Part shown: one piece after another, positions 1 to 64,000 of the stretch
Position numbering within the stretch: the first letter of the stretch is position 1
Layout: every line of letters starts with the position of its first letter
Source: Terebella lapidaria
Lineage: Eukaryota > Annelida > Polychaeta > Terebellida > Terebellidae
Direction of reading: 5' to 3'
Assembly: GCA_949152475.1 (NCBI GenBank)
Contig: OX424560.1
Location: forward strand, 17,981,106 to 18,045,105
DNA: 64,000 nucleotides
Made by a program: the position numbers and the translations under genes
Notes under the pieces: model-generated
The model's input: the letters and a program-made list of their open reading frames with translations, nothing else
What the model was told of the DNA's origin: nothing
Databases searched by the model: none

Positions 1-93
1 CTTCTCAGTGTAACTCAATCTTGATGTTGGAAAAAATGAACACTCTCCTGGTCAACTTTGGCCTCATACCGCAGCAGCAATGGGATGGAAATA

Positions 94-131
94 TAGGATA
101 AGATAGGATAGGATAGAATAGGATAGGATAG
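94..131. repeat. (GGATA)n microsatellite
   Basis: About seven near-perfect copies of a 5-bp unit, inserted inside the dispersed repeat. Confidence 0.9.
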
Positions 132-323
132 CAAATTATTCAATATATAGGTATCAACGTAGTACCAACCATGCCATAAGATGTCAAAACACCTAGAATG
201 AAACCATTCAATATGAACAAAGCCTGACCCATGTTGTAGTCGTGCAACAAGCAATGTTGACCAGAAGCGTTGATCATAAGCGTAATATTGCCACGTTGAA
301 CCCCACATTTCCATGAATTTAAT

Positions 324-339
324 GGGGGGGGGGGGGGGG
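324..339. repeat. Poly-G tract
   Basis: An uninterrupted run of sixteen G lies inside the dispersed repeat at 41-470. The matching position of the second copy (near 4310) has no such run. Confidence 0.9.
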
Positions 340-470
340 TTCGCTAAAAGCTCTGCGCCAACTTGATATCCCCGTTGGGGTTATGACGTTGATGAATGAT
401 ACCATGACGAAATATCAGACTGCACTCTTTGTGGCACGCACGTATGAATGCAGTATTACACTGTACTGGG

Positions 471-1563
471 ATGTAATGGAGGCGAGTAAAATTTTTAATG
501 GGAGCATCCCCTGTTCCAGCTATCAAAAAGTGCAAGCTTTTTGGATACTTATTCATTCCAAGTATTTTGAGATATATACATTACATATTCTAATGGAATC
601 AACTAAGTACTTTCCTATGAGTGAATTGTGAACTGATTGAACAAGCGAACGCCTAAATGTATTAACTGAAAGAAAGGCGACTGTTACTTCGCATCTGAGT
701 TTGCAACAGGGACATCTGCAACAGATGCATTGGAAGTGATGATTGAGCTAGCGCCAGTGCTGTAATGAGCAAAGTTCTGGTCGAACGGAGATAATGAGCG
801 GCCTATATTTACCAATATTCAGACTAAAACTAGGATATGCCCAGGAAGTTTGACACCATAATGAGGTTCAATTTATCTGTATTGCTAAGACATTTGTGTC
901 AACAAATATACGTGATATTTATTGGTATAGACGGATTCATGACTGTTAAAGCTATAATCACTTTTAGAATTGACAAAATTTATTCATTCTGCGGTAGCTT
1001 TATTTTGTCTATAGAATGAGATATCGTACAAATTTGGGTCTGAAAATGTGTATTACGTGCCTAAATTGAGTTGCCAAATCAAGATTCAAATCATTTTTTT
1101 CCTCAAAGCGGAACGCCTTGCGAGCGATTTCTAGACACAGTCTCATGACGTCATTGGTATTTGTGTAGATACTGTGGCAACCGGCAATGTAGGCAGGCCG
1201 ATCATTATCTATCCACTCTTTTCATGCTCGATTAACGGCAATTAGTGTCTGTTGTCAAACTGTGCATATTTTCTATATATTCCTGACTCTCTCGAGATGT
1301 AGTTTCAATTTTGCGTGACAAACAAGAACGCTAAATTTGGCTGATTTTAAAATTGATTCCAACTTTAAGACTATGCAATGTATATGTGCATGGCAACTTC
1401 CATGACATCGGAGGGAACAAGCTAGACCAGCACACAGATAGACGTATATAAGCTGATTCCCCCAGGGGTACAGGTTACACTATTTTGGAGAAGACTGCTG
1501 TTCACTACATGAAACTGTTGGCTAAATGTGTACTGGAGAGTCAAACGAAGTGTCCGTTAGAGC
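471..1563. other. No gene or recognised element
   Basis: Only short unrelated open stretches occur on both strands. I see no repeat match elsewhere in the window and no convincing exon. Confidence 0.5.
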
Positions 1564-1985
1564 TTAGAAAATGGAATTAGGCGCGAAGGTCTTTGACGGA
1601 CTACTTAACTGTCGGACTGTTCCTGCATCGGAAATGAAGTGGAAGCAAATATTGCTGGAAATTTGGACATGGAAAATTGCTATGCCGACCTCACAGGGTT
1701 GAACGCTAGTGCCCACAATGACCCACACTTTAACTGAGCCAATGTAAAGGCACCCGTCCTCTGACACTGAGGTCAAAGTGTGATCCATCATCCGACAGAA
1801 AACGTCAGTATGCGGGAATGTTATTTGACGGATAGGCGTCCTGTCTTGGTTTTCTGCTCTGTCGTTCTGAGAGTTCCATAACCGTGACTGGTGTTGGATT
1901 ACCAGGGGTAAAATTTGACATATTGACAGATTTCGCTCTACGTTGCTGTGTTTCATGATCCATGAATTTTGGGACACGATTCGTT
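1564..1985 (-). repeat. R1 family repeat, reverse orientation
   Basis: Read on the minus strand this carries the R1 core (a GATCACACTTTGACCTCAG-like block), followed by blocks about a TCCGATACAGGAACAG-like motif and a GTCCGTCAAAGACCT-like motif, in the order seen in other R1 copies. It leaves a 137-codon open stretch on the minus strand. Its peptide is only the translation of the repeat and is not kept intact in other copies, so I do not call it a gene. Confidence 0.65.
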
Positions 1986-2239
1986 CAGGAAGAAAACAAA
2001 AATCTGATGAACTGCTCAGCTCAAATGTGAAATTCCCAATTTTGTGAATTGTGTTGTTGTCATAAATAATATACGGCGACAGGCAAGTCTATGAAGCATA
2101 TTACACCACGGAAAAGCAATGATATTCAGAATATTGTCAGACCCAAATATTTTATGATTGCTGGGATGTATTGTAAAATGTAAAACAGTACAGAATAACT
2201 CCTATGCTCACTGTGAAGAGTCTGGATTCATCTTAGTAT

Positions 2240-2460
2240 TATTGTCTTTTGTCGTTACTACAGTAATAAGTAATACAAGCATAATAATACTGTTCACAAC
2301 ATGAGTGAGATGTGATGTGTCGATCCAATAAAATCTGATTTTGTTTGAGCAATGAACAAAACCCTCGAACGTTTGTTTGGACACTGGCGCCCGAGTGCAA
2401 ACAGGATCGCGATGTGTAGAGAGAGGCTACCGCAACTTGCAGCATGTAGTCGCTACCATG
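2240..2460 (-). repeat. R3 family repeat, reverse orientation
   Basis: It shares the ACCCTCGAACGTTTGTTT-like block and the following CACTGG block with 18,180-18,400 and its copies. Diverged. Confidence 0.5.
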
Positions 2461-2705
2461 ACACTGTAATTTGTGGCATGTAGTTTTGGCTCCGATAGGA
2501 TTATAAAGTGTTCCATACTGGCACAGTGGACATGTCGAAGTGTGGTGAATTCAGTCCTTTTATGTTGCCATGCCAGGATTGACAGTTTGTGTTCATGGAT
2601 CTTCTTTCAGGGTTAATTTCGCACTGCGTGTATTATGTTGAATATTATACATTCTCTAGGATATGCACATAGTAAAAATCATTTGCCAATATTATGTGCA
2701 TAACA

Positions 2706-2945
2706 TGGGATTAGTTTCGGATTTCTAAATTATTTTCATAGGTTGTTGGGCAGTTGTATACTAATTCCATCAGGTTTACAGTAGAAACAACTACATTTAA
2801 CACACTGTCTGCCCCTGATGACGCCAGTGTGTCTTTGGATAAACTATTTGGTTGGGCTTTGTTTCTATTGCAAAATGTTGTTCTTTACGTTTCTTATTGG
2901 CATCATCAAAATCTGATTGTATTGGTGGTAATAGATTGATACTTA
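2706..2945 (+). repeat. R2 family repeat, longest copy
   Basis: This is the longest copy of a short dispersed family. Shared blocks with 5570-5660, 17,125-17,275 and 33,320-33,520 include CATAGGTTGTTGGGCA, CCATCAGGTKTACAGTA, CTGATGACGCCAGTGTG and GGTAATAGATTGATACTT. Length (150-240 bp) and lack of coding sequence suggest a SINE or MITE. Confidence 0.65.
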
Positions 2946-3129
2946 CATCTAATCAGTTTTCGGCGGATTTTTTTTTGTTTTTCAATATGTTTAATGTTTT
3001 ATCCATATTTGAACAATTGCAAATTGTTTGCTATTTGAACACGAAAGGTAAATAATTCAAGCAATATTTAGCTGAATGGATAGATGGGAATATAAAATGG
3101 GAAATAGATATGGGGTAGATAAGAGAGAG

Positions 3130-3290
3130 GGTATGGAGCGAGTGATGCGGACTAGTACAACAATGACCTCGTGTTTTCTGTCGGGAACCAAGTGTGGCTT
3201 GCCTAAAAGCCTCGTGTAAACTTATACCTCCCCGGGGGCGACATCTGCGGCACAGTGACAAAGTTTTATGCGAGTTACTCTCTGCTCTCA
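3130..3290 (-). repeat. R3-like fragment, reverse orientation
   Basis: The AAGCCTCGTGTAAAC block followed by a CC-rich block appears on the opposite strand at 38,690-38,755. Diverged fragment. Confidence 0.35.
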
Positions 3291-3299
3291 CGCTCACGT

Positions 3300-4162
3300 A
3301 CAATAATCTAAGGTGAAACTTCGTTGGCTTGTGTCAAAACGCATCAACGTCTTCTGTATCAAAAAAAAAGAATTGAGTAGAATTAAGATTGAAGGAGGAG
3401 GGTGAAAGATTTTCCGCTATCTGCTCTGATGCTATTGCCTGTGAGTTCGGTTATTCCCTTGAATCACGTATTTTCAGGATTGGAGACCACCAGTTGAGAC
3501 AATATAAACATGGACCAGACCAGCCAGGTATATAAATACAAATGAGTTATTGCAAACACGACAGTTACGTATTGGCACTCTTGCAGTTACCGACAATGTA
3601 TGTCTTTCAAGCCTTACTAATTAATGTCGAGTGAGAAAGTTAAAATTTGGTAGTTTATTACTTCTCTCTATTCTGACTTATTGCTTAGTCGTGTTCAAAA
3701 CGTTATTTGCCAATTGAGACTAACAATATTTTCTCACAAAGCACTTGTGAGAAAAACATTCGTCCTGAGGTAACACGAATTTTGATTAGGAGCACCAGAG
3801 CTTGGAAGATGGCAAAATCATTAAATGCTTCCGATCATATTTTATTGGAATGTCTGGATGCCTGGATCAATAACAGATGACATAATGACATGAAATGGAC
3901 TACATACTGACATGGAAAATGCATTACTCGACTAGTAACGACAAGAAAGAATTTACAGTAGATCATCAACGCCCAACAGATTCCAGGATAACTTACCACC
4001 ACTTACCACCTCTCCATGTGGCAGTACTTCAACGTTAGTGGTCTGTCGCTGATTTACCCTGTGTCTACACATCATATGATCTGCAAAGTGTATTAATCGA
4101 TTTCATTTCATGAATGTAGCAATTTGTTACAATAGAAACACCCAAGGACTTCCATAAACTCT
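3300..4162. other. No gene or recognised element
   Basis: AT-rich sequence without a convincing exon, RNA gene or repeat match within the window. Confidence 0.5.
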
Positions 4163-4450
4163 CAATCTGGCCTGATACTTCAGCAACAATAAGACAGTCA
4201 GCAGAAGCAGTCATGCACCAAGCAATAATGGCAATACACTGTGGCTGGTCATAAATGTAATATTATCACATTGACCTCTACATCCACATTTCCATGGATT
4301 TGCTGTGGATTCGCTAAAAGTCCTGCGCCAACTTGATACTCCCACTGGGGTTATCACGGTGGTGAATGACATCATGATGATTTGTCAGACTCGGCACACA
4401 TGGCCTCGTGCATGTACATATAGAAGTTTACATTATGTCAGAATGCAATG
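4163..4450 (+). repeat. Dispersed repeat, copy 2 of a direct pair
   Basis: Diverged second copy of the repeat at 41-470, lacking both the GGATA microsatellite and the poly-G run. Confidence 0.6.
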
Positions 4451-5219
4451 AATGTGAGTAGATTCCAGACTAGGGAAGTTGTTAGTTTGTTCTTTCGATC
4501 GAATAGTCCGTTCACTATCCATCTATTCCATGTATTTTAACATGCAGCAATTTGTAGTTCAGAACAATATCCCAAATCTATGGCGAATAACTACCAAATG
4601 ATTACATTTCTAATCTACTCAACCATCAGGCAAAATGTGATACGAATTACCCAGTGAACGCCAATTAGCTTCAACCTACAAGAACGTCACTGTTATTACA
4701 CAAAATAGTAACCTTCTAAAATGGGTTATGCAGCAGAATCCAGACAAAAAAAGGTTTTATTGGGACCATTTGATCATTGACACTTCACAGCTCACAGTCG
4801 TTGAAAACAGTATATGTTGCTTGTTTTAATTCACATTGAAGTAATTCCTGGGGACATGACAAAACAAATGTTGTAATGAAAACCCAGACTTTCTACAACG
4901 TCGAACTTTGAGCAGTGCATAAAATTCAGGAGACGTGATACACACTTATGTTTTATTAGTCTAATGGCATTTTAAAAAGAAAATAGATTTGTGTATTCAC
5001 AAACTAAAGATAAAATACTACCCAGTTAACATTCGGAGAGAATACCAAATCATGGGTTGGGTTTGTATTTTTTACATCTATGTATATGATATTGGTAACT
5101 TCTGCAAATCCCAGAACTATTCCGAACAATAAACCATGGTACATGCGAACTCTCCATCAATTGAACGCGAAAAAAAGAGCCAAATGCACAAAATCCAATG
5201 ATAACATGACAACATAAAA
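4451..5219. other. No gene or recognised element
   Basis: Only short stop-bounded stretches on both strands. No repeat match identified. Confidence 0.45.
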
Positions 5220-5500
5220 TAAGGACTCGGCACCTCGCATATACATCGACATGGCTACTTACCCAACATAGAACAAATCATGACCCTCTTAGTGACATGA
5301 GGAGACTAGAAGCTACAAGATACGGCAGCCTGTCTCCGAACAGCACTGTCCAGTTTGGGTGACACATAAGCGGGTAAACAAGCCTTAAAGGATTTTCGTT
5401 CATTATTCGGCCAAAATTAGGTTTAATTGGGCCCATGTGAAACAATGCCATATCACATCTCACGACTGATTTAAACATTATATTTTGCTTGTATCAATCC
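5220..5500 (+). repeat. R3 family repeat
   Basis: Shares the order of blocks (aCGGyagc, ctctcyGAA, GGTTTAATTGG, CATATCACATCTCAC) with 12,920-13,090 and 31,120-31,290. Heavily diverged. Confidence 0.45.
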
Positions 5501-5569
5501 ACATTGTATCCAGACTTTTTACCCAGTAGCCTGTTGGTTTTTGATTACGTACTTATGCCATACATCTAT

Positions 5570-5660
5570 TCCACGGGGTTTGTTTCGGATTCCCAAATTG
5601 TTTTCATAGGTTGTTGGGCATGTGTATACCAATTCCACCAGGTGTACAGTAGAAACATCA
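5570..5660 (+). repeat. R2 family fragment
   Basis: Matches the first part of the 2706-2945 copy (CATAGGTTGTTGGGCA, then CCACCAGGTGTACAGTAGAA). Confidence 0.55.
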
Positions 5661-5859
5661 GTAGAAATCAGTAGATAAAATGTTGGGTATTCTATCTATG
5701 TATGATATTTATGACTAAGATAGAGATTGAAAACAACGGATACGAAATTGGAAATTTTACATTTGAGCTGAACAGTTCATTACGGTAAAAGGCTTTTTCT
5801 TCTGCATGGATCGTGTTCAGATATTCATGGTTCAAGAAGCACAGCGACGTAGCACCATG

Positions 5860-6600
5860 TCAACTTTAACCCAAGGCACTCAGCATAAGTCGGGGTGAGA
5901 CTAAGAATGGCAAAACACAGACACGAGACAGAACGCCCATTCATCACACTACGTTACCGCATATTGACGGTTCCCGTTGGATGATCGAGCACACTTTGAC
6001 CTCAGTGTGAGAGGACGAGTGCCTGTACATTGGCTCAGTTAAGGCAACTCTTGTTGCCACTCAGTCTTGTTTTCTATACAGAGGACCACATTGGAAGAAA
6101 GTGTTTTTACTCATACTTTTATGTGCTATCCTCGGTGATTGTTATACATGTCATTTCACTTGTATAATTTTTACCCAAATAAATCAAATCAAATCAAAAA
6201 GGCGTGTGTCATTGTCATGGTGGACACTACCATTCACCCCCGTAAGACCTGCAGAGCAATATTTCCATGTAAAGTTTCCGGTTCAATGTGTATCCACCGC
6301 ATTCCCGATACAGGGACAGTCTGACAGTTTTGTAGTCCATCAAAGACCTTGGCACTGAATTCAATTTGTTCCCCCCAGAAAAGAAGTAATTCGGCATCTA
6401 AACGATTTTGGGGTGAAGCAATCTTGTGCCCTCCCGTAGAGGAAACCATCTCCGAGGGTAATCATTGTTTGACTCTCTTCTCGATTTTAACCCCTCAATG
6501 TCATAAATTGAGCACCAGTCTCCTTCTCAGAATAAGTCTTGTGCTCTGTTTTCAAGAGTCAAACGGTCATCATAGCATGGGTTATCAATGAAGAGAGTTG
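5860..6600 (+). repeat. R1 family repeat, long copy split by a LINE tail
   Basis: Among the most complete R1 copies: GATCGAGCACACTTTGACC, then CATTGGCTCAGTTAAGG, then after an insertion the spaced blocks GATACAGGGACAGTCTGACA, TAGTCCATCAAAGACCTTGG, CCTCCCGTAGAGGA and TGTTTGACTCTCTTCTCGAT. The insertion at 6046-6198 splits it. Confidence 0.7.
6046..6198 (+). mobile_element. 5'-truncated LINE 3' end with TSD
   Basis: A 153-bp insertion into an R1 repeat. It ends in ACCCAAATAAATCAAATC followed by further ATCAA units, a tandem tail typical of non-LTR retrotransposons of the CR1/L2/jockey type in marine invertebrates. The 5-bp sequence AAGGC flanks it on both sides (6041-6045 and 6199-6203). Only 3' UTR-like sequence remains, with no reverse transcriptase. 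A related short tail is at 52,685-52,735. Confidence 0.6.
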
Positions 6601-6784
6601 TTTGAGAAACTGCGATGGGTTTTATTTATCAAAATAGCTTTGATTGGAATAAGAATATAAGACGATTTAGTTAGCTTTTCTTGTTTACCTTCCTATTCAT
6701 CCACGGCAAATCGTAATTGTATATGCTATGATTACTAACAGTAATAGTAAATCTAGAACATGATGTGTTATATGTTCAAGACAG

Positions 6785-6930
6785 TACCCATTATTGCTGA
6801 CGTCATTTTGCTGCCCCCATTTGAGGACAGCTCAGTAAATATCACAATCACCCACCAAATGAATCTAGTTTCCTAGCAAATGTGTTTTGTAACCAATGTT
6901 TATGGTCATTGGTTTTAGTCGCATGTGACA
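6785..6930 (+). repeat. R4 family repeat
   Basis: Blocks GCTGACGTCA, GCTGCCCYCATT and CAAATGTGTTTTRTAA recur in order at 19,970-20,110, 24,705-24,840, 29,890-30,020, 33,565-33,690 and, reversed, 14,690-14,800. Confidence 0.55.
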
Positions 6931-7189
6931 CAGTTTATATTTACTGTGATTTTTTTTTGCGAAATATTGCTGGATAAGGCACTCCTTCGGCAACTACGGA
7001 GAGAACAAGGAAAGTTTCTGCACGCCACAGGCACAGGATCAAATGGTAATTATGGCATTTGAAATTTAATTTATTGTCCATGTCATTGATGTAATTTATG
7101 TCATTTATTGTCCATGTCATTGACACTCGAGCTCCCACCATAGTGAAACAAAACCACACCAGGAGACCCATCTATGACACTACATACTG

Positions 7190-7560
7190 AAGAATGAAGT
7201 ACTTTGTTAGCACAGTTTGAACTCAGTGTCAGTGTACTGGGTTCCTCAAATTGAGCCGAGTATAGCATGGGTCTCAACCTTTAGCCCTGTACAAAATTTG
7301 AGGTTAGATTTTGATGCAAAGTATGAGACACATTTTGCGTCCACTTCAATTCCGATACGGGAACAGTTCAACGTTTTTAAGTCCGTCAAAGACATGGCAC
7401 TATATTGAATTTGATCCATTCAGGAGACGCAGTAACTCTACATTTAAACGATTTGGGGATTTCCGGGGACGGAAGTATCTCTAAGGGGACTATTCTACTT
7501 CTTTCCTTAACCTCACCGCCATAAATCAGATGCTGGTCTCGCCATGGAAAACTTCGTCAT
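7190..7560 (+). repeat. R1 family repeat, diverged
   Basis: Retains TTTGAACTCAGTGTCAGTG, then CCGATACGGGAACAGTTCA, GTCCGTCAAAGACATGGCAC and CATTTAAACGATTTGGGG blocks in R1 order. Confidence 0.6.
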
Positions 7561-7679
7561 CAGCCATACTGCTGATATCGAGAAAACAACAAGAAAATGC
7601 AGCAAACTGCGGAAGACGACATTAGAGCACATCATCAGCACCACGACAGCTGAATATATCTTACACAACGTAAGGCCTA

Positions 7680-7731
7680 CCCTCCCCCCCCCCCCCAAAA
7701 AAAAAAAAAAAAGAAAGAAAGAAGAAGCCAT
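7680..7731. repeat. Poly-C / poly-A low-complexity tract
   Basis: A run of C is followed directly by a run of A and GAAA units. Confidence 0.9.
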
Positions 7732-7739
7732 AATTTCAT

Positions 7740-8750
7740 CCCCTATGTGATTCCAATTAATCTCCGTATACTAGGATGAAAAACATGGCCTACTTCATTC
7801 ATATTACTAATAAGTAAACATTTTTTTAAAAATCGATCAATGGAACAGATATGCCTGCTAAAATGATATGGAACCTCATTAAAATATCCTCAAAACATTG
7901 GAAACTATGAGGAATATTTGCATCTGATAACATCAGATATAGCCTAACACATGCCTTTACTGGGCAAATTAAAATACCAGTTAAGAATAAAAAGACTTCG
8001 CAATCCAGCACAGAAAACCAGCTTAATTGTCATGTTATAAAATACGTCAAATTACGGTAAATGTAGCCGTGGCATCGCAGACGAATCGCTGTGTTTACTT
8101 CATAACGCCAAAAAGTCCACACGCAGATGCCCACATGCATGTATGCATACATGAATTGCTGAACAGAAATTGTGTTTCAAAATACGCGTCATTGTGGTAA
8201 AATTTGCTTTGCATTCTGGGAACGTCAATTTCCATCGGCTCCGCCATTTTGGGACGTTTTTCGATAATTTGAACATTTACGTTATTTTCTCAAACCTAGC
8301 ACATCGATTCATGCCTCATATATCTGTGGAATAGTCAAAGTTTCCCATCAATTCGAGAGATTTTATGTCAAGGACAAAGAAAATTCTCATTTGAAGTAGG
8401 TATCTAAACGTTTACATGCCAAAACGTGTGTCGATAGGTTGGCATGAAACCTCCATGAAAAAGTCAGCACATAGACATGTAGAGGGTTGGGGGCTTTGCC
8501 CCCAACGCTCTAATGTCAAAAATAAACGAACAATAATTCGTGCATTAAATTATGTGATATTGCAGATGTATACCTCATATGATACCACATTACCATATCG
8601 TGCATTATCGCCAAGAATATTTATGAGATTTCCCTCCAGATCTCCACCTATGCTTAGAATATATCAACGATACACACTCTTAGTATATTTGTGTTTCATT
8701 GAAATTGGAATTTTTACACTCGTCTCAACCGTGATAGTTCATTACTGTTA
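7740..8750. other. No gene; possible old repeat around 8190-8510
   Basis: The stretch contains CTCCGCCATTTTGGGACG and a small self-complementary block, TTGGGGGCTTTGCCCCCAA, at about 8488-8506. Both resemble parts of interspersed repeats, but I find no second copy in this window. The open stretch at 8416-8751 (111 codons) crosses this repeat-like DNA and has no recognisable domain. Confidence 0.35.
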
Positions 8751-8752
8751 AA

Positions 8753-9902
8753 CACCCTGCCAAATGGCATAGAGCGTTGTCCGGCCTAGTTCTTTTATTT
8801 AGGATTCAGGTCATGTTGTTGTCAACGCTGTAATGCTAACATTTTGGCAGCTGATGCCGACACATGGGGAGTAAAATAATTTTTCTGTGAAATACTGACC
8901 TTATTACCTTAGATCGGGGATTCGATGCAGTGTACGAGATACCAATGGACAAGTCTGTAATGTCCAATTATCCATAGGAGACTAATTTGTTCAGAAATAG
9001 GCCCTCGCTCACAGATGTGGTCCACAAATATGTAGTGTTCAAACATTGATCACAATTTTCTCACAACTTATGACCCATGTACAGCAACACTGTATCAACT
9101 GAAGGTTTGAAATACTTCAAACTTCAATTGTGAGCAATATAAAGGTCCAACGTCATCTAAATATTGCTCGAATAATTTGTTAGTGAATCGCTTGTGGCGT
9201 GTCAACGCTCTAAGGACATGGTGTACGCTCTAAAGCTGCCCGATCGAAGTTAACAGTCTGGATTTGCTTGCAGTAGTGGGTAGTCTTTGGGTGGAATATC
9301 CAAAACGGGTTCATGGAAACTTCACATAAAGCGCTTCAGAAAATGGTTATTGTTCATCAAAACAACCAAAAGACATTCTCAAATTTCCTGAAGAAGGTCT
9401 ATGTAACTTAGACCAGGCAGCGTCAGAGCGTAGACCATGTCCTTTGAGCGTTGACACGCCACAAGCATTACAATTATAAATTATTAGAGCCCTATTCAGA
9501 TGACGCTGTGCCTTTATATTGCTCACAATTGAAGTTTAGAGCATTTGAAACCTCCAGTTCATACAGTGTTGCTGTATGTGGGCTGTAAGTAGCGAATACA
9601 TTGTGATCAATCTTTGGACACTACATATTTGTGGGCCACATTCGTGGGCGAGGGCCTATTTCTTAACAAATCAGACTCCAAAGGATAATTGGACAGCACA
9701 GGATTGTACATTGGTGTCTCGTACACTGCATCGAAAACTCGTTCTAAAGTAATATGGTCAGTATTTTACAGAGACAATATTTTACTCACCATGTGTCGTA
9801 ATCAGTTCAGAAAAAGCTAGCCTTACAGCGTTGACAATAACATGACCTGACCCTAAACAAAAGAACTAGGTCGGTCAACGCTCTATTCCATTTGGTAGGG
9901 TG
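8753..9902. mobile_element. Foldback element with ~480-bp inverted arms
   Basis: The left arm (about 8753-9240) and right arm (about 9415-9902) are inverted copies of each other almost throughout. Termini read CACCCTGCCAAATGG and its diverged complement CCATTTGGTAGGGTG. Matching inner blocks include GTGTCAACGCTC, ATTGCTCACAATTGAAG-like and TACAGCAACACTGTATSAACT. A spacer of about 170 bp separates the arms. There is no coding region, so it would be non-autonomous. I could not define a clear target duplication beyond a few A residues. Confidence 0.8.
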
Positions 9903-10080
9903 AAAAGGCACCCGCTGTCATAACCTTTTCGGATCAGCAACTAAAACCAACAACACTGCACACTTTGATGTAAAGAGCCGAGACAAGACGTCAGTCGTTG
10001 GATGATCGAACACACTTTGACCTCAATGGCAATGAGCATGTGTCAGCACATTGACTCGGTTATAACGTAGGTCTGTACGA
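9903..10080 (+). repeat. R1 family fragment
   Basis: Contains GATGATCGAACACACTTTGA and a CACATTGACTCGGTTA block. It begins right after the foldback element. Confidence 0.55.
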
Positions 10081-10179
10081 ATTTCATTTTGAGAAACTTA
10101 TCATCGAAGTCGGACCAAAGAATCGAAGCCACTCCATCTTTTAAAATGTTTATGAAACATGTGAAAACTTACCAACATA

Positions 10180-11290
10180 ACATATTGGTGCGATATAAAA
10201 TAGGTAGACTGTATGTTTTTTCATGTGTTTATATGAGACTGTATTAATATTTATTGATGTCAGTATCAAGTCAACATTATATTCACCCCGCCTCGGGAAT
10301 ACAATATATCAGTATATTTCTGGTGAATATGGTTCTACAATCGGGTTGGTTGCACTGAACTGGGGGATCCCACTGGAAGCCTCCCAGTATATACGTAGCT
10401 TCCATACGCACGCACAGATTCCCTCGGAGGTATTTTATTCAAATGTAAGAATGTATATCAAAATGAATGTTAGATGCATTTGTTTTGTATCATTATAACA
10501 GGCGTTCAATACAAATGTGCACAGTCTATCCATATGGAAAGGAATTATTTCCATTGAATTTGACTTGTGCCTCTTAGCTTACAGCTGGTCTCAAATTTGT
10601 CTATGTTTCAGTATTAAATTGAAACTGTGTCAAGGACAGGTGGATTTGTTACACACGTGACATGTATATTGGTGGATCACTGCATGAATCCACCCTACGA
10701 AAACAGTCGTTAGTGCTTCACTCGTACCAATTCCTCGTCCCTACTTTGAAATTGCTTATTCTGTTCACTGTGTCTTTCATCAGATCGTTAGGTACCAAAG
10801 GTATCCACTGGTGATTTCGATGTTAATCCTGGTTATTCGCGCTCAGAACCCCACCCCTGCAAATTCAACAGCTTTGGTCAACGAACTACATTGTTGACCG
10901 GATTACACCTCATTCCCGCCAAGACCAGAAAAGCGTAACAATGAGCAACATATTGTACATGTAATACTACGCAATTGCGCAATGTTGTTGATTCTCATGT
11001 ATTCTGCAGAGTATTGATCAACAGTGTGAAAGGCATTTCGGTTAAAAAGTTATTTGTTCATGAACCTGATTGTGTATTTTAGTACAATGATATCCGGTTT
11101 CCTCAGTGTTATCCAAACTGTGTATCAGATTGGATACCGGATCGATAAACTTCCAAGACATTCAGTGCGTCTAACAAGCCAATGCATCTTACCACTGTTC
11201 AGTGAACTCTCATGCTTGAATTCCCACTACCATGTTTATGGCGATGGCGTGAGTAAGGTGCGGTATTCGACTTTCACCATGGTGATCTAA
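10180..11290 (-). repeat. Inverted, diverged fragment of the 5-kb unit
   Basis: Read on the minus strand this follows the first ~1.2 kb of the tandem unit at 15.8-31 kb. It includes the blocks around GGATTACACC, CTGCAAATTCAAC-type and GATACCGGATCGAT-type sequence. At 11,200-11,280 it matches unit B rather than the palindrome present in units A and C, so the B-like state is probably ancestral. Confidence 0.55.
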
Positions 11291-11433
11291 CCCCCCTCAT
11301 TGGCTAGATAGGCCCCTAGCACCAACTCAAACATACCATAGCTCACTAATGTGCTCATAGCGCACCTGCTCATAGCGCACCTTAAACGATGGCGTAGGTG
11401 GGATTGTTCGAGTTTTTTGCAGTTGTAATCTTG

Positions 11434-11558
11434 GGCCCAAGTATCATACACTGCGCCTTAATACTACTCGTCCACTAAATGAATGCCATTTAATCCGTCT
11501 GTCACCTTTTTAATCCTTATTGAATATAGAAGAAGGCGCAGTGTATGATACTTGGGCC
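11434..11558. mobile_element. 125-bp MITE, 26-bp TIRs, 8-bp TSD (hAT-like)
   Basis: The termini are perfect 26-bp inverted repeats starting GGCCCAAGTATCATACAC and ending with its complement. The 8-bp sequence TAATCTTG flanks the element on both sides (11,426-11,433 and 11,559-11,566). An 8-bp duplication is the mark of hAT and P superfamilies. The short interior is non-coding. Perfect arms and perfect TSD suggest a young insertion. Confidence 0.9.
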
Positions 11559-11849
11559 TAATCTTGTATGGCTGCACAAATAGCATTCGGGTGTGTTATA
11601 GATGTAGTTATAACAATACATAATCACTCTATGACTCCCACCCATCACACTAATTACCACACACTAATGTTCTTTTGAACGATTGATTTATTTGGTATAA
11701 AAGAAGGTAAATTGAATACATCATATAACAGTTGTAAAATACAATGCTAAAAGTGTAGAATATTGTACCGGTATTATGCCGAGGATTACTAAAAAAATGT
11801 CCAATAAGGGACTTGTTTCCGTTGAGGTTCTCATGAGAAAAATATAAAA

Positions 11850-12130
11850 ATGTGGGATGATCGAGCACACTTTGATCCTAATGTCAGAGGACGAATGGAC
11901 GTACATTGGCGGGGTTGCAGCATGGGTTTGTGCACTTGGTAATATTTCCAGGAGATATTTGAGTCACAAATCGCATACACTTCATTTCCGATACAGGAAC
12001 AGTTATGAAGGGGGTATCTCTAGGGGGAACACGCTGTTTGACCCTCTACTCCGTTTCGCTGTAATAGATTAAATGCTGGCACCGTTTCCAAATAAGTCCT
12101 ACTCTATGCTTTTCACGAATTGAAGCATCC
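11850..12130 (+). repeat. R1 family repeat
   Basis: GATGATCGAGCACACTTTGA is followed by GTACATTGGC, TTTCCGATACAGGAACAG, and TGTTTGACCCTCTACTC blocks. Confidence 0.6.
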
Positions 12131-12860
12131 ACAGATGGATCACGCTGAGCGACACTGGCATGTGCACTTGACTCCCACAGGGTAACTATGTAAATATGAT
12201 GATGTAACCCTCTCTAAATCACCATATTCCAACTAGCCACGTGATTTTCACTGCTGGAAGTGAAGGCCAATTCCGAGTCGTAGTTGGTACAGATTCAAAA
12301 TTGATTACCAAACTTGATTTCCCAAGGAAGGAAGAAATTTGAGGAGGATTGAGGTTCTCAATGTTTCAAATGATGTCCACTTTGGGACCCTTTTCCAGTT
12401 TTGGTGATGGATGGATGATAATTCGTATATTTCTTAATTGTATGCTTGGTAGCCATATACAAAAATACAACCGCATCCGTCACAGCCAAATGCTATTTTT
12501 TTCAAACAGTCCGTTGATGATTACAGTTACCTGTGAAACTAGTAATGAAATATGATCGATATAACTGCAGTGATTACATACGTACCAAGCTGCGCCCTCA
12601 GGCCCATATAAGGATGCGTTTGTCAAGCGTCAATCTGCAATGCAGTTATCTGTCTAGACTATCTAGAAATCCCCTACGCGACTCCTGTAAGTTACCAACT
12701 ATTACATATCGACAATTGATTACGTTTGGCAATATTACTCACGATGTTGTTGAACTGAATAACTCAAACAGAGAAAGGCATGCATATCGTTCCACACAAA
12801 CAGCCAACATCAGTACAGGATGGACCAAAAAATGACGAGACCAAATGAGCAGAATAATAT
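12131..12860. other. No gene; unassigned sequence
   Basis: A short block, CAAACTTGATTTCCCAAG, at about 12,309 recurs at about 34,649, suggesting an old repeat. The 100-codon open stretch at 12,533-12,835 has no recognisable motif. Confidence 0.4.
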
Positions 12861-12899
12861 CCAAAATGACATGACCACGGTGACAATATTGAACAAACT

Positions 12900-13160
12900 A
12901 TGACTTCTTAGTGCCAATATCGGGAGTCTATGCGCCAAATTACGGTAAGCTCTCTCGAAACCGCAAGGTTATGTTTGTAATGAGACTTCAGTGTGTAAAC
13001 AAACGTTCAAGGGTCTCGTGTCTACACCGAATAAGGTTTAATGGATCCATATGAAACATCAGCATATCACATCTCACAGATAGAGCTTTGTTCGTCTACA
13101 GGTATGCTTTGCTTGTTTCATTTCACACTTTTGCAATAACTCTGTGATATAGTTAAATAG
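12900..13160 (+). repeat. R3 family repeat
   Basis: Blocks GCGCCAAATTACGG, CTCTCTCGAAAC, GAGACTTCAGTGTGTAAAC and CATATCACATCTCAC match 31,120-31,290 closely in order. Confidence 0.6.
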
Positions 13161-13219
13161 TACTTAATATAGTTAAATAGTAATAATGTCGGCATTATGA
13201 TCGTGATATTTACATGCAA

Positions 13220-13450
13220 AATATCTGGCACAATTTGGAACCACTTCATGTCCGATACAGGAACTGTTCGGCAGTTTTGTAGTCCGTCAAACACATTGGC
13301 ACGGTATTCAATTTGAACATCCCGAAAAAAACGAAGTGATTCCTCATTTAAACGATGTTGATGTTAAGCAATCTTAGGAGGAAGGATCTCTAATGTAAAT
13401 CATTTTTTACTCTTCCCGACTTTAACCCTGAATGTTATCAATTGGTCTCG
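13220..13450 (+). repeat. R1 family fragment
   Basis: Carries TCCGATACAGGAACTGTTCG, TAGTCCGTCAAACACATTGG and CATTTAAACGATGTTG blocks. It abuts an R1 copy in the opposite orientation. Confidence 0.6.
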
Positions 13451-13629
13451 TTGATAAACTCTCTGTTTTCTCAATATTTCATGAACTATGTAGTAAATCA
13501 TCACAGAGGGCATAACCACCATATTCAAGGCCAGTGCGCAAACTAGTATTATCAGCGTGATCGGTACGTACACTGTGTTTGCTAAACGAAAATCAGAGTT
13601 GATGCTTTGTATTTTGAGCACACGACCAG

Positions 13630-14026
13630 AATTCAATCTATGACATTGGGGGTTCAAAACGGAGTAGAGGGTCAAACAGGGTGGTCAACTCAAGAAACAG
13701 AAAAATAGAAAGGACAGCGGATTGCGTCGCCCAAAAGTGATTTAGATGAAGAATTACTCGGTCTTCTGAACGGAGCAAATTGAATTTAGTGCTAGGGTCT
13801 TTGACGGATTCGCAATGAATTCGCAATGAAGTAGATGCAAAATATGCCTCAGAATTTACATGGAAATATAACAACGCCAGTTTTACAAAGATAAACGTTG
13901 GAGACCCATGCTGTAACTGAGCCAATTTGCAGGCACCCGTCCACTGACACAGAGGTCAAAGTGTGCTCACAAAGGACGTCAAATGGTAGTAATGTAGTGT
14001 GACGGATGGGCGCCCAGTGATAAATT
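13630..14026 (-). repeat. R1 family repeat, reverse orientation
   Basis: On the minus strand: TGACCCTCTACTCCG, CCGTCAAAGACCC, then CACACTTTGACCTCTGTGTC and CATTACTACCATTTGACG. With 13,220-13,450 it forms a head-to-head pair. Confidence 0.6.
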
Positions 14027-14027
14027 T

Positions 14028-14575
14028 GTTTCGCCAAAATGAGAGCTTGACTGTCACTAAAAGCTCCACCGAAGCCCCCTTACCCATAGTCCCACACATG
14101 TTTTTGATGTTTCCAAAACGATATCATGTCCCTCAACTAATGCTAGGGACAATCCGCTGAATTTCAACTGCCCTAACTTACTTCTATATGTCATGTTTAT
14201 AACTATGTTTCGCGAAAACGAGAGCTTGACTATTACTAACAACTCATAGTCCCTCACATGTTTTTGATGATTACAAAACGATATCATGTAACTCCGCTGA
14301 CGCTAGGGTCGTAAACGACAATCAACTGCCCTAAATTACCTCATATTTTATGTACAGGGCGTGCGCAAAAAAGCAAGATTTATTTAGAAGTCTTAATTAT
14401 GTTTCGCTAGAATGAGGGCTCATCCGAAGCCCCTGACTCATAGTCCCACACATGTTTTTGATGATTCCAAAACGATATCATGTCCCACCACTAATGCTAA
14501 GAACAATTAACTTATCCATAATTTCAACTGCCCTAAATGACGTATATTTTATGTACATGGCAAAAGAGCAAGAGA
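14028..14575. repeat. Three tandem copies of a ~180-195 bp repeat
   Basis: Copies start at 14,028, 14,207 and 14,401, each with GTTTCGC, GAGAGCTTGACT or GAGGGCTC, CACATGTTTTTGAT, AAAACGATATCATGT and CAACTGCCCTAA in the same order. Spacings are 179 and 194 bp. Confidence 0.8.
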
Positions 14576-14689
14576 TATTGAAATTTTACTGTTGTGAGGT
14601 AGTTGTGGCAAAAAGTGTCTTATCCAACAATATTTCGACAGAAGGCCTCGATGGGGAGTGCTACATGCTGCTGAAACCAATCATCATAA

Positions 14690-14800
14690 ACACTTGTTAG
14701 AAAACACATTTGGTCAGGAAACTTGGTCCATGTATTGGGCACTGGTGATTTTTACCGAGTTGTCCTCAAATGAGGACAGCCTTATGACGTCACATGATTA
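14690..14800 (-). repeat. R4 family repeat, reverse orientation
   Basis: AAAACACATTTGGTCAGGAA followed by GAGGACAGC and TGACGTCA is the reverse complement of the R4 block order. Confidence 0.5.
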
Positions 14801-15800
14801 GAGCAAAAATAATATAAAAAATAAAATAAAATAGTTACGAAAACAAACATACAAATGCCTAAAAATGACCAACCTCGAAACATTTGTCTTGCTGACAAAT
14901 TCAGTTACATTTACAAATGCTCGTATGTATTCATCTAACATTGTCACAAGTCATGATGTAGATTATTTTTCGATATCAGTGGTCAGTCATGGTCTGTGTT
15001 GATACGGATATTGACCGGGCAGTTAAATGAGTGTATGAATGTGGAGAAAATCTGCTGCTTTCGTGAAAACAGTAATGCATTGAAGTTGGTTATGTTATGG
15101 AATGTTACTCGTGTTCCATGATTCCAATGGTCCTGCATCAGTTACCCATTCATATCACTGTGAAAACCTTCAGACCTGACTTTGAACTTTTTTGAGACAA
15201 TATCGGAAGTCAATTGAATGGCGCTACTGGGACCAATGTTATATGACTATGATATGTGTGTGTTTTTTAATGAATTTGTATGCCCCTTTGGCTCCCATGT
15301 AGGTTTCGACAAAAACAGTTGAGGAACAAATAAAATCAAAACAACAACAGCGCCGCGTTCTGTAGATTATGTCTGAATATCAAACAAATGTTTCAAGAAC
15401 ATGCGCTGCCATCCTGATACGCATATTTATTTGATGCACCACACAACAACGAACATGCTCTTTGTGTTGTGTTTGCAGTCTTACACATCGGCCAAGTGTT
15501 TGTTGAAAATGATGATGGATTGGGAATGTTTCAACAGTCATGATTCAATCAAATACTAGCCAACATTCACCTCTCTTCTAGAGCCGAGCCATTGTCATAT
15601 TGTAGGCCATAGAGAAGGTACATATTTGCGACTGCAAATTTAAACAATTGGAAAGACCGTCCACAGTAGTCTGGGAAGAACGAGGTCAATGTGAATGTTG
15701 TGTGAGTGACCAGAATGGTTTACTGATACTAAAACATTTAGAATTGTTTTATTCACAAAGTCTGTTCATGATGCCCTGGTAGTTGTTATATACATCTGTG
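14801..15800. other. No gene or recognised element
   Basis: No long frame, splice-supported exon or repeat match seen. Confidence 0.45.
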
Positions 15801-15944
15801 CTTGTAATGTACTATCGTGACAACAGAAACGAATGCATTTAATAATAATGATTGAATTGCCATCTAACCACAACCGAATGCTATCAGTGAAGCTGTACCT
15901 CGAATAATATATAAATACAACCCTGTATATATATTGGTTCCAGC

Positions 15945-16030
15945 GGATTATTCCCCGAGGGAGAGATTACTGCCCGAGGCGTAAGCCGAGGGTGGTAATG
16001 TCTCACGAGGGGAATAATCCGCGGCACCAA
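15945..16030. repeat. Hairpin-forming palindrome in unit A
   Basis: Arms around CAGCGGATTATTCCCCGAG pair with CGAGGGGAATAATCCGCGG. The loop holds a nested GAGGCGTAAGCCGAG stem. The same palindrome is in unit C (25,925-26,032) but unit B has different sequence there. Confidence 0.8.
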
Positions 16031-17124
16031 TATAAAGTTTTAAGAACAGCGGTAAGATGTACTGGTTTATCTGACACAATGAAAGTGTAGAATTTCTATT
16101 AACCGATATTCAATCTGGTATATATGTAGATATTTTGGATTGTACTGACAATGCCAGCTTATCGTTGTGACATACACCATCCAGTTCACGAACAACTAAT
16201 TTTGTCATTACAAGGCCTTTTAAACCGTTGCTCACGTATATTATACTACCTTCTGTGTCATTATGCAATGATACCGTATTACAGTATGTTGTTCAATATT
16301 CCGCTTGTCTGGCCCCAGCGGAGTAATACGGGGTAAGGTTATGCATGGGAATGAGGTATAATCCGGTCCATAATGTAGATTGTTGACCAAAGCAGTTGAA
16401 GTCGCATGGACAGGGGTGGGGTGGTGCTGTGGGGACGAATAACTAGGATTAACATCGAAATCACCCTCGAGTAGCTGTGGTACTTAACGATCTGATCTAT
16501 GAAAGTGACATTAAACATGTTAAAAATACAAAGTGACATTGAAAGAAAGGACGAGTTGGTACGAATTAAGTGCAAACGATTGTTTCGTGCGGTGGTTCCA
16601 TGCAGTGATCTACCATATATTGATTGAAGTCCACGTGTCAAGAATGCAGAAATCTAAACAAATTTGAGGAGACCAGATGGAGACTGAGAGGTATAAGTCA
16701 ATCTAATTCGATGAAACTCATTATTTTCATATGGATAAAACATGCGCGTTTGGATTGAACATTCGTCATAATGATACAACATATATATACATCTAGATTG
16801 TTATACACTTCCATAGGCTGACGATACAATACCTCTGAGGGTGTCTTTTGAATGTAAACGAGAGATACACATACAATGTGAGCCTCAATCCTGTGCAAAC
16901 AACAGCAATATAGTACCATATTCACCAGATATGCACCATATTGTATTCCCTGATCAGCACACTGTGCAATATGACCACATAAATTATACATTCGTGTTTC
17001 GCTGTGTAGCACATGCGGTCAAACGATGGAATAAAGTAATAGTCATATCATTCCATGTTCACTGAGTTATACTGGATCTAGTGAAATGGTGATAACTCAT
17101 TATGACGAACACAGTCAAACCGAT

Positions 17125-17275
17125 ACAACAATACACTGTCTGCCCCTGATGACGCCAGTGTGTCTTTGTGTAAACTATTTAGTCGGGCTTTGTTTCTATT
17201 GCAAAATGTTGTATTTTACGTTTGTTATTGGTATCATCAAAATCTGACTGTATTGGTGGTAATAGATTGATACTT
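17125..17275 (+). repeat. R2 insertion in unit A
   Basis: Matches the 2706-2945 copy (CTGATGACGCCAGTGTG through GGTAATAGATTGATACTT). The matching position in unit C (about 27,690) lacks it. Confidence 0.7.
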
Positions 17276-17289
17276 CATTCTTTGGCTAA

Positions 17290-17706
17290 TGCTAATAAAA
17301 AGTATTATGGTTCTGGTTATTAGGGTCTCCGAAAAAGTGATGCGGTGACGCGATTTCCATTTTTTTATTCCCTAAAATTGGCTGCTGGTGAATGATCCGG
17401 CCCAAGTATGGCCCATTTGGCCAACCATTTACCCCTAAACTTGCCTGCTGATGAATATCTCGGTCGAATTTGGCCAATTTTGTTAGCCAGACACCAAATT
17501 TTACAATGTCAAACACATTCGGAACCACTTTACTCGATCATTATCTCACCCAAATCGGCATACGGGTGTCAATTTAATAAAAAAAAAATAAATAAAAAAA
17601 TCGGCTCTCAAAAAGTGATGTGCGCGATTTTTTCCCGTTTAAAATGATGCGCATGGTCTAAAGTGACGCGCCCGCCTAGGCAGAACCATAATACTTTTTT
17701 CTGGCC
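17290..17706. mobile_element. Harbinger-like MITE, TAA target duplication
   Basis: The subterminal inverted blocks AAAAAGTATTATGGTTCTG (17,297-17,315) and CAGAACCATAATACTTTTT (17,681-17,699) pair perfectly. TAA flanks the 417-bp insertion on both sides (17,287-17,289 and 17,707-17,709). Unit C has the uninterrupted site TTTGGCTAACGACTAAATG at about 27,710. A 3-bp TWA duplication is the hallmark of PIF/Harbinger. The interior is non-coding. Confidence 0.75.
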
Positions 17707-17819
17707 TAACGACCGAATATACGAACAAATTCTTTCTGTGTAACAGGAATGAATGGTTGAGTACTGCCAGTTTTCCATACAGGTGACCATACAGACAGGC
17801 TTTACTTAAGCTAATGTGC

Positions 17820-18400
17820 TGCTAGCACGTGTTCACTGACACCGAGACCAACGTATGCTGGATCATCCCAGAGAGAACGTCAGTATGGGGTAATGTTGTG
17901 TGACAAATGGGAGTCCTGTCTCAGCTCTTTGGTCTCTATTTCTGGGAGCTCGACCAGGCTAAAGCCTTTTGTCACATAGGGTTAAGCACGACAGTGTGCA
18001 TGGTTGGTGGTTTTGATGTATTGTAGACATTGGTTGACTTCAAATATTGAAACATTTTGATTACTGGAATATATGTGATATGGTTCCAGATGGAATACAC
18101 CTACCTACCACATAAAGCATTCGCCTTTATGTGATAGCTAGCTTTGTCACAATGTATTACAAAACAAAAGCAAAAATTTTCCTACACCGACACGAGGTAA
18201 CATTCACGATTTGTGATGTGATTTTGTTCCACATAAGGAATCCAATAAAACAATATTCGGTCTAGATTCAGAGCAAAGCCCTCGAACGTCTGTTTACACA
18301 CTGGAGGCTCGTCCTGACGACAACACGCTGTTTCAAGAGTGCGGTGCCAGTAGTGCCAACAGGTCTCCAAGAGGGTTGGATTTTGTTTCCTAGTCGCCTC
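17820..18400 (-). repeat. Left inverted arm in unit A (R1 + R3, reversed)
   Basis: R1-like (GGATCATCCCAGAGAGAACG) and R3-like (CCTCGAACGTCTGTTTACAC) blocks lie here on the minus strand. Diverged R3 and R1 blocks recur on the plus strand at 19,560-20,520, so the middle of each unit is a loose inverted repeat. Copies in B and C start near 22,660 and 27,790. Confidence 0.55.
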
Positions 18401-19559
18401 AGTATTTCAATATTCCTTCGATCACAATATGTTTATATGAGAATACCCATTGGGGTTGTTTTTGCAAGTCGCTATTGCTTCCTGTTTTGACCGAGGGCTA
18501 CCAAGTTTGATGAGTACGTTGTGGTATGTAATGACCTTTGATCATCTCCTTGGTACTACATCCTTTCAATTCATCAGATTACCGGGTATCAATATTGGAA
18601 ATATTTGAATATTGTTTCGTTTTGGAAGCTGATGCTGAACGTGAAAAGATTCGTGATGACGCGTAGCAGTTTGGGATAATTTTAGAGTGTCTCATGCAAA
18701 TATATATTGTCTAGACAAATGATTTGATTGCGGTTTGATGTACGATTGATACCAAACACTTCGAGTAAAAATAATGGTGCCAATACGCCCTGATATTGAC
18801 CTGAGGGCGAAGCACGGTACCGTGTAATCACTCTAGTAGTTTGGATCAGATGACATGAATCAAGTAATTAGACTCAATTTTGCATAGTGTTCGTTATCAA
18901 TTATACAAGCACAAAAAGTGATTGTTTTTCCCTATCAGAAATGAAGTGCTGGTTGCCTTTATCACCGAGAAGCGGATTGCATTTCATTGTCTCAAAACAT
19001 TACCCATTCATCCCATACAATCACAGTCACTTGATACGCTTAAAGGAGAGTTCACTACGACATCTGTGTTACTGACAACACACTTGACAATTGGCTTGAA
19101 TAGATTGTTCCTTGACTTCATATAATTTTAACTTACTTATATCACCTTCTAACAGTACTTCATCAAGTCCGCTCATTTTTGTGTTTCATTTCACCCTTTA
19201 TACCATTGTCCTACACGTTTCTCAGCCTCATTTAACCTAAACTGTGCACAAATGTGGTTTGAAACATCACTCGTTCATTCATCCAGTCATTCATTTGTTT
19301 TTCGCATAACCCAGTATTCAACCACCTTAATATTATTGCGAAGCAAACGTTACGTCAAGTACATACATATTTCAATCCACTATAAACAATTATTTCAACA
19401 TAACATTTTCCCTCTGTTTTAATCCATAAAACTAGGAATACAGGCGAACGTTTATTTATTGGACCGGTTGCCTACAATGGCCGACATTAGCTTGCGCATA
19501 ATACACACATGAGAACCGAGATCTTAAACAAATCGCACGTCTGACGATACCATGGTAAC

Positions 19560-20770
19560 AAAACAGGACCAAACAAATATCACGAAGGAAATATCATTGC
19601 GCCCACTTGCGACGAACTCTTGGTGTCCTGTTGCAACTACATGTGCCAAATCACGGAACCGCTCTCGAGGCAGACTCTGCTTGGAACGAGACGTCAGCGT
19701 GTAAACATACTTTCAAAAGGTTTGTTTATTGTCTCGACTAAATACCAGTTTGAGGTCACTTAACCGAGATCAAATGTAAGTGAGTCACATTTCTCAACAT
19801 TGTTTTTTTTTCCATTTCATTTTTATACTGATATTTAGGAGGGACATTTGGCATATAGATGTACGAGTAAATGAGAAATTAATACATTAATATGATCAAG
19901 AACAGACCCACTTGCAGTCACATTAGCAGAAGCCCATACAATTTTCAGAGGTCACTTCACTCAACCTGATTGATTTTGCTGACGTCACACCGCTGCCCTC
20001 ATTCCGATACAAATCAAATCTAATTACAACTGCCCCTCACACGAATTAGGCTTCCTGGCCAAATGTGTTTTATAATCAATGTTTACGATCATTGAGGCAG
20101 TAGCATCCAACTCAACTTGCAATGTGACCGTTGGTAAAAGGTTTAAGTTAAGACTTTCCCCCGAACGGCAACATCATTCCGATATTCCCATATACTTATG
20201 GTTAGGAAATTGGAATGGGATGGATTGTAAAAAAATATGTTTTTAAATGTTGTTTCAAATGTTATGTGCCTATTGAATTCATCAGCAATGGCCTGTGCAT
20301 GTGTGATCACCAAAATGATGTTGTAGACTATCACATAATGTCCATGTCAATGGTTAGCCATGACCAAGTCCGTACATTAGTATCACAGAACACAGAACCA
20401 AGACAGGATGCCCATCCATCAAACCACATTACCGAATACTGCTGAATGAGCGAGCACACTATGACCCCAGCGTCAGAAGACAGGTGCTCGGACATTGGCT
20501 CGGTCACAGTGTGGGTCACAGGCGGTCGTTAGCTTTCACCCCTGTCAGGCTGACTTGCTCCAGCCGTGAGGCTGACAATTACTCATTTTCAAGACTGGGT
20601 GGAATAGTTTTCTGTCCTCCCGTAGAGGAGATCATCTATAAGTGGTATCTTCCGCACAAACCATCCTACAATTAACCCTCCAGTATGATGAATAAAATGT
20701 GGTCGCTATTTCTCCAAATACGACCCATGCTATGCTTTTCACAGAACACTCACCGACCCGGCCTTCCATA
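19560..20770 (+). repeat. Right arm in unit A (R3, R4, R1 in series)
   Basis: R3 at about 19,600-19,800, R4 at about 19,970-20,110 and R1 at about 20,360-20,690, all plus orientation. The same series is at 24,300-25,450 in unit B and 29,470-30,640 in unit C. Confidence 0.6.
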
Positions 20771-21062
20771 CCTGAAAATGTGCGTAAAACATGCAAACCA
20801 TAGTATTGACTGTCTATTACATCTGACAACACCGTTCACTTCTGTTTAGGCGGATCCAGGAAGAGAAGGGCACCAGAGTGAGTTTGTGTGGAATTTATAC
20901 CTTTGAGCGGACCCAGACCCCCGCCGGCAATGGGCTTGAAAATGATTTGATGATGAGAGTAGAAATCACCATGATAGAGTTTGTAACTATTACAAATTAT
21001 GGGTACATATCATATATGAACATTATTCAAGGAGAAACATACATCGTTTACGCATGTTATTC

Positions 21063-24000
21063 TCTTAATGTGATGTACTGTCGTGATCACAGAAAGGAAT
21101 GCATAGAATAATAATGATCGAATTGCCATCTAACCGCAACCGATTGCTCCCAGTGCAGCTGTACCTCGAATAAACCACATTACAAGTGCAGAAAGTAGTT
21201 CCACTCACGTCATCGTCATAAACATCATGGTGGGAAATCAAGCAGGAAAGTTTCAAGAACAGTGATACGATGTTCTGATCTATCTGAAAATGTAGAATTT
21301 CTATTGGACGATATTCAATCAGGTATACATGACACATATTTTGGATTGTACTGACAAAACCAACTCATCATTGTGATATATATAATCAGGTTCACGAAAA
21401 ACTAATATCGTCATTACAAGGGTAAAACCGTTGGTCAGGTATGCAAAACGGTAATACTTTCCACCAGTATACGTGAGAAAATCAACACCATTATGCAATG
21501 ACACAGTATTACAATATGTTGTTCAATATTCCGTCTGGCCCCAGCGGAGTGATACGAGCGTGTGCTTATGCATGGGAATGAGGTGTAATCCGGTCCATGA
21601 TGTAGTTCGTTGACCGAAGCAATTGAATTTGCATGGGCAGGGGTGGTGCTGTGGGGGCGAATAACTAGGATTAACATCGAAATCCCCCTTGAGTAACTGT
21701 GGTACTTAACGGTCTGATCTATGAACGTGACATTAAAAATACAAAGTGATATTGGAAGTAAGGAGGAGTTGGTACGAATGAAGTGAAAACGATTGCTTCC
21801 TGCTGTGGTTCCATGCAGTGATCTACCATGTATGTCAATGGGGAACCTACTGATGGCAGCCATGTACTTTTGGGGCTCTGAAACAGTCTATTATGCCAAA
21901 AAGTACAAAAAACGTCATGTCCATTGTCTGCATTGTGCACAAACAAACATGACAAAATTTTGATGCAACATTATTACGTTTTTGTATTATATGGCACAAT
22001 AGACTGTTTCTATGGTTTATCCATACCCGAATTACATGGTGGCGATCCTGGTGGCAAACAGGAACCTCATTGTGTAACAAGGATTGAAGTCCACGTGTCC
22101 TTGATAAGAATGCAAAATGTCAACTTTAATGTTGACATCTGAACAGATTTGAGGAGACCAGATGGAACTGAGAGGTATAAGTCAATCAAGTTCGATGACA
22201 CCCATTATTTTCATATGGATAAAGTATGCGCATTTGGATTGAACATTCGTTATAATGATACAAAATACATACATCTATAATATTGTTAAACGCTTCCATA
22301 AGTAGATGATACGATACATTACCTCTGAGGAAGTCTTTGGGATGTAAACGAAAGATATACATTCAATGTGGTATGTCCCATTGAGCCAACCGTTTCCCCC
22401 AAAAATTGCCTGATGATGAATAACCCGGTCGAATTTGGCCCGTTTTGTCAGCCAGACACCAAATTTTGCAATTGCTCTCAGAAAGTGATGCGCGCGATTT
22501 TTTCCGTTCAAATAAAAACGAATGATGCGCAGCGTCTAAAGTGACGCGCCCGCCCAGGCAGAGCCATATACCAAATATACGAACAAATGTTTTCTGTGTA
22601 ACGGAAATGAACGGTTGAGCCACGCCAGGTTTACATACACGTGACCAGACATACAGGCTTTACTCAAGCTAGTGTGCTAGCATATGTTCACTAACACCGA
22701 GGCCAGAGTGTGTTGGATCATCCCAGAGAGAACGTCAGTATGTGGAAATGTTATGTGACAGATGGGAGTCCTGTCTCGGCTTTTTGGTCTCTAATTCTGA
22801 GGGCTTGAACTATTTTGATTGCTGTAATATATGTGATAGAGTTCAAAGATGGAATACACCAAATTAATACATAAAGCATTCGCCTTTCAAACTACCTTCC
22901 CAACACAATCATAATGTATTAAAAAACAAAAGAACAATTTTTCCTACACCGACACGAGGTAACATTCACGATTTGTGATGTGATTTGGTTCCACATAAGG
23001 AATCCAATAAAACAATATTCGGTCTAGATTCAGAGCAAAGCCCTCGAACGTCTGTTTACACACTGGAGGCTCGTCCTGACGACAACACGCTGTTTCAAGA
23101 GTGGGGTGCCAGTAGTGCCAACAGGTCTCCAAGAGGGTTGGATTTTGTTTCCTAGTCGCCTCAGTATTTCAATATTCCTTCGATCACAATATGTTTCAAT
23201 GAGAGTACCCATTGGCGTTGTTTTTGCATGTCGCTATTGCTTCCTGTTTTGATCGAGGGCTACCAAGTTTGATGAGTACGTTGTGGTATGTAATGACCTT
23301 TGATCATCTCCTTGGTACTACATCCTTTCAATTCATCAGATTACCGGGTATCAATACTGGAAATATTTGAATATTGTTTCGTTTTGAAAGCTGATGCTGA
23401 ACGTAAAAAGATTCGTGATGACTCGTAGCACTTTGGGATAATTTCAGAGTGTCTCATGCAAATATATAGTCTAGACAGATTATTTGATTGCGGTTTGATG
23501 TACGATTGATACCAAACACTTCGAGTAAAAATAATGCGTTCTGATAGTGACCTGAGGGCGATGCACGGTACAGTATAATCACTCTAGTAGTTTGGATCAG
23601 ATGACATGAATCAAGTAATCAGACTCAATTTTGCATAGTGTTCGTTATCAGTTATACAAGCACAAAAAGTGATTGTTATTCCCTATCAGAAATGAAGTGC
23701 TGATTGCCTTTATCACCGAGAAGCGGATTGCATTTCATTGTCTCAAAACATTACCCATTCATCCCATACAATCACAATCACTTGGTACGCTTAAAGGAGA
23801 GTTCACTACGACATCCGTGTGACTGATAACGAAAAACTTGACATTTGCCTAAACAGATTGTTCCTTGACTTCATATAATTTTGACTTCCAAATATCACCT
23901 AACAGTACTTCATCAATGTCCGCTCGTCAAAATTCATTTTTTTCGTTTCATATCACAATTTATATCATTTTCCTACACGTATCTCAGCTTAAAACATCAC

Positions 24001-25803
24001 TCGTTCTTTCATCCAGTGATTCATCACCTTTCATATTACCCAGTATTCAACTACCTTAATAATATTGCGGAGCAACGGTTACGTCAGGTACATACATATT
24101 TCAATCCACTATGACCAATTATTTCAACATAACATTTTCCCTCTGTTTTGCTCCATAAAATTTGGAATACAGGCGAAGGTCTATTTATTGGACCAGCGGC
24201 CTACAGTGGCCGGCATAAGCTTACGCATAATAATACACACATGCCTGAGATCTAAAACAAACCACACTTCTGACGACACCATGGTAACAAAACAGGACCA
24301 GACAAAAATCACGAAGGAAACATCATTGCACCCACTTGCGACGAACTCTTGGTGTCCTGTTGCAACTACATGCGCCAAATCACGGTAGCCGCTCTAGAGG
24401 CATACTCGGTTTGGAACGAGACGTCAGTGTGTAAACATACTTTCGAAAGCTCCATTCATTGTCTCGACTAAATACCAGTTTGAGTTCACTGAACCGAGAT
24501 CAAATTCAAGTGAGACACATTTCTCAATTTGTTTTTGTTTTTCATTTCATTTATTATGCTGATATTTAGGAGGGACATTTGGCATATAGATATACGAGTT
24601 AATGAGAAATTAATACATTGATACGATCAAGAACAGACCCACTTGCAGTCAATTGAGCAGAAGCCCATATAATTTTCAGAGGTCAGTTCACTCAACCTGT
24701 TTGATTTTGCTGACGTCACACCGCTGCCCTTATTCCGAGACAAATCAAATCTAATCACAACTGCCCCTCACACGGATCAGGCTTCCTGGCCAAATGTGTT
24801 TTATAATCAATGTTTACGATCATTGAGGCAGTAGCATCTATCGCAATTTGCAATATGACCTTTGGTAAAAGGTTTAAGATTAGACTTTCCCCCAAACGGC
24901 AACATCATTCCGATGTTCGCCCGTCGCATCCGTGATGGACTCATGTTTAGAAAAAGCGAAATGGGATGTAATATGCTTTTAAATGTTGTTTCGAATGTTC
25001 TGTGCCTATAGAATTCATCAGCATTGACCTGTGCATGTGGGATCACCGAAATGATGCTGTAGACTATCATATAATGTCCATGTCAATGGTTAGCCACGAC
25101 CAAGTCCGTACATTAATATCACAGAACACATATCCAAGACAGGATGCCGATCCGTCAAATCACATTTATGAACACTGTTGGATGATCGAGCACACTATGA
25201 CCGCAGTGTCAGAAGACAGGTGCATGGACATTGGCTTGGTCACAGTGTGGGTCACAGGCGGTCGTTAGCTTTCACCCCTGTCAGGTTGACTTGCTCCAGC
25301 CGTAAGGCTGACAATTTCTCATTTTCAAGACTGGGTGGAATAGTTTTCTGTCCTCCCGTAGAGGAGAGCATCTATAAGTGGTATCTTCCACACAAACCAT
25401 CCTACAATTAACCTTCCAGTATGATGAATAAAATGTGGTCGCTATTTCTCCAAATACGGTCTCGTACTATGTTTTCAACAGAACACTCATCTACCCCGCC
25501 TTTCCATACTTGACAATGTGCGTGTGAAACACGCAAACCATATTTTTGACTGTCTATTACATCTGACAACACGGTTGACTTCTCTTTAGGCGGATCCAGG
25601 TAGAAGAGAGCATCAGAGTGGGTTTGTATGGAATTTATACCTTTGAGGGGACCCAGACCCCCGCCGGCAATGGGCTTGAAAATGGTTTCATAATGATAGT
25701 AAATAACTATAGACTATGGCTTTTCAACTATTACAAATTATGTGTACATATCATATATGAACATTATTCAAGGAAAAACGTACATTGTTTACGCATTTTA
25801 TTT
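21063..25803 (+). repeat. Tandem unit B (4.74 kb)
   Basis: Second copy of the unit. Compared with A it lacks the AT/GC palindrome and has an internal deletion that joins the CAATGTG block (about 22,360) directly to the interior of the Harbinger-like element. It also has about 240 bp of private sequence around 21,850-22,080, with a near-palindrome: GGCAYAATAGACTGTTTC-type blocks at about 21,880 and 22,005 in opposite orientation. Confidence 0.85.
22362..22572. mobile_element. Truncated copy of the Harbinger-like MITE in unit B
   Basis: Matches the right half of the unit A element: GGTCGAATTTGGCC, CAGCCAGACACCAAATTTT, GATGCGCGCGATTTTTTCC and AAAGTGACGCGCCCGCC. The left end is missing because of the deletion in unit B. 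Confidence 0.75.
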
Positions 25804-25924
25804 CCTTAATGTGATGTACTATCGTGATCACAGAAAGGATGATTGATGATTGAATTGCCATCTAACCACAACCGAATGCTATAAGTGAAGCTGTACCTCG
25901 AATAATATATAAATACAACCCTGT

Positions 25925-26032
25925 ATATATATTGGTACAGCAGATTATTCCCCGAGGGAGAGATTACTGCCGGAGGCGAAAGCCAAGGTGGTAATGTCTC
26001 ACGAGGGGAATAATCCGCGGTACCAATATAAA
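25925..26032. repeat. Hairpin-forming palindrome in unit C
   Basis: Same structure as 15,945-16,030 with a few changes; arms GATTATTCCCCGAG and CGAGGGGAATAATC. Confidence 0.8.
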
Positions 26033-26797
26033 GTTTTAAGAACAGAGGCAAGATGTACTGGCCTATCTGACACACTGAAAGTGTAGAATTTCTATTTAGC
26101 GATATTCGATCTGGTATATATGACACATATTTTGGATCGTACCAAGGATGCCAGCTTTTTGTTGTGACATACACAATCCGATTCACGAACAACTAATTTT
26201 GTCATTACAATGCCATTAAAACCGTTGATCAGATATTTTGTACTAATTTCCTCCAGAATACGTGAGAAAATCAACAACATTATGCAATGACACAGTATTA
26301 CAATATGTTGTGCAATGTTCCGCTTGTCTGGCCCAGCGGAGTGATACGGGCGTAAGCTAATGCATGGGAATGAGGTGTTATCCGGTCCATAATGTACTTT
26401 GTTGACCAAAGCAGTTGAATTTGCATGGGCCTAATTGGAGCTGCGGGGCGAATAACTAGGATTAACATCGGAATCACCCTTGAGTAACTGTGGTACTTAA
26501 CGGTCTGATCTATGAAATTGACATTGAAAATACAATATGATATTGAAAGTATGGACGAGTTGCTACGATTTGACGGCAAATGATTGTTTTCGTGGGGTGG
26601 CCCCATGCAGTGATCTACCATGTATGTTAATTGTGTAACAATGATGTAAGTCTACGTGTCCTTGAGAAGAATGCACAATGTCAATTGCAATATTAAAATC
26701 TAAACAAATTTGAGGAGACCAAATGGAGACCGAGAGGTATAAGTCAATCAAGTTCGATGAAACTCATTATTTTTATATGGATAAAGTATGTGCATTT

Positions 26798-27313
26798 TAC
26801 GGAGCCCCCAAGGTGACATACCAAAAATATTTATTAATCCGTGCGCATGGTTTAACAATTCGTGAGCACGAATTACTAATCCGTGCGCACAGTTTAACAA
26901 TTCGTGCGCACGAATTACTAATTCGTGTGCACGAAATACTAATTCGTGCGCACGAATTGTTAAATCGTGCGCACAGATTACCTTAACTAATCCGTGGGCA
27001 TGATTAAACAATTCGTGGGCACGATTTAACAATTTGTGGCCACGATTTAACAATTCGTGGGAACAATTTAACAATTCGTGTGCACGAATTAGTATATGCA
27101 TGGTGGCCTTGGATTGGTATAACTAATCCGTGGGCACGAATTAATATTAATATTTCGTGCCCACAAATTAGTATTTTTGTGCCCACGGATTGTTAATTCG
27201 TGACCACGAATTGTTAAATTGTGCGCACAGATTGGTAAACCATGCACACGATTTGATAAACCGTGCGCACGGATTAAGAAATATTTTCGGTATGTCACTT
27301 CAGGGGCTCCGTA
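26798..27313. mobile_element. 516-bp TIR element made of a 21-bp palindromic minisatellite
   Basis: Inverted termini start TACGGAGCCCC and share GTGACATACC-type and AATATTTWTTAATCCGTGC-type blocks. GCATTT flanks both sides (26,792-26,797 and 27,314-27,319), and units A and B show the uninterrupted site. The interior is about 20 imperfect copies of a self-complementary unit of roughly 21 bp, with core TCGTGCGCACGA separated by three-base linkers. Because 21 is a multiple of three, both strands stay open and would spell a heptad-like IRAHELL repeat. I regard that as a by-product, not a protein. Confidence 0.85.
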
Positions 27314-30300
27314 GCATTTGGATTGAACATTCGTTATAATAATACAAAATATATACATCTATCATTTTTATACACTTCCATATTAACTTGACGATACATT
27401 ACCTCTGAGGAAGTCTTTTGGATGTAAACGAGAGATACACATACAATGTGAGCCCCAATCCTGTGCAGACAACAGCAATATAGTACCATATCCACCAGAT
27501 ATGCACCATATTGTATTCCCTGATCAGCACACTGTGAAATATGACCAAACAAATCATACATTCATGTTTCGCGGTGTAGCACATGAGGTCAAACGATATG
27601 ATAAAGTAGGCTAAATAGTCATATGACTCCATGTTCATTGAGAGTTATACTCGATCTAGTGAAATGGTGATAACTCGTTATGACGAACAGAATCAAGCTG
27701 ATACATTCTTTGGCTAACGACTAAATGTACGAACAAAATGCTTTCTATGTAACGGGAATGAATGGTTGAGCCACGCCAGGTTTACATACACGTGACCCGA
27801 GCTAGTGTGCTAGCATATGTTCACTAACTCCGAGGCCAGAGTGTGTTGGATCATCCCAGAGAGAACGTCAGTATGTGCAAATGTTATGTGACAGATGGGA
27901 GTCCTGTCTCGGCTTTTTGGTCTCTAATTCTGAGGGCTTGAACTATTTTGATTGCTGGAATATATGTGATAGAGTTCAAAGATGGAATACACCAAATTAA
28001 TACATAAAGCATTCGCCTTTCAAACTACCTTCCCAACACAATCATAATGTATTAAAAAACAAAAGAACAATTTTTCCTACACCGACACGAGGTAACATTC
28101 ACGATTTGTGATGTGATTTGGTTCCACATAAGGAATCCAATAAAACAATATTCGGTCTAGATTCAGAGCAAAGCCCTCGAACGTCTGTTTACACACTGGA
28201 GGCTCGTCCTGACGACAACATGCTGTTTCAAAAGTGCGGTGCCAGTAGTGCCAACATGTCTCCAAGAGGGTTGGATTTTGTTCCCTAGTAGCATCAGTAT
28301 TTTAATTTTCCTTCCATCACAATATGTTTCAATGAGAGTACCCGTTGGGGTTATTTTTGCATGTCGCTATTGCTCCCTGTTTTGATCGAGGGCTACCAAG
28401 TTTGATGAGTACGTTGTGGTATGTAATGACCTTTGATCATCTCCTTGGTACTACATCTTTTCAATTCATCAGATTACCGGGTATCAATATTGGAAATATT
28501 TGAATATTGTTTCGTTTTGAAAGCTGATGCTGAACGTAAGAAGATTCGTGATAACGCGTAGTAGTTTGGGATAATTTCAGAGTGTCTCATGCAAATATAT
28601 AGTCTGGACAGATGATTTGATTGCGGTTTGACGTACGATTGATACCAAACACTCCGAGTAAAAATAATGGTGCCAATACGCTCTGATAGTGTCCTGAGGG
28701 CGAAGCACGGTACAGTGTAATCACTCTAGTAGTTTGGATCAGGTGTCATGAATCAAGTAATTAGACTCAATTCTGCATAGTGTTCGTTATCAATTATATA
28801 AGCACAAAAAGTGGTTGTTATTCCCTGTCAGAAATGAAGTGATGGTTGCCATCATCACCGAGGAGATGATTGCATTTTATTGTATCAAACCATTATTTAC
28901 CCATTCATCCCATACAATCACATCTGGTCCGATTAAAGGGGTTGTTCACTACGACCACGTTACTGACAACATTTACTGACAACTGACAACAAACTTGAAC
29001 ATTTGGCTTGAATAGATTATCCCTTGACTTCATATAATTTTAACTTACTTATATCACCTTCTAACAGTACTTCATCAATGTCCGTTCATTCGTGTGTTTC
29101 ATTTTACCCTTTATACCATTGTCCTACACGTTTCTCAGCCTCATTTAGCCTAAACTATGCACAAATGTGGTTTAAAACATCACTCGTTCATTCATCCAGT
29201 CATTCATTTACTTTTCGTATAAGCCAGTATTCAACCACTTTAATATTTATATAAAACAAACATTCCGTTCAGGTACATACATAGTTCAATCCACTATAAC
29301 CAATTATTTTAACATAACATTTTCACTCTGTTTTACTCCATGAAACTAGGAATACAGGCGAACGTTTATTTATTGGACCGGTGGCCTACAATGGCCGACA
29401 TTAGCTTGCGCATAATACACACATGAGTGCTGAGATCTAAAATAAATCACACTTCTGACGATACCATGGTAACAAAACAGGACCAAACAAATATCACGAA
29501 GGAAACACCATTGTGCCACTTGCGACGATCTCTTGGTGTCCTGTTGCAACTACATGTGCGAAATCACGGTAGCCGCTCTCGCGACAGACTCTGTCGGAAC
29601 GAGACGTCAGTGTGTAAACATACTTTCGAAAGCTGCGTTCATTGTCTCGACTAAATACCAGTTTGAGTTCACTTAACCGATATCAAATGTAAGTGAGGCA
29701 CAATTCTCAAAATTGTTCTTTTTTTTCATTTCATTTCATTTATTATGCTGATATTTAGACGGGACATTTGGCATATAGATATACGAGTAAATGAGAAATT
29801 AATACATTAATATGACCAAGAACAGACCCACTTGCGGTCACATCAGCAGAAGCCCATACAATTTTCAGAGGTCAGTTCACTCAACCTGCTTGGTTTTGCT
29901 GATGTCACACCGCTGCCCTCATTTCGAGACAAATCAAATCTAATCACAACTGCCCCTCACACGGATCAGGCTTCCTGGCCAAATGTGTTTTATAATCTAT
30001 GTTTACGATCATTGAGGCAGTAGCATCTATCGCAATTTGCAATGTGACCTTTGGTAAAAGGTTTAAGATAAGACTTTCCCGCAAACGGCAACATCATTTC
30101 GATATTCGCCCGTCGCATCCGTGATGGTCTTATGGTTAGAAAATTGGAATGGGATGGATTGTAAAAATATGTTTTTAAATGTTGTTTCAAATGTTCTGTG
30201 CCTATTGAATTCATCAGTATTGACCTGTGCAAGTGGGATCACCAAAATGATGTTGTAGACTATCATTTAATGTCCATGGCAATGGTTAGCCACGACCAAG

Positions 30301-30950
30301 TCCGTACATTAATATCACAGAATACATATCCAAGACAGGATGCCCATCCGTCAAACCACATTAACGAACACTGCTGGATGATCGAGCACACTATGAACCG
30401 AGCGTCAGAAGACAGGTGCCCGGACATTGGCTTGGTCACAGTGTGGGTCACAGGCGGTCGTTAGCTTTCACCCCTGTCAGGCTGACTTGCTCCAGCCTTG
30501 AGACTGACAATTACTCACCTTCAAGACCCGTAGAGGAGAACATCTCTAAATGGTCTCCTCCGCTTGACAAACAACCCTACAATTAACCCTCCAGTATGAT
30601 GAATAAAATGCGGTCGCTATTTCTCCAAATACGGTCTCGTGCCATGCATGCTTTCCACAGAACTCTCACCGACCCTGGCCTTCCATACTTGAAAATATGC
30701 GTATGAAACGTGCAAACGGTTCATTGACTGTCTATTACATCTGACAACACGGTTCACTTCTGTTTAGGCGGATCCAGGTAGAGGAGGGCACCAGAGTGAG
30801 TTTCTGTGGAATTTATACCTTTGAGCGGACCCAGACCCCCGCCGGCAATGGGCTTGAAAAGTTTTTCAACTATTACAAATTATGGGTACATATTATATAT
30901 GAACATTACTGTATTCATTGGGGAGACATTCATAATATTGTTCACGCGTG

Positions 30951-31119
30951 ATATTTGTGTATTTGTGTATTTTGTGTTTTACACAAACAATACATACCAT
31001 TTAGCATGACCCACGGAATGAAACTGAACAGAAATGCTTCCCACATTAAAAAGGACAGCACAAACACACAAAGGAGAACGACACTGTGACATGGAATAAA
31101 TCATTGCCTTCCAGCACCC
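30951..31119. other. Unit C boundary and unassigned sequence
   Basis: Similarity to the unit ends fades after about 30,950. Nothing recognisable before the next R3 block. Confidence 0.4.
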
Positions 31120-31300
31120 AGTTAGAATGACATGTGCGAGATTACGTTAGCCTCTCTCGAAACACTACGGCTCTGCTTGGAACGAGACTTCAGTGTGTAA
31201 ACACACTCTCGAGAGCTTTGTTCATTATCTAGACCAAATATGGTTTTATTGGATTCATGTGAAACCTCAACGCATCACAAATCACAAGCCGAAATGTGTC
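31120..31300 (+). repeat. R3 family repeat
   Basis: CCTCTCTCGAAACAC, GAGACTTCAGTGTGTAAAC and GGTTTTATTGGATTCATGTG blocks in R3 order. Confidence 0.65.
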
Positions 31301-31472
31301 ACTGTCTAAACCTTTTATTTTTTTTTTCACATTGTGACTATCTCCCTATGGTGTAACAAAATAATGATGTAATAAGTGTACATGCTCACAACAAATTTGG
31401 AAACTAGACGTGCAAACAGTTCATGTAAATAATGTATGGCACATGCATATTTTCCATGATAAGATGTCTTTG

Positions 31473-31522
31473 ATTTAAAGCATATCCTACCGGCACATTA
31501 ATCGGTAGGATATGCTTTAAAT
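31473..31522. repeat. Perfect 20-bp-stem hairpin
   Basis: Arms ATTTAAAGCATATCCTACCG (31,473-31,492) and its exact complement (31,503-31,522) with a 10-base loop. No T run follows, so it is not a factor-independent terminator. Confidence 0.85.
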
Positions 31523-31759
31523 GCTTTTAAATTTTCTGGTACATATTGTAACAATTGTCCACTGTTTTTTTTTCATAATAGCTCATGAGATTTATGACCG
31601 GTTTACTGGGACTGGTAATTGTATAGTCCTGCTGGCTGTGCATTTAGAGGGTTTTCTCATCTCATAGATCAAGAGACATATCATAATCATGATAATTGTA
31701 TGCTCTTAAATTTGACCCAATTTGAGAGTCTCAAGTTTGATTCATGGGTCTCAAAGTTT

Positions 31760-31930
31760 TGCACAATTTCACAACACAAAGTCGAGACAGGACGCTCGTC
31801 CGTCACACTACATTCCTGCAAGTTCTCTGTGGGACGATCGAACAAACTTTGACCTCATTGTCAGAGGTGGTGTGTTCATTTTAGCTTGGTTATAGCTAGG
31901 GTCTGGGGGCATATACTTTGATTCCGCGCA
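31760..31930 (+). repeat. R1 family fragment
   Basis: AAGTCGAGACAGGACGC, CGTCACACTACATTCC and GACGATCGAACAAACTTTGA blocks. Confidence 0.6.
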
Positions 31931-32179
31931 GCTTCTTACCATATGTGTCGCAACCATGTGGTGAAAACTACCTGTATTTAAATATATCGTGCGGAAAAAA
32001 TGCGTGTTTATAATCAATCAATTCTCGCTTGTCATAAAAATCTCAATATCTTTTGACAGATCAAGCAATAGGTCATCGCATGGCATCTCCATGTGAAAAT
32101 AAATCCGTTGTACCAAATTTGTACAAAATCCATTGAAACTATGCAGAAGGTGATGACACATGTTCTATTCTTCCACTAA

Positions 32180-32430
32180 CACTTTTATATATCAGTTCGT
32201 TAGAGGCTGTGAGTTACTCGTTGGATTATTTCTATGCTAATCCTGGTCACTCCGCCTGCCCATCACCACCACCTGACCCTGCAAATTCAACAACCCTGGT
32301 TCACAAACTACATTATGGAGCGGATTACACCTAATTCCCATGCACATCCTCCGCTCTGTATCACTCCGCCGGGACCAGACGAGCGGAACATCAAGCAACA
32401 AATAGTGCACATGGTGCAGACGAGGCATTG
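32180..32430 (-). repeat. Inverted fragment of the 5-kb unit
   Basis: On the minus strand it carries the block around GGTGTAATCCGCTCCATAATG and the CCGGCGGAGTGATAC block of the unit, as also seen near 10,860-10,930. Confidence 0.6.
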
Positions 32431-33319
32431 CATAATTTGGACGATACAAATTCCAGTAGAATTCACTGGAATTGGCATACATTGATTCACGTTTTAGTGA
32501 AACAAAAAATATTACTCTTGCCACGCTGATATATTCTATAGTGACTGTCAACGATCTTAATATCAAGATGTTATAACTTCTAAACATTTGAACGCCTTAA
32601 TATCATGTCTTTGTATTGCCAGTCTAATCCATAACGTAAACACATACAATGTATTTACATTGGTAAATATAATTCTTGTGGCGTTGATTATCCGTGGTAT
32701 TCCATGTGTATCGAAATGGGGTTATAAGGTTATTCGCTTGTTGAAGGCTCGCATACCCAATTTTCATGGTTTAACATTGAAAGCCGTATCCATTCTCGCA
32801 GGCATCTCAGTCGTTCACATAAAAGTCGTCTACTTTCACCCTAGTCTTTCAAGAGTGATATGGATGGTCTTTTCCACTTACCCGTTACATTGCAATATCC
32901 AGTTCATGGCCTGGCAGACAATGCGACCAATACAATATATGTAGTATATGATGTGAATGTAAATAACCTCTTGAATATAATTTTCCATTTGAAACATTTT
33001 GAATCCAGCATCATTCTACGAAAGATTGGACTGGTTTGTCAGAAGGTACAAACGTATTTTGTTGTGTGGTGCATTGATTGAAATATACCATATTTTAGGG
33101 TTTAATTGAAAACAAAATCATGTGTATTGATAATTAGTTTGTTGAATAATATATATTTTTGTGTCTGCATATCGATTACCTTCCACAGAGATGCTCGAGG
33201 CAGACCAACCTAAACCTAAAAATGGGATAATATCGGTCATATCGGTGGTTTCTGATTGGGTACTTCTAATACACATATCTCATTGATCTAATTTTGATTT
33301 TCTAGATTGTTCAATTCAT
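32431..33319. other. No supported gene
   Basis: The 118-codon plus-strand open stretch at 32,588-32,944 is hydrophobic in places but matches no family I recognise, and I see no flanking splice signals that would extend it. Confidence 0.4.
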
Positions 33320-33520
33320 TGTTAGTTATATAGTAATTCCATCAGGTGTACAGTAAAAACAACTACATTTGACGCACTGTCTGCTTCTGATGACGCCAGT
33401 GTGTCTTTGTATAAAATAATTGTCAGGGATTTGCTTCCAAAAATGTTTAATTTCAGGTTTTTATTGACATCATCAAATTCTTGTGGTGTTAGTGGCAAGG
33501 AGTTGACACTTACATTGCAT
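33320..33520 (+). repeat. R2 family repeat
   Basis: CCATCAGGTGTACAGTA, CTGATGACGCCAGTGTG and GACACTTACATT blocks match 2706-2945. Confidence 0.65.
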
Positions 33521-33564
33521 TAGCTGATTGATAGTAAATATCAATACGTCTCGAGCAGCCTAAT

Positions 33565-33690
33565 CTTCCGACGTCAGATTGCTGCTCTTATTTTCGAAGA
33601 ATAATTCGGCATAAACTAAATTTCCCAAATACATCTGCCAAGTCTCATGGCTAAATGTGTTGTCCAACAAATATTTATAGTCATTGTTCT
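33565..33690 (+). repeat. R4 family repeat
   Basis: GACGTCAGATTGCTGC and CTAAATGTGTTGTCCAACAA blocks, diverged from 6785-6930. Confidence 0.45.
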
Positions 33691-33742
33691 CAGTCGCAAT
33701 TTCCACTCTATTCTTCAGCAGAATGTGGTTTGATAAGACATT

Positions 33743-33789
33743 TACTGTGTTCCGACGAACCAAGAAATGAAGTTCGTCGGAACACAGTA
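33743..33789. repeat. Perfect 18-bp-stem hairpin
   Basis: TACTGTGTTCCGACGAAC (33,743-33,760) and its exact complement (33,772-33,789), with an 11-base loop. Confidence 0.85.
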
Positions 33790-35917
33790 GATCGACGATT
33801 CAGATCGACGATTTCCTACAATATAAAATCAATTCAAGATACTTCCAATTGATGGGGTTTTTGGTGCATGTAATGGCGAAAACGTGCGAGGACTATGTAG
33901 ACATCTCTATGGTCTGAGTTGTTAGTCACAGTTCAGCTTCCAGAACTCAGAACACAAAGCACCATGCACAGTCAAGCCCCTGCAGGGTGTTCCATCCAAT
34001 CCATGTCCAATACAGTACCTGCCAGACAACACACAACGAGACTGAATCATTCAAATCCTCACAACGCTTGTACCAGTGTACCAGCGTTTGAAAGACATCG
34101 GACATTTGCAGTCTGAGTCACTCCGACGCAACCAGGGGCAGACAATGTAATGAATGCAGACGCACATATGTCCAAACGTGTTTGCATGGTGAACGTAAAC
34201 TCGAACTGTACTGTATGAAAGGCCTACAGCGCTCGCTTCCTGAGAACCCCGTAGGACACTTGGAAACGGTCAGCGTGCACTATAACAATCTATTCCTGGC
34301 CAAAATCAATGGATCAATCACGCAGAATATCAGTTGAGAATATTGTAAATTTGAACAGTTGGAATAAGTTGTCCCACTAAACGACTGGAAATTTTTATCT
34401 GTTGATATTGAATACCATTCATTTCATCCCAAGCAACAGAGGTCAACAATTGGACAAGATTAGTATTACAAATGAACAGGCCTTGGTTGATAACAAGCAA
34501 TATTCATACACGATGACATGACAATAATGATGACATGTATCTTCCTTGGCCCGATGCATCTGACATCATGGCTCATATTCGAGAATCTGGACCATTCATG
34601 GATTTAGCATACGAGCCATTGATTACACAAAAGTTTGGGAATGAACTGTCAAACTTGATTTCCCAAGAGGCATACTACAGAAATTAACTTTTTGTGCCTC
34701 TAGCCCAGGTCGGGTTGTCGTAAATTTGAGATTTTTCATTGTCAGTGGTAATAGGGTAATTTGTTCGTTGATTCATACTTCAATCATAAATGGATTGTGC
34801 ATATATTCTAAGGACAGGGCTGTTTGACCTGTCGTAATCTATTTTTGGTTTGCTGTTTCGAAGTGATAGACACAAAGTTTTGTAACAAATTCTAAGAACA
34901 ATACTTCACACCACTTAAACGGGCCTGCATTATTATCAACGAAAACAGGAGTGACTCATACTGATTTTGAAATGTTTTAATTTGGAGCATATTAATCCCT
35001 TTCCTTCCCATCCACTTTGACCTGATTTCTATTTTATCACTTCACGACTTTGAAATGACGTCTGCACCAAAGAAACTGTTGTAACAGTCTAAATATAGAT
35101 ATGTACTCTACAAGTCAGACTGCTGTTATGTTATGAACAGTACGTGTACTCTGTCGACCCAATAACTTGGTTTTGCCACGTGGTTACCGAGGTCTGATCT
35201 TTCAAATTCTGGTCAAGACATGTTGCCACAGTGTAACCTCAGATTGTGTGGACATGACAAGAAGGATGCATACTAAGTAGTCTGACAATTTGTCATTATG
35301 TCATGTATCACTGAGATCATAACCAGCTCTTAGACAAAGCTATCGGCGGGCCTGTAGGGAATATTCTATAGTCTATACACGACAAGGGATTATTGGAAAC
35401 GTGCGGGTCAGTGTGGTAATAAAAGCACTATTGCAAACCCAACGAAGTACTCAGCACAAATTGAGCTTAGCAAGCTACTTTGTTTTATATATTTGATATA
35501 ACCTACAACTATTTCAGCTGTTGATTAAGAAAAATGGCATGTCAGCGAACAGATTTATCCTGTGTAGATTATTCGATCGTAACTAGTCAATTTTGTTCAA
35601 TCGTCTAGGTAATGCTGAGCAAGAATCCTTTGAAATTCCATTTGCGTCCCAACGTTAAAAAAATGAGTCCTTCGCGTTGCGTTCTTGCTTTGATGTATTT
35701 TAATGCGTTTTAGTGTTGTCATTTTGAAGGCACAACTGCAATAGGATATATACAAGAGATCAAAATTTGTGAAAGCACGGACAACGTTAAGTAGGCAAAC
35801 TGTAGCCACATGGTATCGTATTTTGATCGAACTGAAAGCACACTACACGCATTTATTCTCTGAATCCCCAGGACTTTCCAATGCCAAATCCGATTATAAA
35901 CTCAGAACATATGAAAC
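33790..35917. other. No gene or recognised element
   Basis: No domain-bearing frame. Apart from the short block CAAACTTGATTTCCCAAG near 34,649 (also near 12,309) I see no repeat match. Confidence 0.45.
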
Positions 35918-38353
35918 TATGGAGCGTTTTTAGGGTCAATATTTATTGACATGCATTGTAGATTTTTATGTTGTGAATGATTGTTTCAACCGCAAAATTA
36001 TTCATTCCACATTACTGTTTCTAAACTTTCTGTGTCGAATTTACATATTCTTATTGCATAGTTCTAACTTCCATCTCCTTGCTGCTTACTTTCAAGTCCT
36101 TACTGGTACTTTCTCAATGCTTAATTCATCATGTTAAATTCTAACACCTTTGTCCATGCAAACTATCAAAAATAATTCGCATTTGGCACAATGCATATGG
36201 AACTTAGCACATTGCATTTACAATATAGCATATCGCATGATGAACAAAGCACAACGAATGAAGCACTCGGCGGTTAGCGCCGACCAACAGGTGCCACACT
36301 CATGCAGCTGAGCACAGGCCCCAATGAGTTCCCGCAATCTTCCCTGTAAATAAAAGAATAGTGAGAGATGATCAGTATGAGCCTATTATTAAGATTTATA
36401 TGCTCATTGAAATCAATTTTCGATGTGACGTCATGAATATTCATTGTAATGTAATACACTGTTGCTAATTAGGTGCAGATATTATCATGACATAGGCCTG
36501 AAATTAACACACAAAAATGGTCATAACTTGAGATCGGACAGTGATAATTGAGATGTGAAAAAAATTCTCAGGAAACTGATGGCTATCTCTTTCAAGGCTA
36601 AATATGATGATCTCTCCGATCATAATTTCGGACGAGTCACGAGTCCAACTCGTGACAGTATACAGTGGATACACTAGTACTACGCTACGGTAGTTGTATT
36701 GGATTTAACATATATATCTTATTTACCTGTTTGCCACATAAAGAGACAATGTAGCACCAAGGGTGCTGCTGCAGCTTACCGGTAGATCACGAGAATTACA
36801 CAAGATATTGATTTTCCCAAATATAAATTGTTACACTGATCTTCAAACCTATTGTCAAAACATGTTCGTAAATGTTGCCAAAGACACATTTCCGGTATGG
36901 AATATAATACGGAATCAAGTTACATCTTGCAAGGTTTCTTCCGTTAATGACATAGGCCTATATTCACAGACCGTCAATTCAAAGGCAACAAAACTCATAC
37001 ACATCACAAAGGTACATAGGGAGAATCTCATGCATTTTGAGGAAAATTGTCAATAGTTTTTGAGTAAATGACAGCCAAAGACGAAAATCATCGTTTCTTT
37101 TGACAAAATAAGGTAGCTTTGACCTTCCAAAGTCATTAAAGGCCATCCATCATTCAAACCGTGATATATGATTTCCCATTTCAATGTGCCAATACTTAGG
37201 CTCTATCTTGGAATGTTCTAGGAGTTCACTCCCGCAAAGCTCCCATTATGAAATATGATTGGGTGAAATTTCCCCAAAAATTTTCCCCAAAAAGTCCCAA
37301 AATTTTTTTCAATGGCCAAAAAAAACAAAATTTGCTGGAAATGACTCAGAACGAATAGTGGCTCGATTTGGGACAAAAAATATTTTTTCGCCGACACGTG
37401 AAAAAATCAAAATGGCTGCCACACGCAGACTGGCGATTCAAGGGCAATGAAACTTGCCATTGATGTACATGAGGGAGATGTCTTGAAACAAAAATCTCAA
37501 ACTGATCAGACAGTTTTCGAGAAAAAGGCCATCAAAGTCCAAAATTAGCCACTTTTCATAAAAAAATGGCTGCTAAATCGGCAAAAAGGATTGAATAAAA
37601 AAAAACGAAAATCAGTTTCAGGGTATTAGCCCAAGGAATGTTCTAGTAAATTTTCAGAAAAATTCATAAAGGCAAAAAAAGTTATTACCGGACGGACGAC
37701 GGACGAACGTACCAAATTAAAAGGGCTTTCACCATGTTAAATTTGCTCATAAAAGTGAGTTTTAGGGGCTATCTTTAGCTTTTTCAAGCCCCTAAACCCC
37801 GGAAGTTTTCCCGGACGGACGACGGACGAAAAACCACGTCAATAGCTTATCGGGCCATGTGCCGGTAAGCTAAAAATACAGCACCGGACCAAGCAGGGTC
37901 TTTCCTTCATCCGGGAGTCTTCAGTTTCTCATTCGCAATGTGGCCACTTGACCCGCAGCGCCGTCTGTCGTCATAATAGTGCAGTAGTAATTTTGGTACA
38001 TGAAATGCTTCATTCGTTGTGCTTTGTTCTTCGTGCGATGTGCTTTATTCTAAGTGAAATGTGCTAAGTTCCATATGCATTGTGCCAGATGCGAGTTGTT
38101 TTTTAATAGCTTGCATGAACAAAGGTGTTAGAATTTGGCATGATGAATCAAGACTTGAGAAAGTACCAGTGAGAACTTGGAAATAAGCAGTAAGGAGATG
38201 GAAATTAGAACTATCCAGTAAGAATATGTAAATTCGACACAGAAAGTTTAGAAATAGTAATGTGGAATAAAGAATTTTGCGATTGAAATAATCATTCACA
38301 ACAAGAACATCTACAATGCATGTCAATGAATATTGACCCTAAAAACGCTCCAT
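35918..38353. mobile_element. 2.4-kb TIR element with ~345-bp arms and a nested repeat
   Basis: The left arm (35,918-36,262) and right arm (about 38,000-38,353) are inverted copies starting TATGGAGCGTTTTTAGGG. The 6-bp sequence TGAAAC flanks both ends (35,912-35,917 and 38,354-38,359). Both arms leave short open stretches on opposite strands with near-identical peptides, which is explained by arm identity rather than coding. There is no transposase, so it is non-autonomous. The centre is occupied by a second repeat (36,762-37,886). Confidence 0.85.
36762..37886. mobile_element. Nested repeat inside the 2.4-kb TIR element
   Basis: Bounded by inverted short termini GGTGCTG...AGCTTACCGG (36,762-36,782) and CCGGTAAGCT...CAGCACC (37,862-37,886). 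It contains two GGACGGACGACGGACGAA motifs (about 37,690 and 37,814) and A-rich blocks with AAAATGGCTGC. Class unknown. Confidence 0.55.
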
Positions 38354-38569
38354 ATGAAACAGACCCATTCATGAAAAGCTGACCAAATATGAAAAAGAAA
38401 ACATCAGGGTTCTAAGTAAGAAAAGTATCACTTCCCCCTGTCTACCCTTTTTCTTGATACAGAAGTATGGTGGCTGATAGGAACTATTTATAACATATCA
38501 CTTATAACATAACCACCATACTGAAGAGATCGATGCATTTTGGGCAAGCCAAGTAAGCTTATGGCTGAT

Positions 38570-38770
38570 GAGAAATCATGTCACTTGTCAGCCGCCTCAC
38601 CGAAGAAACCGATGCATTTTTGCACAAGCTAAAGAATCTTCACCTTGGAGACGGAGTTATGCATGTGAAAAAGGCACCAAAAACGACGCACACACATTGT
38701 CTTCGTACCCCTGCCCATGTGGAAGTATTAGTTTACACGAGGCTTTCATGTAAGCTACAGTAGATTCTTG
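38570..38770 (+). repeat. R3-like fragment
   Basis: TTAGTTTACACGAGGCTTTC and nearby blocks match the reverse complement of 3130-3290. Confidence 0.4.
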
Positions 38771-39239
38771 AAGGAAAAAAGAGGTCAATGTGATAATGGG
38801 TCCCATCGTCTTTTGGTCGAAGGCTCAAACTAGGTAATAGGAGACCCCTAGTAACACTCAAGACATTCATGTCATGACACCAACATGAATATTAGATTTT
38901 TCAACTAATAAATGATGGGCAGTGATATCTCGACGTTCTGGGTTTGGTCCTGGCCCCACAGCTGTGCCCGTAATATTCCCCCAGATACCCCGGGTATATG
39001 TATTTCTATTTCTACAGTATGCTTGCTCTTTATTATGTTTATTTTCAGTTCAAACGTAGCAATATTTCACAAATAATGTGACATTCCAGTCATTATTTTT
39101 GTCATATTTGAGACGTCATACAATTGAGCAAAATCACGTGGTCTCAGAATTAATGTGTTCAATTCATTAGAGAACAAAAGATCATCGTACGTGTTGACTG
39201 TCAGGAAACACGTTTTGAGTCATATGGAACCGAGCCCAT

Positions 39240-39500
39240 GGGTTTCTTAACGTTCACCCGTGACCGATTCCAGACAGTTACACAACACAGAGCCAGGACA
39301 GGATGTCCATCCATCACACTACATTACCACACAGTGACGGTGCCTCTAGGAAGATCGAGCACACTTTGACCTCAGTGTCAGGATGCGGGTGCCCGCATAT
39401 TAGCTCGGGGTAATGCATTGGTGGTCTGAGGATTAGGACCTTTATGAACCGTGGCAAGCTGAAGGCAAGCTGGTCCATTTCATTTCCGAAACATGGACAG
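39240..39500 (+). repeat. R1 family repeat
   Basis: ACACAGAGCCAGGACAGGAT, CATCACACTACATTACCACA and AAGATCGAGCACACTTTGAC blocks; one of the best-preserved R1 5' parts. Confidence 0.7.
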
Positions 39501-41892
39501 TCATAAAGCTTTTCTGGTTTATGTGTTTGGGTTTGGCTCTGACTAAAATTGAATGGTCTGGTTGGGTATGCGAGTGATTACGTTCAGTGTATGAAGGACA
39601 CTTTCGGTATTGAATCTGGTAGTTTGTTTGTGAACAAACGCTTTTGTGCGTACAAAGTGCATGTGCATAGTGCATCATATTTTCATACGATTTGAGAAAT
39701 TATCAGTCTGTACTAGAGTCTTAGCCACTAGGTTGCTCCACTTGCGTGAAGAAAAGATGGAAATGGTAATACATGTAGCCATAAAGAAAACCACTCTAAG
39801 ATGTACATGACTGACAGCTCAATTGAGTTCTTCATTATATATATCCACGTATTGTGCTGGGTTTCAGATGAATGATAAACGTTCAGAAAAACAGGCTCAA
39901 TAGTCCATGTTTCAATTCCCAGTGGAGAGACATCAAGGAATGATATGTAAAATTTCATTGATTGAACGCTGCGAAAATGATACACATAAATATATTGTCA
40001 TAAATAAACATTTCAAATTGACTACAATGAAGCCATTTGTATTCACTTTATATTCGGTGTCTTGACGTGGAGGATTCGAAATAAATACCTCGCTGTTGTT
40101 CTCGTAAATCAACTAATAAAATAGAGTAGTCTCAGTGGAGACGTCTTGTTTTACAAATGACCATTCCATATTGATTTGCAGTTATTGGCTTGCTGAAGTA
40201 AAACTTTAAATATACAGGGCTATTTCATGAAGACACAGTATGTGAGATTTAAGTATTATCTTATCATCACCAAGACAACTAGATTTCAATTATGCCAATA
40301 TCAAACGTAATCTACAACATTTTGGAATAGAAACACAGCCCGACCAAATAGTTTCTCCAAAGAAATTTATCGGTGTGTGAAATGTAGTATTTGTGGTTTC
40401 GTGGTTGTAGTAGTGTGAAAATTATATCAGCATAAGAAATAATATACATTAAATTTATATCATTGTCCACACATCGAGCCAGACTTTCGTTACAATGATT
40501 GCTTGGATTCAACTGATAGTCATGCACGGCGTATGATACACGTACTTTGAATCAGAAAAAGCCATTTCATCGCAAAATACCATTTCAATAGTAATGTGTG
40601 TTCATTGTATTCGGATTTTGTGTTCCTTATTTTGCGTGCATTATTGGTAGAAAACAATACAGATATCATTATCTCTGGTTCGGACAAAGGCGGCCACGAG
40701 CCAACGCAATTAATCCCAATTTGCAGCCCGGGGGATTTGTATAGGGATCCACGATCACTGTTCATTAATAACCATTTATCATTCATTATGTGGTGAACCA
40801 GGCGTGTATTCGTGATAATGTCTCTTTGTTGAGATTTCAGTTCTTCAAACAATGCATTGCAAACGTGATGATCGGCTTGTTTCCTCTCATTCATATGCGA
40901 ATGCATGGTTAAGTTTCATTGTACCGTTCTTCCAATAGTAGATGACATGAACATAAATGGAATAGAAATAATAAGATGCATGTACGATTAACAACCATAT
41001 TTACTTTGTTGTGTATGTATCATACTATCATACGGCTATTCCACATGTGAATTTTTGTGGCCGTGGCCCCAGTTCTGATTTGAATACTCGAAAAAGCCGT
41101 TGTGATAAAAGTAAATATTGTGGTATAACCCGTTTATAATAATCATTTTTACTAGAAAGTTTGAACGTTGTGTGCAATGGTTGGTAAATCAAAAGGTAGT
41201 TCCGGCATTATGGCGGTTAACGGACAAAATTGTGAAATTTGCGGATCGGTTGCGTGCCGTATAATATATTTATGCAATGATGCTTATGCGTTATTAAGTA
41301 ATCGATATTAACTTGACGAAACTTGCTTTTATAATTTACTAATAATAATTCCAATGCCAGTACTATTAAATATATTTGAAAAAAAATATGTACATCAATT
41401 ATGAAGCCCTTTCCAGACAACGCAGATAATATTCATCCATGATCGCGATTGGCTGAACATATTCATATTTATATAAAATAATTCATTTCAAATGAAAAAA
41501 ATTAAAACATTCATAGATGTTTTTCAATTTCGCCAACAAACGTTGGCCTGGGCAGAGTATATGCGCTGTTAAGTTCATAACGTTCAAGCAACGAGACAGT
41601 TCGAAGATCATAACGCCTTTGGAATCAAGACTGCGTTCAATCTTACAGATGATGATGTTTGTTGCGATTTTCCTTTGAAAAGTTGCAGTTGTCCTGGTAG
41701 ATTCACTGTGTTTTTTTTTTCTTATGGATATGAGGGAATTCGTGTGGAATCGGTTGATTTTTCATTCGACACATTGTACTGGGGCCAATTTTACATACGA
41801 ATAGCCACTAGCAGGATGTATTCATTTCGCAAATCTCCCGGGCTTTCCTATGCATTCATGATTACATGTATATATCGATCGGTGTGATTCTT
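39501..41892. other. No supported gene; small reversed R2 fragment
   Basis: A reversed R2 fragment lies at 40,316-40,358 (TAGAAACACAGCCCGACCAA). The 128-codon minus-strand stretch at 40,520-40,906 shows no recognisable domain. Nothing else stands out. Confidence 0.4.
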
Positions 41893-41904
41893 ATGAAGCT
41901 ACAT

Positions 41905-42000
41905 TAGGGACATTCGCCTTCGTGTATTTTCGCCTTCGCCTTCGTGGTGTTCTCGCCCTCGCCTTCGCGTAATTTCGCCTTCGCCTTCTCGTAATTTCGC
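41905..42000. repeat. CGCCTT-type tandem array, left end
   Basis: Short CGCCTTCG units with TCTCGTAATTT spacers; inverted relative to 43,383-43,738. Confidence 0.8.
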
Positions 42001-42002
42001 CT

Positions 42003-42215
42003 TCTCATACGTATGAGATACAAAACATGAGGAACGCCTTCTTATACGTATGTGATACAAAGTCATACGTATGAAATAATAGGCCATGCGTATGAGATAC
42101 GCTAAAGCCATACGTATGGAAAAATAAATCATACGTATGAAATAATAGGTCATACGTAGGATATAGTATATCTCATACGTATGAGATAATATGTCATACG
42201 TATGAGATACCGACC
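42003..42215. repeat. CATACGTATG palindrome cluster, left
   Basis: About nine near-copies of the self-complementary decamer CATACGTATG, spaced 15-35 bp, often followed by AGATA. A few carry single changes. Confidence 0.85.
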
Positions 42216-42995
42216 ATGATGTTTCCATGGAAACTCCTTGAAATTAAAACGCCTAACGACTGTGATTGGTCAAGCGTTTGTATTTATTATTAAACTGAAG
42301 CATGTTGATATTCACCATATCTTCACGATATATTGCAAGTGTCCACCATAACCGATACCGATCTTTATTGGCAATTAATATTAATTTTTAGAATAAATTT
42401 CTCACTTTACATAAATACAATTTATCCGGTCTCATCTCAGCAACCAAATATTTTTTTTTCGTTTTTGAAATATTCTTGTTCTTATATTTCCGTTCGGATA
42501 AGGCGTTCTGCGAAATAAATATGACGGCTATATGTAGCATGAGTAGATTTTATTGTTATACATATCGTGATATCCAGTGAGTTAGAATATTGTAAGCTTA
42601 TTCACGTTCAAATCTATATTTGAACGCTGATATTCTGTTTCACCCCTCATAAATACTTAGACTGACATTCCTTTTTTTTCTACAATCGTTCGGTTTGTAT
42701 GTTTGATTACGGCGGTATATTATTCAATAACCTATTCCAACGAATATTTTAATATTATAAGATTTCCACGAAATTTTTTTATCAAGTATGGACACTATGA
42801 TTTTTCTTGGCATTATGGTATATACATATATTCTGTATATATTTTAGATGGTTAGTTTTCGTTCAAAATTCTATTTAAGATGAAATAAACAATCAGAAGT
42901 CTCGTTGAAGTCGAATACAATGCAGATAACACGTGACAATGGTTTGACCAATCAGTCGAATCGCTGCGGGAAGTAAGAGAGTATGGGTTGTAGGT

Positions 42996-43024
42996 GTGTG
43001 TGTGTGTGTGGGGGGGGGGGGGTG
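42996..43024. repeat. (GT)n / poly-G tract
   Basis: A GT dinucleotide run passes into a run of G. Confidence 0.9.
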
Positions 43025-43298
43025 GTGAAGGTGAGGCGATTACCTACGATTGGCGGAGTGACAAACCACACCTTTTAGCATGCATATATAATTACAAAGG
43101 AGTATACTGTATATTAAATATATATTAGCATGGGCCTGAATATCAATTATCAAAAATAACGAATAATTCAAACGAGCAATATATTTCGCAATCGATATTA
43201 GCGGGCAATACGATATTGTGCATTCGACGGTAGCCGGTAGATACAACGCATGAATTCATACATGCTACGCAGTGTATCGGGCTACATGTGAGTTAAAT

Positions 43299-43375
43299 GC
43301 TCATACGTATAAATAGTATCTCATACATATGAGTTTTTTTCCATACGTATGACTTTGTATTACATACGTATGCAT
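43299..43375. repeat. CATACGTATG palindrome cluster, right
   Basis: Four near-copies of the decamer, smaller than the left cluster. Confidence 0.8.
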
Positions 43376-43382
43376 TAGTATG

Positions 43383-43738
43383 TGAAGGCGAAGGTGAAAT
43401 TATGAGAAGGCGAAGGCGAAAGTGGGCGAAGGGGAGGACGAATGCGAGAATGAAAACACCACAAAGACGAAGGCGAAGATGCGAAGACGAAGGTACGCGA
43501 AGACGAAGGCGAAATTACAAGAAGGCGAAAGTGGACGAAGGCGATGACGAAGGCAATATCACGAAAAGGCGAGGGCGAAATTACGCGAAGTCGAAGTCGA
43601 AAACACCACGAAGACGAAGGCGAAAATACGCGAAGACGAAGGCGAAATTACGAGAAGTCGGAGACGAAAGTGGGCGAAGGCTAGGGCGAAGGCGAAATTA
43701 CGCAAAGGCGAGGGCGAAAACACACGAAGGCGAATGTC
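43383..43738. repeat. GAAGGC-type tandem array, right end
   Basis: Dozens of degenerate GAAGGCGA/GAAGACGA units with AATTACG spacers. The 6-bp-based period leaves an Arg/Lys/Glu-rich frame open at 43,402-43,743, which I reject as a gene. Confidence 0.85.
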
Positions 43739-43998
43739 CCTAATGTAGCTTCATAGATTCTTGGAGCATTGGTGTGCATAATAGTTTGTCATTATGTGAT
43801 ACATCATTATATATAGATTTGAAGATGTAATAACCGAAGCTAATACTGTATTAGATTATTTCCCATGAGATAGGAGTTACATGCATCCATATCATGACAG
43901 TTATGTGTTCGTTCACGGTAAACAAAATTGTAGCGAATTTGTCTATACAGTCTGTGGTTCACACCTTTCATGGATGCCCCTGTGGCGCACGGTTTTCA

Positions 43999-44177
43999 TA
44001 AAGCTGGACAATCCCGATAAAACAAAGAGATTTTAGTAAAAAAAAAATCAAAGGCACAAAGTAAATGTTGTGCCACATGTGTTCCGTCGGTATTATACGC
44101 CACTAGTTTCCGAACACTGTGCCGACAACCACTCGGCCTTCATCGGACAGGTTCGGCGTTTGCTCCACAGTCTCCCA
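43999..44177 (+). repeat. Left terminal inverted repeat
   Basis: Begins TAAAGCTGGACAATCCCGAT and pairs with 49,343-49,520 through its length with few mismatches and small indels. Confidence 0.95.
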
Positions 44178-44198
44178 GCCTTTTGGAGTTTCAGACCC

Positions 44199-44206
44199 TA
44201 TAAAAA
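44199..44206 (+). promoter_or_regulatory. TATA box of the P2RX7-type domain gene
   Basis: CCTATAAAAAGGG lies about 43 bases before the predicted ATG at 44,249 and about 20 bases inside the left TIR, a fitting position for a core promoter giving a very short 5' UTR. Confidence 0.65.
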
Positions 44207-44248
44207 GGGCCCACCTGTGTGTGACGGCCCAGTTGTTACTGACTGCTC

Positions 44249-46393
44249 ATGGCAACCCAAGCTAGTACAAACGTAAGAATATGCATACGCTTTGGTTTAT
44301 AAATACGTGAAATTCATTGCAAACAGCGATTACGTACGTAGAAATTACACACAACTTCATTTACTAGATGTGGCAACAAATGAGCATGAATATATATCGC
44401 AATAACAAAGACAGTCAATTATGAAATATTCACATGTATGTACACATTGTTAGTCAATACGTGTAAAATACCCCCTAATTGTACACTTGTTTACACACGA
44501 ACACGTGGGGGAAGTACAGTACAGCTACAATATATTACAAAACATAAACGAGACTTTTCACAAATATATTGTATGGCCAAATACATCAAACAAATAACAT
44601 CTTTATTCAGACGTGTTGTCCTTGTGGACGAAAGTCCCGATGCAAGAGATGTAGATGCAGCCGTCTGGACGGGGGATGCACAAGTTGTACCTCTCCCGAT
44701 TGTCAGTACGGCCAGGTGTGCATGCGATTCAAGTGTCTTTCCAATGGGCAGCATGATGCAGCCAATATTACGATTATTGTTTTCCGTGAACTTTCGGCAA
44801 TAGATTATACATTTGAAAAGGTGTATGAAACTTTCAATGAAACAGGCCTATTTTGATACCCAGGTATTATGTTTATCAGGCTAGACCAGTGAATCCTGCC
44901 ACAGTACGCAGTGTCCGGACCCAGCCGTATGCGGCTACCAGCAGCCGTAATGTGGTCAGAGGAGACGAAGGTTCCGTGACTGATGCAGCTGCTCAACGCA
45001 TGGCACCGTTATGGGAGAATGAGCATGCACTAAAAGCAACAAATAAGGTAGTTATAATGAGGTATTTATTCATGACATGGATTTATGAAGAACTTATCCA
45101 CAATCACATTGCTGTGTGATATACAAGGAAACATGCACACAAAGGCAACAAACGCACGTTCGGAATGCATCATTATAAGATAACATTGACAAAAACTATG
45201 ACCACATGACTTACATGTATCTTCCTAAAGTAATACATGTGACATGATCAAGAAGCTGACTCGTGATTAGACTACTCATTATAATTGTACAAGACTTGCA
45301 GGTTGTGTTGCAAAATCATTTACAATGTAACTTGCACATTATTTACTGCAATAATAGTATTTGACAGGAACATAAGTGCACAGTGATCCATACAAAAAGA
45401 TGAATTGCAAATAAATTATAAAAACAACAAACATTTTTCCTCAACAAGGACAACAAGGCAGTGTACACTCTCCACATGCTAATGATAATGGTCACATGTT
45501 CAAATTCAGTGACAGTTTTTTTTCAGACATGTTACATATCAGTTCCACTGTCATCCAGGCTATTTCTTCTTGCTATTTTCATAGTTTATCATGATATTTC
45601 GGCACTTCGTACATCACACCAACCCATAATTTTTCACCAATAAACATAACCAGTAAATATGTATTCACAAGAGCATTGCATAACACCAGCTCTTACACCA
45701 TAAATAGATTCACACATAATGTTTCGTCGTCATTGAATTCTTTATGTGGCATTACCAATCATAACAACCTGTTTATATACATATCATCAATACCAACACT
45801 ATTCATTGGTTGATCTTGAAAACCTACTAATACCGCAGGATTCCTACCACCAACTATGATTTATATTTCTACAGGCAACAATACAGTCCTTGTCGGAGGA
45901 TGCAGCCAAAAACTTGCTGCATGCAATAAACCAGCACTCCCCAAGGCTGATATCTTCGCTGCTGTCCACCTGTCCCAGCCGTCCTGAATTCCCAGCGCGC
46001 GTTGTGCCTTGTCCGCAGCCCGAGTGGTGTCTTTGTGGTTGTTGCCTGCCAATGGATAACGAAAAAATGAATATATGTTGTATGCCAAACAATAAGAACA
46101 CGTGTTTGACAACCACTAAAGAATTTGTGGATTTGTGTATGCGACCCCTTGTCGTGGAAGTTGCAGGGATATTGAGTTATGCCTGCAATTTTCACGATGA
46201 CCCGTCGTTCGCCAATCGACACTATAGGAACCAGGCCTATAGATTTTTTATTTTGTGGCAGCATGGTCATTTGGGCATGGGTGAGCGGAGACGCCTCCCA
46301 TCTTGCGCTGTGTGTAAGATAAGATGGATGTATCCAGAAGCCGATGGACAATACACGGGATACATGAGCTCTTCGGATATCGAGGAGATGTAG
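44249..46393 (+). CDS. Transposon-borne Cys-rich protein with P2RX7 intracellular ('ballast') domain
   Basis: Four-exon model: 44,249-44,272, 44,611-44,715, 44,880-45,047 and 45,875-46,393, giving 271 residues. All introns are GT..AG and phase 0. The start is MATQASTN, just after a TATA box. Residues 9-43 form a dense Cys motif (CCPCGRKSRCKRCRC, then CTSCTSPDC), likely metal-binding. Residues about 134-262 match the cytoplasmic C-terminal domain of vertebrate P2RX7: PEWCLCGCCLPM (148-159), CC at 167-168, C176, RHYRNQAYRFF (214-224), LPSCAVC (240-246) and DGQYTGY (256-262). In P2RX7 these cysteines bind zinc. No channel transmembrane or ATP-binding part is present. A polyadenylation signal AATAAA lies at 46,513. 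The role in transposition is unknown; nucleic-acid or protein binding is inference. The frame is unbroken. Confidence 0.85.
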
Positions 46394-46512
46394 GTTGATA
46401 TGGCGTTGATTGATATGGCAATGTATGTTTGTATGCTTGGTGTGTATGTTGAAACGCTAGTCTTTGTATCATATATGGCAGTATATTCCGAGTGTACTTC
46501 ACTTCATTCCGA

Positions 46513-46518
46513 AATAAA
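46513..46518 (+). promoter_or_regulatory. Polyadenylation signal of the P2RX7-type gene
   Basis: AATAAA 120 bp after the stop codon, before the convergent gene's end. Confidence 0.5.
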
Positions 46519-46665
46519 GGATGTATGGATGTACCTTGAAATGTTCATTGTCAAAACAGCATGTTCGGGAAGTGTGTTGAAAGTCTATAATTTTGTTGCC
46601 CCAAGGGTATAATTGTGTTTTTGTCATTGAGAAATATAACTGGTTCTATTACAGCATACTTACAT

Positions 46666-49114
46666 TTATTCGGCACACATGTTGTACCGCGGTCTCTTCT
46701 GTTGCCTCACGACCTCAGTATCGGGTCTCTCTACGTGATTCTGCCGTAGACGGTTCAGAGTGTCTGCCATGTCGCTCTCGTGCTCGTTTCTCACTGTGTC
46801 CTGATATCGCCAGTGTAGACATTCTGCCATCAGGTCTGGTAACATGTGAAATTCATTTAAAATTTATGAAATTGGCCAGAAAATTACTGAATCGAATTGT
46901 AGGAATTACTGAATCGGAATGCGGAAGTTACTGAACATCGTCAAAACTGGTCACCAAAAGATACAATATTTACTAGAAGTGAATAACAGTGAAAAATATG
47001 GTGAAGTTCTATTACCGGTTATGTAGGAGTACTTCTTGGGAGACAGTTTCTGGTAAGCCACCCATTCCTTACTTCGTCGACTTCTCCACACACACATGGG
47101 GACGTAATCCCCTTGCACAGTGAGCAAGGGTTGCCTCTTGCAGTGATGGTTGTGGTCAATGACCGCCAGCTGGCACCTCATCCTGTAAGCATCGTACCCA
47201 AATCTCAGGCACTTTGGCACGTAGTGCAGGAGAGCGTGGCTGAAGAAGTTCTCCAGGTCCGAGGTCGTGCGTGCTTTTGTGAAGTACGTCATCATCTTCA
47301 GGCAATCAGGGGATGTCAGGACTTTCCTGAAACAGAAGAAACAGAGTCAATGATGTTTACTGATACAACGTCAGAGATTGGTAGTATTTACTAGCAATAC
47401 AATCCATTCGAAATCGGTAGTATGCATAATTACCTCAAGGCTTTGTATGCTGGTGATTGAGAGGTCAGCCATGTCTTGCTTCCTTCTGGTTGCTTTGCGG
47501 GCATTTCGTGCTGACACTTCCAGGGTGGGAAGGAGTGAACATCCCGGACGTGGTCCAACACTCCCAGGAAGATGTGTCTGAGGCGTCGGACGCTCCCTCC
47601 ACAGGACGTGCAACTGAACCAGAAGTGATTACAGATGTCCTTTACCCAATGCATCAATGCATAGCATCCTTTATTTCGGGCTTCAGCGAGTAGCTGCTGT
47701 CGTAGGTTCTTGGTTCTGTGCCACAAGTCAAGGCTGTGGTGCAGAGATGACCAGCAAGATTTCCCTGCAATAAATGTTAGTTGTATTACATTTATCTGCT
47801 CCATATCATCGAGGTTTTGTACTGGATACAAAAAGAATGAAATGTAAAGTTATTGCCTCTGTCACGGAATATATTATGATATACTCACCCATGATTTTTA
47901 TGAGTGTTTTACTGGCATCAGTAACAATTTCTTTCACATCCCTCCACTGGATGATTGCAGACAGGCAACGCTCGGCAAGCAAGGCTTCCAAACGTCCAGA
48001 CACGCCTTCCGTCTCACGATCATCGCCGATCTCCATGTGTATCACTTTGCCGCTCTCTCTGTCCATCACAGCCGCTGTTGCTTTCTTAGCACAAAAACCT
48101 GCGAAATATTTGTCAATTATGCATCAATTGTTCCGTGATGATTGCAGCATATGATCTGGCTATATCTTCATTGAATGATCACTCATGGAATGAATTATTT
48201 CACAGTCTTACCACATACTTGAATCATAACTACCTGGAGTCTCGTAACGAACGTCCACCATGCAAGTCATAGGCTTGTTGTCTAGCTGATGCTTGACTTG
48301 TTCCATGTGGTTGCCATAGTACTGATCAATGGCTCTCCCGTATATTTTCTGGGCTTTGTAGAAATTTGAGCTTTTCCCTATTTCTACTCCGATGAACCTC
48401 ATCAACAAATACACAGAGCCGTATGTAAGACCACACATCAGGGTAGCTATTTGAATGAGTAAGTGCGTGCTTGACTTACTCCCGTAGTATTCGGTTGACA
48501 ACCACTTCTGCTGGTGCTCATTCTGAAACAACAAAAAGGGAACCTGTCAGCTATTTTACACGTAATAACATAATTTATATATATAGAGCCAATCAAAAGT
48601 GTTTAGATAAATCATATTGTAAAAATTATCGCAATATAAATTGGCAAACGTACGTGACACTGGTATGTGAACTTGACGGCTGCTGGTAGGGATGTTGACT
48701 TGATGGATGCAGGGTCCGTATCGCTGGCACATCCCTCTACACCACATTTCTGGTTGACGATTAGGACTTCCAGGCGTCCGTGGCTGACAATGACTTTTTT
48801 CTCACTGATGAGACGATACTCCGTCTGCCTATGAGGGTTGCTGTTAGAAAAAAAAACAGTTCGTTTTGTCACTCCGGAAATCATAATTTACAATTTTTTG
48901 ATAAATTATTCACAATGAACAAACTACGTGTACATGGCAATAACAACAAAGGCTTTTCTACTCTGTAGTGTTTCATAAAATCTCGATATTTTCCTCAGTA
49001 CACACACATATTTTACGTAGATTAGTATACATACACATCGCTGTGATCTTCCGTTTCCACTGCATCATCTACCAACTCTTCTTCTTCTCCTATGACAGAG
49101 TCTGTGTCGTAGCC
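46666..49114 (-). CDS. DDE-type transposase, probably Kolobok-like
   Basis: Minus-strand exons: 49,114-49,035, 48,840-48,654, 48,522-48,234, 48,098-47,889, 47,764-47,434, 47,326-47,016 and 46,835-46,666. Introns are GT..AG and phases agree at every joint, giving 525 residues to a TAA. The first coding exon (start codon) lies upstream of 49,114 and I could not place it. Numbering from the first resolved codon, candidate zinc ligands are C59, C64, C88 and H92. D179 (CMVDVRYETPGF), D246 (VTDASKTLIKIM) and E391 (TSDLENFF) are the likely catalytic triad, with SLDLWHRTKNLR (266-277) and a CTSC insertion (307-310) between. An AATAAA overlaps the stop codon. The frame is unbroken, so the product may be functional. 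Family assignment is from memory of similar transposases, not from a search. Confidence 0.85.
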
Positions 49115-49342
49115 CTGTGTACAAGTGAATAACGTAGATTATCACCAAAGACTATTGCGACATGAGCCATCATACAGAATATAAACAAATACGCATACTT
49201 CCAGCGATTCACAGTGCTCATGACTTCAGATACGTGTTGCACTCAACCGTGTCAAATCACTCGCATGTCAAGCCCATGCAGTTGTACACGTATACATCAT
49301 ACCACACAACACAAACTCATAGCTGGATAGATAACTACTGTG

Positions 49343-49520
49343 TGGGAGACTGTGGAGCAAACGCCGAGCTTCTCCGATGAAGGCCGAGTGGTTGTCGGCA
49401 GTGTTCGGAAACGAGTGGCAAATAATACCGACGGAACACATGTGGCACAACATTTACTTTGTGCCTTTGATTTTTTTTTTTACCAAGATCTCTTCTTTTT
49501 ATCGGGATTGTCCAGCTTTA
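49343..49520 (-). repeat. Right terminal inverted repeat
   Basis: Inverted partner of 43,999-44,177, ending ATCGGGATTGTCCAGCTTTA next to TTAA. Confidence 0.95.
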
Positions 49521-50271
49521 TTAAGCTCCGAAACAAAACCTATCGATCTCACTTGCCATCGGGTGACTTTTCGCGACATAGTATGAAGACGAAACACATA
49601 ACCAACGTTTTGATAGTTTAAGTGTTTATTTCCTCTGTCACAACATTGCCAGTCCAAAACACAAACACGTACGCTGTATTGAAACATGAATGATCATTAG
49701 CATATCTACCACTGTTCATATGCAGATCGCAGAAATGTTCATGGAAATTGTATACAGAAGCTTACTAAGATTCATTTACGATCCAATTTCGCTGCCATAT
49801 GACCTTCGGTTATCATAATCGAAAATTAACGGGAATTTTATGATAAAATCTGAGGTGTAACAACATGTTAATACTGACGTGTAACAACATACTAATATGA
49901 ACAATCGACGTGATATAATCTAATTTATGTTAGATGAGATTTCCGTCTCATATTAAAGTGCCTAAGTGGATTTTGATAATCTGATATTTCCCGAATTTGG
50001 GCGGATTAAAAAAGCTGACGTATATACATCACTTGTATGCCTATTTGACACGCTTTATGGCTCATTTCTTCAAATGCAATTCTTGTGTTTTATGTCAAAT
50101 ACGATTGATGTAGGCCAATTGAACTTTTACAGTAGGCCCATCCCCCTAGATGGGCTTTTTTTCAGGATCATCTGTACATTTATATCATCCTCATTTGTAC
50201 TATCATCTGTCGTTCAATAGCACATTATGCTACTGTTCTTGTTTTTACTTAATTACTTCACAGCTTCACCA
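49521..50271. other. No gene or recognised element
   Basis: AT-rich sequence between the transposon and the receptor duplication. Confidence 0.5.
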
Positions 50272-52672
50272 ATGTGGACATTCTGCTCACAACATGAACA
50301 CATTTTCCAAAATATATATCCTTCTCCTATATATAATGAATATAGCTTCCTGGTTTACAAAATACGGCAAAATGATTCTACATACTATTTATATAAACAT
50401 ATAACATGCAGTTGAATTTCTCAGACGATACCAAAAACATAATTTCACTGTTGCCGTAATAACTCCATCAAATTACCATGAATGCACAAAAGTATTGACA
50501 AATACAATATTAACATGCAATTTGCGTTAAAATGAGATATATTATACGTAAAGGATTTATAATTACATACAACGATTCATGAGCAAAATGTGAACTATAC
50601 AATATTCGAACTCCTGAGTATACATTAAAATTGATGCGCTAAAATGGGTGATTACACTCCATGTGAAAACCTTCGTACAAAGATGATACGATGAATGCTG
50701 CATCATCGTTCAATTGAAAAGTAAAATGTTGGTAGTAAAAGTTAGGCAGAATCAGAATATATTTCGTCATACAGGTATACATGTGAAGTGAATAATAAAA
50801 CCATACATACTTGAAATGCTGTCTGCATAACGCTTTCAACAAATCACACATTCATCTATAATAATGACAGTAATAACTTAAAATGGAAAGTTGGCAAGTT
50901 ATAAGAGAGTCCGATATCAGATTCAACTAGAACAGATTAACTTCGCACTGTGTATAAAAGATACGATTAAAACACGTCGGTGATAGAAAAAATGAATTTT
51001 TTCATTTTAAAAAACAATCCAATATCCACACATAAAACATACACATGTACATGATTATTAAGTAGGCAGATACACAATAATACAGTGAATGATATACCGG
51101 TATAATAGTTACATGTAAAATGTAGCTTTCAATGAACGACGGCGATCGTCGTTAATACATACTAGGTTGGTATGAAAACTAAACATATTCTTCAAATTTC
51201 ATAGATTCTCCCAAATCTAAATGTCTTCATGCTGTGAAACATGTTATTTGTTTTTCACAGTTCGCGTCATTGCGTGACACACATGTACATTGCGCGACAC
51301 ACATCGCCCTACATGTGGGTGCTGGTGAGCTCAGGGGGACCGTCCGATTCGTCCACTTTGTTCTTTCGGGAGGAACAGCGTTTCTCAGGAAGCAATGCTT
51401 TGAAAATCGCTTGGATTTTGTCGTTTTTGGCAAGTAAAATAATTGGTATAAAAATTTGGGGTGCAGTTAATAAAAAATGGGCCAAGACGCGTAGAACACC
51501 TTCCCTGCATGTTTTACAAAATGGAAACGAAGCATTGATTCCAATCGACAAAAGCCAGCAAGCGCTGTACAATGTCAGAACAATTTTCATCCTTTTAAGT
51601 TTCCTGACTAAAGTACTCCTCACAAGCCTAGAACTGGTGTCCTTTTCGGCAATCCTTATTGACAAGAAGTGGAAAGTTATCATAACTATTGCTGTGCCGA
51701 GGTAGAAGACGAGTAGAAAATACTGGAGCCACTTCGGTGGATAACATGCGTTCACAGGGTCTACGCCCAACTCTGACACACCAAGTAATATCGCACTTGA
51801 AATGATCCAGAAGACGTTCCCGGAGACTGAAGAGATCACAACTGTCCTAATCGATAAAGTAGGTCCAAGTGTCATCTGTCTGAGTGACAGGTACAGATCC
51901 AAGTTGAGCAGAGCCAGATGAAATCCGTATGTTCCCAAAGATGCTCGAATTATCCACGACCGAATCAGACAAAGTGTCCAGTTCTGCAGTGAAAATAACT
52001 GCTCGAATCCGAGAACTGTTGTAGCTGCGCCATAGATACATCCTGCAAAACATTTTTGAATCATAAAATTGTACGTGGATTTCTTTCTCGTCTTTGTCAG
52101 GCAAAAGCCGGCTATTGCCAACACGTGGATTGTAATCAGTAGGAAACCAATTATGCAGTTGGATATTCCTAAAGTAAGTAAGAGATCCATTATATCTCCC
52201 GCCAGTTTATACGTTCAACTGGTGTCTGCGCGGGCTCGAACCTTCCTATAACTGTTGACATCCTGCCTATAGCGGCACAACGCCACTCTTCACAGTGCGT
52301 AGGGAAGGTGTGTGTGTTTGTGGGAGGGGTTGGAGGTGACGATTGATGCTAGAGGTGATATGTGTCTGAATGGAACCCAAATCTCAGTGACATAATCAAT
52401 ATTGTCGCGAGCAGGGGATGGTATCCATGGAAATGCAAACTATGTATTTCACAACCTCCGCTGACACGAAGGCTGACGGTACATGCATCGACGTCATCGC
52501 AGATATTGTTGAATATCAACTTGGTCAGTAACTATAATTGGCTATGATATGCAAAGGCATGGTCATTGCACTGGGTCATTAAACTGGGTGTATCCCAAGA
52601 TGGTCATGGGTAAGAATGGTTTACATTGCTATTAGCGATTACATTTGAGGTTTTGGTTATGAGGTTTATGAG
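50272..52672 (-). repeat. Segmental duplication, copy 1
   Basis: Aligns with 56,690-59,027 from TGTGGACATTCTG through the receptor gene to a GGTTTTGGTTATGAGG block upstream of it. Copy 1 has about 490 bp (50,393-50,880) missing from copy 2. Copy 2 instead carries a MITE. Confidence 0.9.
51309..52190 (-). CDS. Rhodopsin-like 7TM receptor, orphan, paralogue 1
   Basis: Intronless, 293 residues. Seven hydrophobic segments fit helices at about 8-30, 41-62, 74-98, 115-137, 154-177, 201-221 and 233-254. C74 (start of helix 3) and C149 (loop 2) can form the usual disulfide. The E/DRY region is LDLYLSL (97-103), so the Arg is replaced by Leu. Helix 6 has CWLLSIG in place of CWxP, and helix 7 has APQIFIPII in place of NPxxY. 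A short amphipathic stretch (IQAIFKALL) and a charged tail ending TSTHM follow. The N-terminus is only about 7 residues. The ATG context is good (A at -3, G at +4). A surface chemoreceptor-like role is inference; the ligand is unknown. Confidence 0.88.
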   Translation of the reverse strand: MDLLLTLGISNCIIGFLLITIHVLAIAGFCLTKTRKKSTYNFMIQKCFAGCIYGAATTVLGFEQLFSLQNWTLCLIRSWIIRASLGTYGFHLALLNLDLYLSLRQMTLGPTLSIRTVVISSVSGNVFWIISSAILLGVSELGVDPVNACYPPKWLQYFLLVFYLGTAIVMITFHFLSIRIAEKDTSSRLVRSTLVRKLKRMKIVLTLYSACWLLSIGINASFPFCKTCREGVLRVLAHFLLTAPQIFIPIILLAKNDKIQAIFKALLPEKRCSSRKNKVDESDGPPELTSTHM

Positions 52673-52684
52673 GTCAGTATCCAT

Positions 52685-52735
52685 GTGTCAGTGTTCTACT
52701 TGTACTGTATATATGGTTTTACCGAATAAATCAAA
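52685..52735 (+). mobile_element. LINE 3' tail fragment
   Basis: GGTTTTACCGAATAAATCAA resembles the tail at 6046-6198. Only about 50 bp remain, and it lies just beyond the end of duplication copy 1. Confidence 0.4.
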
Positions 52736-52747
52736 TCACAATTATGA

Positions 52748-52826
52748 AACTCGCATTGTGTGGTAATGTTCTTGCCTCGGGTAGTAATTGCATGTACCTG
52801 CAGAGCAACAGTGCAGTATTTGTATA
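52748..52826. repeat. Half copy of a palindromic element
   Basis: TGCCTCGGGTAGTAATT and GTGCAGTATTTGTATA blocks match the right half of the palindrome at 54,744-54,885. Confidence 0.65.
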
Positions 52827-52917
52827 TTACTATACCTCAATCGAAAACGCCGCGTCATGATTGGTCAATCGGTATTGAACAATTTTATGTACTAGTTCAC
52901 GTTCCCGTATATCGATT

Positions 52918-53368
52918 AGGACAGATTTCACTAATTCCTTTGGCCATACAAAACAGTGATAAAAAGCCCAAATTCAAGTCTCCATAGCTCCGCCCCAGAA
53001 CAATATGAACCTTAGCAGGTTATATACAAAGTTAGCCAATTCATTTCCTCATCTCACTATAGTAAGGAAAATAAATGTTGATAAATTGGATTTTTTTGCT
53101 GCAGTTCGAATTCTGAGGGTACCCCCTTAAAACGACTGATTTCCATGCCTGACAACCCATATATATCGTTCGTGCTGCGTGCTGTGGTCTTGAAACTATT
53201 CGTGTGCAATGCCAACCAGCTCGGGTCAACAACCAGCCATAGCAAAATATCCCCGACTATTCTGCGGGGAATCAAGGGCATCCCCCGTTTTCAAAACAGG
53301 AAATTCAGAATTCTCTGACTGTAACGGATATGACGCACTATGATTGGTGTTGTCATGCCATTCCTCGC
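52918..53368 (+). repeat. Inverted repeat pair, left member
   Basis: About 450 bp, diverged reverse copy of 56,144-56,577. Shared blocks: GGACAGATTTCA, CCAAATTCAAGTCTCCATAG, AACAACCAGCCATAGCAAAA, CTGTAACGGATATGACG. Whether these are TIRs of one 3.7-kb element or two separate insertions is unclear. Confidence 0.75.
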
Positions 53369-53423
53369 CATGCAATAATTTGAGTCTGACGGCCTATGTA
53401 CGCTGACAGATGTATAACGATGA

Positions 53424-53654
53424 ATGACGATAATACAGTATGTAGTCAAAATACGACATATAAACAAGTTTATTAACTTTAATATATGTATTTGTTCATT
53501 GAAAAGCACTAGAATATATTTAAATATGTTTTTGTTTTCATTTATTGCAGGTCGTACGAGAGAAATCGGATTCGTCAGCAAATTGCAGATTGTCATCGTT
53601 TTGGAATGTCCACTGGGAGTGATGAAAACAAGTGCCAATTTTTTTTTCAAATGA
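53424..53654 (+). other. Possible terminal exon of an unidentified gene
   Basis: A pyrimidine-rich acceptor (TTTTCATTTATTGCAG, ending 53,551) precedes a frame reading GRTREIGFVSKLQIVIVLEC and onward to a stop at 53,652, with AATAAA about 105 bp later (53,759). No upstream exon or family recognised; it may be chance. Confidence 0.2.
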
Positions 53655-54060
53655 GACATGATGGCGAATTTATATCATATACGAAGATATTAAGATATTT
53701 CTTTCAATGACTATTTATCACGACCATGAACATCCTAACACATTCAAATGTAGAAACTGAATAAAGTAACAATTGCAATTCCACTTTGAACATTTTTGAT
53801 ACCTGATATGCATCATCGGTTCAATTGATCTGACAGGCTGCTGAGTAAATCTGACAAGCAGTTCACACAGTGTCAGCTCTGTTCACATGTAGCTTTGGAG
53901 GTTGATAGGTACAGCAGAATCTGACAGTGAATACGACTTCTTGAGTAAATGTGTGTGATTTTGTATTTTGCAATGTGCCAATTTCCCTATTCAATGATAT
54001 GTCTTAATAGTATGTTATACGATATATTTTCATCAATGATTAAAAGGCATCATTCTGCTT

Positions 54061-54516
54061 TCACTCATTTGAAAACGTGAACACCAAGTGGAATCTCTTT
54101 ATTATCATCAGTGAAGTTACAAAGACTGATTGATGCTTTATGACGCTTGTGATTAATTATTCCAACTTTGCACTTGATTTTGGTTATCCCATTCAGTTCC
54201 AATTCTCGCCACCAGGGTATGTGTCGATCTGGAATAAGAAAACAGGCAGTTAAAATCTCTCGCAAAATATACTGTATCAATGTTTAAATGAACATTTTTC
54301 AGATCATTTACAAAACAAACCATTCAATGACTCCACACACCAAAAAATTCCACACTGAATGCTAGGTACAGGGACTACGATTGCAATTAGCGTCGAAGCC
54401 GTGGTCGGACGTGCGTGTTCAACACTGACGATCTGACACGGAGACTGTGATAACAGCGATCGTTTTCGCGCGTTGACATAGGCTTCTACGATTCGGCTCA
54501 TGCTCAAGTCAGTCAC
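54061..54516 (-). other. Possible two-exon minus-strand coding remnant
   Basis: A minus-strand stretch starting MSRIVEAYVNARKRS is followed across a good acceptor (TTTTCTTATTCCAG, near 54,231) by a frame reading HIPWWRELELNGITKIKCKV and onward to a stop at 54,065. No donor with a matching phase was found between them, so the link is unproven and the product is unrecognised. Confidence 0.25.
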
Positions 54517-54743
54517 TTTTCACTGGTTTCCTCCTCATAATCGACCTCGGCATACACCCACGGTCGGTTAATACACAAGTATCTACGGTGCCTCAACGGT
54601 ACTTAGCTTTTGTAATGATGACGTAATTTGCTTGACATCCCCTGATTGTCATACAGAATGCGAGAAATGTTGAAGAAGAGCATACAGTTTCCATCACTAG
54701 CTTATGATTTTAACAGATATTTATTATTTCTGTACAGTGAAAC

Positions 54744-54885
54744 AAATACTGCACTGTTGCTCTGCAGGTACATACAATTATTACCCTCGGCAAAGAACAT
54801 TACTACACTCGGCTTCGCCTCGTGTTGTAATGTGCATGCCTCGGGTAGTAATTCCATGTATCTGCAGATCATCAGTGCCGTATTT
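54744..54885. repeat. 142-bp palindromic element
   Basis: Near-continuous imperfect palindrome: AAATACTGCACTGTTG and CATCAGTGCCGTATTT at the ends, ACTCGGCTTCGCCTCGTG at the centre. MITE-like; a half copy is at 52,748-52,826. Confidence 0.8.
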
Positions 54886-56143
54886 GTATACTACCAATAC
54901 GAGTGACAACACAAATTGATCTCTTGATTAGATGGATATGGTGTGTTATTATAAGTAATAACTACTGTTAAAAGTATTTTACATTGACTAACAGCCTATG
55001 CCAAACTGATGACGCTTCTTCCATCGCAAATTACGTTGTACCTGCTTAACAAGACGTTATTCAGGCCATTGCAGGTTGCAGGCCATACTGGAAACACAGT
55101 ATGGTCATAAGTAAGGGTACAATCGCTGTGACAACCGGAATTACATCTCTATCCATGATGATACTGTCAAGATTCCACGTGGGTCTGCACCCTTACTAGC
55201 ATGTAGCTGAATGATGTACACATAACCACTGAATACAATTCCTACGACTGTAAACGTAGAACAATTAGGCTCGCATTGATAGGGGAGGGGCGGAGGTGGA
55301 GGGTCGAATGCGAGCCTATCGTGGATCCGTGCTGGGTCTAAACGGCGCCAAATACCAGATCATTGTATGTTGTAGCTTTCTGACGCACCATGTATGGCTC
55401 ACAGGCATATGACACCAATATATTTGGCCATAGCCATACTCGTTTGGTGCCATTCGCGTGTGGTCGGGCTGGAATGATCATCGTTGGATCTCTAAAACAC
55501 CATAACCCACATAAAACCAACTAGTCCATAAACCCATCATGGAAAAGCCCATTATTTTCAATTCCGTTGCACCCCAGAAGGGCCCAACATTCTTTGATAT
55601 CGTTGGGTAGGTATAAGTCTCAAGTTCGCGAAAATGGTATTTTCGACTTTGTTGGCTTGATCGTTACCATGGTAACGGGTACTAAGTAACATATACTAGA
55701 AAATGACCGATTATGAAATGGAGTAATGCAAAATCTGTGATAAAATGTATATTCTGTTATGTCTCATTGTTGAGATGATGACCGTTTCTGCCAAATACTC
55801 AAACTTTTTTTTTTTAAGCAAAGAGAACCCAATTTGGTCAGAGCCATCTTTCTGAGTATAAATTGAAACACACTCTCTGTGAACGCTGTAATTTTTTAAA
55901 AAAATATTATAATTATCATTCAGTTGATTTTTTCACTGAAAGAATATTCATTTTCAGTCACACACTGAATCATTGAGTAATTTATACCGATGTATACTTC
56001 TTTCCCTCTTTCAAAGGCTGGCGGTTTATCTCTACTGTCTATATGATTGAGTAGTCGTCACGCATTAACTTTGACAAGACCCCTCTCCATTTACTGACTC
56101 GAAGGTCTACAAGTCAGTCACCGTAACCGATGCCGCAGGCATT
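54886..56143. other. No supported gene; one small hairpin
   Basis: An imperfect hairpin lies at 55,267-55,318 (TAGGCTCGCATT with AATGCGAGCCTA). A minus-strand frame at 55,338-55,520 is preceded by an acceptor-like GGTGTTTTAG but is unrecognised. Confidence 0.4.
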
Positions 56144-56577
56144 ACAACACCAATGATATTACGTCATATCCGTTACAGTCAGAAAATTCCCTTTTTTGAA
56201 AACGGGGGATGCCTTTGATCCCCCGCAGAATGGTTGGGGATATTTTGCTATGGCTGGTTGTTGACCCGAGCTGGTTGGCATTGCACCTGAACAGTTTCAA
56301 GACCACAGCACGCACAGAACGGCTCGGATGACTAACGATATATATGGGTTGTCAGGAATGAAAATCGGTCGTTTTTAGGGGGTACCCTCAGAAAAAGAGC
56401 TGCTGCACAAAATCCAATTTTCAACCTATATTTTCCTTACCATAGTCAGATTGAATCAGCTTGCTTTTTACATAAGCTGCTGAGGTTAATCTTGTTCTGG
56501 GACGGAGCTATGGAGACTTGAATTTGGGCTTTTTTCATTGTTTTGTATGGCCGCAGGAACTACTGAAATCTGTCCCG
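56144..56577 (-). repeat. Inverted repeat pair, right member
   Basis: Reverse-orientation partner of 52,918-53,368. Confidence 0.75.
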
Positions 56578-56758
56578 CAGTCGTATTCGAATGCAGCAGC
56601 GTGTCGTCTAGGTACCACGGCGTAACCGTTACAGTATACATGTATAGTCACAAACGAACGAACAAAATGTAGCATCGTGCTCCACTATTGTGGACATTCT
56701 GGTCACAACTTGAACACATTTTCTAAAATATTTAATTTTCTCAAATCAGGGATCTTAA

Positions 56759-57175
56759 AGTGATATTGGCAGTAAGTTCTGTATTTTTCCATACCTTTCT
56801 GATCGGAAGGAGAAAACATAACAGTTATATATCTGCACTTGTATGCTCAAACAGCCCCCCCCCCCTTTCTGATTGATTTCGTTGCAAGTTTCTGGTGGAG
56901 ATATTTTGAGTTTGTTTATCCCCGGTGCTTTGTATCCCTTGATGCATTGCGATTCCAGATCATTCGTATATGTTCGAGCCAATCGAGCGTGAAATAAGTC
57001 AAGTCACATGTAACTCTGAGTTGCACACAAAACAAAACAAAAGCGGCTGCTAGTACTGTCAAATGTCTGATTTATCTATATGACCAAACATATTTTGTTT
57101 TGTGACCTAGTTTTCTGAGGTCACAGGCATATATGTAATTGATTTGGAAAAAATAGTTTTCCTGCCAATATCACT
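56759..57175. mobile_element. 417-bp MITE with TTAA target duplication
   Basis: TIRs AGTGATATTGGCAG and CTGCCAATATCACT are perfect. TTAA flanks both ends (56,755-56,758 and 57,176-57,179). The related site in duplication copy 1 (near 50,340) lacks the insert, so it arrived after the duplication. The interior has a poly-C run and no gene. Its termini do not match the 43,999-49,520 transposon. Confidence 0.85.
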
Positions 57176-57612
57176 TTAAATATAGCTTCCTGATTTACAA
57201 AAATAACTAAAATGGCAAGTTATAAGAGAGTCCGATCATATCAGATTCAACTAGAACAGAAGAACTTCATAAAAAAATGATTTACATATTTTTTCCTTTA
57301 ATAAAAAAACCCAATATCCATTCATAAAACATACACATGTACATGATTATTAAGTAGGCAAGTATACAATAATACAGTTAATGAAATACATGTACCGGTA
57401 GAGCTACATGTTCCAATGAACGACGGCGATCTTCGTTATTACATACTAGGTTGATATCAAAACTAAATACATTCTTCAAAGTTCATAGGTTCTCCCAATC
57501 GTAGTGCCCTTTATGCTGTGAAACATGTTATTGGTTTTTCACAGTTTGTATCATTGCGCGACACACATGTGATTAACAATTTGCCACTTTCTGAAAGTTT
57601 ATCTGTATCGCC

Positions 57613-58494
57613 CTACATGTGGGTGCTGGTGAGCTCATTTACACCATCCGATTCGTCCACTTTGTTCTTTCGGGATGAACAGCGTTTCTCAGGAAGCAAT
57701 CCTTTGAAAATCGCTTGTATTCTGTCGTTTTTGGCAAGAAAAATAATTGGTATAAAAATTTGGGGTGCAGTTAATAAAAAATGGGCCAAGACGCGTAGAA
57801 CTCCTTCCCTGCATGCTTTACAAAATGGAAACGAAGCATTGATTCCAATCGACAAAAGCCAGCAAGCGCTGTACAATGTCAGAACAATTTTCATCCTTTT
57901 AAGTTTCCTGACTAAAGTACTCCTCACAAGCCTAGAACTGGTGTCCTTTTCGGCGATCCTTATTGACAAGAAGTGAAAAGTCATCATAACTATTGCTGTG
58001 CCGAGGTAGAAGACCAGCAGAATGTACTGGAGCCACTTCGGTGGATAACATGCGTTCACAGGGTCTACGTCCAATTCTGACACACCAAGTAAAATCGCAC
58101 TTGAAAGGATCCAGAAGGCGTTCCCTGTGACTGAAGAGATCACAACTGTCCTGATCGATAAAGTAGGTCCAAGTGTCATCTGTCTGAGTGACAGGTACAG
58201 ATCCAAGTTGAGCAGAGCTAGGTGAAATCCGTAAGTTCCCAAAGATGCTCGAATTATCCACGACCGAATCAGACAAAGTGTCCAGTTCTGCAGTGAAAAT
58301 AACTGCTCCAATCCGAGAACTGTTGTCGCTGCGCCATAGACACATCCTGCAAAACATTTTTGAATCATAAAATAGTACGTGGATTTCTTCCTCGTCTTTG
58401 TCAGGCAAAAGCCGGCTATTGCCAACACGTGGATTGTAATCAGTAGGAAACCAATTATGCAGTTGGATATTCCTAAAGTAAGTAAGAGATCCAT
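57613..58494 (-). CDS. Rhodopsin-like 7TM receptor, orphan, paralogue 2
   Basis: Intronless, 293 residues, differing from paralogue 1 at 15 positions (about 95% identity): N41Y, I52V, F62L, S123T, V126A, I130L, G142D, F158I, I171M, T227A, L252F, K258R, A265G, P285V and P286N. Most are conservative and lie in or near membrane helices. The paired cysteines C74 and C149, the LDLYLSL motif, CWLLSIG and APQIFIPII are unchanged. The gene is full length with the same good ATG context, so both copies appear under constraint or the duplication is very young. Ligand unknown; which of the pair is the older copy cannot be told from the sequence. Confidence 0.88.
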   Translation of the reverse strand: MDLLLTLGISNCIIGFLLITIHVLAIAGFCLTKTRKKSTYYFMIQKCFAGCVYGAATTVLGLEQLFSLQNWTLCLIRSWIIRASLGTYGFHLALLNLDLYLSLRQMTLGPTLSIRTVVISSVTGNAFWILSSAILLGVSELDVDPVNACYPPKWLQYILLVFYLGTAIVMMTFHFLSIRIAEKDTSSRLVRSTLVRKLKRMKIVLTLYSACWLLSIGINASFPFCKACREGVLRVLAHFLLTAPQIFIPIIFLAKNDRIQAIFKGLLPEKRCSSRKNKVDESDGVNELTSTHM

Positions 58495-59027
58495 TATATC
58501 TCCCGCCAGTTTATACGTTCAACTGGTGTCTGCGCGGGCTCGAACCTTCCTATAACTGTTGACATCCTGCCTATAGCGTCACAACGCCACTCTTCACAGT
58601 GCGTAGGGAAGGTGTGTGTGTTTGTGGGAGGGGTTGGAGGTGACTATTGATGCTAGAGGTGATATATGTCTGAATGGAACCCAAATCTCAGTGACATAAT
58701 CAATATTGTCGCGAGCAGGTGATGGTATCCATGGAAATGCAAACTATGTATTTCACAACCTCCGCTGACACGACGGCTGGTGATATACGCGTCGACGTCA
58801 TCGCAGATATTGTTAAAAACAAATAACGGTTGTTAATTCGTTGGAACAGGGCTTTGGTGGGATATGGGCCGACTTGTGACTGAGTAACAACTTGGTCAGT
58901 GACTATAAATGGCTATAATATGCAAAGGCTTGGTCATCGCACTGGGTATATACCAAGATGATCACGGGTTAGAATGGTTCACATTGCTATCAGCGATTAG
59001 ATGAGGTTTTGGTTATGAGGTTTTGGT

Positions 59028-59270
59028 TGAGAAATTGTTCATAAGTACATAAAATGGTACAAAAAATTCTGCATATAAGCGTCGTTGTTCATTTATTGAG
59101 CTGATATCGTGCGTTTAGTGCGATTGTATTTTTCAAGGTGATGTATGTGACGGAACGGTTCGCTAATGAAAAATTGTAGGCAAACGTGTGTGTTGTATGT
59201 AAGCTATTTGTTTATATTAGGCTGTTCATTTGATTGGGGTTTTTTTCAACACTATATTTCAAGGACAAGG
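59028..59270. other. No gene
   Basis: AT-rich spacer beyond the end of the receptor duplication. Confidence 0.4.
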
Positions 59271-59936
59271 TCTCGTGAGAGGCCCACAGTGCGGCTAAAA
59301 TGTGAAACTCCTTTGATTGTTTAGGACTTGTGAATTTGAAAACGAAAATTTGTAAATATCCTTTCCAAAGTACAACTTTGGGTAACTCTTCATCCAAAAT
59401 ACCTCCAGAATGTGTAATTATTGGCTAATTTTACTCAAATCAATTTCAACAATTGACGAGACACATTGAAAAAAACTTGTACGTTTGTACATGAACTGGT
59501 GTGCATGTTTTTCGTTATAGATGTATTATACACTTTATTTTTTGTTATACATGTATGTCGTCAAGGTTGTGAAAGTGAGTAATTTTTTTCGAAATTTTAG
59601 TAGATTTCGGTAAAATTTTCGGATGATGCACTGTATGGATGCATGTAAGAAAAAAAGATATAAAGGTGACCCCATATTTTTCCATATGGAAAACATGCAC
59701 ACCAGTCCGCTGATGAGTGAACAATTTTTTTTTAAAACATTGGTCCAGTCGTTTTTTATCAAAATTTGGTTTTAGTGAAAATTGTCATAAGTGACCCATT
59801 CTAATGATATTTTTGAGTTGAAATTACCCGTAATCCCGATTTTCAAATGTATAATGTCATATTGATGAATGTTTGAAAGTCTCAAAATAATCGAAGAATT
59901 TTCACATTTTAGCCCCCATGAGCGGGTCCCTCACTA
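59271..59936. mobile_element. ~670-bp palindromic element
   Basis: The ends share GGCTAAAATGTGAAA in opposite orientation (about 59,292 and 59,906). An inner pair, ACTGGTGTGCATGTTTT (59,491-59,507) and its exact complement (59,689-59,705), lies nearer the centre. Arms are otherwise diverged. Non-coding. Confidence 0.6.
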
Positions 59937-61097
59937 GTGTTTGTTACTAATCGTTTTCCAGTGCACAGTACATAAGCGAGAATATATAACAAAATCTATT
60001 GCTTACCGAGGTGCGCGCAAGAACTGCCGAGATGTACAGAAAAGTTGTACCTGCCTGTCTTTTTCTCCAAATACTGGAGCAATGGGGACAAGTGTGAACA
60101 AACTCTATGGCCCGATTTCTCATCTCAGGGTAAATTCAGGTAGGTTATGTCCAAAACCCAGGGTTAACCTTGGGTGAGCTAACACAGGGATAACCCTGAC
60201 CAGTGGTCGTGGGTCAGGTTTGTTTTCCATGTCAAGGCTAGGTCTATGTTACCTAACCTAAGGCTAAACCGCGGTTAACCTGTGGTTTTGTTGCATGTTT
60301 AGCTCGGCAACCTAGTGCAGTCTAAGATGAGCCCCGAATAAAACTGAGAACATGATGCACTGAGATCAAATTTAAACAAATCAACTCAGTCTCGCACACA
60401 CAAACAACTCATCTCGGTATGGCTGCGCGTATACATCAAATGTGGGGTTCTAAACAGCTCAATATTCCTATCTGATCGTAACACTCGGGACCGAATCATA
60501 TCCCTATCGTCTGTTGTCTCAAGCAGTAGCTTGAGTCTATGTCATCATACGGTGTCATCCGAGATAGACAATTTCTGAATGGACGATACCTGAATGGACG
60601 ATTCCTGCTCCGACGATATTTTTGAATTCCTTTACTAAGGCGTATTCGTGAGATTGGTGCTAGTTTCGCTCATTAAATAATATATGTCATTAAAAGTAAT
60701 AAATTGCATATATATACTCCATCCAATTTTTACCGTGTAGGCCTATGTGAGCATAAATATCTTAAGTTAGCTTAACCAATTGACTCGCCATCTTGGCGAG
60801 GAAATGGAGCCGTAGCTTCGCCTTTATACATATCATCGCCCTTATACTATAGACCAATCAATTGACCTTACGACGGAGTATGAGTTGAGTTGTTTGTCGG
60901 ACAGTATTACTATTGTTGGGCAATATTTGTCGGAGGTGTACGCTTCACAGAAAAGGTGTCCAACCATGACCGTACCTGTTGTTAAGGTGGGGAATCGCCT
61001 GGCAATTTTTATTCTCAGACAAATCAAACTGTTTGTCAATAACCTGCGAATTTTGATCAAATCTATTTCAAAATTTATGAATCATCGTTATACCGGC
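59937..61097. other. No gene; repeat-like block at 60,109-60,336
   Basis: A block contains near-palindromic CCCAGGGTTAACCTTGGG and ACCGCGGTTAACC motifs, with GATTTCTCATCT at its left and a loosely complementary GATGAGCCCC at its right, suggesting a short TIR repeat. No supported exon. Confidence 0.3.
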
Positions 61098-61170
61098 AAC
61101 ATAATATACTCTATTGGATAGACACATAACAGTGACTGCTATGTGTCTATCCGGTAGAGTATATTATGTT
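61098..61170. repeat. 73-bp hairpin
   Basis: AACATAATATACTCT and AGAGTATATTATGTT pair, as do GGATAGACACATA and TATGTGTCTATCC, broken by a two-base mismatch. Confidence 0.85.
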
Positions 61171-61268
61171 TTAGTACATGGTTGGAGTCGTTTCTTTTGT
61201 TGTTGACAGGTTACTATTGAACAGAGTTAGCAGCAGGTTACTATTTCTGAAAATAGGAACCCCTGCGC

Positions 61269-61383
61269 TAAGTCAGATAATGCACGCGGACACGGGTCTC
61301 TCGCCAATAGTAGCCTCGTGCCCTTCGGGCACTCGGTCACTATTGGCGAGAGACCCTCATCCTTGTGCATTATCCTATACTTA
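61269..61383. repeat. 115-bp palindromic MITE-like hairpin
   Basis: GGGTCTCTCGCCAATAGT pairs with ACTATTGGCGAGAGACCC, and TAATGCAC with GTGCATTA; the loop centre is GTGCCCTTCGGGCAC. Similar CTTCGGG-centred palindromes are common as interspersed repeats in invertebrates. Confidence 0.85.
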
Positions 61384-63109
61384 ACGATGATTAATTATGA
61401 TATTAGCAAATATAAATACGCAACAGATAGCAAGGTAGAACTTTCTCCTGATGGTGTTGTTCGCGATGATACTTACACAACAATATCTTCACATGCTGGT
61501 TATCACGAACCGAGAATTGTTTATTGAATTTCACTGTGAATAATTCGAAAAATAATGTGTACATCCAAGCAAGTCCTACATCCTGAGTAGAGTCGCGGTC
61601 ACTGTAATGTGAGCAACGAGATCCGCTCATGTGCACGGACCGCTGCAGCGAGTGAGATAGTAGAGACCTTTCGATGCACTACGTTCTCCCTGCACGCGGC
61701 CGCTAAAGCAGAGCTTCTCCCAAAATGACGCAATCCGAAATTAATGGAGCGTAGCCGGCTGAGCGGGTTCCGTACGTTTTCAACGGAGGCGATGGGGAGT
61801 TAGCGTAGTTCGAAAATGTAAGCAATATATTTGCATATTACAAGATGTTCTCATCATAATTACTTCCTGTTAATATATGACACCGTGTCTAAATAACAAT
61901 ACATTCGAATGGCTACTTTGTTGAATATTTACAGAACAGTTGGATGCATGTAAATATGGGAAAATCGATGGACATTTCGAAAAGGGTTCACAAATTTGCC
62001 GCGGTGTAGACTTACGTGCCTGACCAAAGATTTGTGTGAATGAATGGCGGGCAAAGTAAGTGATGAACATGAATATGACTTGTGATTGCTTACAAACAAA
62101 TTTGCTGCTAGAATTGTAGGATTATTTCATACTATGATTAGTTTTTACTTGAATAATACCATATAAACCATATATAAAAAAAACAAATCGTAATGAATAA
62201 ATCTTATGGATAATATTTTGCAAAAAAAAATAATTGCGAATTAACTTCGAAATTTGGTGTGACCTAATGTTTTCCAATCAGTTTCTTAATTACATTTTAT
62301 TGGTATATCGGCCGCCGCAAGACCGCCCACCAGTTTACGTGCAATAAACTTTTCACCCCCACCCAGAATACCCGACATAATACACCAATAAAAATAATGA
62401 CCAACAAAAATCAGCAGATGTATAGCGGATCCGTTCCAGGCCTCGATCAATTTTACAAACAAAACATTTGATTTGCCGGCTGAAATGCAACAACTATGTT
62501 GTTCAAAAAATGCAATTCTCCACAGAACAATAAGTTTCTACGATTATCGGGTAGAATCAAATCTGCCATTTCCTTGCAACGTTGTTGCGTCGAACCATCC
62601 CGACCGTTGAGTGTGCTGGCATCGAAAGCTCACACACAAACGCGGTTGTCCGAGCGCTGCTTACTCAGGGGGAAATCTAGTCGAAATCCCCGCCTGCAAC
62701 CCGCGCGTTGCCACAAACGCTATCTATCGAAAGGTCTCTATCATGTATGCCGCGTGCTTCCACGGACAAGTTTCCTACATCTGCAACATTTGCTTGTAAA
62801 AATCCAGTAAATACTCAATATTCATGGACATCATCACAAAAGTAAGTCTCGGCTGGTGATCTGTATCATGTCGCCCAACTCTCCAGAAAGGTTCACAACG
62901 AAGCACGTAAATGAACGGAAGATCCACCTCGTTATCTATCGGCGATATTCGACTCTCTGTATTCACTGCGTATTTGAACAAATTATAAACTTGTTGCCCC
63001 AGTTTTCATTTAGTACCTGGGTTGCAGTAGCTATGTCCAAAAATTGAGATAAATTGAAGTTTATCGCCATAATAAACAGTTTAATTGACACTGTCGGTGA
63101 AAAAGAAAT
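61384..63109. other. No supported gene; two GC/CpG-richer patches
   Basis: Patches at about 61,620-61,800 and 62,580-62,770 are richer in CpG than their surroundings and share a GAAAGGTCTCTA motif in opposite orientation. This may be an old inverted repeat or a promoter-like segment. The 104-codon stretch at 62,496-62,810 lies over the second patch and has no recognised domain. Confidence 0.3.
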
Positions 63110-63310
63110 TTACGTCCTACGTAAAATAGGTCCCACAGACAAATATTCCTAGGAAATGTTGTCCAATGGGACAATATCTTCAGTAATATATGTCCGACGG
63201 ACCTAATTCCTGGGAAAACATGTCCAGGAGCATATTTCCCCGGCACTCATGTCCAGGCAGACTATTTCCCCTAGGAATATATGTCCGGGGGACCTAGAAT
63301 ACATGGGACA
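63110..63310. repeat. Degenerate minisatellite
   Basis: Six to seven degenerate units with an ATGTCC / GGACCTA / TTCCYNGGAAA theme and a period of about 27-32 bp. Confidence 0.7.
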
Positions 63311-64000
63311 TACATTCCATTTACACCGGCTCGTCAATTCACACGACACTCTAAGAAAACAAACGACATTGCTAACGGCCTGATACCGACCGGTGAACGG
63401 TATTCATCACAATTACAATGGATACGCCAGATTTTTTGTGAACTATACTATGAGCTGCTGTAATGTGGCCTTTTATTATTGATTAAAATGGACCTAGTCA
63501 TCGGTATGTTACCCTTGAACGATACACTACGGTATCGAAGGGCTTGATGAAACCTACAACCTCCGTATTTGAAACAAAAAAGCTGCTAAAAGGCAAACCA
63601 CCGCCCTACCCAACCCATGACCACTAGTAAAGACCTATGTCTCTACCCGCCCTCCGACAGTCCGTACGTGCGTCAGACTGGTGATAATTGATACATGTAC
63701 TAGAGATGATACACGTATGTGTGTAACCGAAATCTTAGTGACGAACCAATAATTGTGAAAAAAATATCACCTGTTTCCAACACTGTTGACACTGACAATG
63801 TTATTGATATCATCATTTTACACATTCTTATTGGTGGGAATCGACCTTTTGTCGAGAGATGGGTGAACCTGAGACCAATTATCAACTCGGGCGATACATT
63901 GTGTTAATCAAGAGTGCAACCGTAGTTTTACCCATCCTGTAAAAGACGTCATCAATTAGAGATGATAATGTATCGGTGAATCAGACCACGGGCACGTATG
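63311..64000. other. No gene or recognised element
   Basis: Only short stop-bounded stretches on both strands. Confidence 0.45.

Follow-up and report, generated by a model that had tools for sequence, protein, structure and literature searches.

The element lies at positions 43999–49520 (5,522-bp) of the 64-kb stretch of DNA that was analyzed as a whole (the window), and inverted repeats of ~180-bp are found at both ends. Two convergent genes, which are spliced and apparently intact, are located wholly between the terminal inverted repeats (TIRs). The plus-strand gene (the KolX-like gene) consists of four exons and three GT-AG introns and encodes a 271-aa product, and the minus-strand gene, a predicted transposase, was modeled with eight exons and seven GT-AG introns of consistent phase (528 aa). 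The features are as follows.

43995–43998, no strand: putative target-site duplication, left flank TTCA (three of four bases equal to the right flank)
43999–44177, plus strand: left TIR (the end assumes a TTAA-type duplication; outermost paired base 43995)
44199–44206, plus strand: TATA-box-like TATAAAAA, by sequence (shortly inward of the left TIR, ~50 bp 5′ of the start codon)
44249–44272, plus strand: KolX-like exon 1 (MATQASTN)
44611–44715, plus strand: KolX-like exon 2, cysteine-rich, with nine Cys in residues 10–39 (CXC-domain likeness by eye only)
44880–45047, plus strand: KolX-like exon 3, linker
45875–46393, plus strand: KolX-like exon 4 including the stop, P2RX7_C (cytoplasmic ballast) domain
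46666–46835, minus strand: transposase exon 8, stop
47016–47326, minus strand: transposase exon 7, putative catalytic Glu E394 (DLENFF)
47434–47764, minus strand: transposase exon 6, DLWH (D/CxxH) and CxxC...H2CH zinc motif
47889–48098, minus strand: transposase exon 5, second putative catalytic Asp D249 (VTDAS)
48234–48522, minus strand: transposase exon 4, first putative catalytic Asp D182 (VDVRY)
48654–48840, minus strand: transposase exon 3
49035–49114, minus strand: transposase exon 2
49213–49221, minus strand: transposase exon 1, ATG (least certain exon, picked to fit the phase)
49343–49520, minus strand: right TIR (outermost paired base 49524)
49521–49524, no strand: putative target-site duplication, right flank TTAA

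The TIRs pair in inverted orientation between 43995–44177 and 49343–49524, with 92.4% identity over 184 aligned columns (E = 3e-70), in agreement with the matched repeats of about 179 bp described in the initial annotation. The matched arms are 82, 58, and 53 nt long at 96%, 95%, and 91%, respectively. The local score was 295, and the maximum among 500 shuffles of the left arm was 26; the shuffle control and the alignment E value rule out a chance pairing. When the element was compared with the window by blastn (E up to 0.01), only the element itself and its inverted TIR pair were found, and no second copy was detected. Scans of the window with Rfam and ARAGORN gave no matches. The single copy leaves nothing to display mobility, which would suit two unrelated host genes lying by chance between inverted repeats, but a gene with a transposase signature and its published partner type are packed compactly between matched TIRs, and we regard such a coincidence as highly improbable.

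The coordinates 43999–49520 follow if a TTAA-like duplication is taken to set the ends. In the single copy examined, the flanks (TTCA and TTAA) match the 4-bp TTAA duplication of Kolobok at three of four bases. With these flanks the element termini read TA..TA, as opposed to the 5′-RR..YY-3′ rule of Kolobok; AA..TT termini are obtained only when the ends are moved 1–2 nt inward, which gives flanks other than TTAA. Alternatively, a perfect TA duplication can be read in the flanks, and the element then has AAGC..GCTT ends.

Both genes have open joined frames. The transposase frame holds the terminal stop only, whereas shuffled versions of its coding sequence had a mean of 25.9 stops (minimum 15), and the KolX-like frame likewise has only its terminal stop (mean 13.5 and minimum 3 in the shuffled sequences). 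These controls (200 shuffles each) rule out open frames by chance. The exon borders of the transposase were chosen to keep the frame open, and its gene structure is a predicted model. A product of the initially proposed length (271 residues) was recovered, and the exon frames and splice phases described initially were confirmed. The start codon of the KolX-like gene follows the TATA-like box, 72 bp inward from the end of the left TIR.

The 528-aa model has a candidate DDE catalytic triad (D182, D249, and E394, by motif inspection) and a D/CxxH motif, DLWH, at residues 271–274. Between DxxH and the Glu, a zinc motif is found with CxxC at 310 and an H2CH form composed of H330, H335, C342, and H344. 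The D-D-DxWHxxK spacing occurred in 2 of 500 shuffles and the H2CH form in 35 of 2000, with patterns that were written after inspection of the sequence. According to Kojima and Bao (2022; PMC9587614), who cite Kapitonov and Jurka (2007) for the Kolobok superfamily, C/DxxH is common to Kolobok and to hAT, P, MuDR, and Dada, and nearly all Kolobok transposases have a zinc finger between C/DxxH and the last Glu. In a Pfam search, the model matched no transposase family; the best match was the subthreshold DUF6866_C (E = 0.02, 15.1 bits, cutoff 27). No solved structure matched (best E = 1.1). Kolobok transposases are stated to "usually possess" a THAP domain (PMC6004289); no THAP match was obtained with Pfam at a maximum E of 10, a setting at which the HMMER filters drop most matches above about 0.1. 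A second (CCHC) zinc finger as in KolobokP, KolobokE, KolobokD, and Kolobok5 was sought in the model with one CCHC pattern, which did not match.

The last exon of the KolX-like gene carries the P2RX7_C domain. The profile search of the 271-aa product matched Pfam PF20478 with E = 1.6e-22 and 80.8 bits (cutoff 23.5), which bears out the proposed kinship with the C-terminal domain of P2RX7 (P2X7), an ATP receptor of vertebrates. It is the sole family found in the product (Pfam, E up to 1), and no P2X channel domain was detected. The KolX-like protein is predicted not to be a channel, and the possibility that the element is part of a P2X gene is ruled out by the lack of a channel domain match in the product. 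A phmmer search of the last exon against solved chains gave a best P2X7 match of E = 2.2e-12, and a ballast profile search found P2X7 chains, with E at least 1.2 for everything else. Zinc in the ballast is held by seven Cys according to PMC9587614; which residues these are was read by us from an alignment with two P2X7 sequences. Six of the seven align in register (exon 4 cysteines 52, 54, 57, 69, 77, and 144), and the seventh, Cys68, lies beside its partner Cys69 as in the CC pair of P2X7. Two of the five GDP-contact residues (R546 and R578; receptor numbering of PMC7016195) are kept, and H547, R574, and K583 are changed. GDP binding as in rat P2X7 is unlikely for the KolX-like protein. An AlphaFold2 model of the ballast exon alone had a mean pLDDT of 43 and was not used.

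Relatives were also sought elsewhere. The ballast exon gave 0 and 14 pattern matches in two scans of viral_contigs and 11 and 88 in two scans of the prokaryotic genome_contigs, and transposase exons 6 and 7 gave 19 and 2 in viral_contigs; none was confirmed. Four exons queried against NCBIfam gave one match (E = 0.016) far under the family cutoff, and three exons queried against PHROGs matched only at E = 0.29 and 0.11. For the cysteine-rich exon 2, Pfam gave no match, and a single solved chain was hit at chance level (E = 5.1).

Taken from its sequence, the locus is probably a Kolobok-superfamily DNA transposon that appears to be autonomous and is most likely of the Kol0 type, and the genome around it is probably that of an animal. 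The superfamily assignment is based on motifs, because there was no Pfam transposase match and no structure match. Kol0-lineage Kolobok elements encode a transposase and "KolX," a P2X7 ballast-like protein, and for Kojima and Bao (PMC9587614), this pairing characterizes the Kol0 group, which they record from vertebrates, annelids, cnidarians, and sponges, among others. The element shares the corresponding trait, a second gene with a ballast domain and conserved cysteines. Alternatively, the element could belong to a different superfamily of TIR transposons, such as one that duplicates 2 bp (TA), and have acquired the ballast gene independently, as the perfect TA duplication and AAGC..GCTT ends, the imperfect TTAA duplication, and a transposase devoid of THAP and family matches would allow. 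The DxxH and H2CH zinc motif between the second Asp and the Glu, however, fits Kolobok, and the ballast cysteines are kept, making such an origin quite unlikely.

The initial annotation described a DDE-type transposon with a P2X7-type domain as its second gene, and this part stands on the TIRs, both gene models, the PF20478 match, and the motifs. "Cargo" is probably the wrong word for the KolX-like gene, since the Kol0 lineage, as published, has KolX as a standing accessory gene and not as a caught host gene. The term would apply if a DNA transposon had caught a host nanor/ZCD-type gene by chance, with no part in transposition. Only a single copy is seen in the 64-kb window, and P2X7-type domains occur in short animal proteins, some with conserved linkage, in whose description in PMC7016195 we find no mention of transposons. 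Against such a capture, which we consider unlikely, the transposase–KolX pairing is a Kol0 group feature in the animal groups named above (PMC9587614), and the gene begins just beyond the left TIR, converges on the transposase gene, and keeps its frame open over four exons.

Here, we propose how the Kol0-type element might work. The transposase would bind the TIRs and cut and paste the element at TTAA-like sites, and KolX would belong to the element as an accessory factor and would not be cargo caught from a host. In the KolX-like protein, the ballast cysteines would hold zinc, and the cysteine-rich N terminus would contact DNA or the transposase at the element ends, by which it could help to assemble or target the transposition complex. 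The cysteine-rich N-terminal exon may bind DNA. The full reading, a Kol0-type element whose KolX-like protein combines a CXC-like DNA-binding N terminus with the ballast domain, is tentative, and we hold it to be possible rather than probable. If the N terminus is of this kind, KolX would be a DNA-binding transposition cofactor, and the P2X7 ballast would have begun as a part of a transposition machine.

Kojima and Bao (2022; PMC9587614) concluded that a P2X4-like gene fused with KolX and so gave rise to P2X7. The initially suggested transposon-capture route to P2X7 agrees with their conclusion and is therefore not new; both the element type and the P2X7 origin story were already published in 2022, and in our reading the locus is another element of the Kol0 type. 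As a clean and seemingly intact transposon with the domain that sets P2X7 apart from other P2X receptors, it adds one case in line with the published origin of the ballast from a transposon. An intact copy would be useful material on the role of the ballast before it joined a channel.

Among known systems, KolobokP resembles the element in that its transposase and its accessory protein are encoded on opposite strands, but it has long terminal direct repeats and a His-Me nuclease, in place of which a ballast protein is found here. Direct repeats of this type (~450 or 660 bp) were absent in the blastn comparison of the element with the window (E up to 0.01), neither product matched a nuclease family in Pfam, and KolobokP was ruled out. 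The C-terminal ballast of P2X7 (Protein Data Bank IDs: 6u9v and 9e3m) shares the domain family, the zinc cysteines, and R546 and R578 with the KolX-like protein, whereas no P2X channel domain was found in the latter, which also differs at the H547, R574, and K583 positions. The Nanor/ZCD proteins of Rump et al. (2020; PMC7016195) are likewise short and channel-less with a C-terminal ZCD/ballast; their description there carries no transposon link, whereas the KolX-like gene lies inside a TIR element, and Kojima and Bao (PMC9587614) regard Nanor as a likely domesticated KolX. Compared with Kol0 and Kolobok elements in general, the TTAA duplication is imperfect, the termini are TA..TA if those flanks are taken as the duplication, and no THAP was detected; the cysteine-rich N terminus of the KolX-like protein may be a further difference. 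The element nevertheless resembles Kol0 with KolX in being a two-protein DNA transposon that combines a DDE transposase with a ballast protein, and in the zinc finger between C/DxxH and the last Glu.

Self-comparison of the window delimits a putative DNA transposon (43999-49520, 5,522 bp), which we read as a Kolobok element of the Kol0 type. The window is probably animal DNA, judging by its spliced genes and by the published hosts of such elements. Its terminal inverted repeats (TIRs) aligned over 184 columns with 92.4% identity, and the alignment score was 295 versus a maximum of 26 across 500 shuffles. The flanks TTCA and TTAA form a close yet imperfect copy of the TTAA duplication of Kolobok elements, and the borders that they give are those of the initial annotation. 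Alternatively, the ends may lie 2 bases further in, at a perfect 2-bp TA duplication. The ends and the exons of the plus-strand gene are located as follows.

Between 43995 and 49524, inverted: inverted repeat pair of ~180 bp (self-comparison)
43995-43998: left flank, TTCA (sequence)
49521-49524: right flank, TTAA (sequence)
44249-44272, plus strand: exon 1 of the KolX-like gene (gene model)
44611-44715, plus strand: exon 2 of the KolX-like gene (gene model)
44880-45047, plus strand: exon 3 of the KolX-like gene (gene model)
45875-46393, plus strand: exon 4 of the KolX-like gene, the ballast exon (gene model)

The four exons, joined across phase 0 GT-AG introns, encode a product of 271 residues, the length given in the initial annotation, and the start codon follows the inner end of the left TIR by 72 bp, behind a TATA-like box. 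The proposed P2RX7-type domain was borne out by the Pfam search (P2RX7_C, E = 1.6e-22, 80.8 bits, cut-off 23.5); it is the sole Pfam family in the product, and no P2X channel part was detected by Pfam. Exon 2 contains nine cysteines within 30 residues and, by eye, we take it to resemble a CXC-type zinc module; neither a Pfam family model nor a solved chain supported this resemblance. Searched alone against solved structures, the ballast exon matched four distinct P2X7 sequences (best E = 2.2e-12). In the alignment with two of these (30-32% identity), the W-C-x-C-G-x-C start, C-[LI]-T-T, and P-S-C are kept, as is the CC pair, which is one residue off register in the automatic alignment. Among the five GDP-contact residues of rat P2X7 named by Rump et al. 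(2020, PMC7016195), Arg546 and Arg578 are kept (2/5), and His547, Arg574, and Lys583 are replaced by Asn, Val, and Glu, respectively. The same paper describes conservation of these contacts in invertebrate domains as limited to Arg546 and Arg578. Structure prediction for the ballast exon gave a low-quality model that did not serve as evidence. Opposite this exon, the minus strand is open for 195 codons (45869-46456), and residues 158-224 of the KolX-like protein match the translated opposite strand at 46288-46118 (31%, E = 5e-6), probably a codon-complementarity artefact.

The minus-strand gene was modeled as a 528-residue putative transposase with eight exons and seven GT-AG introns of consistent phases; exon borders were picked so that the frame stays open, and exon 1, with three residues, is the least certain. 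According to PMC6004289, the usual Kolobok motifs are DDE, THAP, and H2CH. The model contains Asp182, Asp249, DLWH at 271-274, CxxC at 310, His330/His335/Cys342/His344, and Glu394, and Pfam detected no THAP domain in it. In shuffles, the D-D-DxWHxxK arrangement arose 2 times in 500 and the H2CH form 35 times in 2000; these controls are lenient because the patterns were composed after the protein was inspected. No Pfam or PDB match backed the Kolobok assignment, and the superfamily therefore rests on the motifs plus the KolX-type partner. Neither joined frame contains an internal stop, as compared with means of 13.5 (KolX-like) and 25.9 (transposase) and minima of 3 and 15 in 200 shuffled coding sequences each. 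The ten introns have 27-38% GC, and the coding sequences are richer (about 50%).

Other repeats are found in the window. To the left of the transposon, 43481-43734 is a degenerate, GCGAAG-rich tandem array (units of about 22 bp) that is related to 41892-42004 in inverted orientation. Direct repeats at 50892-52513 and 57213-58817 (90% identical) contain closely similar hydrophobic 301-residue ORFs on the minus strand (51312-52214 and 57616-58518). For the second ORF, 7tm_1 scored below threshold (E = 0.0052, 16.7 bits versus a cut-off of 30.5), and the first gave no match up to E = 0.01; the two may be tandem rhodopsin-like receptors. A set of three direct repeats, each about 3 kb long (18047-21173, 22805-25905, and 27938-30908; 86-88% identical), contains no ORF of at least 150 residues. 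The 1.15-kb region 8753-9902 forms a large palindrome (79% identity to its reverse complement) and is possibly a foldback element, and 26829-27313 is a tandem array of a 21-bp unit with a palindromic core like TCGTGCGCACGA, matching its own reverse complement at 76%.

Here, we propose that the transposase would act on the long TIRs and insert the element at TTAA-like sites, and that the KolX-like protein may be a zinc-binding accessory whose cysteine-rich N terminus possibly holds DNA. The main rival is that a host gene was captured by chance in the transposon: the element is single here, with no second copy or fragment in the window (blastn, E up to 0.01), but the published pairing of transposase and KolX in the Kol0 group speaks against chance capture. 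No relatives of the ballast exon were confirmed in viral or prokaryote contig collections, nor of transposase exons 6 and 7 in the viral collection.

Kojima and Bao (2022, PMC9587614) describe KolX as a product of Kol0-lineage Kolobok elements with similarity to human P2X7 residues 476-595. In their account, a P2X4-like gene fused with a KolX protein to give P2X7, and Nanor is a further likely domesticated KolX. Rump et al. had described the same domain across animals without a transposon link ("transpos" has no occurrence in its main text). In our literature search, Kolobok and KolX appeared together only in PMC9587614, and no second paper among the matches listed claimed a transposon origin, judged by title or abstract start. 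The initial suggestion that a transposon could have supplied the P2X7 exon thus repeats the conclusion of Kojima and Bao. Given the published Kol0/KolX elements, the locus adds a well-preserved case to an element type already in the literature.
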